From the NCBI GenBank assembly GCA_030280995.1, contig JASXTE010000005.1, positions 38,475,203-38,539,202 on the forward strand: a DNA stretch of 64,000 bases, in the 5' to 3' direction. Below the pieces are notes generated by a model. The model saw nothing but the letters and a program-made list of their open reading frames with translations, was not told the DNA's origin and did not search any database. The stretch is from Hemileia vastatrix (lineage: Eukaryota; Basidiomycota; Pucciniomycetes; Pucciniales; Zaghouaniaceae). Position numbers and translations under genes: made by a program. This document shows, piece by piece, positions 1 through 64,000 of the stretch (the stretch's first letter is position 1; every line of letters begins with the position of its first letter).

Positions 1-235
1 TGGTCCTCCTTTGGGCAGTGATTTGATCAGCAAATAAAACTAAAGGTAAATAGTGCCTCCACTTTTCGGCACTTGTCCCACACATTTTAACTAATGCATC
101 CTTAATAACTTGATGCCCTCTTTCAACCATGCCTTCAGCTTCAGGATAATATGGGGTTTCTACCCTAACCTTTGATTCAATTTTTGATACAGCCTCTCTA
201 AACTCAGCCCCAAATTCAGGACCTCCATCTACCAT
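1..235 (-). pseudogene. Integrase fragment of a family-A gypsy element (A0)
   Basis: Antisense reading gives the middle of a family-A integrase: the second catalytic Asp in VDGGPEFG, the YYPEAEGMVERGH segment with the catalytic Glu, then the conserved MCGTSAEKWRHYLPLVLFAD block. It closely matches the intact integrase at about 59650-59860. The left edge of the window cuts it and the A1 LTR interrupts it at 236. The upstream half of the gene is not found on the other side of A1, so the flank was lost or exchanged. It is a dead remnant. Confidence 0.9.
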
Positions 236-1374
236 TATGGTAAGGTAAACTCTTACAGTCACCTTGCTGTAAGCAGAATCCGGAGGAGATGTGTGGATTT
301 AGCTGAAAACCCCGTCCTTCCAATAAAAATAACAAAATGGGAATTCTAAATCACTAAGCTAACCAGTCTACTTGGATCTGATTGATAAAAATAATGAAAC
401 TCTAAAATATTTAACGCTTATTGAGATTTAAATAAAAGTAGCTGTTGAGAAAAGAAATACTGATAACAACAATTAAGGTGTACCAGTGAAAGATCTGAAA
501 AGATTGACTTTTATGTTTTTATAATAATTTAAATTTATATGAGACAGCAATAATCAAGTCCCAGCGATGAAGACCTTTCTAAAGATACCCTGTATGAAGT
601 GTGATTTAAATTGTTGAATAGTATTTCTAAAATGTTAAATATAAAAATATAAAGTTATAAGGGTATTACAATTTATTTAATTTGTTGAGTAATAAAAAAT
701 GAGACCGTGGTGGTTAATGATTAAGCTGTATGATGTGTCCCCCCCTTCTCAATTTCGAGTTTGAGAAGCGCTTAAGTATTCCTAGTCACGTGCCTAAGTT
801 TTCCCCTCCAGAGCTCTCCCAGAGTCAATCCGGAGCCCGTACGGAGTCCGTACAGAGTCCGTACGGAGTCAAAGCGGAGTCCGTACGGAGTCCGTCCGGA
901 CTTCCAGACTCAATTAGAACCTTAAAACTATGATAAAAAATCTAGAAAAATTATACATAATAGAGCTACTTCCCCTTTACTTACCAAACTAATATTCGTA
1001 GTCTGCGCAGCTCTAATTACCCCGTGAAAATTCATCAAAGTTAAGTAATTTTTGAAAACGTAAATATTTCTATAAAACTTTAAAATTCATTTTTTAAAAA
1101 TATAAGAAAAATAGTAAAAATTCTGGGAAAATTTCCCAAGGTTCTTGAGTGACTCGACTTAATACTTATAAATTTTTCAGACCGTAAAAAATAAGTTTTC
1201 TCCGTAAAATAAATTGTATTTGTGTAGGCATTCGCTCGTGACCAATTTCTTCATATTTTAAACTCCAATAAATTAAATAAAACCCTTTTATAAAAAAATA
1301 ATAACGCCAATCTTGCACGCCGTAATAACTCCATTTACATATTTAGGTGCCGTACTAAACTTTAGGCTACCACA
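236..1374 (-). repeat. 3' LTR of A1 (family A)
   Basis: About 1139 bp, starting TATGGTAAGG and ending GGCTACCACA on the plus strand, so in sense it begins TGTGGTAGCC and ends TTACCATA. The same boundaries recur in five other LTRs of the window. They are fixed by the clean A3 insertion, where they leave a 4-bp duplication. Inside (about 835-905) are repeats of the palindrome TCCGTACGGA. A TATA-like TATAAAAGGG lies near the sense start. A polypurine tract directly adjoins it, which marks it as the 3' LTR. Confidence 0.93.
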
Positions 1375-1391
1375 TCCTCCCTCCAATCGAG
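1375..1391 (-). promoter_or_regulatory. Polypurine tract of A1
   Basis: The sense strand reads TTGGAGGGAGGA-like purines (here CGATTGGAGGGAGGA) immediately before the LTR start TGTGG. This is the expected plus-strand DNA primer site of an LTR retrotransposon. The same tract is found before the LTRs at 6932, 46154 and 54812, in both families A and B. Confidence 0.85.
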
Positions 1392-1404
1392 AATGTCCCC
1401 ATTC

Positions 1405-1641
1405 TTAAACTTTGCATAAGTGGTTGAGCAATTCCAAAAGAATTATCTTTTCTAATAAAATAATTTGATGAATTTGTTTTAGCTGGTCTTCTTTTAAATC
1501 CTTATAATAAAAACGTTCTTTCTTCTTCTCTGGCTTGATATAACATAAAATAAAATAAAATAAATCTTGTGATGATTCCACTACTGAGAGCAAGGTTTGA
1601 ATCCCTTCAGACTCCCATATACCAGTCTTCCTTCTTGTCAC
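1405..1641 (-). pseudogene. Short sense ORF beside the polypurine tract, function unknown
   Basis: A 78-codon sense frame beginning MTRRKTGIWESEG and ending LLNHLCKV, lysine- and leucine-rich towards its end. Related sequence sits in the same place in A2 (33625-33877), A3 (about 45890-46140) and A4 (about 55960-56200), but the reading frame is not kept there because of length changes in a TTTTA run. It may be a decayed accessory ORF or only conserved noncoding DNA. I recognise no domain. The stretch 1650-2040 between it and the hairpin array shows nothing else I can name. Confidence 0.3.
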
Positions 1642-2046
1642 AGCATTGAGAGAGTGGATCTTCCTATGAGCCGAATACTCCTGATTCCAACCTCATTAGG
1701 CCCCCCACTGAGCCGAATTCTATGATTCCAATCTCGCCATAAGGTCCTCCAAGCTTCACACCAAAAAAAAAATGGCCTAACTATGAGGCACTAAAAAAAA
1801 ATCATTCCCTAAAATCCAACTACCATCCTAACTTCTGATTCCTTCATCACAATTTTCAAACTTTTCTATACAGCAAACCCATAAAATACTTTTGCCAGGC
1901 TTCCAATAATAATATTAACTTTAGACCATGTTAAAGCGCCACAAATTTCACCTAATTAACCATTATGCTTTCCTTAGCATCATCACCACCTAAAATTTTA
2001 ACCTCCTAAAGCTATCAGCACCCAATTCCAGAAATAATTGAATAAC

Positions 2047-2822
2047 CATTTAGAGTCTTAGTGGACAGTGATAAATTAAAAGATTGAATTGAGTTATCCA
2101 AACAAGATTGACATTCCAGTTTAAAGTCTTGGTGGACCAAACATATAATCGATTGCCAGTTTATGGTCTTGGTGGACCAAAGATCGTTTAAGTGCATAAA
2201 TATCTTGATATATTCCTAAATAAGGCCTAGGCTTGACCAAAGATTGAATAAATTTGATAATCCAGTTTAATGTCATAGTGGACCAAACATTTGATCGACA
2301 AGTAATCCAGTATAAGGCCATAGTGGTCCAATGAATGTTGAATTATCCTGCAGATATTAATTTTCCAGTTTAAAGTCATAGTGGACTAAACAATGAATGA
2401 ACTACCAGTTTAAAGTCATGGTGGACCAAACATTTAATCGATAACAAATCCAGTTTAAGGTCATGGTGGACCCAACAGCTTGATAACAGTCCAGTTTAAG
2501 GTCTTGGTGGACCTCCAAAATTCGTATATAAAAAAAACCTTAAAGAACGTCTTGAACAGTAGCCAGTTTAAAGTCTTGGAGGACTAACAACTCCAAAATT
2601 CGTATAAAAACCTTAAGGAAAGTCTTGAACAGTAGCCAGTTTAAAGTATTGGAGGACTAACAGATCCAAAATACATATATAAAAAAAAAACCTTAAAGAA
2701 TGTCTTGAACAGTAGCCAGTTTAAAGTCTTGGAGGACTAACAGATCCAAAATACATATATAAAAAAAAAACCTTAAAGAACGTCTTGAACAGTAGCCAGT
2801 TTAAAGTCTTGGAGGACTAACA
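2047..2822 (-). repeat. Array of short hairpin motifs, A1 3' noncoding region
   Basis: More than ten sense copies of a short motif: a 4-bp stem (GGTC/GACC or AGTC/GACT), a 6-nt loop such as CACCAA, CACTAT or CTCCAA, and a tail TAAACTGG. On the plus strand they appear as CCAGTTTAAAGTCTTGG followed by a purine-rich end. The last five copies (from about 2570) form a tandem of roughly 60-75 bp units. The same motif recurs in other arrays, in pol, and after the integrase. Confidence 0.85.
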
Positions 2823-2949
2823 GATGTCTTGAAGTAAAATCCCATAGGTATTGAGTTCCCCTAGACCCTGTTTCCTGTCTAAACTAAATGAATAAAACTA
2901 AAAAAGAATGAAGACTGAAAAATAAAACTAAGAAATATAATAATAATTT

Positions 2950-3130
2950 TTGATTTAATTAATTAATTTTTTCATTTTTATTTTTTTATTTTATTTTTTA
3001 TTTTTTTATTATTTTATTTTTATTTATTTATTTTTATTTTTATTTATTTTTATTTTTATTTTTTATTTTTATTTATTTATTTTTTTTATTTATTTATTTA
3101 TTTTATTTTAATTTGTTTTTAATTTAAAAT
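2950..3130. repeat. Low-complexity (TTTTA)n tract
   Basis: An almost pure T/A stretch made of ATTTT and ATTTATTT units. An equivalent A/T tract of different length sits at the same position in A2, A3 and A4. It separates the hairpin array from module M1. No coding potential. Confidence 0.9.
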
Positions 3131-3252
3131 ATAAGATTTAGAAAAGATAGTTTTGAAATAAAAGTTAAAATTTAATTTTTAAAGAAAGATAAACAAATGT
3201 GAAAAGAAAGATAAAAAAAGTACTAAAAAAATTTTAAAATAAAATTTTAAAA

Positions 3253-3322
3253 GATGCCCCCCGGTCATTTGATGAGCCGTACCCTCGACATCATACCCAC
3301 ATCCAAGTGCAACTTGATGTGG
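3253..3322 (-). other. Structured module M1, A1 copy
   Basis: In sense the module opens with a hairpin of CCACATC with GATGTGG, continued by AAGT with ACTT, one bulged G and the loop TGC. Then comes a second unit, an inner stem around the loop TCATCAAATG, enclosed by GATG...CATC. Here the inner stem has decayed (CGGC against ACCG). The module recurs in A2, A3, A4 and twice in B1. Confidence 0.7.
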
Positions 3323-3391
3323 TTACACAATTTTGAGAAATTGAAAAGAAAAGAAAATAAATGAAAGTTTTTAGAAGATAATTTTTATAAT

Positions 3392-3453
3392 GATGATCAC
3401 TGGGTGGGCTCCCTCCAATTTATAAAAATGATTAGAGACCACCAGTGAGCATC
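3392..3453 (-). other. Structured module M2 (long hairpin), A1 copy
   Basis: In sense GATG-C-TCACTGG pairs with CCAGTGA-T-CATC, about 11 pairs with one mismatch. The interior contains ATTGGAGGGAG, which resembles the polypurine tract. It recurs in the other A copies and, with a longer perfect stem, in B1 at 11684-11739. Confidence 0.65.
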
Positions 3454-3669
3454 ACCTTTACAATAATTCATAATATATATTAAAGAAAAGAAATCACAAT
3501 CTAACATAAAAAATCAAAAACAAAATAAAATAAAATGAATCTTGAATCCGGCGTTGAGAGCGGTGTCTCTTGATTCGTTCCAGTTTATAGTCTTAGTGGA
3601 CTTCCTATAATTAAAAGACAAAGCCAGGATTCAACTAGAAACAGGGAAAATTTTGGAAACGAACATTAT

Positions 3670-3710
3670 GGGGTAATTGTGTATAGAGCAGCCAGCCCAT
3701 CAATTACCCC
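3670..3710 (-). other. Structured module M3 (GGGGTAATTG hairpin), A1 copy
   Basis: A perfect 10-bp inverted repeat, GGGGTAATTG with CAATTACCCC, encloses a conserved 21-nt loop containing GGGCTGGCTGCTCT in sense. It is found in all four A copies and three times in B1, where the stem sequence changes but pairing is kept. Confidence 0.75.
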
Positions 3711-3924
3711 CACACTTGCCAATATTTAATTAAGAAGGTTCCCCTGTGAACACTTCTTCCAATAAATTTTAAAATTTTCCAACACTATCTTCACCCATAT
3801 TTTAAGTATTTTAAGTTTTTGAAAATTTCAAAGAAGGTTTTCTTGAATTTGGTAAAGTTTCATCACAGTTTAGTTGCCCATATGCAGTGTAACAATAGTA
3901 AAGTATTTTGATAAAAAAAGAAGA

Positions 3925-4149
3925 TAGTTTATCCTCGTTGCGGAGGTCGTCATAAAATATTGTCGATATCATAGTTTATCCTCATTGCAGAGGATATAAA
4001 TTTAATAAAAGTCATTAAAATTGTAGTTTATCCTCATTTAGGAGTTATCCATATAATTTCATAAATGTCATTAAAATTGTAGTTTAACCTCATTTAAGAG
4101 TAATCCATAAAGTTTCATTGATATCATAGTTTATCCTCATTGCGGAGGA
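3925..4149 (-). repeat. Tandem hairpin repeats after integrase, A1 (5 copies)
   Basis: Five units of about 47-50 bp. Each contains in sense CCTC, a loop CGCAAT or a variant, GAGG, then ATAAACTA. They directly follow the integrase reading frame. Copy number differs between elements: 5 in A1, 5 in A2, 6 in A3, 6 in the second A2 segment, about 14 in A4. Confidence 0.88.
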
Positions 4150-5396
4150 AGACTTCGGCACTCCTGGTGCCTCTAGGATAGAACCGTTTCACTTGATCGG
4201 CTGCTACCCTCTTCTTTAATACTACTCCATCCAACTCTTCTAGCACATATGAACCGCCGGAAACTTGCTCCTTGATTTTATACGGTCCATTCCACCTATC
4301 TGCAAACATCTTTCCCCATTGACTTTCCAAACTCCTATTATACACCAGGACCATATCTCCTGGGTTCAAAGGTTTCCTTAATCGATGTGCCAACCGCTCA
4401 TCCCAATATCTGACTGATTGATTTCTGATCTTCATCATCCGCGAATATGCCTTTTCTAAATATTCTTCTTTCTTTTCTAGCTGCATCATTCTTGCACACA
4501 ATAATTCTTCAGTAGTTTTGACCGTGTCCCAGTCAACTCCAAGATATGATTCAGCTTCTAAATCAACCGGTAAAACTGCTTTCTGTCCAAAAACAAGTTC
4601 ATAAGGTGAAAATCCGGTAGTCCTTTTGGCAGTGATTCGATCAGCAAATAAAACTAAAGGTAAATAGTGCCTCCACTTTTCGGCACTTGTCCCACACATT
4701 TTAACTAAAGCATCCTTGATAACTTGATGCCCTCTTTCAACCATGCCTTCAGCTTCAGGATAATATGGGGTTGCTACCATAACCTTTGATCCAACTTTCA
4801 ATACGGCCTCTTTAAACTCTGTCCCAAATTCAGGACCTCCATCTATCGTTACCAACTTCATCACCCCATACCTATATACCCAATTATTCAAAAAAAAATT
4901 CTGCCACATTTTTGGCAGTTAAATTAATAAGAGGCGCTGCCTCTACCCAACCAGATAAATCATCTCTGGCCACAATTAAATATTTATACCGTCCCTCTTT
5001 TATATGAACGGCATCTAAACTAACTCTTCCAAAGAGCGTATATTCACCGGTCGCGCGTCCAGGTTCTTTTGGCCTTAAATAACTTCGTCTCTGACATTCT
5101 TCGCATGACTGAACCCACTGTTTAACAGCCATCTTCATGCCAGGCCACCAAAATCGATCAGAAATTCTTCTAAATGTTTCTCCAACGCCTCTATGCCCAA
5201 GATCTTCATGCAGTGATTTCAAAACTAATTCTTGCCCCTTCTGTTGAGTTATAACTACTTGAGGATTTGGATACCTACTCCTCATTAAACGTCGACCAGA
5301 CAGGTAAAACGTAGATGACTTCCTCTTGATAGCCACCCATTCATCGTCTTCACAATCTTCTGGCCTTTCTAAAGTCAACAAATATTTGACTAACAA
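4124..5396 (-). pseudogene. pol: A1 pol, integrase part, frameshifted
   Basis: Integrase inserts the element cDNA into chromosomal DNA. The HHCC zinc domain (HEDLGHRG ... SCEECQRR), the first Asp (SLDAVHIKEGRYK), the second Asp (DGGPEFG), the Glu in EAEGMVERGH and a C-terminal WNGPYKI block are all visible. The reading frame breaks near 4884-4909, where a run of eight A in the intact copy has become nine. Upstream, near 5416, a Trp codon is now TGA (WGQTG in the intact copy). The frame runs over into the tandem hairpin repeats at its end. No chromodomain follows. Confidence 0.9.
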
Positions 5397-5585
5397 AAAA
5401 TAAAAACCAGTCTGACCTCAGACTTCATCTTGAAAATCGATTAATATAACATCAATAGGGACTTCTCTATCACCAATATCACCTGCACATGAATGAGCCA
5501 ATAATTGTTGACCCCTAAATAAATCTTTAATCGAGCTTTGTCGACGTTTTTCTTCTGAACCTTTGGATCCTTTGTAAACCATATT

Positions 5586-6931
5586 CTAAAATACCTCTTT
5601 CTCTTTATACACCTTTTTATTTAAATTCTCTAATTCTCCAACATATACACCATTCCTTAACTTACTACTACCCCACACTACCAATCCATCTTCCTCTACA
5701 TACACCACATCTTCTTCTACCTTCTTTCTACCAAATTTATCTACACCGTTTCCAACGCCTTTATTTACATAAAAACTATTTTCCAGTTTATCCTCTTGGT
5801 GGAGGTCATCATCACCATAATCTAAACACAATAATCCTGCCAGTTTGACCTCATGGGGGAGGTATGGAAAGTCTTCAGCTCCTTTAGTTCTGGCTTTGAT
5901 AATAGGTATATCTTCATCGAACTCTTCTGAGTCTGAATCTTCTTCAGTGGGTGGTCTCCTGGATAAACCATCTGGCATAGTAAAAGTTTTGCCAGGCTTA
6001 TGAACTAAATCAAACTAAAAATGTTAAATAAAAGCTACCCATCTCGTCATGGGTGCATTTGGTAAACTTGGGGAATTAATCATCTGGATTAACGATTTCA
6101 CATCCACTTGCAACTCAAAATGTTGCCCCCACAATATATGCTGAAGTTTCTTCAGTATTTTCGCCACACCACATAATTCCAATTTTGGTTGAGAATATCT
6201 TGATTCGACCTCAGTAAATACTACAGATTCATACCTAACTGGCCTGATGTAACCAGCTTTATCCATCTGAGACAAAACCGCCACAGCTGCAACCTGACTT
6301 GAATCAACTGCTAAATAAATTCTGCCAGCATCTTTTCCATAATCCAACTTGTGCAGGACTAAATCCTTCCCCACAACATCCTTTAACTTCACAAATGCCT
6401 TCTCACACTCTTCATCCCACTCCCAGTCTGCATCTTTTCTTGTTAACCGTCTCAATGGAGCTGCCAATGAAGAAAAGTCCTTGATAAACATTCTAACATA
6501 TACACAAACACCTAAAAACCCTCTAACTTTGGTCATATTCTTGGGTCTTGGCTAGGATTGAATTTTGTTAATTTCTTCTTGGACATAATCCTACCCTCTC
6601 TACATACCACATGGCCTAATATTTCTAAGGCTGGCACACAACATGAAAATTTTGAACCTGAAATAGTTAAACCAGCATCTTCAATTCGAAACAAGATTCT
6701 TTCTAAAGTAATTGCAAACTCCCAAATGAATTTGTGTATTGCGGGATTCTCTTCCAACACCTGGTTATCATATTCAGTTGCTGGTCCCTTAATTCCTCCA
6801 TCATCTATAAAGATTCCAGCATATTGTAGAATTTCGTCTTGAAGGATCCAAGCCATCTGAGCTTGATAAACTGCAACCAAATTTGTTGCTCCTTGAGGTA
6901 ATCTTGTTAACTGTAAACGTCCTAGTGGAAT
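5586..6931 (-). pseudogene. pol: A1 pol, RT C-terminal half and RNase H, broken
   Basis: In sense order: the RT active-site block FIDDGGIKGP, the connection block ISGSKFSCCVPALEILGHVV, RNase H (first acidic residue in IYLAVDSSQ, then ESRYSQPKLEL) and a linker with MPDGLSRRPPTEED. The frame is shifted near 6540. Two stops lie at about 6010-6030, replacing the Gln and Ser codons of the intact FIQHFSFD segment. Another stop precedes 5586. The linker contains two in-frame copies of the short hairpin motif (peptides LPHEVKLAG and LHQEDKLEN). B1 interrupts the RT at 6932; the other half resumes at 20104. Confidence 0.9.
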
Positions 6932-8024
6932 TGTAGACAATCCTATAGTACTAGCTATAGGCCTTAACCAAGGGAGTTGGAGAAAAACCAGAGAGAAAAT
7001 CCCCTGTCCCTTTAGAAAAATAGAGTGAGATTTACTTGCTAAAGTAAGTTGGTTCCTGTTTTGCTAAAGCTCCTTTTCAACACACTTGACTGCTTGATGA
7101 GCCAAGAAATGAGTCCCCAGATATACTACCAGACCAAAGAACTGAAATGTAGAACAAAGTCCACACCAGAGACAGAAAAGATACTTGATGTAGGCTTCAA
7201 ATCCACACCAGAGACAGCAATAATACTTACTATAGCTTGCAAGACTATAACAGAGAAAACAGTTGCCAAAGTTAAGTTAAATGAAGAACTTACTTGCAAC
7301 AAACACAGCCAATTGTGGCCAGAAAACAGTGAAAACTGAGTGAGGAACAATGATATCACCTCCGGATGGTTGTATGATGATTAAGGTTTCCCCAAACTGT
7401 CTTATTCACTATGTACACACAGACCACTAACTAAGAGACCATGCGCATCCACCAATCTGGCACCTGTACCCACCAAATTGAATAAAAAAGCCTCCTGAAG
7501 CGCTCCCCAACCTTCTAAAACAGAGGCGGGCGGGCCGCCCAACGTCGGAGATGCTGCCTGAAGCGGCCCGGCCTCCCTGAAGCCAGAAAACAAATAAAAA
7601 CAACTAATCTACTTAGAAAAATTAGCTACAACTACTAAAACCTTTAAAACACGGAATTTCACTATAACAACATTGTGACATGAAATATAGAGAAAAAATA
7701 GCTCTATCCAATGGTACTAAGCACTTAACCCTAAGACTTAAGGTTTGCCCGTAAAACACAAAAAACAAAATTAAACAGCAATCTTTTATAAATGAAAAAT
7801 GAGGAAATGACCCCTTAAAACTCAGAATATGAAAAATGTCTTCAAGACATAAAATATAGAGAAACACCAGGGCTATCCAATGATAGTACCCACATACCCG
7901 CAGACCCAATGTCCACGGAATAAAACCAGAAAAATACCCAATTTCTTAACAGATGTCAATTAGGACATGCACGAACCGCGCCAAATCACACAACAAAGGC
8001 CCCTGCCAATTTTTGAAGACCACA
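6932..8024 (-). repeat. 3' LTR of B1 (family B)
   Basis: Starts TGTAGACAATCC and ends GAAGACCACA on the plus strand. It matches the 19011-20103 LTR over its whole length with scattered substitutions. Around 7525-7560 is a GC-rich palindromic stretch including GGCGGGCCGCC, which stands out against the AT-rich surroundings. Small frames inside the LTR are not supported as genes. Confidence 0.92.
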
Positions 8025-8041
8025 TCCTCCCTCCAATTGAG
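8025..8041 (-). promoter_or_regulatory. Polypurine tract of B1
   Basis: Sense TCAATTGGAGGGAGGA directly precedes the LTR start TGTGG. It is the same sequence as in family A, so the two families share the priming signal although their LTRs differ. Confidence 0.85.
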
Positions 8042-8072
8042 AATTTCCCCATTCTTTCTTCATCCAACCACC

Positions 8073-8714
8073 ATGTTTAACCTTCTTACCAAATCTGCCT
8101 CTGAAATGGGTCCCTGCCAATACTGCATTGACAATAATTTAATCTGCACCATGACACCACCTGTCCATCCATACAGAACGTCCTGCAATGTCTGCAAATC
8201 CAGAAAAAAGACCTGCCACAGACGTGGTCCACTTTCTTCCACAACAGATTCACCTCCACCTCTACCTGGTCCTTCTTCTGCCAGCACCAAAAGATCTAGG
8301 CCATCCATCCTGATACCCAGATTAATCAAAAAGCTCCACCCTTCCCAGAAGAGTGCCACAACCCATAAAACAACTGGTTCCCCCATCCCTGGTCCATCTG
8401 ATGGTAAAGAACATTCATTCCTTCCTTCAACTTTAAAACTGATAACTTCTCAGTTCCTCCCTCTTCTGATAGTGATGATAACAATTTAGGATCCATTGCA
8501 CCACCAACACCAACACACTTTCCCACTATCAAGGCCAAGCTCCAACAACACACATCTCAACAGAAAAAACTTCTGCTTCACTACTTCCAATGCACTCCTG
8601 CTAGAGATCCACAGGACATTGAGAACAGAAGACACCTCATTCAACAGTTCAAGGCTAATTCTGAACACTTCATTTCATCTCTTGATTCCCTCTGTAATTC
8701 CACTAGTACTTGAG
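8073..8714 (+). CDS. Zn2Cys6-like protein gene 1, antisense in B1, one intron
   Basis: The ATG at 8073 (context CCACCATG) opens a protein of about 197 residues after splicing of intron 8404-8453. Residues about 15-48 hold C-x2-C-x6-C, twelve residues, then C-x2-C-x6-C with a basic KSRKK stretch. This is the cysteine spacing of fungal Zn(II)2Cys6 DNA-binding clusters, although the basic patch is in the second half rather than the first. A Pro/Ser-rich linker follows. After the splice comes an acidic SDSDDN and a Gln/Lys-rich, probably helical C-terminus ending at TGA 8714. The gene starts only about 50 bp inside the 3' LTR, so an antisense LTR promoter is possible. I do not know its function; a DNA-binding role is inferred. 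Confidence 0.72.
8404..8453 (+). other. Predicted 50-nt spliceosomal intron in Zn2Cys6-like gene 1
   Basis: Begins GTAAAG, has the branch-like ACTGATAAC about 13 nt before the end, and ends TCTCAG. Removing it joins the frame that ends at 8489 to the downstream frame running to 8714, with a complete Val codon formed across the junction. Without splicing the first frame reads into a hydrophobic, unlikely tail. Confidence 0.75.
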
Positions 8715-8774
8715 TTTGATTCAGAAAAGAAAAATTGACCACACCCTCTATAGGATGTAACCACAAACAACCCT

Positions 8775-9325
8775 CAGTTTTAAGTCTTGGGGGACCATCC
8801 TCATTTTATAGTCTTGGGGGACTCAAAAAACCTCAGTTTAAAGTCTTGGGGGACTCAAAAACCTAAATCATAAACCCAGAACCAAAGATCAACCACATTA
8901 AGACACAGAGAAAAAAACTAATATTCTGGGGTAATTGTAAATAGAGCAGCCAGCCCATCAATTACCCCCAAACTTGCCATTGCTGAATTCAGAGGCTCCC
9001 CCTGTGGATACCCTCCACCAATCTTTCAAAACCAACTCCAACAACAAAAACTTTTTCCTCAGTTTGTAGTCTTGGGGGACTTAAAGCCCTGAGTTTAAAG
9101 TCTTGGGGGAATAACACAGTATTCAGTTTAAAGTCTTGACGGACTAGCCTTGATAAAATCTTGAACCAGCCAGTTTAAAGTCTTGGAGGACTAACAGAAA
9201 CCAGATTTCAGTTTAAAGTCTTGATTGACTGCCTTGATACCATAGATTTTTCAGTATAGAGTCTTGATGGACTAACTTGATAACATAGCTTTTTCATTTT
9301 AGAGTCTTGATGGACTGACAGAATT
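8775..9325 (-). repeat. Array of short hairpin motifs between the two antisense genes, with an M3 module
   Basis: About ten copies of the motif, in pol sense AGTC, a loop such as CCCCAA, CTCCAA, CATCAA or CGTCAA, GACT, then TTAAACTGA/G. The first copy has GGTC with GACT, a G-U wobble in the sense strand. Module M3 lies inside at 8928-8968 with stem GGGGTAATTG/CAATTACCCC. The remaining sequence up to 9460 is CT-rich and may be the leader or promoter of the next antisense gene. Confidence 0.82.
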
Positions 9326-9467
9326 TTGCATAAAATGGACACAGCCAATTTCATGCAGCACACCTCTACAGCCAACCTGCTGAACTTTCCCCTTCACTTC
9401 ATCATCTATCCATCACTAACAAAAATCTCCTCATATCCCTTTTCATCATCTTTTCTCACCATGGACC

Positions 9468-11046
9468 ATGGCTGGATCTCCTGATGTTAACCCTTCTACT
9501 CTCCCTTTCTTCACTGCTCCCAAGGACTATGCCTGCAAAGAGTGCATCTACATGTGCAGACCTTGCACATTCACTCTTCCAAATCCTGAATCCAAATTCT
9601 ACAACAGGGCTTGTGACTCTTGCTATTCCAAAAAGAAAAGATGTGACAGAGACGCCAACTACCCTATTCCTCCGCCTTCTCCTTCTCACAAATACATCTC
9701 CAGATCTCCTACCAGATCGCCAGAGCTTGGTCCTTCTTCTTCCTCTCTATCTTCTGCTCCTTCCAGAAGATCCAGAAGCTCAGCTTCCCGCACTCTTCCC
9801 AAAAGACCAGCCTTAGCCTCACAAGAAACTGCTTTTATCTCCGCCAAATTAGCTCCAAAAGCTTCAAGATCAACTCCCAGGCTTCTAGACCGTGTCCAGG
9901 CGGCCCGCCCGTCTCACCAAACAGTGAAAATCAGGGCTGAAACCTCCAAAAACGGCCAGAAAACAGCCACATTTATCCAGACAACAACAACAACTCAACC
10001 CAACTACCTCCTACTGCTCCCAGAGCAATGCAATCCACCCTTCCAAAGTCCAAAAGCACCAAAATTTACCAGATTTCTAAGAGACCTGCCAGAGAATCCC
10101 AAGAAGAAACCAGAACACCACACACTGCTCCACAACAACAACTTTGTCCCCTACTAAGACAAAGAAACTACTCCTCTCTTCTGTCAGCCAACTACTCTTC
10201 TGACAGTTCCATCTCTTCAAATTCTCCATCCAGAAGAGAGCAGTCTGCTTCCAAATCCCCCTCTCCTGCTCCATCCTTTAACAACCCTGGTACTCCATCA
10301 CCAGCACCTCTTCCAGCTGAATCCAACAGAAATAACAACCACAACAACAACAACCATCTCACTGCTCCAACTAGGCCCCAGGAACCTCAGCATCCCAGTT
10401 CACCTTCTCAGGATCCTTCAGAGGAAGACCATGAGAATCTATATCTTTCCCTAGTTGATCCACTTACTATAACCATTACAAAATTGTCAGAGATCCAAAT
10501 CCCAGCTGCTTACAGATTTTATGAGCTTCCAATCTGTAAGTACCAAATTAATTATTCCATTTCTTCAACAAAAATAATTACTGATCCAATTCTTCTTGTC
10601 TAGTTGTCACCCCTCCTCCTGAATCATTTATTGGAGTTGGGCAACCTCTTGAAACTTCTTTGACCCTGGATTATGGAGACATGAAGAAACACCTAAGCAC
10701 CATGTGTTCCAACATGCGAAAAGCCATTGCCCTCCATGGACCTTTGAATGACTTTGAAAAATCCCTGAGAAAGCACCTACTAGAGGACCACTGGAAAATG
10801 TCTAGGATCATTAAACACACCCTCCAGCACTCCATTCCCACCTCTTCTTCTTCCTCTTCTGAACTTCCCTCTAATCCAATTCCTGACCATTACAATCCCT
10901 ATCATCTCTCCAGCAGGATTCACTTCAAAGAACACAGTGCTTCCCACAATCCCAACAAAAAACAAAAAGGTCATCACAATCCGGACCAGCCTCCAGAAGC
11001 ATCATCATCCAGACAATCAGCTCCTGCAAAAAGATTAGAAACATAA
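9468..11046 (+). CDS. Zn2Cys6-like protein gene 2, antisense in B1, spliced
   Basis: The ATG at 9468 (context ACCATGG) follows a CT-rich leader. Residues about 22-58 hold C-x2-C-x6-C, fifteen residues, then C-x2-C-x6-C with YSKKKRCD, close to the Zn(II)2Cys6 pattern. A long Ser/Pro/Asn-rich region follows, then a C-terminal part with LDYGDMKKHLSTMC and a basic tail ending at TAA 11046. Intron 10536-10603 is strongly supported. The frame also changes somewhere in 9941-10157: either a small indel or another intron, for example 9892-9980, which restores the frame but has a weak donor. It is a paralogue-like partner of gene 1 on the same strand. The function is unknown; regulation of transcription is an inference. 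Confidence 0.65.
10536..10603 (+). other. Predicted 68-nt spliceosomal intron in Zn2Cys6-like gene 2
   Basis: Starts with the consensus donor GTAAGT, has TTACTGATCC as branch site, then a pyrimidine-rich end TTCTTCTTGTCTAG. Splicing joins the frame open since 9941 to the frame open to 11046 with exact phase. This is the clearest splicing signal in the window. Confidence 0.85.
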
Positions 11047-11078
11047 TAATGATATAATGCAATTAATAAAAATAATTT

Positions 11079-11150
11079 CAGAATTTTTTTTTTTTTTTTT
11101 TTTTTTTTGGTTTTTTTTGGTTTTTTTTTTTTTTCTCTTTTTTTTAAGTT
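11079..11150. repeat. Poly-T tract
   Basis: A T run interrupted by GG and C, just after the end of antisense gene 2 and before module M1. It corresponds in position to the A/T tracts next to M1 in family A. AATAAAAATA just before it could serve as a polyadenylation signal for gene 2. Confidence 0.8.
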
Positions 11151-11240
11151 CTACTGATATACTAAAATAAAAAATTAATAATTAAAATGAAATGAAATAA
11201 CATAAATGAAATAAAATAAAATATAAAAAATAATACAAAT

Positions 11241-11310
11241 GGTATCCCCCAGCCAATTGATGAGCTGATCCCCTGATACCTTACCAACATCCAAGTGCAC
11301 CTTGATGTGG
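11241..11310 (-). other. Structured module M1, first B1 copy
   Basis: In sense: the hairpin CCACATC AAG ... CTT G GATGTTGG. Then the outer stem GGTATC with GATACC encloses the inner stem CAGC with GCTG around the loop TCATCAATTG. Family A has CGGC/GCCG for the inner stem and a different outer stem, so pairing is kept while sequence changes. Confidence 0.75.
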
Positions 11311-11437
11311 ATACAAAATTAATTCTTTTGAATGGTTAACAGAAAACAAAATTCAAAAATATTTAGAAATTCAGAATATAATAAAAATAATGAAACACAG
11401 AAACACATGAAATAAATAATAAATAAAAAAAGAAAAT

Positions 11438-11506
11438 AGCATTGCCCGGCCAATTGATGAGCCTTTCCCCACCAATGCTTGCCCACATCCAGGTGACCCT
11501 GATGTG
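11438..11506 (-). other. Structured module M1, second B1 copy
   Basis: In sense: the hairpin CACATC AGG ... CCT G GATGTG, a compensatory change from AAG/CTT. Then the outer stem AGCATTG with CAATGCT encloses GGC/GCC around the same loop TCATCAATTG. About 200 bp from the first copy; the sequence between is AT-rich without other signals. Confidence 0.75.
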
Positions 11507-11683
11507 CTAACACCCTATATTTTTGATTTTATAATTTTAAACAACCCCCATAAAAAATTAAGAGAAAAAAAGAGAAAAAAGAAAATAATCTAAAACTGCT
11601 ATCCAGCAAAAACATAACTACAAAATCAAAGATTGTCCAGCTCCATAGATGTTCCAATAAGAGAAAGTCTGTTCCATAGAAAT

Positions 11684-11739
11684 GATCACTGGGTGAACTC
11701 CCTCCAATAAGTAAAAATGATGGGAGACCACCAGTGATC
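11684..11739 (-). other. Structured module M2, B1 copy
   Basis: The perfect 9-bp stem GATCACTGG/CCAGTGATC is followed by weaker inner pairing (TCTCCC with GGGAG). The loop region contains TATTGGAGGGAG, like the polypurine tract. Confidence 0.68.
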
Positions 11740-11879
11740 CACCACCAATCTGAAAGAACCAAAGATAAAGAATCCAGTCCCAAACCAGTTTAAAGAAATA
11801 GCGGACTTGAAACCTGAATAATGAACAACAGAACTAGAATTCAACTAGGAAAAACAAAAGACTTGAGACAGACATTCTT

Positions 11880-11919
11880 GGGTAACTGTTCTACAGAGCA
11901 GCCAGCCCATCAGTTACCC
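11880..11919 (-). other. Structured module M3, second B1 copy
   Basis: Stem GGGTAACTG/CAGTTACCC. Compared with GGGTAATTG/CAATTACCC elsewhere, one A-U pair is replaced by G-C on both arms. The loop keeps GAGCAGCCAGCCC (plus strand). Confidence 0.75.
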
Positions 11920-12140
11920 CCACACTTGCCAAAATAAAATCTAGAAGCCCCCCCTGGGTACCTTCTAACAAAAACACAACATCCAACACAAAAAAAACCA
12001 AAACCAACAAGAGTGAAGAGACCAGCACATGTAAACCAGAGGAAATTCCAGTTTAAATTCATAGAGGACTAATACCTGTGAAAATAAACCAATACTAGGG
12101 TTCAACCAAATTAAGAAAAAGGGTTGGAAACAGACAATCT

Positions 12141-12181
12141 GGGGTAACTGTTGATAGAGCAGCCAGCCCATCAGTCACCCC
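12141..12181 (-). other. Structured module M3, third B1 copy
   Basis: Plus strand GGGGTAACTG against CAGTCACCCC. On the pol-sense strand the odd position is a G-U wobble, so pairing survives only in sense RNA. A degenerate short hairpin motif lies just before it, near 12050. The next stretch to 12319 contains one more decayed motif copy near 12300 and no gene. Confidence 0.72.
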
Positions 12182-12319
12182 TACACTTGCCAAGATCAAA
12201 TCTAGAAGCCCCACCCATGGGTACCTTCTAACAAAAAGTTTCCACACAAAAGTTGCTCTGCAACACCACAAAAATTCCAAAACAAAAAAAACGTTCCATA
12301 GTTTATCCTCATTGCAGAG

Positions 12320-13954
12320 TTAATCTTCTTCATGCCTAGTGCTTCTGGGATAAAACCTCTTCACTTGGTCTGCAGCCACCCTCTTTTTCAAGACTGAACC
12401 ATCCAACTCTTTCAAAACATAAGAACCTCCAGACGCCTGAGATCTGACTCTGCAAGGTCCATTCCATCTGTCAGCAAACATTTTCCCCCACTGACTCTCC
12501 AAACTTCTATCATACACCAAAACCAAACAACCAGGTTTCAAGGGATTCCTGAGTCTACAAGCCAACTTCTTGTCCCAGTACCTGACTGATTGATTCCTAA
12601 TCTTCATCATTCTAGAGTATGCCTTCTCCTGACATTCCTCTCTACCTTCCAACTGTTGCATCCTGGCACAGAGAAAATCTTCTGTTGAGTGCACTTCATC
12701 CCAAACAGTTCCAAGATAAGAGACAGCTTCCAAGTCCACTGGTAGAACGGCTTTTTGACCAAACATTAACTCATAAGGAGAATAGCCAGTTGTCCTCTTC
12801 ACAGTGACCCTATCAGCAAATAACACCAAGGGTAAATAATGCCTCCACTTTTCAGAACTATCTCTGCACATCTTCACCAAAGCATTCTTGATAACTTGAT
12901 GGCCTCTTTCAACCATGCCTTCACCTTCGGGATAATACGGTGTAGCCACTCTAACTTTAGAACCAAAACTAGCCACAGCTTCTTTAAATTTGGCACCAAA
13001 CTCTTTCCCGCCATCAACAGTGACCAACTTCACCAACCCATACCTATAAATCCACTCCTTCTTCAAAAACTCTGCCACATTCTTGGCAGTCAAATTAACC
13101 AGAGGCACTGCCTCAACCAAACCAGACAACTCATCCCTAGCAACAATCAAGTATTTATACCTGCCATCTTTAATATGGACAGCATCCAGACTGACCCTTA
13201 CAAAAACAGTTGATTCACCAGTAGCACGGCCCACCTCTTTAGGTTTCAAACGAATTCTTCTTTGACATTCTTCACAAGATTGAACCCAACCCTGCACAGC
13301 CAACTTCTTACCTGGCCACCGAACTCTGTCTGCTACTCTTCTATAAGTCTCCCCAAAGCCTCTATGACCAAGGTCTTCATGCAAAGACTTCAAAAACAAT
13401 TCTTGACCCTTCTTCTGAGTCACCACCACTTGAGGATTAGGATGTCTCCTCCTCATCAACCGCCTTCCTGACACATAAAATCCAGGACTCTTCTTCTTGA
13501 TTGCCAACCAAGTATCATCATCACAACTATGTGGCCTCTCCAAGGTCAACAGATATTCCACCAAAATAAAATGAAACCCAGACTGACCCCAGGTCTCATC
13601 TTCAAAATCCAACAAAACAACATCCAAGGGTACAACTCTGTCATGAAAATCACCAGTGTGAACATGAGCCAATTGAGCAGCCCAACCAGGACACCAATCC
13701 TTAAATTTTGGCACGTCCTTCACTTTACACTGAACCTTGTGAGAATCCAGTTCACTAACAAAAACACCCTTTTCCAATTTTGAGCTGTCCCAAACAACAA
13801 CTCCATCTTCATCAACAAAAGCATCCTGATCACCAGAATCAAGATCAGATCCAGCCAGTTTAGCCTCTTGGGGGAGGTCAGAACAATAATCCAGTTTAGC
13901 CTCATGGGGGAGGAGAGAAAAATCCTCAGCACCCTTTGTGCTGGCCCTAACCAC
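12320..13954 (-). pseudogene. pol: B1 pol, linker and integrase, 544 codons open
   Basis: The HHCC domain is at residues about 190-232 (HEDLGHRGFGE ... SCEECQRR). The catalytic Asp residues are at about 255 (SLDAVHIKDGRYK) and 313 (DGGKEFG), the Glu at about 346 (GEGMVERGH), and the C-terminal WNGPCRV...KRFYPRSTR block ends the protein. All catalytic residues are present, so this piece is intact. It is called a pseudogene only because pol is broken upstream: the MPDGLSRRPP segment near 14015 now has TAA after Gly. Two in-frame short hairpin motifs (LPQEAKLAG and LPHEAKLD) lie in the linker near 13855-13915. Confidence 0.88.
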
Positions 13955-16551
13955 TGGAACATCTTCATCAGACTCTTCAGCCTCAGAATCTTCATCTGTA
14001 GGTGGCCTCCTTGATTATCCATCAGGCATAGTAAAAGTTTTACCTGGTTTGTGTACCAGGTCAAAAGAAAAATGTTGAATAAATGCCACCCACCTAGTAA
14101 TTGGAGCATTTGGAAGACTAGGTGTATTGATCATCTGAACCAAAGATTTTTCATCCACCTCAGCTCAAAATGCTGCCCCCACAAAACCGTCTGTAGCCTC
14201 TTTAAAATTTTAGCTACGCAACACAATTCCAACTTAGGTTGAGAATACCTAGATTTCACCTCATTAAACACCACAGACTCATATCTTACTGGCCTGACCC
14301 TCCCAGTCTTATCCTCCTGAGACAAAACAGCACCAGCAGCAACATAGCTTGAGTCTACTGCCAGATAAATTTTTCCAGCACCAACACCATAATCCAACTT
14401 GTGAAGAACAATATCCTCACCAACAACCTTTTTCAACTTCTGAAAAGCCTCTTCACACTCTTTAGTCCATTCCCAATCTGCATCTTTTCTGGTCAACCTC
14501 CTTAAAGGTGAAGCCAACAAAGAAAAATCCTTAATAAAAAACCTGACATATACACATACACCGAAAAATCCCCTGACTTCAGTAGTACTTTTAGGCCTTG
14601 GCCATGACTGGATTTTATTAATCTTCTTCTTTGCCATAATCCTTCCCCCTTTACATACTACATGACCCAGAATTTCCAAAGCAGGAACACAACAACAGAA
14701 TTTTGACCCTGAAATGGTCAAACCAGCCCCTTCAATCCTGAACAACACTCTCTCTAGAGTTATTGCATATTCCCACATAAACCTCCTTATGCCAGGGTTC
14801 TCCACTAACACCTCATTACCATAATCAGTGGATGGTCCTTTAATTCCACCATCATCAATAAAAATACCAGCATGAGTAGGAACCTCATCCTGAAAAATCC
14901 AAGCCATCTGTGCTTGATAAATAGCCACTGAATTAGTTGCTCCTTGAGGCAACCTAGTGAGCTGAAATCTTCCTAAAGGAGTCTCAAAAGTTGTGAGAGG
15001 CCTTGAATCCGTATGTAGTTCCCTCTCATCATAACCACCCATAATATCACCCAAACCATAACACACCCTTCCAGCAAAAGCTTCAACAAAATCCTCTGCA
15101 CTTGGTGGCATACCAGCGTCCTTGATAGTGACTCTATTCAAGGCTCTAAGATCATGAACCACCCACAACTTTCCATTCTGCTTCTTTACACAGAACACCG
15201 GACTTGAGTAACTGGATGTTGATTGTTCATATAACCCAGTCCTGACTCTTTCCCTAACAATCTCCACAAAATCCTCTCTAATAGCAGCTGGAGTTGGAAT
15301 AGGTTTGATTTGCCAAGGTTCATGAAAAACCACAGGAATCAAGTAAGGTTCCCCATAAGAGTGCTTCAATACACCTCTTTCCTCCTCAAGGGACGCCACA
15401 GCTTTTTCCCTTAGCACAATAACGTGCAACAACAAATTCTTTTTTTCTTCAGACAACCACCCATCAGGACCAAAATTAACAACTTTCAATCTTTCCACGG
15501 TCACCCTAGCCGTCTCTAAAAATTCTGGAGGATTCTTCACCAAAGGAGTACAGTACGGATCTCTTGACAAAGGAGGTCTCTTCAAAGGTGGATTCAAGCC
15601 CACAGGCATAGGCTCATTGACAGGCCTAATCTTCTGCGCTACCTTCTTATACTTTGCCGCTCCACCTTCAACTAGAGGGATCTTCAGGAATTCTTCACCA
15701 CCAGACCTGGAACAAAAACCAAGTGTTTCCCCATTGCTCACATGTGTGGCCAAGGTAATGTTTTTGAAAGGTGTAGAAGAAACCCTAGTGGTGCACAATT
15801 GGGAGGACTTACTTTTACACCCCAATCTAACCACTCCAAAACTTTTCCACAATTCCAGATCTTCATCCTCACTTCCAACTTCCAAGTCTTCAAATATTGA
15901 TTCATCTTCTGAATCACATCTTCTAAACTTGTGCAGTTTATCCTCATGCTGGAGGCCCAAAAATAGATCTTGATGATCTTCTCTCTTCATAATTTTCTGC
16001 AGTTTAACCTCATGCTGGAGGCCCAAAAATAGATCTTGACAATCTTCACAAAAATATTTTGCGTCTTCTTTATTCATTATCTTCAAATTTTTTTCTTGAT
16101 TTTCATGAATTATCTTGAAATCTTTATCTTCTTTTCTTGAGTTTTCTTCTGACCTACAAAAATAACCAGGGGTTTCCCCAATGCTCACAGGTGTGGCCCA
16201 GGTAATGTTTTTGAAAGGTGTAGAAGAAACCCTAGTGGTGCACAATTGGGAGGACTTACTTTTAGACCCCAATCTCACTTTCCCAAAACTTTTCCACATA
16301 TCTTTCAATAAAGATATATAACCAATCTTCTTCTTTGAACTTGAATTAAAAATAATTTAAAATCTAGAGAGAGAACAGAGACTTGATAAAAAACTTGATG
16401 AATACTTGCAGAGAAAAGAAACATTAAAAAGAGAAAGTTGAAAATCCACTTGGTATATCTCCAAGTGAGCTGACCTACTACAACCTGGGATTTCCTCATC
16501 TTGGGGAGAGGTTGTAGCACTAGGGTGATCAGCCCTCATTACTCTAAAAAA
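13955..16551 (-). pseudogene. pol: B1 pol, N-terminal linker, RT and RNase H, frameshifted
   Basis: The frame entered by -1 slippage at 16545-16551 runs MRADHPSATTSPQDEEIP and then into a 725-codon frame (16308-14131) after a shift near 16308-16357. RT blocks: YGLGDIMGGYDERE with the first Asp, LPQGATNSVAIYQ, FIDDGGIKGP; then RNase H with IYLAVDSSYVAAGAV. One base is missing near 14155, where ELxVDEKSL becomes ELRWMKNL. The N-terminal linker contains two copies of a roughly 140-bp block (near 15722-15860 and 16165-16305) and in-frame LQHEVKLQ/LQHEDKLH hairpin motifs. Confidence 0.87.
16539..16551 (-). promoter_or_regulatory. -1 frameshift site of B1 (U UUU UUA)
   Basis: Sense TTTTTTA is followed by GAG and the gag-protease stop TAA. 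The 0-frame is TCT TTT TTA GAG TAA; slipping back one base enters the pol frame. The spacing equals that in family A, where the site is TTTTTTG GGG TAG. Confidence 0.8.
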
Positions 16552-17281
16552 GACAGACTCTCAATAGAGCCTGAACCGCACTCCAAAAAACCAGGGGCAG
16601 CACCCACTTCCTTCCTTCTCCTGCAGCAGTCCATGCACTGGCACATTGAAGATAAACCAGGCCTGGTCTCCCAACCATCCTCTCCAGGGGATGGCAACCT
16701 CTTGTGAAGTCTCCTTTCGTCTTCACCAGTCAACTCCAAACTGATTCCCAAATCAAATTGATAACCAATTCTTGCCTGAAAATCCATCAAAAATTGCCAA
16801 CCCACAACTGCTTTTACATTACCTTTAGCAATGTAAAAATGAACCTTCCCTGAGGCTCCTCCAACATCTAACTTCACAAACTCTGAAGTTCCAACCAATT
16901 CAGTGACATGGCCACCGATCCCTCTCAAATTCCCAACAATACCAGTTTTGATGGGGAGGCCCATATGAGTTGCCTCAAACAAAGAAATCAGGTTTATCTG
17001 AGAACCTGAATTCACCAATGCCCTTGCCTCCCTGCCATTCAGAGTGACATTGACATATCCCAGAGGAGCAGAAAAATGAGTTTCCAACCCCTCACCAAAC
17101 TTTTCAGCAGAATCACAAATGTATTCTACCTCACCAGAAGAAACTCTTCTCCTGGTCAACAACTTTTTCTGTCCATCAGCCAACCCTGGACTGATAGCAT
17201 ACAATTCCCCATAAGATAGTGAAACCTGACCCTGATTAATCCTTTACAGGACAGAGTCCATAACATTAACTTGACCAGACA
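16539..17281 (-). pseudogene. B1 aspartic protease domain
   Basis: A retroviral-type aspartic protease that would mature the Gag-Pol polyprotein. In family A the homologous motif is DSGSQINLIS; here it reads NSGSQINLIS, that is, the catalytic Asp codon is Asn in ALVNSGSQ. The rest (HFSAPLGYVNVTLNG, GIGGHVTELVG, FLMDFQARIGYQ) is well kept. The block is open from 17204 to the stop at 16539. Just upstream, a TAA near 17240 and a one-base deletion near 17282 separate it from gag, with which it should be in frame. Confidence 0.85.
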
Positions 17282-18940
17282 CTACTGCCTCTCAAAGTGA
17301 GCTCTATGCTTCACCACCTTGGTCCTAGAAGCTTCTTGAGGACCAGCACCACCAACAGATTTACCATTAACAGGAACCAAACCAGATCCCTCACCAGAAC
17401 TTCTGACTCCAACAGGCTTTGGCAATGAAGCCAAAGGAACATCCTCCTGAGAGTCAGAATCCACCTCCATTGGCATTGGCTCACCATTCAGGTCCAATGC
17501 ACCAAAACTAGGGGGGACCATGTCAGCCATACCCTTCTGCATCTTGTACAGATCCTCTTTGCTGTACCTCTTCCTAGCTGAACTCAGCTTAGGATCCCCC
17601 TTTGAAGCATTTGGCTTTGGTGGGGCCTGAGAACTGCTCTTAGGCCTTCCCACCTTTCCTGCTTCCACATCATAAACACCAGCTAAGCATTCACCACTTG
17701 ACTGTCCACCACAAGAATACAACTCCAAACCACCAAAGGAAGTAGAAAAAGAGACCTTATTGACCTCCTTCCCGTTTCCCTTGACGTCCTCATCTACCTT
17801 AACAGAAGACTTTACCTGATCAGGAATCTCCTCAAACCTTGGCCTCCTTTGATGGAGACCTCTCCTTCTCCTGACCAAATCCACAGGAGCCTGCCCCTCA
17901 CTGGGCTTCACAAAAGAACTGTCAGGGAAATTATGAACCCTGCTATCAAACTCCACTTTTCCTTCAGACACATCTCTGTTCAGTGCCCAACAATCATTGG
18001 ACTTGTTCCCCCTCCTACTGCAATAAGAGCAAACCCAAGGATCACTCCTACCAGCCCTCCTTTCAAAATCTCTAGGCTGAGAAGGTGCCTTATTAACCTT
18101 CTTGGCCTCCTGAACAAAAATGTGCAGCTGTTTTGTATGATCAGCCAACTGCTCCACCATTGGGTGCCTCTCCTGTTTGGGAATCTGCACCAAATTCTTC
18201 TCCTCCTTCTTCTCCCTAACTTCCTCTTCAGCCAAAGCCTCACTGACTTTGCTGACAAACTTGGCACACCCCTCCTGATAGGTGTCCACAGCCAATAACT
18301 TCAAATGGGCTTCAACAGCCTCCTTCACCTTATCCAAGGCAGGAAACTTCTGATCCCCATCAGAAAGAGTCTTCATCAATTCCATTCTTGACAGCTCCTT
18401 CAACACATCCATCCTGACATCTATAGCCAGGGCAGACCAAAAAACATCTTTGGCAGCATTTTCATGTGCCAGCTCCTCCACTTCCACCAAGTATTCCACC
18501 ACAGGATCAAACTGTAGCAGAAACTTCCTGTAACTATGTAAGTTACTAGCACCACCATTAGATTGCCATTCACTGACAACCTTGTTCAGATCCACCATAG
18601 TGAACCTGACACCCCATCTATCCACCATCTCTCTACACAACAATTTCCAATCCCTCTTCTTTTAGCCAGACATGGCCACAATCTCCTTCTCCACTAACCT
18701 ATCACCAATGAAGAAGATAATCTGCTTCACCATGTCCAGGTAGGAAGCACCATCCACCCCAGAAGCAGTTTCATACTTCTCTAGAAACCACTTGACATCC
18801 TCCCCATTGAACTTGGTACCATCCCAAGTTTTAATTCTCACACACTCCCTAACCATCACAGAAGTAGGACCATCCCCCCCACTGACAGTAACCACAGTAA
18901 TAGAGGAACCAGAAGCCATTCCTCCAGTCCAAAACACCAA
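17282..18940 (-). pseudogene. gag: B1 gag (capsid and altered zinc knuckle), one internal stop
   Basis: Gag forms the virus-like particle and packages the RNA. The frame starts MASGSSITVV (18919) or slightly earlier and is interrupted by a single TAA at 18662 where other copies have an aromatic codon (MDGYKDQDW type). It then runs to 17282. The capsid core (SYLDMVKQIIFFIG, DRWGVRFTMVDLNKV) matches family A. The knuckle reads C-x2-C-x4-N-x4-C: the zinc-binding His has become Asn. A Ser/Asp-rich tail precedes the protease. Confidence 0.88.
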
Positions 18941-18989
18941 AAAGAGCCAACCAAAGAAAACAGAGATTCCAAATAACTAGCAAGTGTTA

Positions 18990-19006
18990 CCCCACGTTGG
19001 GCGCCA
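18990..19006 (-). promoter_or_regulatory. Primer-binding site of B1 (tRNA-Lys type)
   Basis: Sense TGGCGCCCAACGTGGGG lies four bases inside the 5' LTR. It is complementary to the 3' end of a tRNA ending CCCCACGTTGGGCGCCA, which from general knowledge is tRNA-Lys(CUU)-like. Same signal as family A. Confidence 0.88.
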
Positions 19007-19010
19007 GAAA

Positions 19011-20103
19011 TGTAGACAATCCTATAGTACTAGCTATAGGCCTTGACCAAGGGAGTTGGAGAAGAACCACAGAGAAAATCCCCTGTCCCTCTAGAAAAAT
19101 AGAGTGAGATTTACTTGCTAAAGTAAGTTGGTTCCTGTTTTGCTAAAGCTCCTTTTCAACACACTTGACTGCTTGATGAGCCAAGAAAGTATTCCCCAGA
19201 TAGACTACCAGACCAAAGAACTGAAATGTAGAACAAAGTCCACACCAGAGACAGCAAAGATACTTGATGCAGTCTGCAAATCCACACCAGAGACAGCAAT
19301 AATACTTGCTATAGCTTGCAAGACTATAACAGAGAAAACAGTTGCCAAAGTTAAGTTAAATGAAGAACTCACTTGCAACAAACACAGCCAATTGTGGCCT
19401 GAAAACAGTGAAAACTGAGTGAGGAACAATGAGATCACCTCTGGATGGTTGTATGATGATTAAGGTTGCCCCAAACTGTCTTGTTCACTATGTACACACA
19501 GACCACTAACTAACAGCCCATGTGCACCCACCAATCTGGCGCCTGTACCTGCCAAATTGCATAAAAAACCCTCCTGGAGCGCTCCCCAACCTCTTAAAAC
19601 AGAGGCAGGCGGGCCGCCCGACGTTGGAGATGCCGCCTGAAGTGGCCCGGTCTCCCTTAAGCCAGAAAACCAATAAAAAGAACTAATCTACTTAGAAAAA
19701 TTAGCTACAACTACTAAAACCTTTAAAACACGGAATTTCACTATAACAACATTGAGACATGAAATATAGAAAAAAGTTAGTTCTATCCAATGGTACTAAG
19801 CACTTAAACCAAAGACTTAAGGTTAGCCCGTAAAACACGAAAAACAAAATTAAACAGCAATCTTTTATAAATGAAAAATGAGGAAATGACCCCTTAAAAC
19901 TCAGAATATGAAAAATGTCTTCACAACATGAAATATAGAGAAAAACCAGGGCTATCCAATGATAGTACCCACATACCCGCAGACCCAATATCCATGGAAT
20001 AAAACTAGAAAAATACCCAATTCTTTAGCAGATATCAATTAGGACATGCACAAACAGCGCCAAATCACACAACAAAGGCCCCTGCCAATGTTGGAAGACA
20101 ACA
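19011..20103 (-). repeat. 5' LTR of B1 (family B)
   Basis: 1093 bp, the same length as the 3' copy, ending GGAAGACAACA on the plus strand. It adjoins the primer site. The A1 RT continues at 20104 with GCGTATC. The few differences from the 3' LTR indicate a fairly recent insertion. Confidence 0.92.
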
Positions 20104-20989
20104 GCGTATCAAATGTAGTGAGAGGCCTTGAGTCCGGATGTAACTCTCTCCCATCATATCCACCCATAATATCTCCCAAACCATAACCCACTCTCCCTGC
20201 AAACGCTTCGACAAACTCCTCAGCACTAGGCGGTATCCCAGCATCCTTTATTGTAACCCTATTTAATTCCCTAAGATCATGAACAACATTAAGCTTGCCA
20301 TTCTGTTTCTTGATACAAAATACCAGACTAGAATAACTTGACAATGATTGCTCATACAGTCCAGTGCGTATCCGTTCTCTGACAACTTCAATATAGGCTT
20401 CTTTTAATGCAGCTTGAATAGGAATCGGTTTCTGCTGCCACGGTTCAAGACATACCACAGGAATCATGTAAGGCTCCCCATAGAAATGCTTTAACACACC
20501 CCTCTCCTCTTCTACAAAAGCAATGACCTTCTCTCGCTTGACCATCACATCCAACAACAACTTCTTCTCTTCTCCAGAAAACCAACCATCAGGTCCAAAA
20601 TTAACAACACCCAGTCTCTCAAAAGTGATTCTTGACGTCTCAGAAAATTCAGGTGGATTCTTTACCAAGGAACTTTCATAAGGATCTCTTGATAACCTTG
20701 GTCTTCTCAAGGGTATATATAATTTGGCAGGTAGCGGTTCATTAATAGGTCGAACTTTATTTGCTACATTCTTATATTTTGCTGAGTCCACATCTAAATA
20801 AACTTGAGGTAAAACATTTACTTTTGTATCGCCATTAAAAATTTCATCAAATGAATCTTCTTCATTGTCAGAATCAGAATAAGAAACATTAGAAAAATAT
20901 TTTATTTCATTTTTAAATTTTACCCTTTTCTCCTTTCCCTCGTCTAATTTATAAACAGATTTTCCAACCTCTTTGCTTCCCTTATCCAA
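20104..20989 (-). pseudogene. pol: A1 pol, RT N-terminal half
   Basis: Continues the A1 RT upstream of B1: acidic linker, KNPPEFSETSRITFERLGVVNFGPDGW, the NGKLNVVHDLRELNRVTIKDAG strand block, and LGDIMGGYDGRE with the first catalytic Asp near residue 280 of the open frame. The 316-codon frame includes about 20 residues read into the B1 LTR. Open from 20989 down to the insertion. Confidence 0.9.
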
Positions 20990-21561
20990 CAGTAAATCGC
21001 CCGTAAAGAAAGTTGGCAGTTTAACCTCTTGCTGGAGGACCGGAATTAAATTTTCACAAAAATTATTTTTTTGTTTTTTAATTATACCAAGATTTTTTAT
21101 TGGATTTTGATAAGTTTTTGCAGTTTACCCTCTTGCTGGAGGTCCGTAATAACATTTTCACATAAATTATTTTTTTGTGTTTTAATTATGCTGAGATTTT
21201 TTATTGGATTTTGATGTGATATTTGCAGTTTACCCTCTTGCTGGAGGTCCATAATAGAAGGAGATACTTGCAGTTTAACCTCTTGCTGGAGGTCATAAAA
21301 CATACCCTTCCAATTTTTATCCAACCTAATTTGGCCCATTTCGCCTTTTTCACCATTTTTAAATTTAATAGAAAAACAGGGTACATCCAATAAACATATA
21401 GAAAAGTCCAAAACGTATTTTCACTCCAAAGTAATATTAACAGAAAATAATTGAGAATCCAATTGAATTATCTCCAAGTAAGCTGACCTATTACAATCTG
21501 GGATCTCATCCTGAGGAGAGATTACAACATTAGAGTGATCAGCCCCAGCTACCCCAAAAAA
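20990..21561 (-). pseudogene. pol: A1 pol N-terminal repeat region, frameshifted
   Basis: A variable linker between the shift site and RT with DLQQEVKLQ-type repeats at the 20 peptide and DNA level, here split over frames (21097-21411 and others). Four to five short hairpin motifs (CCTC, CAGCAA, GAGG, TAAACTGC) are spaced about 45 and 105 bp. The first part matches DFSICLLDVPCFSIKFKNG of the intact copy. Confidence 0.8.
21549..21561 (-). promoter_or_regulatory. -1 frameshift site of A1 (U UUU UUG)
   Basis: Sense TTTTTTG GGG TAG ends the gag-protease frame. The pol frame is reached by slipping back one base (CAT TTT TTG to TCA TTT TTT GGG). Identical to A3 and A4. Confidence 0.8.
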
Positions 21562-22343
21562 TGAGGGCATTCATCCTTTTCCAACAAATATAATTCACCA
21601 GAAGCCGTCCGTTTTATATGCCGCTTCTTGGTGCATACACAACACTGGCACAGAGTAGTAATCCCTGGCCGTGTTTCCCAACCTTCATCTCCAGGAGGCG
21701 CTAACCGCATATGTAACCTCCACATATCTTCACCAGTGATTTCCAAACTAATCCCCATGCCAGCTTGATACCCTATCCTGGCCTCAAAATCCATCAAAAA
21801 AGGACCACCAAGAACAGTTTTGACTGCTCCTCTGGCCACATAAAAGTGAACCTTACCAACAGATCCACCAATGCCTAACCTGACATGCTCAGCTGTGCCC
21901 ATAAGCTCTGTCGCATGCCCTCCAATGCCTCTGAGGTTTCCCCCAGTTCCACTTTTAATTGGCAAGCCTATACTCGTTGCTTGCTCCAATGAAATTAAAT
22001 TAATTTGAGACCCTGAATCGACCAAGGCCTTTACATCTTTACCGTTAAGAGTTACCACCAGGCAACCCAGGGGAGCAGAAAAATGTGTATCTACATCTTC
22101 CCCAAACTTTTCAACATTTTCACAAATATATTCCACCTCTCCAGTGGAAACCCCAAGCCTTGTCAAATGCTTCTTTTGCTTTTCAGCAAGCGCTGGACTA
22201 ATCGTAAATAACTCCCCCAAAGATAAGGGAATCTGCAGTTGATTCACCCTATTCAAAACTATGTCCATCACATTAGCTTGACCAGAAACTACTGGCCGCT
22301 CATACTGGACCTTTGCTTTAACAACCTTGTCCCTGGGTACCTC
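21549..22343 (-). pseudogene. A1 aspartic protease
   Basis: The DSGSQINLIS active-site motif is intact, followed by GGHATELMG, a VGGPFLMDFEARIGYQ-like block and the cysteine-rich end LCQCCVCTKKR before the shift site. It is in the gag frame; one CAA-to-TAA change at about 22344 separates it from gag. Apart from that stop it appears intact. Confidence 0.88.
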
Positions 22344-24133
22344 TTAAGGTCCAACCAAGCCATCTTCACATTCTATAACCCTAACTCGGTCACCAGCTTC
22401 TTGCACTAATCCTGATCCATCACCAGTCCTTCTTACACCCTCCAATGGGATGGGACCTCTAAAACTTTGTCTGGGTAGAGACGCCAACGGTACATCCTCC
22501 TCAGAATCTGAATCATCCTCTGGCATAGGCTCACCATTTAAATCAAACTTGCCATAACTAGGGGGCCCCATATCAGAAATTGCCTTCTGCATTTTATATA
22601 ATTCCTCCTTAGAGTAAGGGTTCAATTTGTTGGCGGCAGTTTGAGCACTAGAGTTTTTGTCCTTAGAGTAAGGGTTCACTTTGTTATCGGCCTTTCCAGG
22701 ATTAGCCCTCAGTTGGCTTTGAATGCTACTCTTCGCCTTAGTAGCAGCTGCTCTTCTAGCAGCATTAACATTGTATTCGCCAGCCATACAGCTACCCTCC
22801 ACCTGGGAAACCGTCGCCAGCTCTAAACCTCCAAAAGAAGTAGAAAATGTGGCTTTACTGACCTCTTTCTCTTTATCTTTGTCAGCTTTACCACCATTAC
22901 CATTACCATTTTTGCCACCCTTGGAATTAACATCTTCATCATTTATTTCTTCAAATCTGGCTCTCCTTTCAGCCGTTAAATTTCTTCTGACCAAATCAGA
23001 AGGAGACTGTCCATCACTGGGCTTGATGAATGAACCATCAGGAAATTTATAAACTTTACCATCAAATAAAACTCGCCCAGCATCCATATCCTTATCAAGA
23101 GCAAAACAAACTGTTGGTCTGTGCCCCCTCCTATTACAATAGGAGCACACCTTTGGCTCATTGTAGCCAACTCTATAACTACTACCACCATTCCCACCAT
23201 TTCTCCCATTGCCTGGGAAGCGGTTACCGTTATTATTGCCATTATAATTTCGACGTTCATAGCCTCTAGATTGATAAAAAGTCAACGTCAACAAAGAAGC
23301 GATTGGGGCCTTTTTAGCCTTCTGTGTCTCTTGAACAAATATTTTTAATTGTTTAGTTAAATCGGCCAGGTGATCGACCATCTTATTATCCACATTACCC
23401 TCAACATTTGCAGCGGGTAGTCCCATTTGAGCCTTCTTGGCCTCCTGAGCTTTGACCATAATATCATTATTCTCAGCCAAAACTTCACTAACCTTTCTAA
23501 CATATTGAGTGCAGCACTCCTGATATTTTTTCAATGCTAATAACTTTAGATGGGCTTGAATGTTCTCTTTTATAACCTCCAGAGCCGGCAGTTTCTGCTC
23601 ACCATTAGGCAGTTCCTTCATCAAATCTTTTCTTGAAAGATCCTTCAAGATGTCCATTCGAATATACCTGCTGCATGCTTACCAAAACAAATCTTTTGCC
23701 TGGTTCTCATGCACTAACTCATTCACCAGTATGAGATATTTAACCACCTCATCAAAGTGAACACACAGATTTTTGAAGTCAGCCATAGAAGAAACTCCAC
23801 CTTTTGCTTGCCAGTCACCAAAAATTTTATTGAGGTCCAACATGGTAAACCTAACACCCCATCTATCAACCATAGCCTTAGAAAGCTTAACCCAATCCTT
23901 TTCCTTGAATGCCTGCATAGCAATAAACTCTTTTTCACCTCCCTATCAGAAATAAAAAACATAACTTGCTTCACCATGTCCACATGGGAAGCACCATCAA
24001 CAGCAGCAGCAGCTTCATACCTGCTAATGAACAATTTAACCTCCTCCCCATCAAACTTTGGGCCATCCCAAGAAACAATCCTAACTGAGTGAGTAAGAGG
24101 GTGAGAAGATCCAGAAGAAACAGCAGAAGACAT
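22344..24133 (-). pseudogene. gag: A1 gag, frameshifted
   Basis: Start MSSAVSSGSSHP at 24133. The capsid core HVDMVKQVMFFISDRE is followed by a one-base deletion near 23937, then MQAFKEKDWVKLSKAMVDRWG in another frame, and a second break with TAA after KDLFW near 23680. The long 437-codon remainder contains a Gly/Asn-rich basic stretch, the knuckle C-x2-C-x4-H-x4-C (CSYCNRRGHRPTVC) and an acidic tail SDSEED. Confidence 0.88.
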
Positions 24134-24176
24134 CCCAATAAGTAAAGAAAAGCATTAAAAACCGTTAAAATAAACA

Positions 24177-24287
24177 AGCCTCTTGCAGGCTAATAACAAA
24201 GATCGATTAGAGTTCCAATGAATAAGCCTCTTGAAGGCTATTAACAAAGACCGATTAGAGTTCCAAAGAATAAGCCTCTTGCAGGCT
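24177..24287 (-). other. Three leader hairpins between primer site and gag, A1
   Basis: Three tandem units of 48 bp. Each has in sense AGCCT, loop GCAAG or TCAAG, AGGCT: a 5-bp stem at 24177-24191, 24225-24239 and 24273-24287. Two similar hairpins stand in the A3 leader. The position is where retroelements keep packaging or dimerisation signals; that role is inferred. Confidence 0.6.
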
Positions 24288-24336
24288 ATTAACAAAGACC
24301 TTGACCCAAAAAAAGTCCTAGAAAAAGCTAGAGATT

Positions 24337-24358
24337 TCGAACCCCACGTTGGGCGCCA
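24337..24358 (-). promoter_or_regulatory. Primer-binding site of A1 (tRNA-Lys type)
   Basis: Sense TGGCGCCCAACGTGGGG, continuing TTCGA, starts two bases after the LTR end TTACCATA. The match extends into the T-arm of a tRNA-Lys(CUU)-like molecule. Confidence 0.88.
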
Positions 24359-24360
24359 CC

Positions 24361-25503
24361 TATGGTAAGGTAAACTCTTACAGTTGCCTTGCTGTAAGCA
24401 GAATCTAGAGTAGATATGTGGATTTAGCTGAAAACCCTGTCCTTCCAACAAAAATAACAAAGTAGGTGTTCTAAATCGCTAAGCTACCCAGTCTATTTAT
24501 ATCTGATGTAATATAATATTATGAAGCTCTGAAATATTTAACGCTTATTGAGATTTAATGATTGTGGCTGTTGATAAAAGAAATACTGATAATAAAAATT
24601 AAGGTGTACCAGTGAAAGATCTGAAAAGATTGACTTTTATGTTTTTAAAATAATTTAAATTTTTATGAGACAGCAATAATCAAGTCCCAGTGATGAAGAC
24701 CTTTCTAAAGATACCCTGTATGAAGTGTGATTTAAATTGTTGAGTAGTATTTCTAAAATGTTATATATAAAATATAAAGTTATAAGGGTATTACAATTTT
24801 ATTTAATTTGTTAAGTAATAAAAAATGAGACCGTGGTGGTTAAAGATTAAGCTGTATGATGTATGATTATTCAAGATGATGCCCAATTTCAAGTCTAAGA
24901 GACTCTTAAGTATACCTAGTCATGTGCCTAAGTTTCCCCTCCAGAGCTCAGCCAGAGCCTATCTGGAGCCCGTACGGAGCTCGTACGGAGTCCAAGCGGA
25001 GTCCGTCCGGAGTCCAAACGGAGTCCGTCCGTACCTCCGGACTCAATTAGAACCTTTAAAACTATAGTAAAAATCTAGAAAAATAACACATGATAGAGCC
25101 ACATCCTCTTTACATTCCCAATTAATTTTTGTAGCCTGCGCAGCTCTAATCACCCCGTGATAATTCATCAAAGTTAAGTATTTTCTAAAAAACGTAAATA
25201 TTTCTATAAAACTTTAAATTCATTTTAAAAATATAAGAAAAATAGTAAAAATTCTGGGAAAATTTCCCAAGGTTCTTGAGTGACTCTACTTGATACTTAT
25301 TATTTTTTCAAACTGTAAAAATAAGTTTTCTCCGTAAAATAAATTGTTTTCGTGTAGGCATTTGCTTTTGACCAATTTCTTCATATTTAAAACTCAAATA
25401 AATTAAATAAAACCCTTTTATAAAAAATAATAGCTCCAATCTTGCACACCGTAATAACTCCATTTACGTATTTAGGTGCCATACTAAACTTTAGGCTACC
25501 ACA
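24361..25503 (-). repeat. 5' LTR of A1 (family A)
   Basis: About 1143 bp with the same ends as the other family-A LTRs. It differs from the 236-1374 copy at many positions, including the palindrome array at 24960-25045. Together with unmatched flanks, this means the two LTRs may not come from one insertion. The right flank is the gag of D1. Confidence 0.9.
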
Positions 25504-26277
25504 GCGCAGGTTTATTCTCTCTAGTAATATACCCTACTTCCTCAATATCCTCTGGATTTGCATACTTAGAGCCAGCCCTTCTTGGCCTAGTAATTGTAGG
25601 TGGGGCCATTTTCTTGTGATTCGCTGCAAACATCTCCAAATGTGCTGCGGTAAGTGGCTCTGCAACCGCTCCTTTATTTACTTTAAAATCCAACACTGCG
25701 CAAGTAACTGAAAATTTTACTGACTTCGCATCCTTGCCTTCCTCTTTAATTTCAGGCTCTTTGCCCTTACTCAACCTGCCTTCTATAGACTTTTTATTAA
25801 TATGATTGATGACCATGGCTCGCATCCCTCAATCCTTGTCTTTAACAAGCTTAGTACCATCCTCCAAGATAAGCGTAGTCCCATCCTTGTAAACTACCCT
25901 TTCCTCTTTATCCTTTTGAAGCGCATTACACCTCATTCTATTATGCCCCTCCTTATTACAATAATAGCACACCATAGCAGCAAAACGCAAAGGTTGAGGA
26001 GAACTCTTGGGTCTAAACTATTGTTTTGCCTTTGTCTCTTTAATTATTTTTTCTCCAATTCATCAATCCTTGTCATAACTGAATCTGGCTCCTTAGTGAA
26101 AACTTTAACTTTAGGAGACAACATCTGAGAAGGTGATTGTACGGCAGACGCATCTTTTTCCATTTCCTCGTTATCCAAAGCGATTCTAGCTGCGCAACGC
26201 TCAACTCAGTGCAGCTTCATTTCGGTTTCCACTGCCACTTTGATTCTTCTAATCCAGGGTACATATAATTACCGTCC
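25504..26277 (-). pseudogene. gag: D1 gag, C-terminal part with zinc knuckle
   Basis: Sense reading gives CYYCNKEGHNRMRC (C-x2-C-x4-H-x4-C) near 25940-25985, then a Lys/Glu-rich tail in a 109-codon frame (25825-25496), with a stop between the two parts. It belongs to a different gypsy family from A and B. Interrupted by C1 at 26278 and cut off by the A1 LTR at 25503, so protease and pol of this element are missing. Confidence 0.75.
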
Positions 26278-27086
26278 TGTCACGTGCCATGTGACACTCA
26301 AGGCAAAAGCAGCTCATTAATTCAATAATACAGAGGTTTAAATCTTAACTCGAAGTGCAGAAAACAATTCTACATAGCAACTGCAACCTTCCTTTGTGTA
26401 CTCACTATTCAACCATGCTAGTCTAAACTTTAAATATAAATTAGTCAATATCTCAAAAGTGTGTTTTAGTCTTTTCCTCAATAAGCGACACACAGCGCAA
26501 TAGTTAATGTAATAGTCTGCTAAAAGGTTTATTAAGTATCTGTGGGTTATTAAAAGGGGTATTGAGCATGGACAAGATGGTTAGTAGAGGATTAAAGGGT
26601 TAACAGATGTTAGTGAGGAGGGTCCAGGTGTAACAGGTGTATTTTTGGTGGTCTGTGGTGTGCGGAATGATGGATGGGTCTGAGGTGAATGTGAGGAGGA
26701 GTAATGGATATAAAAGGGGTTGGATTTTTGGTTCGATAATTCTTTAGAATTAAATTATAAAACGTATATATAGTTAATAGTGGTAAAGCTTCAAGTTAAA
26801 TCATTTTAATTGTATCTTTCTTTATTTTCTCAGTAATCATTTCTAAATTCTTAATCTTTGATTATTGAGTTTACAACCCTTTGTGAGATCTTAAGAATAT
26901 TAATATTACATCTAAATTATATTAGATTTCTTATCAAACGTGTCTCAAAGCAGTAGCTCTTCCTTTGAGTCATCTTCAAATCATTTCCTCAAACATTTCC
27001 TCTGTGCTTTGAAGAAGTTTCTAAACTACTCTCCTCACCTCACTTCCAGGAACATCCTCGACCTTGTGCCTAGGTCGTCCGGTGAC
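26278..27086 (+). repeat. 5' LTR of C1
   Basis: Begins TGTCACGTGCCATGTGACA, an internal palindrome-like start, and ends CCGGTGACA. A TATA box TATAAAAGG lies at 26709. The 3' part matches 29446-29926. Confidence 0.82.
26709..26715 (+). promoter_or_regulatory. TATA box of the C1 LTR
   Basis: TATAAAA within GGATATAAAAGG, repeated in the 3' LTR at 29548-29554. Its position in the middle of the LTR fits a U3 promoter. Confidence 0.55.
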
Positions 27087-27161
27087 AGTATAATTTAATT
27101 CTCTGTAGTTCTCATTCTTTGGCACTACTACATCCTTATTTCAGGTGTTTCAAATTTTTTA

Positions 27162-27308
27162 AATGGCACCTGTTCAACGCAATCCTCCTACAGGCGCTAC
27201 TACTAGGGCTCGCACCATAGTCAGGCCAAAAGCCACAGGCCTGTTTCCCGCACTCACTACCTGGAACCTCTCAACCTTAGGGACGGGTGACACTCAGTCC
27301 AATCTGTA
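27162..27308 (+). pseudogene. C1 gag start, remnant
   Basis: An ATG at 27162 (MAPVQRNPPTGATTRAR) opens about 48 codons ending in TAG near 27306. A short acidic stretch (frame with SSEEEEGEDTMHEAPSAPA) follows and then joins RNase H by deletion near 27490. No capsid or knuckle remains. Confidence 0.5.
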
Positions 27309-27492
27309 GAAGACATCCCCCAGGATTTTGATGATTCCAGCGAGGAAGAAGAAGGAGAGGATACAATGCATGAGGCACCATCTGCCCCTGCTACTCACCC
27401 TTCTGGTCAACCTTCGGAGCCTGGACCATCTAATTCGCTGGAGGACTTCATGAGACAATTCTTTGACACTTTGATCCTTCTGCTTTAACAAT

Positions 27493-28045
27493 AGTCAAGA
27501 CGGACTCTAGCAATTATGCTATCACAGGGGTCATTTCTCAATTCAATCCTGAAAAAAAATTGTTTCATCCTGTTGCTTTTGAGTCACGCAAACTCATTGC
27601 GGCAGAATTAAATTATGAAATTCATGACAAAGAGCTTTTGGCTATTATTCATTATCTTGGAAAATGGCACTCTTTTCTTCTCAGCCTAGATAGTCCTTAT
27701 CAAATCCTGACTGACCATAATGCTTTGAAATACTTTATGTCTTCCAAAGTGTTAACCAGGCATCAAGTCAGGTGGGCTGAATTTTTGTCTGAATTTCCTT
27801 TTTCTATTTCCTATTGCCCAGGTAAGAACTGCATTGTCCCAGATATCCTGTCACGTCAGGGTGACGTTTACCCACAGCGGGGGGACACATTTGATGACAA
27901 GAACCCAGCAAATTTTAAATCAATTTTCAACGAATCAATGTTAACGACTCATCAACTTAATTCAATGACAATTCAATCTTTCCAAAATCCACTATCCAAC
28001 ATCTACAAAGCGCAGGAGATTGTCGTGTCAAAGAATGATTTGAGT
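27493..28045 (+). pseudogene. pol: C1 RNase H and following linker
   Basis: VKTDSSNYAITGVISQ holds the first catalytic Asp; FESRKLIAAELNYEIHDKELLAI the Glu; LTDHNALKYF the next Asp; and DILSRQGDVYPQRG marks the end of RNase H in chromovirus-like gypsy pol. The frame 27560-28105 is open. It ends in a rearranged junction at about 28045. Confidence 0.88.
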
Positions 28046-28240
28046 TATTATAAGCAAATTCGGCCAATGGTAACCATGTGGTCCAATTTTGTTGTTGGTA
28101 ACTGACATATCTTCAAAGGTATTGTTTGAGGATTTGGTTGACCCTTTCCATTTTCCCATTGGTTTCAGGATGATAGGCCGTGGAAAGATTCCTTGTGATA
28201 TTGAGTTGTGGACACAATTGAGTCCAGAATGACGCATTTG
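28045..28240 (-). pseudogene. Inverted integrase fragment inside C1
   Basis: On the minus strand this piece reads [19 protein letters not shown] and further, matching the plus-strand integrase DNA at about 28928-29122. It is an inverted copy of part of the integrase core, flanked by a duplicated segment (27918-28010 and 28262-28350). Confidence 0.85.
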
Positions 28241-28261
28241 CTGAAAAGAACCAAGAAAATG

Positions 28262-29440
28262 TGAAATTAATTTTCAACGAATCAATGTTAACGACTCATC
28301 AACTTAATTCGATGACAATTCAATCTTTCCAAAACAACTATCCAACATCCTTGAAGCTCAGTTGAAGTACAATTATTGTTTAGGGATAAAAGACAAAATA
28401 CTCTCAAAGAAAGGGGCCAAAAGATTTAGTATTGAATCAGGTCTAATAGCTTTCGAAGGTAGAGTAGTCATACATGACAATAATGAAATAAAATTATGGA
28501 TTTTTAATAGTCAACATGATTCTTCATTAGCTGTTCATTTTGGGGTTGATAAAACCTACCAGTTAATAGCGAGGGATTTCTTCTGGCAAGGAATGACCAG
28601 AGAAATCAAGACCTATTTAAGATCTTGTTACAAATGTAATAGGAATAAGGCTCCCCGTCACCGGAAGCATTTGTTGCTTCAATTACTTCCTATTTCCTCT
28701 AAACTTTGAGAATCTTTATCAATGGATTTTATTTCTCAAATTCCTCTTTCTAATAATTTTGATGCTATATTAGTAATAGTAGATAAATTTTCAAAGATGT
28801 CTATTTTCATTAAAACCACTACTACTGCTACAGCAGAATATTTGTCAAAATTGTTTCTGGAATATGTATTTTCCAAACATGGCTTACCTAATGATATTAT
28901 TTCAGATAGAGGCTCATTGTTTGTATCCACATTCTGGACTCAATTGTGTCGACAACTCACTATCACAAGGAATCTCTCCACGGCCTATCATCCTTAAACC
29001 AATGGTAAAACGGAAAGGGTCAACAAAATCCTTGAACGACACCTTTGAATGTATGTCAGTTACCAACAAGACAGTTGGACCACATGGTTACCATTGGCCA
29101 AATTTGCTTATAATAACTTGACTCATTCTTTGACACAACAATCTCCTATTGAAACTGTTTATGGAAGACATCCTCAATTCAACTCAATCCATTTAGGAAC
29201 TAGTCATCCTGCAGAACATTATCTTCGAACCATATCATGACTCCAAGAAGAACTTAAATCAAACTTGGGATTAGCCATTCAAAGGTACAAGGAACAGGCC
29301 GACAAACATCAACAATCCGCTCCTTCCTTTAAACCAGGTGACAAAGTATGGCTTGACGCACAAAAATTTGAACAACTCGACCATCAAAGAAACTGGCCCA
29401 AAGGCGCTTGGGACCATTCAAAATGGGCTCTGAAGTCTTT
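28262..29440 (+). pseudogene. pol: C1 integrase, broken
   Basis: After a duplicated piece (28262-28350) come the HHCC domain (HDSSLAVHFGVDKTYQ ... CYKCNR, 28510-28645), the first Asp in MDFISQIP (28722), the second in SDRGSLF and the Glu in GKTERVN near 29010. A C-terminal block YKEQADKHQQSAPSFKPGDKVW follows at 29281-29440. Stops occur at 28709, after AYHP at 28997, and near 29049. The end fuses to a truncated LTR. Confidence 0.87.
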
Positions 29441-29445
29441 AAAAC

Positions 29446-29926
29446 ATGTTAGTGAGGAGGGTCCAGGTGTAACGGGTGTATTTTCAATGGTCTGTGGTGT
29501 GTGGAATGATGGATGGATATGAGGTCAATGCGAGGAGGAGTAATGGATATAAAAGGTGCTGGATTTTTGTTTGATATTTCTTTAGAATTAACTTATAAAA
29601 CGTATATATAGTTAATAGTGGTAAAGCTTCAGGTTAAATCATTATTATTGTACATTTCCTTATTTTTCTCAGTAAACATTTCTAAAACTTAAATATTTGA
29701 TTATTGAGTTACCAAGCCTTTGTGAGATCTCAAGAATATTAATATTACCTCTAAATTATATTAGAATTCTTATTGAATGTATCTCAAAGCAGTAGCTCTT
29801 CCTTCAAGTCATCTTTGAATCACTTCCTCAAACATTTCCTGTGTGCTTCAAAGAAGTTTCTAAACTACTCTCCTCACCTCACTTCCAGGAACACCCTCGA
29901 CCTTGTACGTAGGTTGTCCGGTGACA
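29446..29926 (+). repeat. 3' LTR of C1, 5'-truncated
   Basis: Starts at GTTAGTGAGGAGGGTCCAGG, which corresponds to about 26609 in the 5' LTR, and runs to the same end GGTGACA. About 330 bp of U3 are missing. It differs from the 5' LTR at many sites, so C1 is old. Confidence 0.83.
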
Positions 29927-30512
29927 CTCCCTTTTCTTGACTAGCTTTCCTTCATTATCCAAGCGTCTCTTTGCCCAGTCTTCAACTTCTGGCGCTAATG
30001 CTTCACAAAACCAAGGTTAAAACACATTAGCATCACTAAAATCTTCATTATTAACTAAATATTCCACTATTTGATTGAAGTCTTCCCTAAAACTTTTAAA
30101 TTCCTTTGGGTCTCAAACACCCCCTTTAGCTTTGACCTTTTTTACCAGGATATCCAGGTCCTTCATTGTATACTTAGTTTCCTTGGTAACCTTTGGCCAT
30201 CTCTTGAGTATCTGTTCTTTTAGCGCTTACCAATTGCGCTCTTAATGCCCCTTTAAATCCTCTAAATTGTCTTTTCACTCATTTGCTACAAAGAATAGTT
30301 TTTGGCGCACCATATCATATTCAGTTGCTCCATGAACTTCAGCAGCTTGTTCAAACCTGCGTTAAATCTTCTTGGTATTAATGCCCGCAAAATGCAAGCT
30401 TTCATATTTACACCTAATGATTTTAGGTACTGTTTGTGGCAATGATGCCAAAGAATTGGGGGATATAACCCTCTCCTGACATCCCTTAGATGTAGTTGCA
30501 GTAGGATCCATT
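29927..30512 (-). pseudogene. gag: D1 gag, N-terminal part
   Basis: Starts MDPTATTSKG at 30512. EVHGATEYDMVRQKLFFVAN and QILKRWPKVTKETKYTMKDLD resemble the capsid core of A3 gag (KRWPKVYSLEDLKD), so it is a distant relative. Several stops are present. It is split from its C-terminal part by C1. Confidence 0.72.
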
Positions 30513-30625
30513 CCCAAATTATAAAATCAAAACAAAGATCACAAAAAACACACTTGGTAATTAAACATGACTATATTCACAATACAGCCCTACGCTATCT
30601 TCTGATAACAGCTTATTGATCTACT
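30513..30625 (-). other. D1 5' leader with unclear primer site
   Basis: About 110 bp between the LTR and the gag ATG. TTATCAGAAGATAGCG in sense faintly resembles the initiator-Met-type primer site TGGTATCAGA, but it is 16 bases from the LTR and imperfect. I cannot assign the primer. Confidence 0.3.
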
Positions 30626-32028
30626 TGTTGTAGAACCTACGACTCTTCTGCTGAAGCGCCGGCTTGATTATGTCCTCTTGATGAAACCCAAAAAAAAAAC
30701 CAAACAATCTAATCAAAAACACTAGTTACAATTATGCAACTGTTGGGAAACTAATTGTAGAGAGTTCTAAAGTACTAAGCAGTAGACACAATGCAAGATG
30801 GGTTGGTTCTCCTTTTTAATTTCTAAAAAGAAGCGCCTGCCACTCTTATTTTTAAAGACAGCGCAATAATGTGTAACACAAATATCTGATTAGAAAGTTT
30901 ATAAGTTGAGAGATAAGTAAAAGATCAGAAAAAAAACAAATATTACTATCTGGATATTTCTATTCATAAAAAGCGCTAATATCCACAGCTACTCACTCTT
31001 GAAGCGCTATCTTTGAATATGCCTTATTATAGAAATAAAATAACTCTAATAATAGTCAATCCTACTGAATCTATATATTCTTTCTATGCTGCGTTTTTCC
31101 ACTGTACTATATGAAATACACACACAGATGCACAAATGAAAAAGACTCAGAAATATCTCTAATATTATTCTCAAACAAATGACCACTAAGAAATTGATAT
31201 CTTATACTTGACTTAACAATTATTAATAATCTTATGTTAACTAATTATTTGTCAATTGTTATTATTTTTCCTACTCAATGTCCTTCTTTTATCATATAGT
31301 TCTCCTTTTTATATTTTTCCAGCGCTCAAGACACAGATCCCTAGTGGATTTTTAGCGCTGGTTCTAGCGCCACATTAGTAAAACAATAACTATTCTATAA
31401 GTAAACTAAATACATTGCTTGTAGCAACTACAGCACATAATTGCACCCTATGCTAACTTACACTAGTTTTTAACTTGTTTCACTCATACTCCATATACGC
31501 GCTCTTGACGATACCTTTGTTTTGTTTCAGCGCTACTTCCAGGTTAGACCCATTCTAATGCTGATCCTAGTCGCCTTTACTCTTGGGTAGTTTTCTTTTG
31601 TGATCGAGTCCCCATGCTCCTCACCTCATTACTAGTCTATAGTCCTGGAAATTTACTTGACTAGTTAGACTCTGCAACTTAAGTTACTTGTCTCAATAAT
31701 TATAGTACTTGCTGTGGTGCAGTATATTATGCACTTGTGTCCTTCTTAATGCGTAACACACAATTACTGGAAAACCCAAATCCATATTGTTTAGCGCTTG
31801 CGGTCCTAAATTGATAACACACAATTCCCCATTGTGCAGCACATCCCACTGCAAAATCCGAGCGCACAGACCCTAAATCCTGTTTTGCGCTTCTATTTCC
31901 CTTTTTTGAAACACACAAATATATATTATATTTTAATACTATCTACAGATCTAACTCCTCTTTTGTTCTTCATAGACTATGCGCGTTGATTGGTCCAAAA
32001 CCATGCTCCCTGCGAGGCGCATACCACA
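30626..32028 (-). repeat. 5' LTR of D1, about 1.4 kb
   Basis: Bounded by TGTTGTAG and TACCACA. The right edge is where pol homology of the host element stops; the left edge is just before the gag leader. Many AGCGC/GCGCT hexamer-like words are scattered through it. There is no second copy in the window to confirm the ends. Confidence 0.6.
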
Positions 32029-32483
32029 CCGGTTAAAGATTTACTGGCTCTGATGAAACCTTTGGCTACATTCTCTACAATTTAGTCATGAAGAACTTTA
32101 GATTCGTCTTTTGACAAAGAATAGACAGGACCTGCCCGAGGTACTGGACCTACTAACTCTATTTGATAGTCGTAGGGTCAAAGAGGTGGTAACATATCTG
32201 CCTTGTGGATTGAGAAAACATCAAGGAAATTGTGATAGATTCCCAGTAGAGTTGATTTAATTGCTTCAACTTTGATTTGGTCGTCTTCATCATCTTTGAG
32301 AGAATCTGTCAAGGTAAGAACAGAATTGAAAGACCAAAATTTGACTAATTTGAGGCAATTTAATTCCTCTTTGAGTGAAGTGATTGAGCTAGAAGGTTTA
32401 GCCAATTTCTCATTTAGAGAAAGATCAGATGCTTGCAAGTCATCTGCAAGAGATTTGTCCTCTAGCAGGAAATTGTCAGGAGG
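32029..32483 (-). pseudogene. Gypsy pol fragment (start of RT) of a further element
   Basis: Sense frame 32438-32178 and its continuation read a protease-RT linker, then LPPLRPYDYQIELVGPVPRAGPVYSLSKDE and GFIRASKSL. This is the conserved entry to RT in chromovirus-like elements (LPPHRPYDHKIEL type). It is truncated on the left by the D1 LTR and on the right by the A2 LTR. Confidence 0.8.
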
Positions 32484-33644
32484 TATGGTAAGGTAAACTC
32501 TTACAGTCGCCTTGCTGTAAGCAGAATCTGGAGGAGATGTGTGGATTTAGCTGAAAACCCCGTCCTTCCAATAAAAATTACAAAATGGGAATTCTAAATC
32601 ACTAAGCTAACCAATCTACTTGGATCCGATTGATTAAAATAATGAAACTCTAATATGTTTAACGCTTATTGAGATTTAAGTAAAAGTGGCTGTTGAGAAA
32701 AAAATACTGATAACAACAATTAAGGTGTACCAGTGAAAGATCTGAAAAGATTGACTTTTATGTTTTTATAATAATTTGAATTTTTATGAGACAGCAATAA
32801 TCAAGTCCCAGTGAGGAAGACCTTTCTAAAGATACCCTGTTTGAAGTGTGAATTAAATTGTTGAGTAGTATTTCTAAAATGTTATATATAAAATATAAAG
32901 TTATAGGGTATTACAATTTATTTGATTTGTTGAGTAATAAAAAATGAGACTGTGGTGGTCAATGATTAAGCTGTATGTTGTGTCCCCCCCTCAATTTTGA
33001 GTTTGAGAGGCGCTTAAGTATTCCTAGTCACGTGCCTAAGTTTTCCCCTCCAGAGCTCTTCCAGAGTCAATCCGGAACCCGTACGGAGTCCGTATGGAGT
33101 CGAAACGGAGTCCGTACGGAGTCCGTACGGAGTCAAAGCGGAGTCCGAACGGAGTCGAAACGGAGTCCATCCGGACTTCCGGACTCAATTAAAACCTTAA
33201 AACTATAATAAAAAATCTAGAAAAATTACACATAATAGAGCTACTTCCCCTTTACATACCAAGCTAATTTTTGTAGTCTGCGCAGCTCTAATTACCCCGT
33301 GAAAATTCATCGAAGTTAAGTAATTTCTGAAAACATAAATATTTCTATAAAACTTTAAAATTCTTTTAAAAATATAAGAAAAAAAGTAAAAATTCTGGGA
33401 AAATTTCCCAAGGTTCTTGAGTGACTCGACTTGATACTTATAAATTTTTCAGACCGTAAAAATAAGTTTTCCCTGTAAAAGAAATTTTTTTTGCGTAGGC
33501 ATTTGCTTTTAACCAATTTCTTCATATTTTAAACTCCAATAAATTAAATAAAACCCTTTTATAAAAAATAATAACGCCAGTCTTGCACGCCGTAATAACT
33601 CCATTTACGTACTTAGGTGCCATACTAAACTTTAGGCTGCCACA
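32484..33644 (-). repeat. 3' LTR of A2
   Basis: About 1161 bp, family-A ends (TATGGTAAGG ... GGCTGCCACA). It is longer than the others mainly through extra units in the palindrome array (33075-33180). Confidence 0.92.
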
Positions 33645-33661
33645 TCCTCCATTCAGTTGAG
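33645..33661 (-). promoter_or_regulatory. Polypurine tract of A2, degenerate
   Basis: Sense CAACTGAATGGAGGA before TGTGG; the purine run is interrupted compared with the other copies. Confidence 0.7.
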
Positions 33662-34319
33662 AATGTCCCCATTCTTATAACTTTGCATAAGTGGTTGAGC
33701 AATTCCAAAAGAATTATCTTTTCCAATAAAGTAATTTGATAAATTTGTTTTAGCTGGTCTTCTTTTAATTCTTGATAATAAAAACGTTGTTTCTTCTTCT
33801 CTGGCTTGATATAACATAAAATAAAATAAAACAAATCTTGTGATGATTCCACTACAAGAGCAAGGTTTGAATCCCATCAGACTCCCATTAACCAGTCTTC
33901 CTTCTTGTCACAGCATTGAGAGAGTGGATCTTCCTATGAGCCGAATACTCTTGATTACAACCTCATAGGGCCCCCCACTGAGCCGAATTCTATGATTCCA
34001 ATCTCGCCATAAGGTCCTCCAAGCTTCACACCAAAAAAAAATGGCCTAACTATGAGGCACTAAAAAAAATCATTCCCTAAAATCCAACTACCATCCTAAC
34101 TTCTGATTCCTTCATCACAATTTTCAAACTTTGCTATACAGCAAACCCATAAAATACTTTTGCCAGGCTTCCAATAATAATATTAACTTTAGACCATGTT
34201 AAAGCGCCACAAATTTCACCTAATTAACCATTATGCTTTCCTTAGCATCATCACCAGCTAAAATTTTAACCTCCTAAAGCTTATCAGCACCCAATTCCAG
34301 AAATAATTGAATAACCACT

Positions 34320-34883
34320 TTAGAGTCTTGGTAGACAGTGATAAATTAAAAGATTGAATTGAGTTATCCAAACAAGATTGACATTCCAGTTTAAAGTCTT
34401 GGTAGACCAAACATATAATTGATTGCCAGTTTATGGTCTTGGTGGACCAAAGATCGTTTAGTTGCATAAATAACTTGATAAATTCCTAAGTAAGGCCTAG
34501 GCTTGACCAAAGATTTAATAAATTTGATAATCCAGTTTAATGTCATAGTGGACCAAACATTTGATCGACAAGAAATCCAGTTTAAGGTCATGGTAAACCC
34601 AACAGCTTGATAACAGTCCAGTTTAAGGTCTTGGTGGACCTAACATTTGATCGATAAAAAAATAAAAAAATCCGTCTCCAAAAATATCCATAAAATCTTG
34701 ATCATCCTTGAAATTCAGTTTAAAGTCTTGAAGGACTAACAGCTCCAATATAAAATCTTTAATGACAGTCTTGAAATTTAGCCAGTTTAAAGTCTTGGAG
34801 GACTAACAGCTCCAAAATACGTGTAAAAAACCTTAAAGAACGTCTTGAACAGTAGCCAGTTTAAAGTCTTGGAGGACTAACAG
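34320..34883 (-). repeat. Array of short hairpin motifs, A2 3' noncoding region
   Basis: About ten motif copies, including TTGGTAGAC variants that break the stem. The order and spacers match A1 and A4, with several units missing. The stretch 33662-34319 matches A1 1392-2046 and contains only the broken short ORF. Confidence 0.83.
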
Positions 34884-35009
34884 CTGTCTTAAAGTAAAAT
34901 CCCATAGGTATTGAGTTCCCCTAGACCCTGTTTCCTGTCTAAACTATATGAATAAACTAAAAAGAATAGTGACTGAAAAATAAAACTAAGAAATATAATA
35001 ATAATTTTG

Positions 35010-35110
35010 ATTTAATTAATTAATTTTTTTTTTATTTTTATTTTTTATTATTATTATTATTATTATTATTTTTTTTTTAATTTTAATTTTTTTTTTTTTT
35101 TTTAAATTTA
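35010..35110. repeat. Low-complexity (ATT)n/T tract
   Basis: TTATTATTATT followed by T runs, at the same position as in the other A copies. Confidence 0.88.
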
Positions 35111-35203
35111 AAATAAAAGATTTTAGAATAGATAGTTTTGAAATAAAATTTAAAATTTAATTTTAAAGAAAGATAAAAAAAGTACTAAAATAAAATTTTA
35201 AAA

Positions 35204-35273
35204 GATGCCCCCCGGCCATTTGATGAGCCGTACCCTCGACATCATACCCACATCCAAGTGCAACTTGATGTGG
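35204..35273 (-). other. Structured module M1, A2 copy
   Basis: The inner stem is intact here (CGGC/GCCG around TCATCAAATG), as are GATG/CATC and the CCACATC hairpin. Confidence 0.7.
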
Positions 35274-35342
35274 TTACACAATTTTGAGAAATTGAAAAGA
35301 AAAGAAAATAAATGAAAGTTTTTAGAAGATAATTTTTATAAT

Positions 35343-35404
35343 GATGATCACTGGGTGGGCTCCCTCCAATTTATAAAAATGATTAGAGACCACCAGTGAG
35401 CATC
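35343..35404 (-). other. Structured module M2, A2 copy
   Basis: Same pairing as in A1: GATG, mismatch, TCACTGG with CCAGTGA, mismatch, CATC. Confidence 0.65.
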
Positions 35405-35620
35405 ACCTTTACAATAATTCATAATATATATTAAAGAAAAGAAATCACAATCTAACATAAAAAATCAAAAATAAAATAAAATAAAAACAATCTTGAATCC
35501 GGCATTGAGAGGGGTGTCTCTTGATTCGTTCCAGTTTATAGTCTTACTGGACTTCCTATAATTAAAAGACAAAGCCAGGATTCAACTAGAAACAGGGAAA
35601 ATTTTGGAAACGAACATTAT

Positions 35621-35661
35621 GGGGTAATTGTGTATAGAGCAGCCAGCCCATCAATTACCCC
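35621..35661 (-). other. Structured module M3, A2 copy
   Basis: Perfect 10-bp stem and unchanged loop. Confidence 0.75.
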
Positions 35662-35875
35662 CACACTTGCCAATATTAAATTAAGAAGGTTACCCTGTGA
35701 ACACTTCTTCCAATAAATTTTAAAAATTTTCCAACACTTTCTTCACCCATATTTTAAGAATTTTAAGTTTTCGAAAATTTCAAAGAAGGTCATCTTGCAT
35801 TTCGTTAAGTTTCATCACAGTTTCGTCGCCCATATGCAGTGTAACGACAGTAAAGTATTTTGATAAAAAAAGAAG

Positions 35876-36090
35876 ATAGTTTATCCTTGTTGCGGAGGTT
35901 GTTAAGATTTTTATAAACATCATAGTTTATCCTCATTGCGGAGGAATCCATAAAATTTCGTCGATATCATAGTTTATCCTCATTGCGGAGGTCAATATAA
36001 TTTCATAAATGTCATAGTTTATCCTTGTTGCGGAGGTATAAATTTAATAAAAGTCATTAAAATTTTGGTTTATCCTCATTTCGGAGTTAG
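35876..36090 (-). repeat. Tandem hairpin repeats after integrase, A2 3' part (5 copies)
   Basis: About 47-bp units with CCTC...GAGG hairpins and ATAAACTA tails. One unit has CCTTGTTG in place of CCTCATTG on the plus strand. Confidence 0.86.
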
Positions 36091-36224
36091 ACTTTGGCAC
36101 TCCTGTTGCCTCTAGGATAGAACCGTTTCACTTGATCGGCCGCTACCCTCTTCTTCAATACTACTCCATCCAACTCTTCTAGCACAAATGAACCGCCGGA
36201 AACTTGCTCCTTGATTTTATACGG
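36091..36224 (-). pseudogene. pol: A2 integrase C-terminus, right of the A3 insertion
   Basis: Encodes YKIKEQVSGGSFVLEELDG to KRFYPRGNRSAKV. It joins seamlessly, once A3 and one ACGG are removed, to the WNGP block at 47282. Confidence 0.9.
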
Positions 36225-37363
36225 TGTGGTAGCCTAAAGTTTAGTACGGCACCTAAATATGTAAATGGAGTTATTACGGCGTGCAAGATTGGCGTTATTA
36301 TTTTTTTTATAAAAGGGTTTTATTTAATTTATTGGAGTTCAAAATATGAAGAAATTGGTCACAAGCGAATGCCTACACAAATACAATTTATTTTACAGAG
36401 AAAACTTATTTTTACGGTCTGAAAAATTTATAAGTATTAAGTCGAGTCACTAAAGAACCTTGGGAAATTTTCCCAGAATTTTTACTATTTTTCTTATATT
36501 TTTAAATGAATTTTAAAGTTTTATAGAAATATTTACGTTTTCAGAAATTACTTAAATTCGATGAATTTTCACGAGGTAATTAGAGCTGCGCAGACTACGA
36601 AAATTAGTTTGGTATGTAAAGGGGAAGTAGCTCTATTATGTGTAATTTTTCTAGATTTTTTATTATAGTTTTAAGGTTTTAATTGAGTCCGAAAGTCCGG
36701 ATGGACTCCGTTTCGACTCCGTTCGGACTCCGCTTTGACTCCGTACGGACTCCGTACGGGCTCCGGATTGACTCTGGAAGAGCTCTGGAGGGGAAAACTT
36801 AGGCACGTGACTAGGAATACTTAAGCGCTTCTCAAACTTGAAATTGAGGGGGGGGGGGGGACACATCATACAGCTTAATCATTAACCACCACGGTCTCAT
36901 TTTTTATTACTCAACAAATTAAATAAATTTGTAATACCCTTATAACTTTATATTTTATATATAACATTTTAGAAATACTACTCAACAATTTAAAACACAC
37001 TTCATATAGGGTATCTTTAGAAAGGTCTTCATCACTGGGACTTGATTATTGCTGTCTCATAAAAATTCAAATTATTATAAAAACATAAAAGTCAATCTTT
37101 TCAGATCTTTCACTGGTACACCTTAATTGTTGTTATCAGTATTTCTTTTATCAACAGCCACTTTTATTCAAATCTCATTAAGCGTTAATTATTTTAGAGT
37201 TTCATTATTTTTATCAATCAGATTCAAGTAGATTGGTTAGCTTAGTGATTTAGAATACCCATTTTGTTATTTTTATTGGAAGGACGGGGTTTTTGGCTAA
37301 ATCCACATATCTCCTCCGGATTCTGCTTACAGCAAGGCGACTGTAAGAGTTTACCTTACCATA
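36225..37363 (+). repeat. 5' LTR of A3
   Basis: TGTGGTAGCC to TTACCATA. The TATA-like TATAAAAGGG is at 36308, only about 80 bp from the start, so U3 may be very short. The palindrome array is at about 36690-36775. Confidence 0.95.
36308..36314 (+). promoter_or_regulatory. TATA-like box in family-A LTR
   Basis: TATAAAAGGG shortly after the LTR start; it recurs in the 46154 LTR and in the minus-strand LTRs. The promoter role is inferred from sequence only. Confidence 0.4.
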
Positions 37364-37365
37364 GT

Positions 37366-37387
37366 TGGTGCCCAACGTGGGGTTCGA
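37366..37387 (+). promoter_or_regulatory. Primer-binding site of A3 (tRNA-Lys type, one change)
   Basis: TGGTGCCCAACGTGGGG, two bases after the LTR, continuing TTCGA. It has T where A1 and B1 have C in the TGGCGCC part. Confidence 0.88.
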
Positions 37388-37433
37388 TTTCTCTAGCTTT
37401 CTTTAAAGACTTACTTGGATCAAGAAAGTTATT

Positions 37434-37497
37434 AGCCTGAAAGAGGCTTATTCTCTGGAACTCTAATTGGATTTTTGTTATTGGCCTGCAAGAGGCT
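37434..37497 (+). other. Two leader hairpins of A3
   Basis: AGCCT GAAAG AGGCT (37434-37448) and GGCCT GCAAG AGGCT (37483-37497); the second closes with G-U. They correspond to the three units in A1. Confidence 0.6.
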
Positions 37498-37538
37498 TGT
37501 TATTTTAACGGTTGTTAACGCTTTTCTTATGTTTTGGG

Positions 37539-38745
37539 ATGTCTTCTACTAGTGGAACTGCTGTGTTGGCTGCTGGTGTACCTGTTAGGGCATCAGTAAG
37601 GATTGTATCTTGGGTTGGGCCCAAGTTTTCTGGAGATGATTTAGAAGGATTTTTAAATAGGTATGAAACTGCAGCTGCAATTGATGGTGCTTTACCTTTG
37701 GATATGGTGAAGCAGATTAGGTTCTTTATTTTGGACAGAGAGGTGGAAAAGGAGGTTTTTTCTATGGATGGTTATAAAGATCAAGATTGGAGAAAGCTCA
37801 AGATGGAAATGGAAAAAAGGTGGCCAAAAGTTTATTCATTGGAGGATCTAAAGGATATAGCTAGGAAATGGGAATCAAAAGGTGGTGTAACATCTCTGCA
37901 TCAGTATCATCAGTTTATGGTTGAATTTCAGGTGGTTCTGGATTATTTGTTGGAGTATGAAATTTTATTTCATGATAATGCATCAAAGTATGTTTTTTGG
38001 GATGCTATGGGGGAAAAGGTTAAGAAAGATGTTTTGATGGTGCTTATTAAAGCAAATTTAATGAAGGATCTTCCAGATGGAGAAACTAGGATTCCTGGTA
38101 TGGAGGTGCTAAAGAAGGTTATTTTGGAACATCTGGATACTCATAACTCTGTTGATTTGGACTCTGGAGAAGACACTGAGGTCGCTCAAGAGATAGAAGA
38201 GGGGGGGTGTAAAAGAACTAGTTACTGATGAAATTTCGGATTCAGCCATTCCTGAAGATTTTGTCCAGCCTGAAGATATTATTTTTGTTGACTCTTCTGT
38301 TTGTAAAGAAGAGGTTTCTGAAGATGAAGATATTATTGTCACTGATGAAGAAAATTTGGATGTTGGGGATAATTTTGTTTTGGATAATTTGGAGTTTGAT
38401 TTAGAGGAATATTTACCTCAGGTTTTGTCTTCAAAAGCGGAGACTGTCTGCAATTCAGATGTGGATATGGTTTATGAATCTGGTATATGTATGGTGGATT
38501 TTTTTCAATCTCAGGAAGAGATTTTTATGGAGGATATGGTTTTTCCTGCACTAATAGAGAGTGAAGTGCCATTGGACAATAGGGTGCATAAAGTGGATGC
38601 ACTCATATTTTGGAAAAAGTTAGTTTATTTTTTATGCCCTTTTATAGGACAAATTCTGGGAATTTATTTTTGGGTTTTATGGAATCAGTGGATAAGCCCT
38701 TGGGGCAAAATTATGGATTATCTCCAGGGGATATCAAGAATATAA
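37539..38745 (+). pseudogene. gag: Divergent gag of A3: capsid-like part plus acidic, membrane-segment tail
   Basis: The ATG at 37539 (MSSTSG) aligns with the family-A gag start; the capsid core LDMVKQIRFFILDREVEKEV and RWPKVYSLEDLKD is clear. After about 220 codons the frame ends at 38228, because a run at 38201-38207 has seven G. Reading it as six joins a further 178 open codons to 38745. That part is rich in Asp/Glu and ends with a hydrophobic segment (near 38620-38690, FLCPFIGQILGIYFWVLW) and a short tail. There is no zinc knuckle and no protease, unlike other A copies. A membrane role is inferred. It may be a live gene if the G run is a sequencing error or a slip site. Confidence 0.75.
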
Positions 38746-38846
38746 TTCCTCCGAAATGAGGATAAACTACCTAAACTGGGCTGAAATTTTCTTTTATTGT
38801 TATGTCTTCAATTTATTCAGGATTCAAATTATTATGGAGGCCCTCA

Positions 38847-38859
38847 TTTTTTGGGGTAG
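38847..38859 (+). promoter_or_regulatory. Former -1 frameshift site in A3
   Basis: TTTTTTG GGG TAG is preserved exactly although no protease frame enters it any more. It shows that the protease was lost by deletion upstream. Confidence 0.65.
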
Positions 38860-39106
38860 CAGGGGCTGATCACTCTAATGTTGTAATCTATCCTCAGGAT
38901 GAGATCCCGGATTGCAATAGGTCAGCTCACTTGGAGATAATTCAAGTGGATTCTCAATTATTTTCTGTTAATATTACTTTGGAGTGCAAATACGTTTTGG
39001 ACTTTTCTATATGTTTATTGGATTTACCCAGTTTTTCTATTAAATTTAAAAAAGGTGAAAAAGGCAAAATGGGCCAAATTAGGTTGGATAAAAATTGGAA
39101 GGGTAT

Positions 39107-39706
39107 GTTTGATTACCTCCAGCAAGAGGGTAAACTGCAATTATCTCATCAAAACCCAATAAAAAATCTCAGTATAATTAAAACACAAAAAAATAAATTT
39201 TGTGAAAATTCTATTACGGGCCTCCAGCAAGAGGTTAAACTTCAATTATCTCCTTCTATTTTGGACCTTCAGCAAGAGGGTAAACTGCAATTATCTCATC
39301 AAAACCCAATAAAAAATCTCAGTATAATTAAAACACAAAAAAATAATTTTTGTGAAAATCCTATTACGGGCCTCCAGCAGGAGGTTAAACTGCAATTATC
39401 TCCTTCTATTTTGGACCTCCAGCAAGAGGGTAAACTGCAATTATCTCATCAAAACCCAATAAAAAATCTCAGTATATTTAAAACACAAAAAAATAATTTT
39501 TGTGAAAATTCTATTACGGGCCTCCAGCAAGAGGTTAAACTGCAATTATCTCCTTCTATTTTGGACCTCCAGCAAGAGGGTAAACTGCGAAAATCTTATC
39601 AAAATCCAATAAAAAATCTCAGTATAATTAAAACTCAAAAAAATAATTTTTGTGAAAATTCAATTCCGGTCCTCCAGCAAGAGGTTAAACTGCCGACTTT
39701 CTTTAC
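39107..39706 (+). repeat. 150-bp tandem repeat in A3 pol, 4 units
   Basis: Units start at 39221, 39371, 39521 and 39671 with an exact 150-bp period (50 codons), preceded by a partial unit. Each unit carries two short hairpin motifs encoding LQQEVKLQ and LQQEGKLQ, separated by NPIKNLSIIKTQKNN. Other copies have about two units. Confidence 0.92.
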
Positions 39707-42700
39707 AGGTGATTTACTGTTGGATAAGGGAAGCAAAGGTGTTGGAAAATCTGTTTATAAATTAGACGAGGGAAAGGAGAAAAGGGTAAAATTTAAAAAT
39801 GAAATAAAATATTTTTCTAATTTTTCTTATTCCGATTCTGGCGATGAAGAAGATTCATTTGATGAAAGTTTTAATGGCGATACAAAAGTAAATGATTTAC
39901 CTCAAGCTTATTTAGATGTGGACGCAGCCAAATATAAGAAAGTAGCAAATAAATTTCGACCTATTAATGAACCGCTACCTGCTGAATTAAATCCACCTTT
40001 GAGAAGAAGAAGGTTATCAAGAAATCCTTATGAAAGTCCCTTGGTAAAGAATCCACCTGAATTTTCTGAGACGTCAAGAATCACTTTTGAGAGACTGGGT
40101 GTTGTTAATTTTGGACCTGATGGTTGGTTGTCTGGAGAAGAGAAGAAGTTGTTGTTGGATGTGATGGTCAAGCGAGATAAGGCCATTGCTTTTGTAGAAG
40201 AGTAGAGGGGTGTGTTGAAGCATTCCTATGGGGAGCCTTACAAGATTCCTGTGGTATGTCATGAACCGTGGCAGCAGAAACCGATTCCTATTCCGGCTGC
40301 ATTGAAAGAAGCCTATATTGAAGTTGTCAGAGAACGGATACGCACTGGACTTTATGAGCAATCAACGTCAAGTTATTCTAGTCCGGTATTTTGTATCAAG
40401 AAACCAAATGGCAAGCTTAGAGTTGTTCATGATCTTAGGGAATTAAATAGGGTTACAATAAAGGATGCTGGGATACCGCCTAGTGCTGAGGAGTTTGTTG
40501 AAGCGTTTGCAGGGAGAGTGTGTTATAGTTTGGGAGATATTATGGGTGGATATGATGAGAGAGAGTTACATCCGGACTCAAGGCCTCTCACTATATTCGA
40601 TACACCACTTGGATGTTTACAGTTAACAAGATTACCTCAAGGAGCAACAAATTCGGTTGCAGTTTATCAAGCTCAGATGGCTTGGATCCTTCAAGATGAA
40701 ATTCCACAATATGCTGGAATCTTTATAGATGATGGAGGAATTAAGGGACCAACAACCGACTATGATAACCAGGTGTTGGAAGAGAATCCTGGGATACGCA
40801 AATTCATTTGGGAGTTTGCAATTACTTTAGAAAGAATCTTGTTTCGAATCGAAGAGGCTGGTTTAACTATTTCAGGTTCAAAATTTTCCTGTTGTGTGCC
40901 AGCCTTAGAAATATTAGGCCATGTGGTATGTAGAGAGGGTAGGATTATGTCCAAGAAGAAAGTTAACAAAATTCAGTCCTGGCCAAGACCCAAGAATACG
41001 CCCAAAGTTAAAGGGTTTTTAGGCATTTGTGTATATGTTAGAATGTTTATCAAGGACTTTTCTTCATTGGCAGCTCCATTGAGACGGTTAACAAGAAAGG
41101 ATTCAGACTGGGAGTGGGATGAAGAGTGTGAGAAGGCGTTTGTGAAGTTGAAGGAGGTTGTAGGGAAGGATTTAGTCCTGCACAAGTTGGATTATGGAAA
41201 AGGAGCTGGCAGAATTTATTTAGCAGTTGATTCAAGTCAGGTTGCAGCTGTGGCGGTTTTGTCTCAGATGGATAAAGCTGGTTACATCAGGCCAGTTAGG
41301 TATGAATCTGTAGTATTTACTGAGGTCGAATCAAGATATTCACAACCAAAATTGGAATTATGTGGTGTGGTGAAAATACTGAAGAAACTTCAGCATATTT
41401 TGTGGGGGCAACATTTTGAGTTGCAAGTGGATGCGAAATCGTTAATCCAGATGATTAATTCCCCAAGCTTACCGAACGCACCCATGACGAGATGGGTAGC
41501 TTTTATTCAACATTTTTCATTTGATTTAGTTCATAAGCCTGGCAAAACTTTTACTATGCCAGATGGTTTATCAAGGAGACCACCCACTGAAGAAGATTCA
41601 GACTCATAAGAGTTCGATGAAGATATACCTATTATCAAAGCCAGCACTAAAGGAGCTGAAGACTTTCCATACCTCCCCCATGAGGTTAAACTGGCAGGAC
41701 TTTTGTGTTTAGATTATGATGATGATGACCTCCACCAAGAGGATAAACTGGAAAATATTTTTATGTTAATAAAGGTGTTGGAAAAGGTGTAGATAAATTC
41801 GGCAGAGAGGAGGTAGAAGAAGATGTGGTGTATGTAGAGGAAAATGGATTGGTAGTGTGGGATAGTAGTAAATTAAGGAATGGTGTATATGTTGGAGAAT
41901 TAGAGAATTTAAATAAAAGGTTGGATAAAGAGAAAGAGGTATTTTCAAATACGGTTTACGAAGGATCCAAAGGTTCAGAAGAAAAACGTCGACATAGCTC
42001 GATTAAAGATTTATTTAGGGGTCAACGATTATTGGCTCATTCATGTGCAGGTGATATTGGTGATAGAGAAGTCCCTATTGATGTTATATTAATCGATTTT
42101 CAAGATGAAGTCTGGGGTCAGACTGGTTTTTATTTTTTGTTAGTCAAATATTTGTTGACTTTAGAGAGGCCAGAAGGTTGTGAAGACGATGAATGGGTGG
42201 CTATCAAGAGGAAGTCATCTACGTTTTACCTATCTGGTCGACGTTTAATGAGGAGAAGGTATCCAAATCCTCAAGTAGTTATAACTCAAGAGAAGGGGCA
42301 AGAATTAGTTTTGAAATCACTGCATGAAGATCTAGGGCATAGAGGCGTTGGAGAAACATTTAGAAGAATTTCTGATAGATTTTGGTGGCCTGGCATGAAG
42401 ATGGCTGTTAAACAGTGGGTTCAGTCATGCGAAGAATTTCAAAGACAAAGTTATTTAAGGCCAAAAGAACCTGGACGTGCAACCGGGGAATATACGCTCT
42501 TTGGGAGAGTTAGTTTAGATGCCATTCATATAAAAGAGGGACGTTATAAATATTTAATTGTGGCCAGAGATGATTTATCTGGTTGGGTAGAGGCAGCGCC
42601 TCTTATTAATTTAACTGCCAAAAATGTGGCAGAATTTTTTTTGAATAATTGGGTATATAGGTATGGTGTGATGAAGTTGGTAACAGTAGATGGAGGTCCT

Positions 42701-43382
42701 GAATTTGGGACAGAGTTTAAAGAGGCCGTATTGAAAGTTGGATCAAAGGTTAGGGTAGCAACCCCATATTATCCTGAAGCTGAAGGCATGGTTGAAAGAG
42801 GGCATTAAGTTATTAAGGATGCTTTAGTTAAAATGTGTGGGACAAGTGCCGAAAAGTGGAGGCACTATTTACCATTAGTTTTATTCGCTGATCGAATCAC
42901 TGCCAAACGGACGACCGGATTTTCACCTTATGAACTTGTTTTTGGACAGAAAGCAGTTTTACCGCTTGATTTAGAAGCTGAATCATATCTTGGAGTTGAC
43001 TGGGACACGGTCAAAACTACTGAAGAATTATTGTGTGCAAGAATGATGCAGCTAGAAAAGAAAGAAGAATATTTAGAAAAGGCATATTCGCGGATGATGA
43101 AGATCCGAAATCAATCAGTCAGATATTGGGATGAGCGGTTGGTACATCGATTAAGGAAACCTTTGAACCCAGGTGATATGGTCCTGGTGTATAATAGGAG
43201 TTTGGAAAGTCAGTGGGGAAAGATGTTTTCAGATAGGTGGAATGGACCGTATAAAATCAAGGAGCAAGTTTCCGGCGGTTCATATGTGCTAGAAGAGTTG
43301 GATGGAGTAGTATTGAAGAAGAGGGTAGCGGCCGATCAAGTGAAACGGTTCTATCCTAGAGGCACCAGGAGTGCCGAAGTCT

Positions 43383-43662
43383 AACTCCGAAATGAGGATA
43401 AACTACAATTTTAATGACATTTATGAAATTTTATGGATAACTCCGAAATGAGGATAAACTACAATTTTAATGACTTTTATTAAATTTATACCTCCGCAAT
43501 GAGGATAAACTATGATTTTTTTAAAAAAAAAAAAAATCTTATTGACCTCTGCAACGAGGATAAACTATGATATCTACGAAATTTTATGGATTCCTCCGCA
43601 ATGAGGATAAACTATGATATCGACAATATTTTATGACGACCTCCGCAACGAGGATAAACTAT
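43383..43662 (+). repeat. Tandem hairpin repeats after integrase, A3 (6 copies)
   Basis: Units at about 43384, 43439, 43491, 43544, 43592 and 43640 with CTCC(G)AAATGAGG or CCTCCGCAATGAGG and ATAAACTA. A long A/T palindrome lies at 43507-43525. It is nearly identical to 48164-48445 on the other strand. Confidence 0.88.
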
Positions 43663-43877
43663 CTTCTTTTTTTTATCAAAATACTTTACTATCGTTACAC
43701 TGTATATGGTCGACAAAACTGTGATTAAACTTAACGAAATGCAAGAAGACCTTCTTTGAAATTTTCAAAAACTTAAAATTCTTAAAATATGGGTCAAGAT
43801 AGTGTTGGGAAATTTTTAAAATTTTTTGGAAGAAGTGTTCACAGGGGAACCTTCTTAATTTAATATTGGCAAGTGTG

Positions 43878-43918
43878 GGGGTAATTGATGGGCTGGCTGC
43901 TCTATACACAATTACCCC
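43878..43918 (+). other. Structured module M3, A3 copy
   Basis: GGGGTAATTG pairs with CAATTACCCC; the loop has GGGCTGGCTGCTCT. A single short hairpin motif follows at 43986-44010. Confidence 0.75.
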
Positions 43919-44135
43919 ATAATGTTCGTTTCCAAAATTTTCCCTGTTTCTAGTTGAATCCTGGCTTTGTCTTTTAATTATAGGAAGTCCACTAAGACTA
44001 TAAACTGGAACGAATCAAGAGACACCGCTCTCAACGCCGGATTCAAGATTTCTTTTATTTTATTTTGTTTTTCATTTTTTTATGTTAGATTGTGATTTCT
44101 TTTCTTTAATATATATTATGAATTATTGTAAAGGT

Positions 44136-44197
44136 GATGCTCACTGGTGGTCTCTAATCATTTTTATAAATTGGAGGGAGCCCACCCAGTGATCATC
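44136..44197 (+). other. Structured module M2, A3 copy
   Basis: GATG-C-TCACTGG and CCAGTGA-T-CATC, with AATTGGAGGGAG in the loop. Confidence 0.65.
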
Positions 44198-44266
44198 ATT
44201 ATAAAAATTATCTTCTAAAAACTTTCATTTATTTTCTTTTCTTTTCAATTTCTCAAAATTGTGTAA

Positions 44267-44336
44267 CCACATCAAGTTGCACTTGGATGTGGGTATGATG
44301 TCGAGGGTACGGCTCATCAAATGGCCGGGGGGAATC
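44267..44336 (+). other. Structured module M1, A3 copy
   Basis: The CCACATC hairpin and CGGC/GCCG inner stem are intact; the outer CATC has become AATC. A/T-rich low-complexity sequence follows to about 44530. Confidence 0.68.
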
Positions 44337-44670
44337 TTTTAAAATTTCATTTAAAAAAAAAAAAAAAAAAAAAAAATTTATTACTTTTTTATTTTTCTTT
44401 TCACATTCGTTTATCTTTCTTTAAAAATTAAATTTTAACTTTTATCTCAAAACTATTTTTTTTTTTAAAAAAAAAAAATTAATTAAAATTTTATTTAAAT
44501 CAAAAAAAAAAAAAAAAATGAAAAAGTTAATTAATTAAATCAAAATTATTATTATATTTCTTATTTTTATTTTTCAGTCTTCATTCTTTTTTTAGTTTTA
44601 TTCATATAGTTTAGACAGGAAACAGGGTCTAGGAGAACTCAATACCAATGGGATTTTACTTCAAGATATC

Positions 44671-45491
44671 TGTTAGTCCTCCAAGACTTTAACCTGGCTA
44701 CTGTTCAAGACTTTCCTTAAGGGTTTTATACGAATTTTGGAGCTGTTAGTCCTCCAAGACTTTAAACTGGCTATCTTTCAAGACTTTCATTAAGGATAAT
44801 TTTCTTTATCTTGACATCTGTTAGTCCTCCAAGACTTTAAACTGGCTACTGTTCAAAACTTTCATTAAAGATTTTATATTGGAGCTGTTAGTCCTTCAAG
44901 ACTTTAAACTGAATTTCAAGGATAATCAAGATTTTATGGATATTTTCGGAGACCGATTTCTTTTTATATAAATCAAAATGTTAGGTCCACCAAGACCTTA
45001 AACTGGAGTTTTATCAAATGTTAGGTCCACCAAGACCTTAAACTGGACTATTATCAAGTGTTGGGTCCACCATGACCTTAAGCTGGATTTGTTATCGATT
45101 AAATGTTTGGTCCACCATGACTTTAAACTGGTAGTTCATTCATTGTTTAGTCCACTATGACTTTAAACTGGAAAATTAATATCTGCAGGATAATTCAACA
45201 TTCATTGGTCCACTATGACCTTATACTGGATTACTTGTCGATCAAATGTTTGGTCCACTATGACATTAAACTGGATTATCAAATTTATTCAATCTTTGGT
45301 CAAGCCTAGGCCTTACTTAGGAATTTATCAAGTTATTTATGCACCTAAACGATCTTTGGTCCACCAAGACCATAAACTGGCAATCGATTATATGTTTGGT
45401 CTACCAAGACTTTAAATTGGAATGTCAATCTTGTTTGGATAACTTAATTCAATCTTTTAATTTATCACTGTCCACTAAGACTCTAAACTGG
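44671..45491 (+). repeat. Array of short hairpin motifs, A3 3' noncoding region
   Basis: About sixteen copies, changing from AGTC/GACT stems (44671-44915) to GGTC/GACC stems (44980-45420). Loops are CTCCAA, CACCAA, CACCAT and CACTAT. Several GGTC/GACT copies pair by G-U in this sense strand. The stretch 45500-46140 holds the broken short ORF region and nothing else I can name. Confidence 0.87.
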
Positions 45492-46140
45492 TTATTCAAT
45501 TATTTCTGGAATTGGGTGCTGATAGCTTTAGGAGGTTAAAATTTTAGGTGGTGATGATGCCAAGGAAAGCATAATGGTTAATTAGGTGAAATTTGTGGCG
45601 CTTTAACATGGTCTAAAAATTAATATTATTTTTGGAAGCCTGGAAAAAGTATTTTATGGGTTTGCTGTATAGCAAAGTTTGAAAATTGTGATGAAGGAAT
45701 CAGAAGTTAGGATGGTAGTTGGATTTTAGGGAATGATTTTTTTTAGTGCCTCAGTGTTAGGCCATTTTTGGTGTGAAGCTTGGAGGACCTTATGGCGAGA
45801 TTGGAATCATAGAATTTGGCTCAGTGGGGGGCCCTATGAGGTTGGAATCAGGAGTATTCGGCTCATAGGAAGATCCACTCTCTCAATGCTGTGACAAGAA
45901 GGAAGACTGGTATATGGGAGTCTGAAGGGATTCAAACCTTGCTCTCAGTAGTGGAATCATCACAAGATTTATATTATTTTATGTTATATCAAGCCAGAGA
46001 AGAAGAAAGAACGTTTTTGTTATAAAGATTTAAAAGAAGATCAGCTAAAACAAATTTATCAAATTATTTTATTAGAAAAGATAATTCTTTTGGAATTGCT
46101 CAACCACTTATGCAAAGTTTTAAGAATGGGGACATTCTCG

Positions 46141-46153
46141 ATTGGAGGGAGGA
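46141..46153 (+). promoter_or_regulatory. Polypurine tract of A3
   Basis: ATTGGAGGGAGGA directly before the LTR start TGTGG. Confidence 0.88.
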
Positions 46154-47277
46154 TGTGGTAGCCTAAAGTTTAGTACGGCACCTAAATATGTAAATGGAGT
46201 TATTATGGCATGCAAGATTGGCGTTATTATTTTTTTTATAAAAGGGTTTTATTTAATTTATTGGAGTTCAAAATATGAAGAAATTGGTCACAAGCGAATG
46301 CCTACACAAATACAATTTATTTTACGGAGAAAACTTATTTTTACGGTCTGAAAAATTTATAAGTATTAAGTCGAGTCACTCAAGAACCTTGGGAAATTTT
46401 CCCAGAATTTTTACTATTTTTCTTATATTTTTAAATGAATTTTAAAGTTTTATAGAAATATTTACGTTTTCAGAAATTACTTAACTTCGATGAATTTTCA
46501 CGGGGTAATTAGAGCTGCGCAGACTACGAAAATTAGTTTGGTATGTAAAGAGGAAGTAGCTCTATTATGTGTAATTTTTCTAGATTTTTTATTATAGTTT
46601 TAAGGTTTTAATGGAGTCCGGAAGTCCGGACGGACTCCGCTTTGACTCCGTACGGACTCCATACGGACTCCGTACGGGCTCCGGATTGACTCTGGAAGAG
46701 CTCTGGAGGGGAAAACTTAGGCACGTGACTAGGAATACTTAAGCGCTTCTCAAACTCGAAATTGAGGGGGGGGGACACATCATACAGCTTAATCATTAAC
46801 CACCACAGTCTCATTTTTTATTACTCAACAAATTAAATAAATTTGTAATACCCTTATAACTTTATATTTTATATATAACATTTTAGAAATACTACTCAAC
46901 AATTTAAAACACACTTCATATAGGGTATCTTTAGAAAGGTCTTCATCACTGGGACTTGATTATTGCTGTCTCATAAAAATTCAAATTATTATAAAAACAT
47001 AAAAGACAATCTTTTCAGATCTTTCACTGGTACACCTTAATTGTTGTTATCAGTATTTCTTTTATCAACAGCCACTTTTATTCAAATCTCATTAAGCGTT
47101 AATTATTTTAGAGTTTCATTATTTTTATCAATCAGATTCAAGTAGATTGGTTAGCTTAGTGATTTAGAATACCCATTTTGTTATTTTTATTGGAAGGACG
47201 GGGTTTTCGGCTAAATCCACATATCTCCTCCGGATTCTGCTTACAGCAAGGCGACTGTAAGAGTTTACCTTACCATA
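46154..47277 (+). repeat. 3' LTR of A3
   Basis: 1124 bp, differing from the 5' LTR by few substitutions and by fewer palindrome units (about 46610-46685). The similarity points to a recent insertion. Confidence 0.95.
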
Positions 47278-48104
47278 ACGGTCCATTCCACCTATCTGCA
47301 AATATCTTTCCCCACTGACTTTCCAAACTCCTATTATACACCAAGACCATATCTCCTGGATTCAAAGGTTTCCTTAATCGATGTGCCAACCGCTCATCCC
47401 AATATCTAACTGATTGGTTTCTGATCTTCATCATCCGTGAATATGCCTTTTCTAAATATTCTTCTTTCCTTTCTAGCTGCATCATTCTTTCACACAATAA
47501 TTCTTCAGTAGTTTTGACCGTGTCCCAGTCAACTCCAAGATATGATTCAGCTTCTAAATCAAACGGTAAAACTGCTTTCTGTCCAAAAACAAGTTCATAA
47601 GGTGAAAATCCGGTTGTCCTTTTGGCAGTGATTCGATCAGCAAATAAAACTAATGGTAAATAGTGCCTCCACTTTTCGGCACTTGTCCCACACATTTTAA
47701 CTAAAGCATCCTTAATAACTTGGTGCCCTCTTTCAACCATACCTTCAGCTTCAGGATAATATGGGGTTGCTACCCTAACCTTTGATCCAACTTTCAATAC
47801 GGCCTCTTTAAACTCTGTCCCAAATTCAGGACCTCCATCTACTGTCACCAATTTCATCACTCCATATCGATACACCCAATTATTCAAAAAAAATTCTGCC
47901 ACATTTTTGGCAGTTAAATTAATAAGAGGTGCTGCCTCTAAACAACCAGATAAATCATCTCTGGCCACAATTAAATATTTATACCGTCCTTCTTTTATAT
48001 GAACGGCATCTAAACTAACTATCCCAAAGAGCATATATTCACCGGTCGCACGTCCAGGTTCTTTCGGCCTTAAATAACTTCGTCTTTGACATTCTTCGCA
48101 TGAA
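47278..48104 (-). pseudogene. pol: A2 integrase, middle part left of A3
   Basis: From SCEECQRRSYLRPKEPG through both Asp blocks (SLDAVHIKEG, DGGPEFG) and EGMVERGHQVIKDA to WNGP. At 48105 it is abruptly joined to the tail region of another copy instead of the HHCC half. The frame 48190-47270 is open. Confidence 0.9.
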
Positions 48105-48445
48105 TTTTGTCGACCATATACAGTGTAACGATAGTAAAGTATTTTGATAAAAAAAAGAAGATAGTTTATCCTCGTTGCGGAGGTCGTCATAAAATATTGT
48201 CGATATCATAGTTTATCCTCATTGCGGAGGAATCCATAAAATTTCGTAGATATCATAGTTTATCCTCGTTGCAGAGGTCAATAAGATTTTTTTTTTTTTT
48301 AAAAAAAATCATAGTTTATCCTCATTGCGGAGGTATAAATTTAATAAAAGTCATTAAAATTGTAGTTTATCCTCATTTCGGAGTTATCCATAAAATTTCA
48401 TAAATGTCATTAAAATTGTAGTTTATCCTCATTTCAGAGTTAGAC
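48105..48445 (-). repeat. Tail segment with tandem hairpin repeats, second A2 copy (6 copies)
   Basis: Matches the inverse of 43383-43718 of A3 almost base for base, including the A/T palindrome (48285-48310). Its right side continues into an integrase C-terminus. Confidence 0.88.
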
Positions 48446-50122
48446 TTCGGCACTCCTGGTGCCTCTAGGATAGAACCGTTTCACTTGATCGGCCGCTACC
48501 CTCTTCTTCAATACTACTCCATCCAACTCTTCTAGCACATATGAACCGCCGGAAACTTGCTCCTTGATTTTATACGGTCCATTCCACCTATCTGCAAACA
48601 TCTTTCCCCACTGACTTTCCAAACTCCTATTATACACCAGGACCATATCACCTGGGTTCAAAGGTTTCCTTAATCGATGTACCAACCGCTCATCCCAATA
48701 TCTGACTGATTGATTTCGGATCTTCATCATCCGCGAATATGCCTTTTCTAAATATTCTTCTTTCTTTTCTAGCTGCATCATTCTTGCACACAATAATTCT
48801 TCAGTAGTTTTGACCGTGTCCCAGTCAACTCCAAGATATGATTCAGCTTCTAAATCAAGCGGTAAAACAGCTTTCTGTCCAAAAACAAGTTCATAAGGTG
48901 AAAATCCGGTCGTCCGTTTGGCAGTGATTCGATCAGCAAATAAAACTAATGGTAAATAGTGCCTCCACTTTTCGGCACTTGTCCCACACATTTTAACTAA
49001 TGCATCCTTAATAACTTAATGCCCTCTTTCAACCATGCCTTCAGCTTCAGGATAATATGGGGTTGCTACCCTAACCTTTGATCCAACTTTCAATACGGCC
49101 TCTTTAAACTCTGTCCCAAATTCAGGACCTCCATCTACTGTTACCAACTTCATCACACCATACCTATATACCCAATTATTCAAAAAAAATTCTGCCACAT
49201 TTTTGGCAGTTAAATTAATAAGAGGCGCTGCCTCTACCCAACCAGATAAATCATCTCTGGCCACAATTAAATATTTATAACGTCCCTCTTTTATATGAAC
49301 GGCATCTAAACTAACTCTCCCAAAGAGCGTATATTCCCCGGTTGCACGTCCAGGTTCTTTTGGCCTTAAATAACTTTGTCTTTGACATTCTTCGCATGAC
49401 TGAAACCACTGTTTAACAGCCATCTTCATGCCAGGCCACCAAAATCTATCAGAAATTCTTCTAAATGTTTCTCCAACGCCTCTATGCCCTAGATCTTCAT
49501 GCAGTGATTTCAAAACTAATTCTTGCCCCTTCTCTTGAGTTATAACTACTTGAGGATTTGGATACCTTCTCCTCATTAAACGTCGACCAGATAGGTAAAA
49601 CGTAGATGAATTCCTCTTGATAGCCACCCATTCATCGTCTTCACAATCTTCTGGCCTCTCTAAAGTCAACAAATATTTGACTAACAAAAAATAAAAACCA
49701 GTCTGACCCCAGACTTCATCTTGAAAATCGATTAATATAACATCAATAGGGACTTCTCTATCACCAATATCACCTGCACATGAATGAGCCAATAATCGTT
49801 GACCCCTAAATAAATCTTTAATCAAGCTATGTTGACGTTGTTCTTCTGAACCTTTGGATCCTTCATAAACCGTATTCAAAAATACCTCTTTCTCTTTATC
49901 CACCTTTTTATTTAAATTCTCTAATTCTCCAACATATACACCATTCCTTAATTTACTACTATCCCACACTACTAATCCATCTTCCTCTACATACACCACA
50001 TCTTCTTCTACCACCTCTCTGCCAAATTTATCTACACCTTTTCCAACTCCTTTATTAACATAAAAACTATTTTCCAGCTTATCCTCTTGGTGGAGGTGAT
50101 CATCACCATAATCTAAACACAA
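48440..50122 (-). pseudogene. pol: A2 integrase, full-length copy with stop
   Basis: Frames 50122-49016 and 48991-48440 cover the linker, HHCC (HEDLGHRG, SCEECQRQ), both Asp blocks and the C-terminus. They are split by TAA for CAA in GH-stop-VIKDA near 49016, the same lesion as A3 at 42806. The motif VHRLRKP and LPLDLEAES are also shared with A3. Confidence 0.9.
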
Positions 50123-50170
50123 AAGTCCTGCCAGTTTAACCTCATGGGGGAGGTATGGAAAGTCTTCAGC

Positions 50171-52103
50171 TCATTTAGTGCTGGCTTTGATAATAGGTAT
50201 ATCTTCATTGAACTCTTCTGTGTCTGAATCTTCTTCAGTGGGTGGTCTCCTTGATAAACCATCTGGCATAGTAAAAGTCTTTCCAGGCTTATGAACTAAA
50301 TCGAACGAAAAATGTTGAATAAAAGCTACCCATCTCGTCATGGGTGCGTTTGGTAAACTTGGGGAATTAATCATCTGGATTAACGATTTCGCATCCACTT
50401 GCAACTCAAAATATTGCCCCCACAAAATATGCTGAAGTTTCTTCAGTATTTTCGCCACACCACATAATTCCAATTTTGGTTGAGATTATCTTGATTCGAC
50501 CTCAGTAAATACTACAGATTCATACCTAACCTGCCTGATGTAACCAGCTTTATCCATCTGAGACAAAACCGCCACAGCTGCAAACTGACTTGAATCAACT
50601 GCTAAATAAATTTTGCCAGCATTTTTTCCATAATCCAACTTGTGCAGGACTAAATCCTTCCCCACAACCTCCTTCAACTTCACAAACGCCTTCTCACACT
50701 CTTCATCCCACTCCCAGTCTGAATCCTTTCTTGTTAACCGTCTCAATGGAGCTGCCAATGAAGAAAAGTCCTTGATAAACATTCTAACATATACACAAAT
50801 GCCTAAAAACCCTCTAACTTTGGTCGTATTCTTGGGTCTTGGCCAGGACTGAATTTTGTTAACTTTCTTCTTGGACATAATCCTACCCTCTCTACATACC
50901 ACATGGCCTAATATTTCTAAGGCTGGCACACAACAGGAAAATTTTGAACCTGAAATAGTTAACCCAGCCTCTTCAATTCAAAACAAGATTCTTTCTGATG
51001 TAATTGAAAACTCCCAAATGAATTTGCGTATCCGGGATTCTCTTCCAACACCTGGTTATCATAGTCGGTTGTTGGTCCCTTAATTCCTCCATCATCTATA
51101 AAGATTCCAGCGTATTGTGGAATTTCATCTGAAGGATCCAAGCCATCTGAGCTTGATAAACTGCAACCGAATTTGTTGCTCCTTGAGGTAATCTTGTTAA
51201 CTGTAAACATCCAAGTGGTGTATCGAATATAGTGAGAGGCCTTGAGTCCGGATGTAACTCTCTCTCATCATATCCACCCATAATATCTCCCAAACTATAA
51301 CACAATCTCCCTGCAAACGCTTCAACAAACTCCTCAGCACTAGGTGGTATCCCAGCATCCTTTATTGTAACCCTATTTAATTCCCTAAGATCATGAACAA
51401 CTCTATGCTTGCCATTTGGTTTCTTGATACAAAATACCAGACTAGAATAACTTGACCTTGATTGCTCATACAGTCCAGTGCGTATCCGTTCTCTGACAAC
51501 TTCAATATAGGCTTCTTTTAATGCAGCCGGAATAGGAATATGTTTCTGCTGCCACGGTTCATGACATACCACAGGAATCTTGTAAGGCTCCCCATAGGAA
51601 TGCTTCAACACACCCCTCTCCTCTTCTACAAAAGCAATGGCCTTCTCTCGCTTGACCATCACATCCAACAACAACTTCTTCTCTTCTCCAGACAACCAAC
51701 CATCAGGTCCAAAATTAACAACACACAGTCTCTCAAAAGTGATTTTTGACGTCTCAGAAAATTCAGGCGGATTCTTTACCAAGGGACTTTCATAAGGATC
51801 TCTTGATAACCTTAGTCTTCTCAAAGGTGGATTTAATTCAGCAGGTAGCGGTTCATTAATAGGTCGAACTTTATTTGCTACCTTCTTATATTTGGCTGCG
51901 TCCACATCTAAATAAGCTTGAGGTATAACATTTACTTTTGTATCGCCATTAAAAATTTCATCAAATAAATCTTCTTCATCGTCAGAATCGGAATATGAAA
52001 AATTGGAAAAATATTTTATTTCATTTTTAAATTTTACCCTTTTCTCCTTTCCCTTGTCTAATTTATAAACAGGTTTTCCAACACCTTTGCTTCCCTTATC
52101 CAA
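50171..52103 (-). pseudogene. pol: A2 RT and RNase H, frameshifted
   Basis: RT N-half (52103-51096) with LGDIMGGYDERE and LPQGATNSVAVYQ, a one-base loss before DEIPQYAGIFIDDGG, then fragments 51210-50959, 50929-50486 (RNase H, IYLAVDSSQ) and 50473-50171 (MELCGVAKIL to MPDGLSRRPP). At least four frame or stop lesions. Confidence 0.88.
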
Positions 52104-52807
52104 CAGTAAATCACCCGTAAAGAAAGTTGGCAGTTTAACCTCTTGCTAGAGAACCGGAAATGAATTTTCACAAAAATTATTTTTTTTGTTTTAATTATAC
52201 TGAGATTTTTTATTGGATTTTGATAAGATTTTTGCAGTTTACCCTCTTGCTGGAGGTCCATAATAGAAGGAGATAATTTCAGTTTAACCTCTTGCTGGAG
52301 GTCCGAAATAACATTTTCACAAAAATTTTTTTTTTGTGTTTTTATTATACTGAGATTTTTTATTGGATTTTGATAAGATTTTCGCAGTTTACCCTCTTGC
52401 TGGAGGTCCGAAATAGAAGGAGATAATTGCAGTTTAACCTCTTGCTGGAGGTCTATAATTGAAGGAGATAATTGCAGTTTAACCTCTTGCTGGAGGTCCG
52501 GAATAACATTTTCACAAAAATTATTTTTTCGTGTTTTAATTATACTGAGATTTTTAATTGGGTTTTGATAAGATTTTTGCAGTTTACCCTCTTGCTGGAG
52601 GTCCGAAATAGAAGGTGATAATTGCAGTTTAAATCTTGCTGGAGGTCTGGAATAACCTTTTCACATAAATTATTTTTTTGTGTTTTAATTATACCAAGAT
52701 TTTTAATCGGGTTTTGATAAGATTTTCGCAGTTTACCCTCTTGCTGGAGGTCATAAAACATACCCATCCAATTTTTATCCAACCTAATTTGGCCCATTTT
52801 GCCTTTT
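52104..52807 (-). repeat. A2 pol N-terminal repeat region
   Basis: About nine short hairpin motifs (CCTC, CAGCAA, GAGG, TAAACTGC) in roughly 150-bp units, frameshifted. At 52812 a deletion of about 190 bp, compared with A4, joins it directly to the protease end. Confidence 0.85.
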
Positions 52808-53680
52808 TCACCGTTGAGGGCATCCATCCTTTCCCAGCAAACATAATTCACCAGAAGCCGTCCGTTTTATATGCTGCTTCTTGGTGCATACACAACACTG
52901 GCACAGAGTAGTAATCCCTGGCCGTGTTTCCCAACCTTCATCTCCAGGAGGCGCTAACCGCATATGTAACCTCCGCATATCTTCACCAGTGATCTCCAAA
53001 CTAATTCCCATGCCAGCTTGATTCCCTATCCTGGCCTCAAAATCCATCAAAAAAGGACCGCCAAGAACAGTTTTGACTGCTCCTCTGGCCACATAAAAGT
53101 GAACCTTACCAACAGATCCACCAATGCCTAACCTGACATGCTCAGCTCTACCCATCAGCTCTGTTGCATGCCCTCCGATGCCTCTGAGGTTTCCCCCAGT
53201 GCCACTTTTAATTGGCAAGCCTATACTCGTTGCTTGCTCCAATGAAATTAAATTAATTTGAGACCCTGAATCGACCAAGGCCTTTACTTCTTTACCGTTA
53301 AGAGTTACCACCAGGTAACCCAGGGGAGCGGAAAAATGTGTATCTACATCTTCCCCAAACTTTTCAGCATTTTCACAAATATATTCCACCTCTCCAGTGG
53401 AAACCCGACGCCTCGTCAAATGCTTCTTTTGCTTTTCAGCAAGTGCCGGACTAATTGTAAATAACTCCCCCAAAGATAAGGGAATCTGCAGTTGATTCAC
53501 CCTATTCAAAACTGCGTCCATCGCATTAGCTTGACCAGAAACTACTGGCCGCTCATCCTGGACCTTTGATTTAACAACCTTGGCCCTGGGTACCTCTTGA
53601 GGTCCAACCAAGCCATCTTCACCCCCCATTATAACATCTTCACTTTCTATAACCCTAACTCCGTCACCAGCTTCTTGCAC
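52808..53680 (-). pseudogene. A2 aspartic protease, shift site deleted
   Basis: DSGSQINLIS, GGHATELMG and FLMDFEARIGNQ are intact in a 290-codon frame that begins in the gag tail. The -1 shift signal and the first part of pol are deleted at its end. Confidence 0.88.
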
Positions 53681-53689
53681 TAATCCTGA

Positions 53690-54811
53690 TTAATCAATAG
53701 TCCTTCCTACTCCCTCCATTGGGATGGGACCGCTAAAACTTGGTCTGGGTAGAGACACCAATGGTACGTCCTCCTCAGAATCCGAATCATCCTCTGGCAT
53801 AGGCTCACCATTTAAATCAAACTTGCCATAACTAGGGGGCCCCATATCAGCAATCCCCTTCTGCATTTTATATAATTCGTCCTTAGAGTAAGGGTTCAAT
53901 TTGTTGGCAGCAGTTTGAGCACTAGAATTCTTGTCCTTTGAGTAAGGGTTCACTTTGTTATTGGCCTTGCCAGGATTAGCCCTCAATTGGCTCTGAATGC
54001 TACTCTTCGCCTTAGTAGCAGCTGCTCTTCTAGCAGCATTAAAATCGTATTCGCCAGCCATACAGCTACCCTCCACCTGGGCAACGGTCGCCAGCTCTAA
54101 ACCACCAAAAGAAGTAGAAAATGTGGCTTTACTGACCTCTTTCTCCTTGCCCTTGTCAGCTTTACCACCATTACCATTACCATTTTTGCCACTCTTGGCA
54201 TTAACATCTTCATCCGTCACCTCTTCAAATCTGGCTCTCCTTTCAGCTGTTAAACTTCTTCTGACCAAATAAGAAGGAGACTGTCCATCACTGGGCTTGA
54301 TGAACGAACCATCAAGAAATTTATAAACTTTACCATCGAATAAAACTCGCCCAGCATCCATATCCTTGTCAAGAGCAAAACAAACTGTTGCTCTGTGCCC
54401 CCTCCTATTACAATAGGAGCACACCTTTGGCTCATTGTAGCCACCTCTATAAATACTACCACCTTTCCCACCATTTCTCCCATTGCCTGGGAAGCGGTTA
54501 CCGTTGTTATTGCCATTATAATTTTGACGTTCATAACCTCTGGACTGATAAGAAGTTGATGTCGACGAAGAAGCAATTGGGGCCTTGTTGGCCTTCTGTG
54601 TCTCTTGAACAAATATTTTTAATTGTTTCGTTAAATCTGCCAAGTGATTGACCATCTTATTGTCTACATTGCCCTTAACTTTAGCAGCCGGTAATCCCAT
54701 TTGTGCCTTCTTGGCCTCCTGGGCTTTGACCATAATATTGTTGTTTTCGGCCAAAACTTCGCTAACCTTGCTAACATATTGAGTGCATGACTCTTGATAT
54801 TTTTCCAACGC
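53690..54811 (-). pseudogene. gag: A2 gag C-terminal part, cut by A4
   Basis: A 372-codon frame with a Gly/Asn-rich segment, knuckle CSYCNRRGHRATVC (C-x2-C-x4-H-x4-C) and SDSEEDVP tail. A stop near 53690 separates it from the protease. The capsid half is beyond A4 and outside the window. Confidence 0.88.
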
Positions 54812-55958
54812 TATGGTAAGGTAAACTCTTACAGTTGCCTTGCTGTAAGCAGAATCCGGAGGAGATATGTGGATTTAGCTGAAAACCCCGTCCTTCCAAT
54901 AAAAATAACAAAGTAGGTGTTCTAAATCACTAAGCTAACCAATCTACTTGGATCTGATTGATAAAAATAATGAAACTCTAAAATAATTAACGCTTATTGA
55001 GATTAAAGATCGTGGCTGTTGATAAAGAAATACTGATAACAACAATTAAGGTGTACCAGTGAAAGATCTGAAAAGATTGACTTTTATGTTTTTATAATAT
55101 TTTTAATTTTTATGAGACAGCAATAATCAAGTCCCAGTGACGAAGACCTTTCTAAAGATACCCTATATGAAGTGTTATTTTAATTGTTGAGTAGTATTTC
55201 TAAAATGTTATGTAAAAAAAATAATAATGTTATAAGGGTATTACAAGTTATTTTAATTTGTTGAGTAATAAAAAATGAGACTGTGGTAGTTAATGATTAA
55301 GCTGTATGATGTGTCCCCCCTCTCAATTTCGAGTTTGAGAAGCGCTTAAGTATTCCTAGTCACGTGCCTAAGTTTTCCCCTCCAGAGCTCTTCCAGAGTC
55401 AATCCGGAGCCGGAACGGAGTCCGTACGGAGCCCGTACGGAGTCAAAGCGGAGTCCGTACGGAGTCCGTACGGAGTCCCTCCGGACTTCCGGACTCAATT
55501 TAGAACCTTAAAACTATAATAAAAAATCTAGAAAAATTACACATAATAGAGCTACTTCCCCTTTACATACCAAACTAATTTTCGTAGTCTGCGCAGCTCT
55601 AATTACCCCGTGAAAATTCATCAAAGTTAAGTAATTTTTGAAAACGTAAATATTTCTATAAAACTTTAAAATTCATTTAAAAATATAAGAAAAATAGTAA
55701 AATTTCTGGTAAAATTTCCCAAGGTTCTTGAGTGACTCGACTTAATACTTAAAAATTTTTCAGACCGTAAAAATAAGTTTTCTCCGTAAAATAAATTGTT
55801 TTCGTGTAGGCATTTGCTCGTGACCAATTTCTTCATATTTAAAACTCAAATAAATTAAATAAAACCCTTTTATATAAAAAAATAATAACGCCAATCTTGC
55901 ACGCCGTAATAACTCCATTTACATATTTAGGTGCCGTACTAAACTTTAGGCTACCACA
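54812..55958 (-). repeat. 3' LTR of A4
   Basis: About 1147 bp with family-A ends. The palindrome array is at 55408-55495 and includes several TCCGTACGGA units. Confidence 0.93.
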
Positions 55959-55975
55959 TCCTCCCTCCAATTGAG
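55959..55975 (-). promoter_or_regulatory. Polypurine tract of A4
   Basis: Sense TCAATTGGAGGGAGGA before TGTGG. The stretch 55976-56620 matches A1 1392-2046 and contains only the broken short ORF. Confidence 0.86.
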
Positions 55976-56620
55976 AATGTCCCCATTCTTAAAACTTTGC
56001 ATAAGTGGTTGAGCAATTCCAAAAGAATTATCTTTTCTAATAAAATAATTTGATAAATTTGTTTTAGCTGATCTTCTTTTAAATCTTTATAACAAAAATG
56101 TTCTTTCTTCTTCTCTGGCTTGATATAACATAAAATAATATAAATCTTGTGATGATTCCACTACTGAGAGCAAGGTTTGAATCCCTTCAGACTCCCATAT
56201 ACCAGTCTTCCTTCTTGTCACAGCATTGAGAGAGTGGATCTTCCTATGAGCCGAATACTCCTGATTCCAACCTCATAGGGCCCCCCACTGAGCCAAATTC
56301 TATGATTCCAATCTCGCCATAAGGTCCTCCAAGCTTCACACCAAAAATGGCCTAACACTGAGGCACTAAAAAAAATCATTCCCTAAAATCCAACTACCAT
56401 CCTAACTTCTGATTCCTTCATCACAATTTTCAAACTTTGCTATACAGCAAACCCATAAAATACTTTTGCCAGGCTTCCAATAATAATTTTAACTTTAGAC
56501 CATGTTAAAGCGCCACAAATTTTACCTAATTAACCATTATGCTTTCTTTAGCATCATCACCACCTAAAATTTTAACCTCCTAAAGCTATCAGCACCCAAT
56601 TCCAGAAATAATTGAATAAC

Positions 56621-57382
56621 CAGTTTAGAGTCTTAGTGGACAGTGATAAATTAAAAGATTGAATTGAGTTATCCAAACAAGATTGACATTCCAGTTTAAA
56701 GTCTTGGCGGACCAAACATATAATCGATTGCCAGTTTATGGTCTTGGTGGACCAAAGATCGTTTAGTTGCATAAATAACTTGATAAATTCCTAAGTAAGG
56801 CCTAGGCTTGACCAAAGATTGAATAAATTTGATAATCCAGTTTAATGTCATAGTGGACCAAACATTTGATCGACAAGTAATCCAGTATAAGGCCATAGTG
56901 GTCCAACGAATGTTGAATTATCCTGCAGATATTAATTTTCCAGTTTAAAGTCATAGTGGACTAAACAATGAATGAACTACCAGTTTAAAGTCATGGTGGA
57001 CCAAACATTTAATCGATAAGAAATCCAGTTTAAGGTCATGGTGGACCCAACACTTGATAATAGTCCAGTTTAAGGTCTTGGTGGACCTAACAAATCCAAT
57101 AAAAAAATTTAAACAATAGTCTTGAAAATTAGCCAGTTTAAAGTCTTGGAGGACTAACAGATGTCAAGATAAAGAAAATTATCCTTAATGAAAGTCTTGA
57201 AAAATAGCCAGTTTAAAGTCTTGGAGGACTAACAGATCCAAAATTTGTATAAAACCTTAAGGAAAGTCTTGAACAGTAGCCAGTTTAAAGTCTTGGAGGA
57301 CTAACAGCTCCAAAATACATATATAAAAAAAACCTTAAAGAACGTCTTGAACAGTAGCCAGTTTAAAGTCTTGGAGGACTAA
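56621..57382 (-). repeat. Array of short hairpin motifs, A4 3' noncoding region
   Basis: About fourteen copies with GGTC/GACC and AGTC/GACT stems, in the same order as A1 and A3. Confidence 0.86.
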
Positions 57383-57509
57383 CAGCTATCTTGAAGTAAA
57401 ATCCCATAGGTATTGAGTTCCCCTAGACCCTGTTTCCTGTCTAAACTAAATGAATAAAACTAAAAAGAATGAAAACTAAAAAAAATAAAACTAAGAAATA
57501 TAATAATGA

Positions 57510-57552
57510 TTTTGATTTAATTAATAAATTTTAATTTTAATTTTAATTATTA

Positions 57553-57600
<48 letters not shown>

Positions 57601-57720
57601 TTTTTTTTTATTTATTTTATTTTTATTTTATTTTATTTTTATTTTTTTTTATTTTTTATTTTTATTTTTTTTTTATTTTTTTTAATTTTAATTTTTTTTT
57701 TTTTTTTGATTTAAAATAAA
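57510..57720. repeat. Low-complexity (ATT)n and (ATTTT)n tract
   Basis: A perfect ATT microsatellite of about 14 units at 57560-57600, followed by TTTTA runs. Confidence 0.92.
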
Positions 57721-57844
57721 AGATTTTAGAAAAGATAGTTTTGAAATAAAAGTTAAAATTTAATTTTAAAGAAAGATAAATGAATGTGAAAAGAAAGATA
57801 AAAAAAAAAGTACTAAAAAAAAATTTTTAAATAAAATTTTAAAA

Positions 57845-57914
57845 GATGCCCCCCGGCCATTTGATGAGCCGTACCCTCGACATCATACCCACATCCAAGT
57901 GCAACTTGATGTGG
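57845..57914 (-). other. Structured module M1, A4 copy
   Basis: The outer GATG/CATC, inner CGGC/GCCG with loop TCATCAAATG, and CCACATC hairpin are all intact. Confidence 0.72.
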
Positions 57915-57981
57915 TTACACAATTTTGAGAAATTGAAAGAAAAGAAAATAAATGAAAGTTTTTAGAAGATAATTTTATAAT

Positions 57982-58043
57982 GATGATCACTGGGTGGGCT
58001 CCCTCCAATTTATAAAAATGATTAGAGACCACCAGTGAGCATC
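57982..58043 (-). other. Structured module M2, A4 copy
   Basis: Same pairing as in A1 and A3, with the polypurine-like loop. Confidence 0.65.
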
Positions 58044-58259
58044 ACCTTTGCAATAATTCATAATATATATTAAAGAAAAGAAATCACAATCTAACATAAA
58101 AAAATCAAAAACAAAATAAAATAAAAGAATCTTGAATCCGGCGTTGAGAGCGACGTCTCTTGATTCGTTCCAGTTTATAGTCTTAGTGGACTTCCTAAAA
58201 TTAAAAGACAAAGCCAGGATTCAACTAGAAACAGGGAAAATTTTGGAAACGAACATTAT

Positions 58260-58300
58260 GGGGTAATTGTGTATAGAGCAGCCAGCCCATCAATTACCCC
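58260..58300 (-). other. Structured module M3, A4 copy
   Basis: Perfect 10-bp stem; loop as in the other copies. Confidence 0.75.
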
Positions 58301-58520
58301 CACACTTGCCAATATTAAATTAAGAAGGTTCCCCTGTGAACACTTCTTCCAATAAATTTTTAAAAATTTTCCAACACTATCTTCACCCATATTTTAAGAA
58401 TTTTAAGTTTTCGAAAATTTCAAAGAAGGTCTTCTTGAATTTCGTTGAGTTTCATCATAGTTTCGTCGACCATATACAGTGTAACGATAGTAAAGTATTT
58501 TTTTATAAAAATAAGAAGAT

Positions 58521-59160
58521 AGTTTATCCTCGTTGCGGAGGTATAAATTTAATAAAAGTCATTAAAATTGTAGTTTATCCTCATTTCGGAGTTGATAAAA
58601 TTTAAGAAATTTCATAGTTTATCCTCATTGCGGAGGAATCCATAAAGTTTCATTGATATCATAGTTTATCCTCATTGCGGAGGAATCCATAAAATTTCGT
58701 TGATATCATAGTTTATCCTCATTGCGGAGGAATCCATAAAATTTGATAAATGTCATAGTTTATCCTCATTGCGGAGGAATCCATAAAATTTCCTTGATAT
58801 CATAGTTTATCCTCGTTGCGGAGGTATAAATTTAATAAAAGTCATTAAAATTGTAGTTTATCCTCATTTCGGAGTTATCCATATAATTTCATAAATGTCT
58901 TAGTTTATCCTCATTGCGGAGGAATCCATAAAGTTTCATTGATATCATAGTTTATCCTCATTGCGGAGGTATCCATAATATTTAAGAAGTTTCATAGTTT
59001 ATCCTCATTGCGGAGGATCCATAAAATTTAAGAAATTTCATAGTTTATCCTCATTGCGGAGGAATAAATTTAATAAAAGACATTAAAATTGTAGTTTATC
59101 CTCATTTCGGAGTTGATAAATTTAAGAAATTTCATAGTTTATCCTCATTGCGGAGGTATA
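58521..59160 (-). repeat. Tandem hairpin repeats after integrase, A4 (about 14 copies)
   Basis: Units of about 46-48 bp. Most read in sense CCTCCGCAATGAGG followed by ATAAACTA; some read ACTCCGAAATGAGG. This is the largest such array in the window. The pol stop codon TGA lies inside the first unit. Confidence 0.92.
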
Positions 59161-62100
59161 ACTTCGGCACTCCTGGTGCCTCTAGGATAGAACCGTTTCA
59201 CTTGATCGGCCGCTACCCTCTTCTTTAATACTACTCCATCCAACTCTTCTAGCACATATGAACCGCCGGAAACTTGCTCCTTGATTTTATACGGTCCATT
59301 CCACCTATCTGCAAACATTTTTCCCCACTGACTTTCCAAACTCCTATTATACACCAGGACCATATCACCTGGGTTCAAAGGTTTCCTTAATCGATGTGCC
59401 AACCGCTCATCCCAATATCTGACTGATTGATTTCGGATCTTCATCATCCGCGAATATGCCTTTTCTAAATATTCTTCTTTCTTTTCTAGCTGCATCATTC
59501 TTGCACACAATAATTCTTCAGTAGTTTTGACCGTGTCCCAGTCAACTCCAAGATATGATTCAGCTTCTAAATCAACCGGTAAAACTGCTTTCTGTCCAAA
59601 AACAAGTTCATAAGGTGAAAATCCGGTCGTCCTTTTGGCAGTGATTCGATCAGCGAATAAAACTAAAGGTAAATAGTGCCTCCATTTTTCGGCACTTGTC
59701 CCACACATTTTAACTAAAGCATCCTTGATAACTTGATGCCCTCTTTCAACCATGCCTTCAGCTTCAGGATAATATGGGGTTGCTACCCTAACCTTTGATC
59801 CAACTTTCAATACGGCCTCTTTAAACTCTGTCCCAAATTCAGGACCTCCATCTACCGTTACCAACTTCATCACCCCATACCTATATACCCAATTATTCAA
59901 AAAAAATTCTGCCACATTTTTGGCAGTTAAATTAATAAGAGGCGCTGCCTCTACCCAACCAGATAAATCATCTCTGGCCACAATTAAATATTTATACCGT
60001 CCCTCTTTTATATGAACGGCATCTAAACTAACTCTTCCAAAGAGCGTATATTCACCGGTCGCGCGTCCAGGTTCTTTTGGCCTTAAATAACTTCGTCTTT
60101 GACATTCTTCGCATGACTGAACCCACTGTTTAACAGCCATCTTCATGCCAGGCCACCAAAATCGATCAGAAATTCTTCTAAACGTTTCTCCAACGCCTCT
60201 ATGCCCGAGATCTTCATGCAGTGATTTCAAAACTAATTCTTGCCCCTTCTGTTGAGTTATAACTACTAGAGGATTTGGATACCTCCTCCTCATTAAACAT
60301 CGACCAGATAGGTAAAATGTAGATGACTTCCTCTTGATAGCCACCCATTCATCGTCTTCACAATCTTCTGGCCTCTCTAAAGTCAACAAATATTTGACTA
60401 ACAAAAAATAAAAACCAGTCTGACCCCAGACTTCATCTTGAAAATCGATTAATATAACATCAATAGGGACTTCTCTATCACCAATATCACCTGCACATGA
60501 ATGAGCCAATAATCGTTGACCCCTAAATAAATTTTTAATCGAGCTATGTCGACGTTTTTCTTCTGAACCTTTGGATCCTTCGAAAACCGTATTTGAAAAT
60601 ACCTCTTTCTCTTTATCCACCTTTTTATTTAAGTTCTCTAATTCTCCAACATATACACCATTCCTTAATTTACTACTATCCCACACTACCAATCCATCTT
60701 CCTCTACATACACCACATCTTCTTCTACCTCCTCTCTGCCAAATTTATCTACACCTTTTCCAACACCTTTATTAACATAAAAACTATTTTCCAGTTTATC
60801 CTCTTGGTGGAGGTCATCATCATCATAATCTAAACACAATAGTCCTGCCAGTTTAACCTCATGGGGGAGGTATGGAAAGTCTTCAGCTCCTTTAGTGCTG
60901 GCTTTGATAATAGGTATATCTTCATCGAACTCTTCTGAGTCTGAATCTTCTTCAGTGGGTGGTCTCCTTGATAAACCATCTGGCATAGTAAAAGTCTTGC
61001 CAGGCTTATGAACTAAATCAAATGAAAAATGTTGAATAAAAGCTACCCATCTCGTCATGGGTGCGTTCGGTAAACTTGGGGAATTAATCATCTGGATTAA
61101 CGATTTCGCATCCACTTGCAACTCAAAATGTTGCCCCCACAAAATATGCTGAAGTTTCTTCAGTATTTTCGCCACACCACATAATTCCAATTTTGGTTGA
61201 GAATATCTTGATTCGACCTCAGTAAATACTACAGATTCATACCTAACTGGCCTGATGTAACCAGCTTTATCCATCTGAGACAGAACCGCCCCAGCTGCAA
61301 CCTGACTTGAATCAACTGCTAAATAAATTCTGCCAGCATCTTTTCCATAATCCAACTTGTGCAGGACTAAATCCTTCCCTACAACCTCCTTCAACTTCAC
61401 AAACGCCTTCTCACACTCTTCATCCCACTCCCAGTCTGCATCCTTTCTCGTTAACCGTCTCAATGGAGCTGCCAATGAAGAAAAGTCCTTGATAAACATT
61501 CTAACATATACGCAAACGCCTAAAAACCCTCTAACTTCGGTCGTATTCTTGGGTCTTGGCCAGGACTGAATTTTGTTAACTTTCTTCTTGGACATAATCC
61601 TACCCTCTCTACATACCACATGGCCTAATATTTCTAAGGCTGGCACAGAACATGAAAATTTTGAACCTGAAATAGTTAAACCAGCCTCTTCAATTCGAAA
61701 CAAGATTCTTTCTAAAGTAATTGCAAACTCCCAAATGAATTTGCGTATCCCGGGATTCTCTTCCAACACCTGGTTATCATAGTCGGTTGTTGGTCCCTTA
61801 ATTCCTCCATCATCTATAAAGATTCCAGCATATTGTGGAATTTCGTCTTGAAGGATCCAAGCCATCTGAGCTTGATAAACTGCAACCGAATTTGTTGCTC
61901 CTTGAGGTAATCTTGTTAACTGTAAGCGTCCAAGTGGCGTATCGAATGTAGTGAGAGGCCTTGAGTCCGGATGTAACTCTCTCTCATCATATCCACCCAT
62001 AATATCTCCCAAACCATAGCACACTCTCCCTGAAAACGCTTCAACAAACTCCTCAGCACTAGGTGGTATCCCAGCATCCTTTATTGTAACCCTATTTAAT

Positions 62101-63449
62101 TCCCTAAGATCATGAACAACTCTAAGCTTGCCATTCGGTTTCTTGATACAAAATACAGGACTAGAATAACTTGACGTTGATTGCTCATACAGTCCAGTGC
62201 GTATCCGTTCTCTGACAACTTCAATATAGGCTTCTTTCAATGCAGCCGGAATAGGAATCGGTTTCTGCTGCCACGGTTCATGACATACCACAGGAATCTT
62301 GTAAGGCTCCCCATAGGAATGCTTCAACACACCCCTCTCCTCTTCTTCAAAAGCAATGGCCTTCTCTCGCTTGACCATCACATCCAACAACAACTTCTTC
62401 TCTTCTCCAGACAACCAACCATCAGGTCCAAAATTAACAACACCCAGTCTCTCAAAAGTGATTCTTGACGTCTCAGAAAATTCAGGCGGATTCTTTACCA
62501 AGGGACTTTCATAAGGATCTCTTGATAACCTTGGTCTTCTCAAAGGTGGATTTAATTCATCAGGTAGCGGTTCATTAATAGGTCGAACTTTATTTGCTAC
62601 TTTCTTATATTTGGCTGCGTCCACATCTAAATTAACTTGAGGTAAAAGATTTTCTTTTGTATTGCCATTAAAACTTTTATCAAATAAATCTTCTTCATCG
62701 CCAGAATCAGAATAAGAAAAATTAGAAAAATATTTTATTTCATTTTTAAATTTTACCCTTTTCTCCTTTCCCTCGTCTAATTTATAAACAGATTTTCCAA
62801 CACCTTTGCTTCCCTTATCCAACAGTAAATCACCCGTAAAGAAAGTCGGCAGTTTAACCTCTTGCTGGAGGACCTGAATTGAATTTTCACAAAAATTATT
62901 TTTTTGGGTTTTAATTATACCAAGATTTTTAATCGGATTTTGATAAGATTTTTGCAGTTTACCCTCTTGCTGGAGGTCCGTAATAGAAGGAGATAATTGC
63001 AGTTTAACCTCTTGCTGGAGGTCCAAAATAACATTTTCACAAAAATTATTTTTTTGTGTTTTAATTATACTAAGATTTTTAATCGTATTTTGATGAGATT
63101 TTCGCAGTTTATCCTCTTGCTGGAGGTCCATAATAGAAGGAGATACTTGCAGTTTATCCTCTTGCTGGAGGTCATAAAACATACCCTTCCAATTTTTATC
63201 CAACCTAATTTGGCCCATTTTGCCTTTTTTACCATTTTTAAATTTAATAGAAAAACCGGGTAAATCCAATAAACATATAGAAAAGTCCAAAACGTATTTG
63301 CACTCCAAAGTAATATTAACAGAAAATAATTGAGAATCCACTTGAATTATCTCCAAGTGAGCTGACCTATTGCAATCCGGGATCTCATCCTGAGGAGAGA
63401 TTACAACATTAGAGTGATCAGCCCCTGCTACCCCAAAAAATGAGGGCAT
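59145..63449 (-). CDS. pol: A4 Pol polyprotein: RT, RNase H, integrase (intact)
   Basis: 1434 open codons counted from the ATG at 63449; in vivo it is probably entered by -1 slippage at 63434-63440. Residues 1-80 are unique; about 85-205 are the LQQEVKLQ-type repeats. RT is about 400-640, with the first Asp in LGDIMGGYDE near 480 and FIDDGG near 543 (instead of the usual Y-x-DD). RNase H follows: IYLAVDSSQ near 712, ESRYSQPKLEL near 750. A linker with MPDGLSRRPPTEED and acidic stretches precedes integrase: HHCC about 1080-1118, Asp about 1142 and 1199, Glu about 1233. The C-terminal WNGPYKI...KRFYPR block has no chromodomain. It copies RNA to DNA and integrates it. All catalytic residues are present, so activity is plausible. 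Confidence 0.93.
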   Translation of the reverse strand: MPSFFGVAGADHSNVVISPQDEIPDCNRSAHLEIIQVDSQLFSVNITLECKYVLDFSICLLDLPGFSIKFKNGKKGKMGQIRLDKNWKGMFYDLQQEDKLQVSPSIMDLQQEDKLRKSHQNTIKNLSIIKTQKNNFCENVILDLQQEVKLQLSPSITDLQQEGKLQKSYQNPIKNLGIIKTQKNNFCENSIQVLQQEVKLPTFFTGDLLLDKGSKGVGKSVYKLDEGKEKRVKFKNEIKYFSNFSYSDSGDEEDLFDKSFNGNTKENLLPQVNLDVDAAKYKKVANKVRPINEPLPDELNPPLRRPRLSRDPYESPLVKNPPEFSETSRITFERLGVVNFGPDGWLSGEEKKLLLDVMVKREKAIAFEEEERGVLKHSYGEPYKIPVVCHEPWQQKPIPIPAALKEAYIEVVRERIRTGLYEQSTSSYSSPVFCIKKPNGKLRVVHDLRELNRVTIKDAGIPPSAEEFVEAFSGRVCYGLGDIMGGYDERELHPDSRPLTTFDTPLGRLQLTRLPQGATNSVAVYQAQMAWILQDEIPQYAGIFIDDGGIKGPTTDYDNQVLEENPGIRKFIWEFAITLERILFRIEEAGLTISGSKFSCSVPALEILGHVVCREGRIMSKKKVNKIQSWPRPKNTTEVRGFLGVCVYVRMFIKDFSSLAAPLRRLTRKDADWEWDEECEKAFVKLKEVVGKDLVLHKLDYGKDAGRIYLAVDSSQVAAGAVLSQMDKAGYIRPVRYESVVFTEVESRYSQPKLELCGVAKILKKLQHILWGQHFELQVDAKSLIQMINSPSLPNAPMTRWVAFIQHFSFDLVHKPGKTFTMPDGLSRRPPTEEDSDSEEFDEDIPIIKASTKGAEDFPYLPHEVKLAGLLCLDYDDDDLHQEDKLENSFYVNKGVGKGVDKFGREEVEEDVVYVEEDGLVVWDSSKLRNGVYVGELENLNKKVDKEKEVFSNTVFEGSKGSEEKRRHSSIKNLFRGQRLLAHSCAGDIGDREVPIDVILIDFQDEVWGQTGFYFLLVKYLLTLERPEDCEDDEWVAIKRKSSTFYLSGRCLMRRRYPNPLVVITQQKGQELVLKSLHEDLGHRGVGETFRRISDRFWWPGMKMAVKQWVQSCEECQRRSYLRPKEPGRATGEYTLFGRVSLDAVHIKEGRYKYLIVARDDLSGWVEAAPLINLTAKNVAEFFLNNWVYRYGVMKLVTVDGGPEFGTEFKEAVLKVGSKVRVATPYYPEAEGMVERGHQVIKDALVKMCGTSAEKWRHYLPLVLFADRITAKRTTGFSPYELVFGQKAVLPVDLEAESYLGVDWDTVKTTEELLCARMMQLEKKEEYLEKAYSRMMKIRNQSVRYWDERLAHRLRKPLNPGDMVLVYNRSLESQWGKMFADRWNGPYKIKEQVSGGSYVLEELDGVVLKKRVAADQVKRFYPRGTRSAEVIPPQ
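63428..63440 (-). promoter_or_regulatory. -1 frameshift site of A4 (U UUU UUG)
   Basis: The 0-frame CAT TTT TTG GGG TAG ends protease; slipping back on TTTTTTG gives TTT TTT GGG GTA and the pol frame. The frames overlap by 22 bases. It fits the X XXY YYZ rule. Confidence 0.82.
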
Positions 63450-64000
63450 TCATCCCTTTCCAACAAACATAATTCACCAGAAGCCGTCCGTTTTATATGC
63501 CGCTTCTTGGTGCAAACACAACACTGGCAGAGAGTAGTAATCCCTGGCTGTGTTTCCCAACCTTCATCTCCAGGAGGCGCTAACCGCATATGTAACCTCC
63601 GCATATCTTCACCAGTGATCTCCAAACTAATCCCCATGCCAGCTTGATACCCTATCCTGGCCTCAAAATCCATCAAAAAAAGACCACCAAGAACAGTTTT
63701 GACTGCTCCTCTGGCCACATAAAAGTGAACCTTACCAACAGATCCACCAATGCCTAACCTGACATGCTCAGCTGTACCCATCAGCTCTGTTGCATGCCCT
63801 CCAATACCTCTGAGGTTTCCCCCAGTTCCACTTTTAATTGGCAAGCCTATACTCGTCGCTTGCTCCAATGAAATTAAATTAATTTGAGACCCTGAATCGA
63901 CCAAGGCCTTTACTTCTTTACCGTTAAGAGTTACCACCAGGTAACCCAGGGGAGCGGAAAAATGTGTATCTACATCTTCCCCAAACTTTTCAGCATTTTC
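63428..64000 (-). CDS. A4 Gag-protease, C-terminal part (continues past the window)
   Basis: Open from the right edge to the stop TAG at 63428. Aspartic protease with DSGSQINLIS, GGHATELMG, KTVLGGLFLMDFEARIGYQ and the cysteine-rich end LCQCCVCTKKR, which comes just before the shift site. The frame is the gag frame, as judged from A1 and A2. It would cut the Gag and Gag-Pol polyproteins. No lesion is visible. Confidence 0.9.
   Translation of the reverse strand, partial: ENAEKFGEDVDTHFSAPLGYLVVTLNGKEVKALVDSGSQINLISLEQATSIGLPIKSGTGGNLRGIGGHATELMGTAEHVRLGIGGSVGKVHFYVARGAVKTVLGGLFLMDFEARIGYQAGMGISLEITGEDMRRLHMRLAPPGDEGWETQPGITTLCQCCVCTKKRHIKRTASGELCLLERDECPHFLG

Follow-up and report, generated by a model that had tools for sequence, protein, structure and literature searches.

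The short hairpin that recurs through the retrotransposons of this stretch of the Hemileia vastatrix genome (64,000 nucleotides, hereafter the window) is real, selected and far more extensive than a sequence-only reading of the same DNA had described. The conserved tail that follows the hairpin appears to supply the second strand of an H-type pseudoknot, a feature that is new relative to that reading. Copies of classes I and II would each fold into a 23-nt H-type pseudoknot in which bases 1-4 and 11-14 form stem 1, loop bases 7-9 join 21-23 in stem 2, loop 1 is C5-N6, the junction is base 10 and stem 1 is crossed by the A-rich NUAAAC (15-20). The copies, their positions, their orientation, their conservation at the nucleotide level and their pairing pattern are observed directly; the repeated 23-nt pseudoknot is probably a recognition tag on element RNA.

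The window consists mostly of nested LTR retrotransposons. RT, RNaseH and integrase domains were found with Pfam in the A1 and B1 pol frames, and the order protease, RT, RNaseH, integrase, together with LTRs, a primer binding site and a polypurine tract, identifies the elements as Ty3-type. Self-comparison and the element ends place the LTR length at ~1.1 kb; the primer binding site reads TGG(C/T)GCCCAACGTGGGG, and the 3′ LTR is preceded by the purine tract TTGGAGGGAGGA. The pol sequences of families A and B are 67–70% identical, and among identical residues of ten types 46–48% have identical codons. Gag of A2 carries a single CCHC knuckle, CSYCNRRGHRATVC, which was read by eye; the window frames searched gave no Pfam match for Gag. 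Between A1 pol and its 3′ LTR lies a region of ~3.2 kb with no frame longer than 93 aa. The principal landmarks are as follows.

6928-20103, minus strand: B1 element, with LTRs at 6928-8024 and 19007-20103 that are 94% identical; nested in A4 pol
36225-37363, plus strand: A3 5′ LTR, followed by the primer binding site TGGTGCCCAACGTGGGG
53690-54874, minus strand: A2 Gag frame, measured between stop codons, the first codons being LTR sequence
54812-55958, minus strand: A1 3′ LTR, with the purine tract TTGGAGGGAGGA at 55959-55970
59148-63449, minus strand: A1 pol frame, 1434 aa (RT, RNaseH, integrase), open through all seven class I copies

Several other features of these elements were recorded. 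Gag and protease share one frame in two copies (21549-23678 and 52808-54874, minus strand), with stops between them; because these stops are located differently in the two copies, they look like decay and not like a conserved recoding stop. A different Ty3-type RNaseH fragment lies at 27467-28105 (plus strand). The LTRs contain an 11-bp tandem repeat of the type CGGACTCCGTA, nearly self-complementary, at 822-900, 24965-25031, 33064-33175, 36696-36774, 46625-46696 and 55396-55478. The family A 3′ noncoding region includes very long A/T-rich low-complexity tracts (2948-3125, 44460-44545, 57528-57712), and the B1 3′ region has antisense open frames at 7950-8489 and 9334-11046 (plus strand). The frame at 7950-8489 gives a weak Zn2Cys6 match that falls under the cut-off (E=0.008), and by eye a C..C...KK.C cluster is present in each of 7950-8489 and 9420-10157; a zinc-cluster pattern search across the window, B1 included, found no match.

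The array that first drew attention to the motif was located at 44675-45490, within the interval originally proposed. The description of each copy as a 4-bp stem and a 6-nt loop at a fixed distance from the tail held up, since 101 of the 146 TAAACT(G/A) tails in the window are fully paired at that offset. Shifting the 3′ arm by 1–5 bases reduced the paired count to 0–2, and first-order random sequence gave a mean of 0.63 paired tails with a maximum of 3 in 100 trials. The three stem types (CCTC/GAGG, GGTC/GACC and AGTC/GACT) and the C....A loop were likewise confirmed. The tail had been given as TAAACTG, and exact TAAACTG does occur 24 times on the plus and 69 times on the minus strand of the window; however, a large subclass ends in TAAACTA, and the last tail bases, far from being simply fixed, match the loop. 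A covariance model of the motif, the check for which the sequence-only reading had called, was built from 63 hand-picked copies, 42 of which come from the window and so match by construction. This model returned 138 window matches with E ≤ 1, of which 133 have E ≤ 0.039, and all 138 follow the sense of their element, as had been claimed. Thirty-nine of them lie in pol, including one at 38748 just upstream of the A3 open pol frame, and 99 lie in 3′ noncoding regions; no model match was found in the LTRs, in gag, in the protease present in the window, or in the 25504-32483 interval that surrounds the different RNaseH fragment. The copies are distributed as follows.

39116-39693, plus: A3 class I array, eight in-frame copies in the protease-RT spacer, LQQE.KL
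41672-41751, plus: A3 class I pair at the RNaseH-integrase junction, where the A3 frame is broken
43384-43661, plus: A3 class III array (CCTC or ACTC/GAGG, tail TAAACTA), just after pol
43986-44008, plus: A3 lone class II copy, 3′ noncoding
44675-45490, plus: A3 class II array (AGTC/GACT and GGTC/GACC stems), 14 copies, 3′ noncoding
62849-63171, minus: A1 class I array, five in-frame copies in the protease-RT spacer
60791-60870, minus: A1 class I pair, in frame, RNaseH-integrase junction
58520-59156, minus: A1 class III array, 14 copies, the pol stop codon inside the first
58171-58192, minus: A1 lone class II copy
56621-57380, minus: A1 class II array, 3′ noncoding region
52130-52750, minus: A2 class I array, protease-RT spacer
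50075-50153, minus: A2 class I pair, RNaseH-integrase junction
48162-48440, minus: A2 class III array
21017-21292, minus: A4 class I array, protease-RT spacer; repeat boundaries suggest that A4 is one element split by the nested B1
5784-5862, minus: A4 class I pair, RNaseH-integrase junction
3581-4148, minus: A4 lone class II copy and class III array
2047-2818, minus: A4 class II array
34316-36087, minus: A6 fragment with a class II array, a single copy and class III copies
15933-16021, minus: B1 class I pair, in frame, protease-RT spacer
13855-13913, minus: B1 class I pair, in frame, RNaseH-integrase junction
12048-12320, minus: B1 class III copy (end of pol) and lone class II copy
8774-9316, minus: B1 class II array, 3′ noncoding, CCCCAA loops then TGAGG (possible bulged second helix)

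Covariation of the two outer stem pairs had been proposed, and this proved strictly true of the second pair but only loosely true of the outermost. We compiled 191 copies from the window, the chromosome C2 loci and random stretches, chosen regardless of the outer two pairs. Pair 2 is CG in 97, GC in 90, UA in one and unpaired in three, while the outermost pair is CG in 78, AU in 58, GC in 17, GU in 10, UG in two and unpaired in 26, with ACTC/GAGG, GGTC/GACA and TGTC/GACT as fixed mismatch types. Among 231 column pairs in 87 distinct copies, pair 2-13 ranks first and pair 1-14 fifth. Tested class by class, the outermost pair gives no sign of covariation in CTC copies (p=0.76) and weak support for it in GTC copies (p=0.005). 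In 58 distinct aligned copies 96.6% of stem 1 cells are paired (pair 2 GC in 36, CG in 18, UA in one, other in three), a value to which pairs 3-12 and 4-11 contribute with the help of the rule used to choose the copies. Stem 1 is thus closed by covarying pairs, as in an H-type pseudoknot; all covariation tests here are shuffles, column slides and family-stratified shuffles, which correct for relatedness only in part. Across the genome, A or T stands on both sides of pair 2 in 160 matches; among the 100 of these listed, 60 are UA, 10 AU, 16 AA and 14 TT, so that 70 are paired and 30 are not. A copy from a third family (L020:2178-2199) has a CTTC/GAAG stem and a TAGACTG tail, a further paired state of pair 2, and CTTC/GAAG arms account for 8 of the 100 double changes among the genome-wide matches listed.

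It had also been argued that intermediates pairing by G-U in the sense strand, which would be A-C in the antisense, identify sense RNA as the selected form. Genome-wide, GGTC/GACT (G-U) occurs 5357 times and AGTC/GACC (A-C) 283 times. However, 93 of the 100 G-U matches listed have the loop CACCAT or CACCAA, which are the loops of fixed array positions in the window, and for loops beginning CT the counts are 195 (G-U) and 115 (A-C); CTTCAA is frequent among the G-U matches listed and occurs in 2 of the 100 A-C matches listed. Because the G-U excess is concentrated in two loops and falls to 195 versus 115 for CT loops, this argument is weak once the two founder loops are set aside. The broader claim, of a structured, element-borne motif under selection that is best read as sense RNA, is nevertheless supported, and the pseudoknot is better evidence for RNA than the stem.

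The second helix came to light through coupling between loop and tail columns (8 with 22), and loop bases 7-9 were therefore tested against tail bases 21-23, with which they pair. The test set comprised 82 distinct class I and class II copies, with class III and one odd copy excluded. Pair 7-23, which lies outside every rule by which copies were chosen, is C-G in 32 copies, G-C in 20, U-A in 12, C-A in 14 and other in four. It is Watson-Crick in 64 of 82, compared with a mean of 29 and a maximum of 46 in 20,000 shuffles. Pair 8-22 is standard (C-G or U-G) in 77 of 82, and pair 9-21 is nearly given by the selection rule, although base 9 is A in all 116 copies chosen without a rule on the loop. 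Taken together, the three pairs are formed in 223 of 246 cells, against 9–27% at registers slid by 1–3 bases. For the whole structure, assessed on a 63-row alignment with 58 distinct rows, 93.1% of cells are paired (77.2% in shuffles, 0/500; 20–37% when slid) and the covariation score is 0.397 versus 0.133 shuffled; the second helix alone is 88.5% paired versus 78.6% (0/500). Neither the number of pair types nor the number of pairs with a double change exceeds the shuffles. Classes I and II thus show the loop-tail pairing with covariation expected of an H-type pseudoknot, and it is very likely that both classes fold into this knot.

The 7-23 signal persists when shuffling is confined to class and family (65 observed; null mean 49.5, maximum 63). 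By group, it is significant for class I in family A (p=0.0006) and in the B group (p=0.007), although independent changes in class I must be few because which of the two states a copy shows mostly tracks the pol junction where it lies; it is marginal for class II in A (p=0.05), and the strict pair is not significant in class II of the B group taken alone (p=0.23). All 14 C7-A23 copies, which are class II copies of the B group, have G24, and if A23 is bulged then 27 of 27 can pair, a rule made after the data were seen. Switching is visible among neighboring copies: CTCCAA loops go with a following TGG (TGAGGG in one case), and CTTCAA, CATCAA and CGTCAA loops with a following TGA, apart from one coding CATCAA that has TGC. 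The U7-A23 state has 10,371 matches genome-wide. Both helices are short and come out weak in energy calculations; as an isolated duplex the second is predicted at −0.9 to +1.5 kcal/mol with initiation (six variants). When four copies were folded alone, the class III copy was the only one to beat shuffles, and an extra outer helix drawn from the flanks appeared in single-copy folds only. No simple second helix is available to class III copies (TAAACTA), of which 0/22 pair at 8-22. At 58520-59156, 43384-43661 and 48162-48440, class III copies instead fall into two linked types at bases 21 onward: loops ending GCAA(T/C), mostly with TATG, and loops ending AAAT, with TAC. In the AAAT/TAC type the stem is mostly mismatched (ACTC/GAGG). 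The two class III types are not explained by the pseudoknot.

Conservation is concentrated in the motif. With one representative per array position from five families, grouped by pol similarity, class I carries 1.72 bits/base against 0.46 and 0.43 in its flanks (19 copies), and class II 1.50 bits/base against 0.14 and 0.15 (45 copies). When the outer two pairs were left free, 51,362 + 51,234 = 102,596 matches were counted in the 747.6-Mb assembly, and the reversed pattern gave seven; class III falls outside this count because the pattern demands TAAACTG. Twenty 10-kb stretches taken along one chromosome contained four model matches, in L046 and L055, and all four adjoin A/B-type integrase sequence. 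Eight of the 20 hold other Ty3-type sequence (22–35% identical to A/B, often cut by the stretch ends), with which no model match was associated. Pattern searches of IMG/VR returned 1 and 10 stretches with one match each, which we take to be probable chance matches; one of these (L001) has frames that by look resemble RNA phage frames. No relatives of the pol were found among viral and prokaryote contigs.

Copies inside the pol reading frame were, like the pseudoknot, absent from the sequence-only reading. The A1 copies translate as LQQE(D/V/G)KL in the protease-RT spacer and, at the RNaseH-integrase junction, as LPHEVKL and LHQEDKL; in B1 two in-frame copies lie at each of these junctions, so that the same junctions are occupied in families whose pol is only 67–70% identical. 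The first Leu of the coding motif is CTC in 11 of 11 copies, a codon used for 2% of Leu elsewhere in A1 pol, and the last is CTG in 11 of 11 versus 7%; GAG (11/11 versus 37%) and AAA (11/11 versus 63%) are likewise fixed, with the proviso that the 11 copies are related and do not represent 11 independent events. Coding copies are spaced by multiples of three in A1, A3 and B1, and at 5 of 7 intervals in A2, compared with 3/13, 3/13 and 2/9 intervals in three noncoding arrays. Because the Leu codons of the motif are rare elsewhere in pol, nucleotides rather than peptide seem to be selected.

The sense-strand fold, the many copies, their placement where constraint is low, their occurrence, in the sequence examined, with a single lineage and their retention through family divergence argue for a recognition site. 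The knot would tag the sense RNA of a single Ty3-type lineage in cis, with tens of copies per element kept where protein constraint is low, namely at the two pol junctions and in the long 3′ noncoding region. An RNA-binding protein encoded by the element could bind these many weak sites cooperatively; Gag, through its single CCHC knuckle, is the best candidate reader, and its binding may condense and package full-length RNA. We favor such a packaging or condensation code because of the CCHC knuckle, the dependence of Ty3 on UTR or POL sequences and the precedent of dispersed packaging signals in viruses. We nevertheless hold it tentatively, as a reading with a real chance of being right but short of an even one, since the protein reader, its identity as Gag and the packaging step are all inferred.

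Viral dispersed packaging signals are stem-loops read by the coat proteins of icosahedral viruses. In MS2 and picornaviruses one degenerate motif occurs in many copies across genomic RNA (PMC6281560, PMC7793301 and PMC4751978, in excerpt), and here too many copies (138) of one degenerate, structured motif lie across element RNA; unlike the viral signals, the motif is a pseudoknot, it resides in an LTR retrotransposon, and Gag is a candidate reader only. Excerpts of PMC4974528 report that Ty3 RNA localization and packaging depend on UTR or POL sequences, a reliance that the elements described here may share, and that the packaging sequences are not precisely defined; no repeated motif is described for the Ty3 signals in those excerpts. 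The same excerpts state that nt 429-4979 of Ty3 are dispensable when proteins are supplied in trans, which speaks against internal packaging signals in Ty3.

Next after a Gag-read packaging code we rank a host factor, from the export, localization, translation or RNA-modification machinery, that would read the knot and open a pathway to unspliced RNA. The same structural, sense-only and multi-copy evidence fits such a reader, and 3′ noncoding regions are the usual places for arrays of host-read elements. The pathway would, however, be equally open to the other Ty3-type sequence in the eight chromosome stretches, yet no match accompanies it, and the four matches that did occur stand beside A/B-type integrase sequence; we consider a host reader unlikely, though still worth weighing. 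Reading of UAAAC through m6A (DRACH) or by a YTH protein is an idea only.

The knots could instead act mechanically, as barriers that stall 5′-3′ exonucleases, ribosomes or reverse transcriptase, and so protect the RNA, pause translation at domain junctions or promote template switching. Polerovirus-type knots have a short loop 1, a 3-bp second helix and an A-rich last loop. Those of the beet western yellows virus type, likewise very compact and built of two helices, stimulate ribosomal frameshifting (PMC5009743, in excerpt), and the coding copies described here do lie between protein domains. Polerovirus knots act beside a slippery site, whereas the present motif is many-copy and mostly untranslated (99 of 138 copies). 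A slippery heptamer 5–9 nt upstream is absent from all seven A1 pol copies; the nearest such heptamers, AAAAAAT, end 26 nt before two of them, which argues against a frameshift signal at the usual spacing in A1 pol. A 4-bp stem 1 would also be a weak obstacle, and taken jointly the barrier outcomes appear improbable.

Slippage-amplified tandem repeats, with pairing inherited from one founder per class, might have no present function at all. The arrays clearly expand and contract, and neither pair 2 nor pair 7-23 of class I shows many independent changes. Slippage does not readily account for a motif that is conserved while its spacers are not, for the codon bias of the pol copies, or for several matched 7/23 states in different contexts, and we regard absence of function as quite improbable.

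Slightly less probable still is a motif that acts as DNA, an inverted repeat bound by a dimeric protein with a VANC-like anti-silencing role. VANC acts on DNA, and its motif arrays lie in VANDAL elements. The precedent is apt in that a sequence-specific protein acts on noncoding transposon parts in Arabidopsis (PMC10398659 and PMC5735166, in excerpt), that the arrays here occupy noncoding DNA and that one of the B1 antisense frames has the weak, below-cut-off zinc-cluster match noted above (E=0.008). Unlike the VANC target, the pairing pattern here is RNA-type. Because loop and tail covary, a DNA dyad is disfavored: the 7-23 pairing has no obvious meaning in duplex DNA. In addition, mixed arms (G/G or C/C at pair 2) occur in 0 of 191 copies, and the family A 3′ region has no antisense frame longer than 112 aa. 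Finally, the motif might serve Pol as peptide (LQQE.KL, LPHEVKL), perhaps by providing protease cleavage sites. The position of in-frame copies at the protease-RT and RNaseH-integrase junctions would suit this reading, but it is disfavored, and rated the least probable of all, by motif codons fixed contrary to the usual codon use of the gene and by the 99 of 138 copies that are noncoding, where spacing is a multiple of three in a minority of the intervals of three arrays.

The impression that no described motif resembles this hairpin was borne out by Rfam, which gave no match in the window at gathering score and, for 44600-45520 at E up to 10, six matches far under their gathering scores (best E=0.027). 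The preQ1-I riboswitch (RF00522), a minimal pseudoknot of a hairpin and an A-rich tail, was not among the matches in either search. Such a cis signal was not found described in the portions seen of the open-access literature on LTR retrotransposon RNA motifs, and the main text of PMC12210899, on rust fungus transposons, contains no mention of hairpin, tandem or Ty3.

On this evidence we propose, as a possibility short of probable, a distributed tertiary-RNA code that a protein encoded by the element would read cooperatively in order to pick out full-length RNA. How an LTR retrotransposon chooses its own full-length RNA is poorly defined (PMC4974528, in excerpt), and a covarying pseudoknot offers a concrete, testable handle on that choice. 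The findings further suggest that a single tiny RNA fold, outside every Rfam family, can be matched more than 100,000 times in one genome, and that pol codons have been bent to preserve it.
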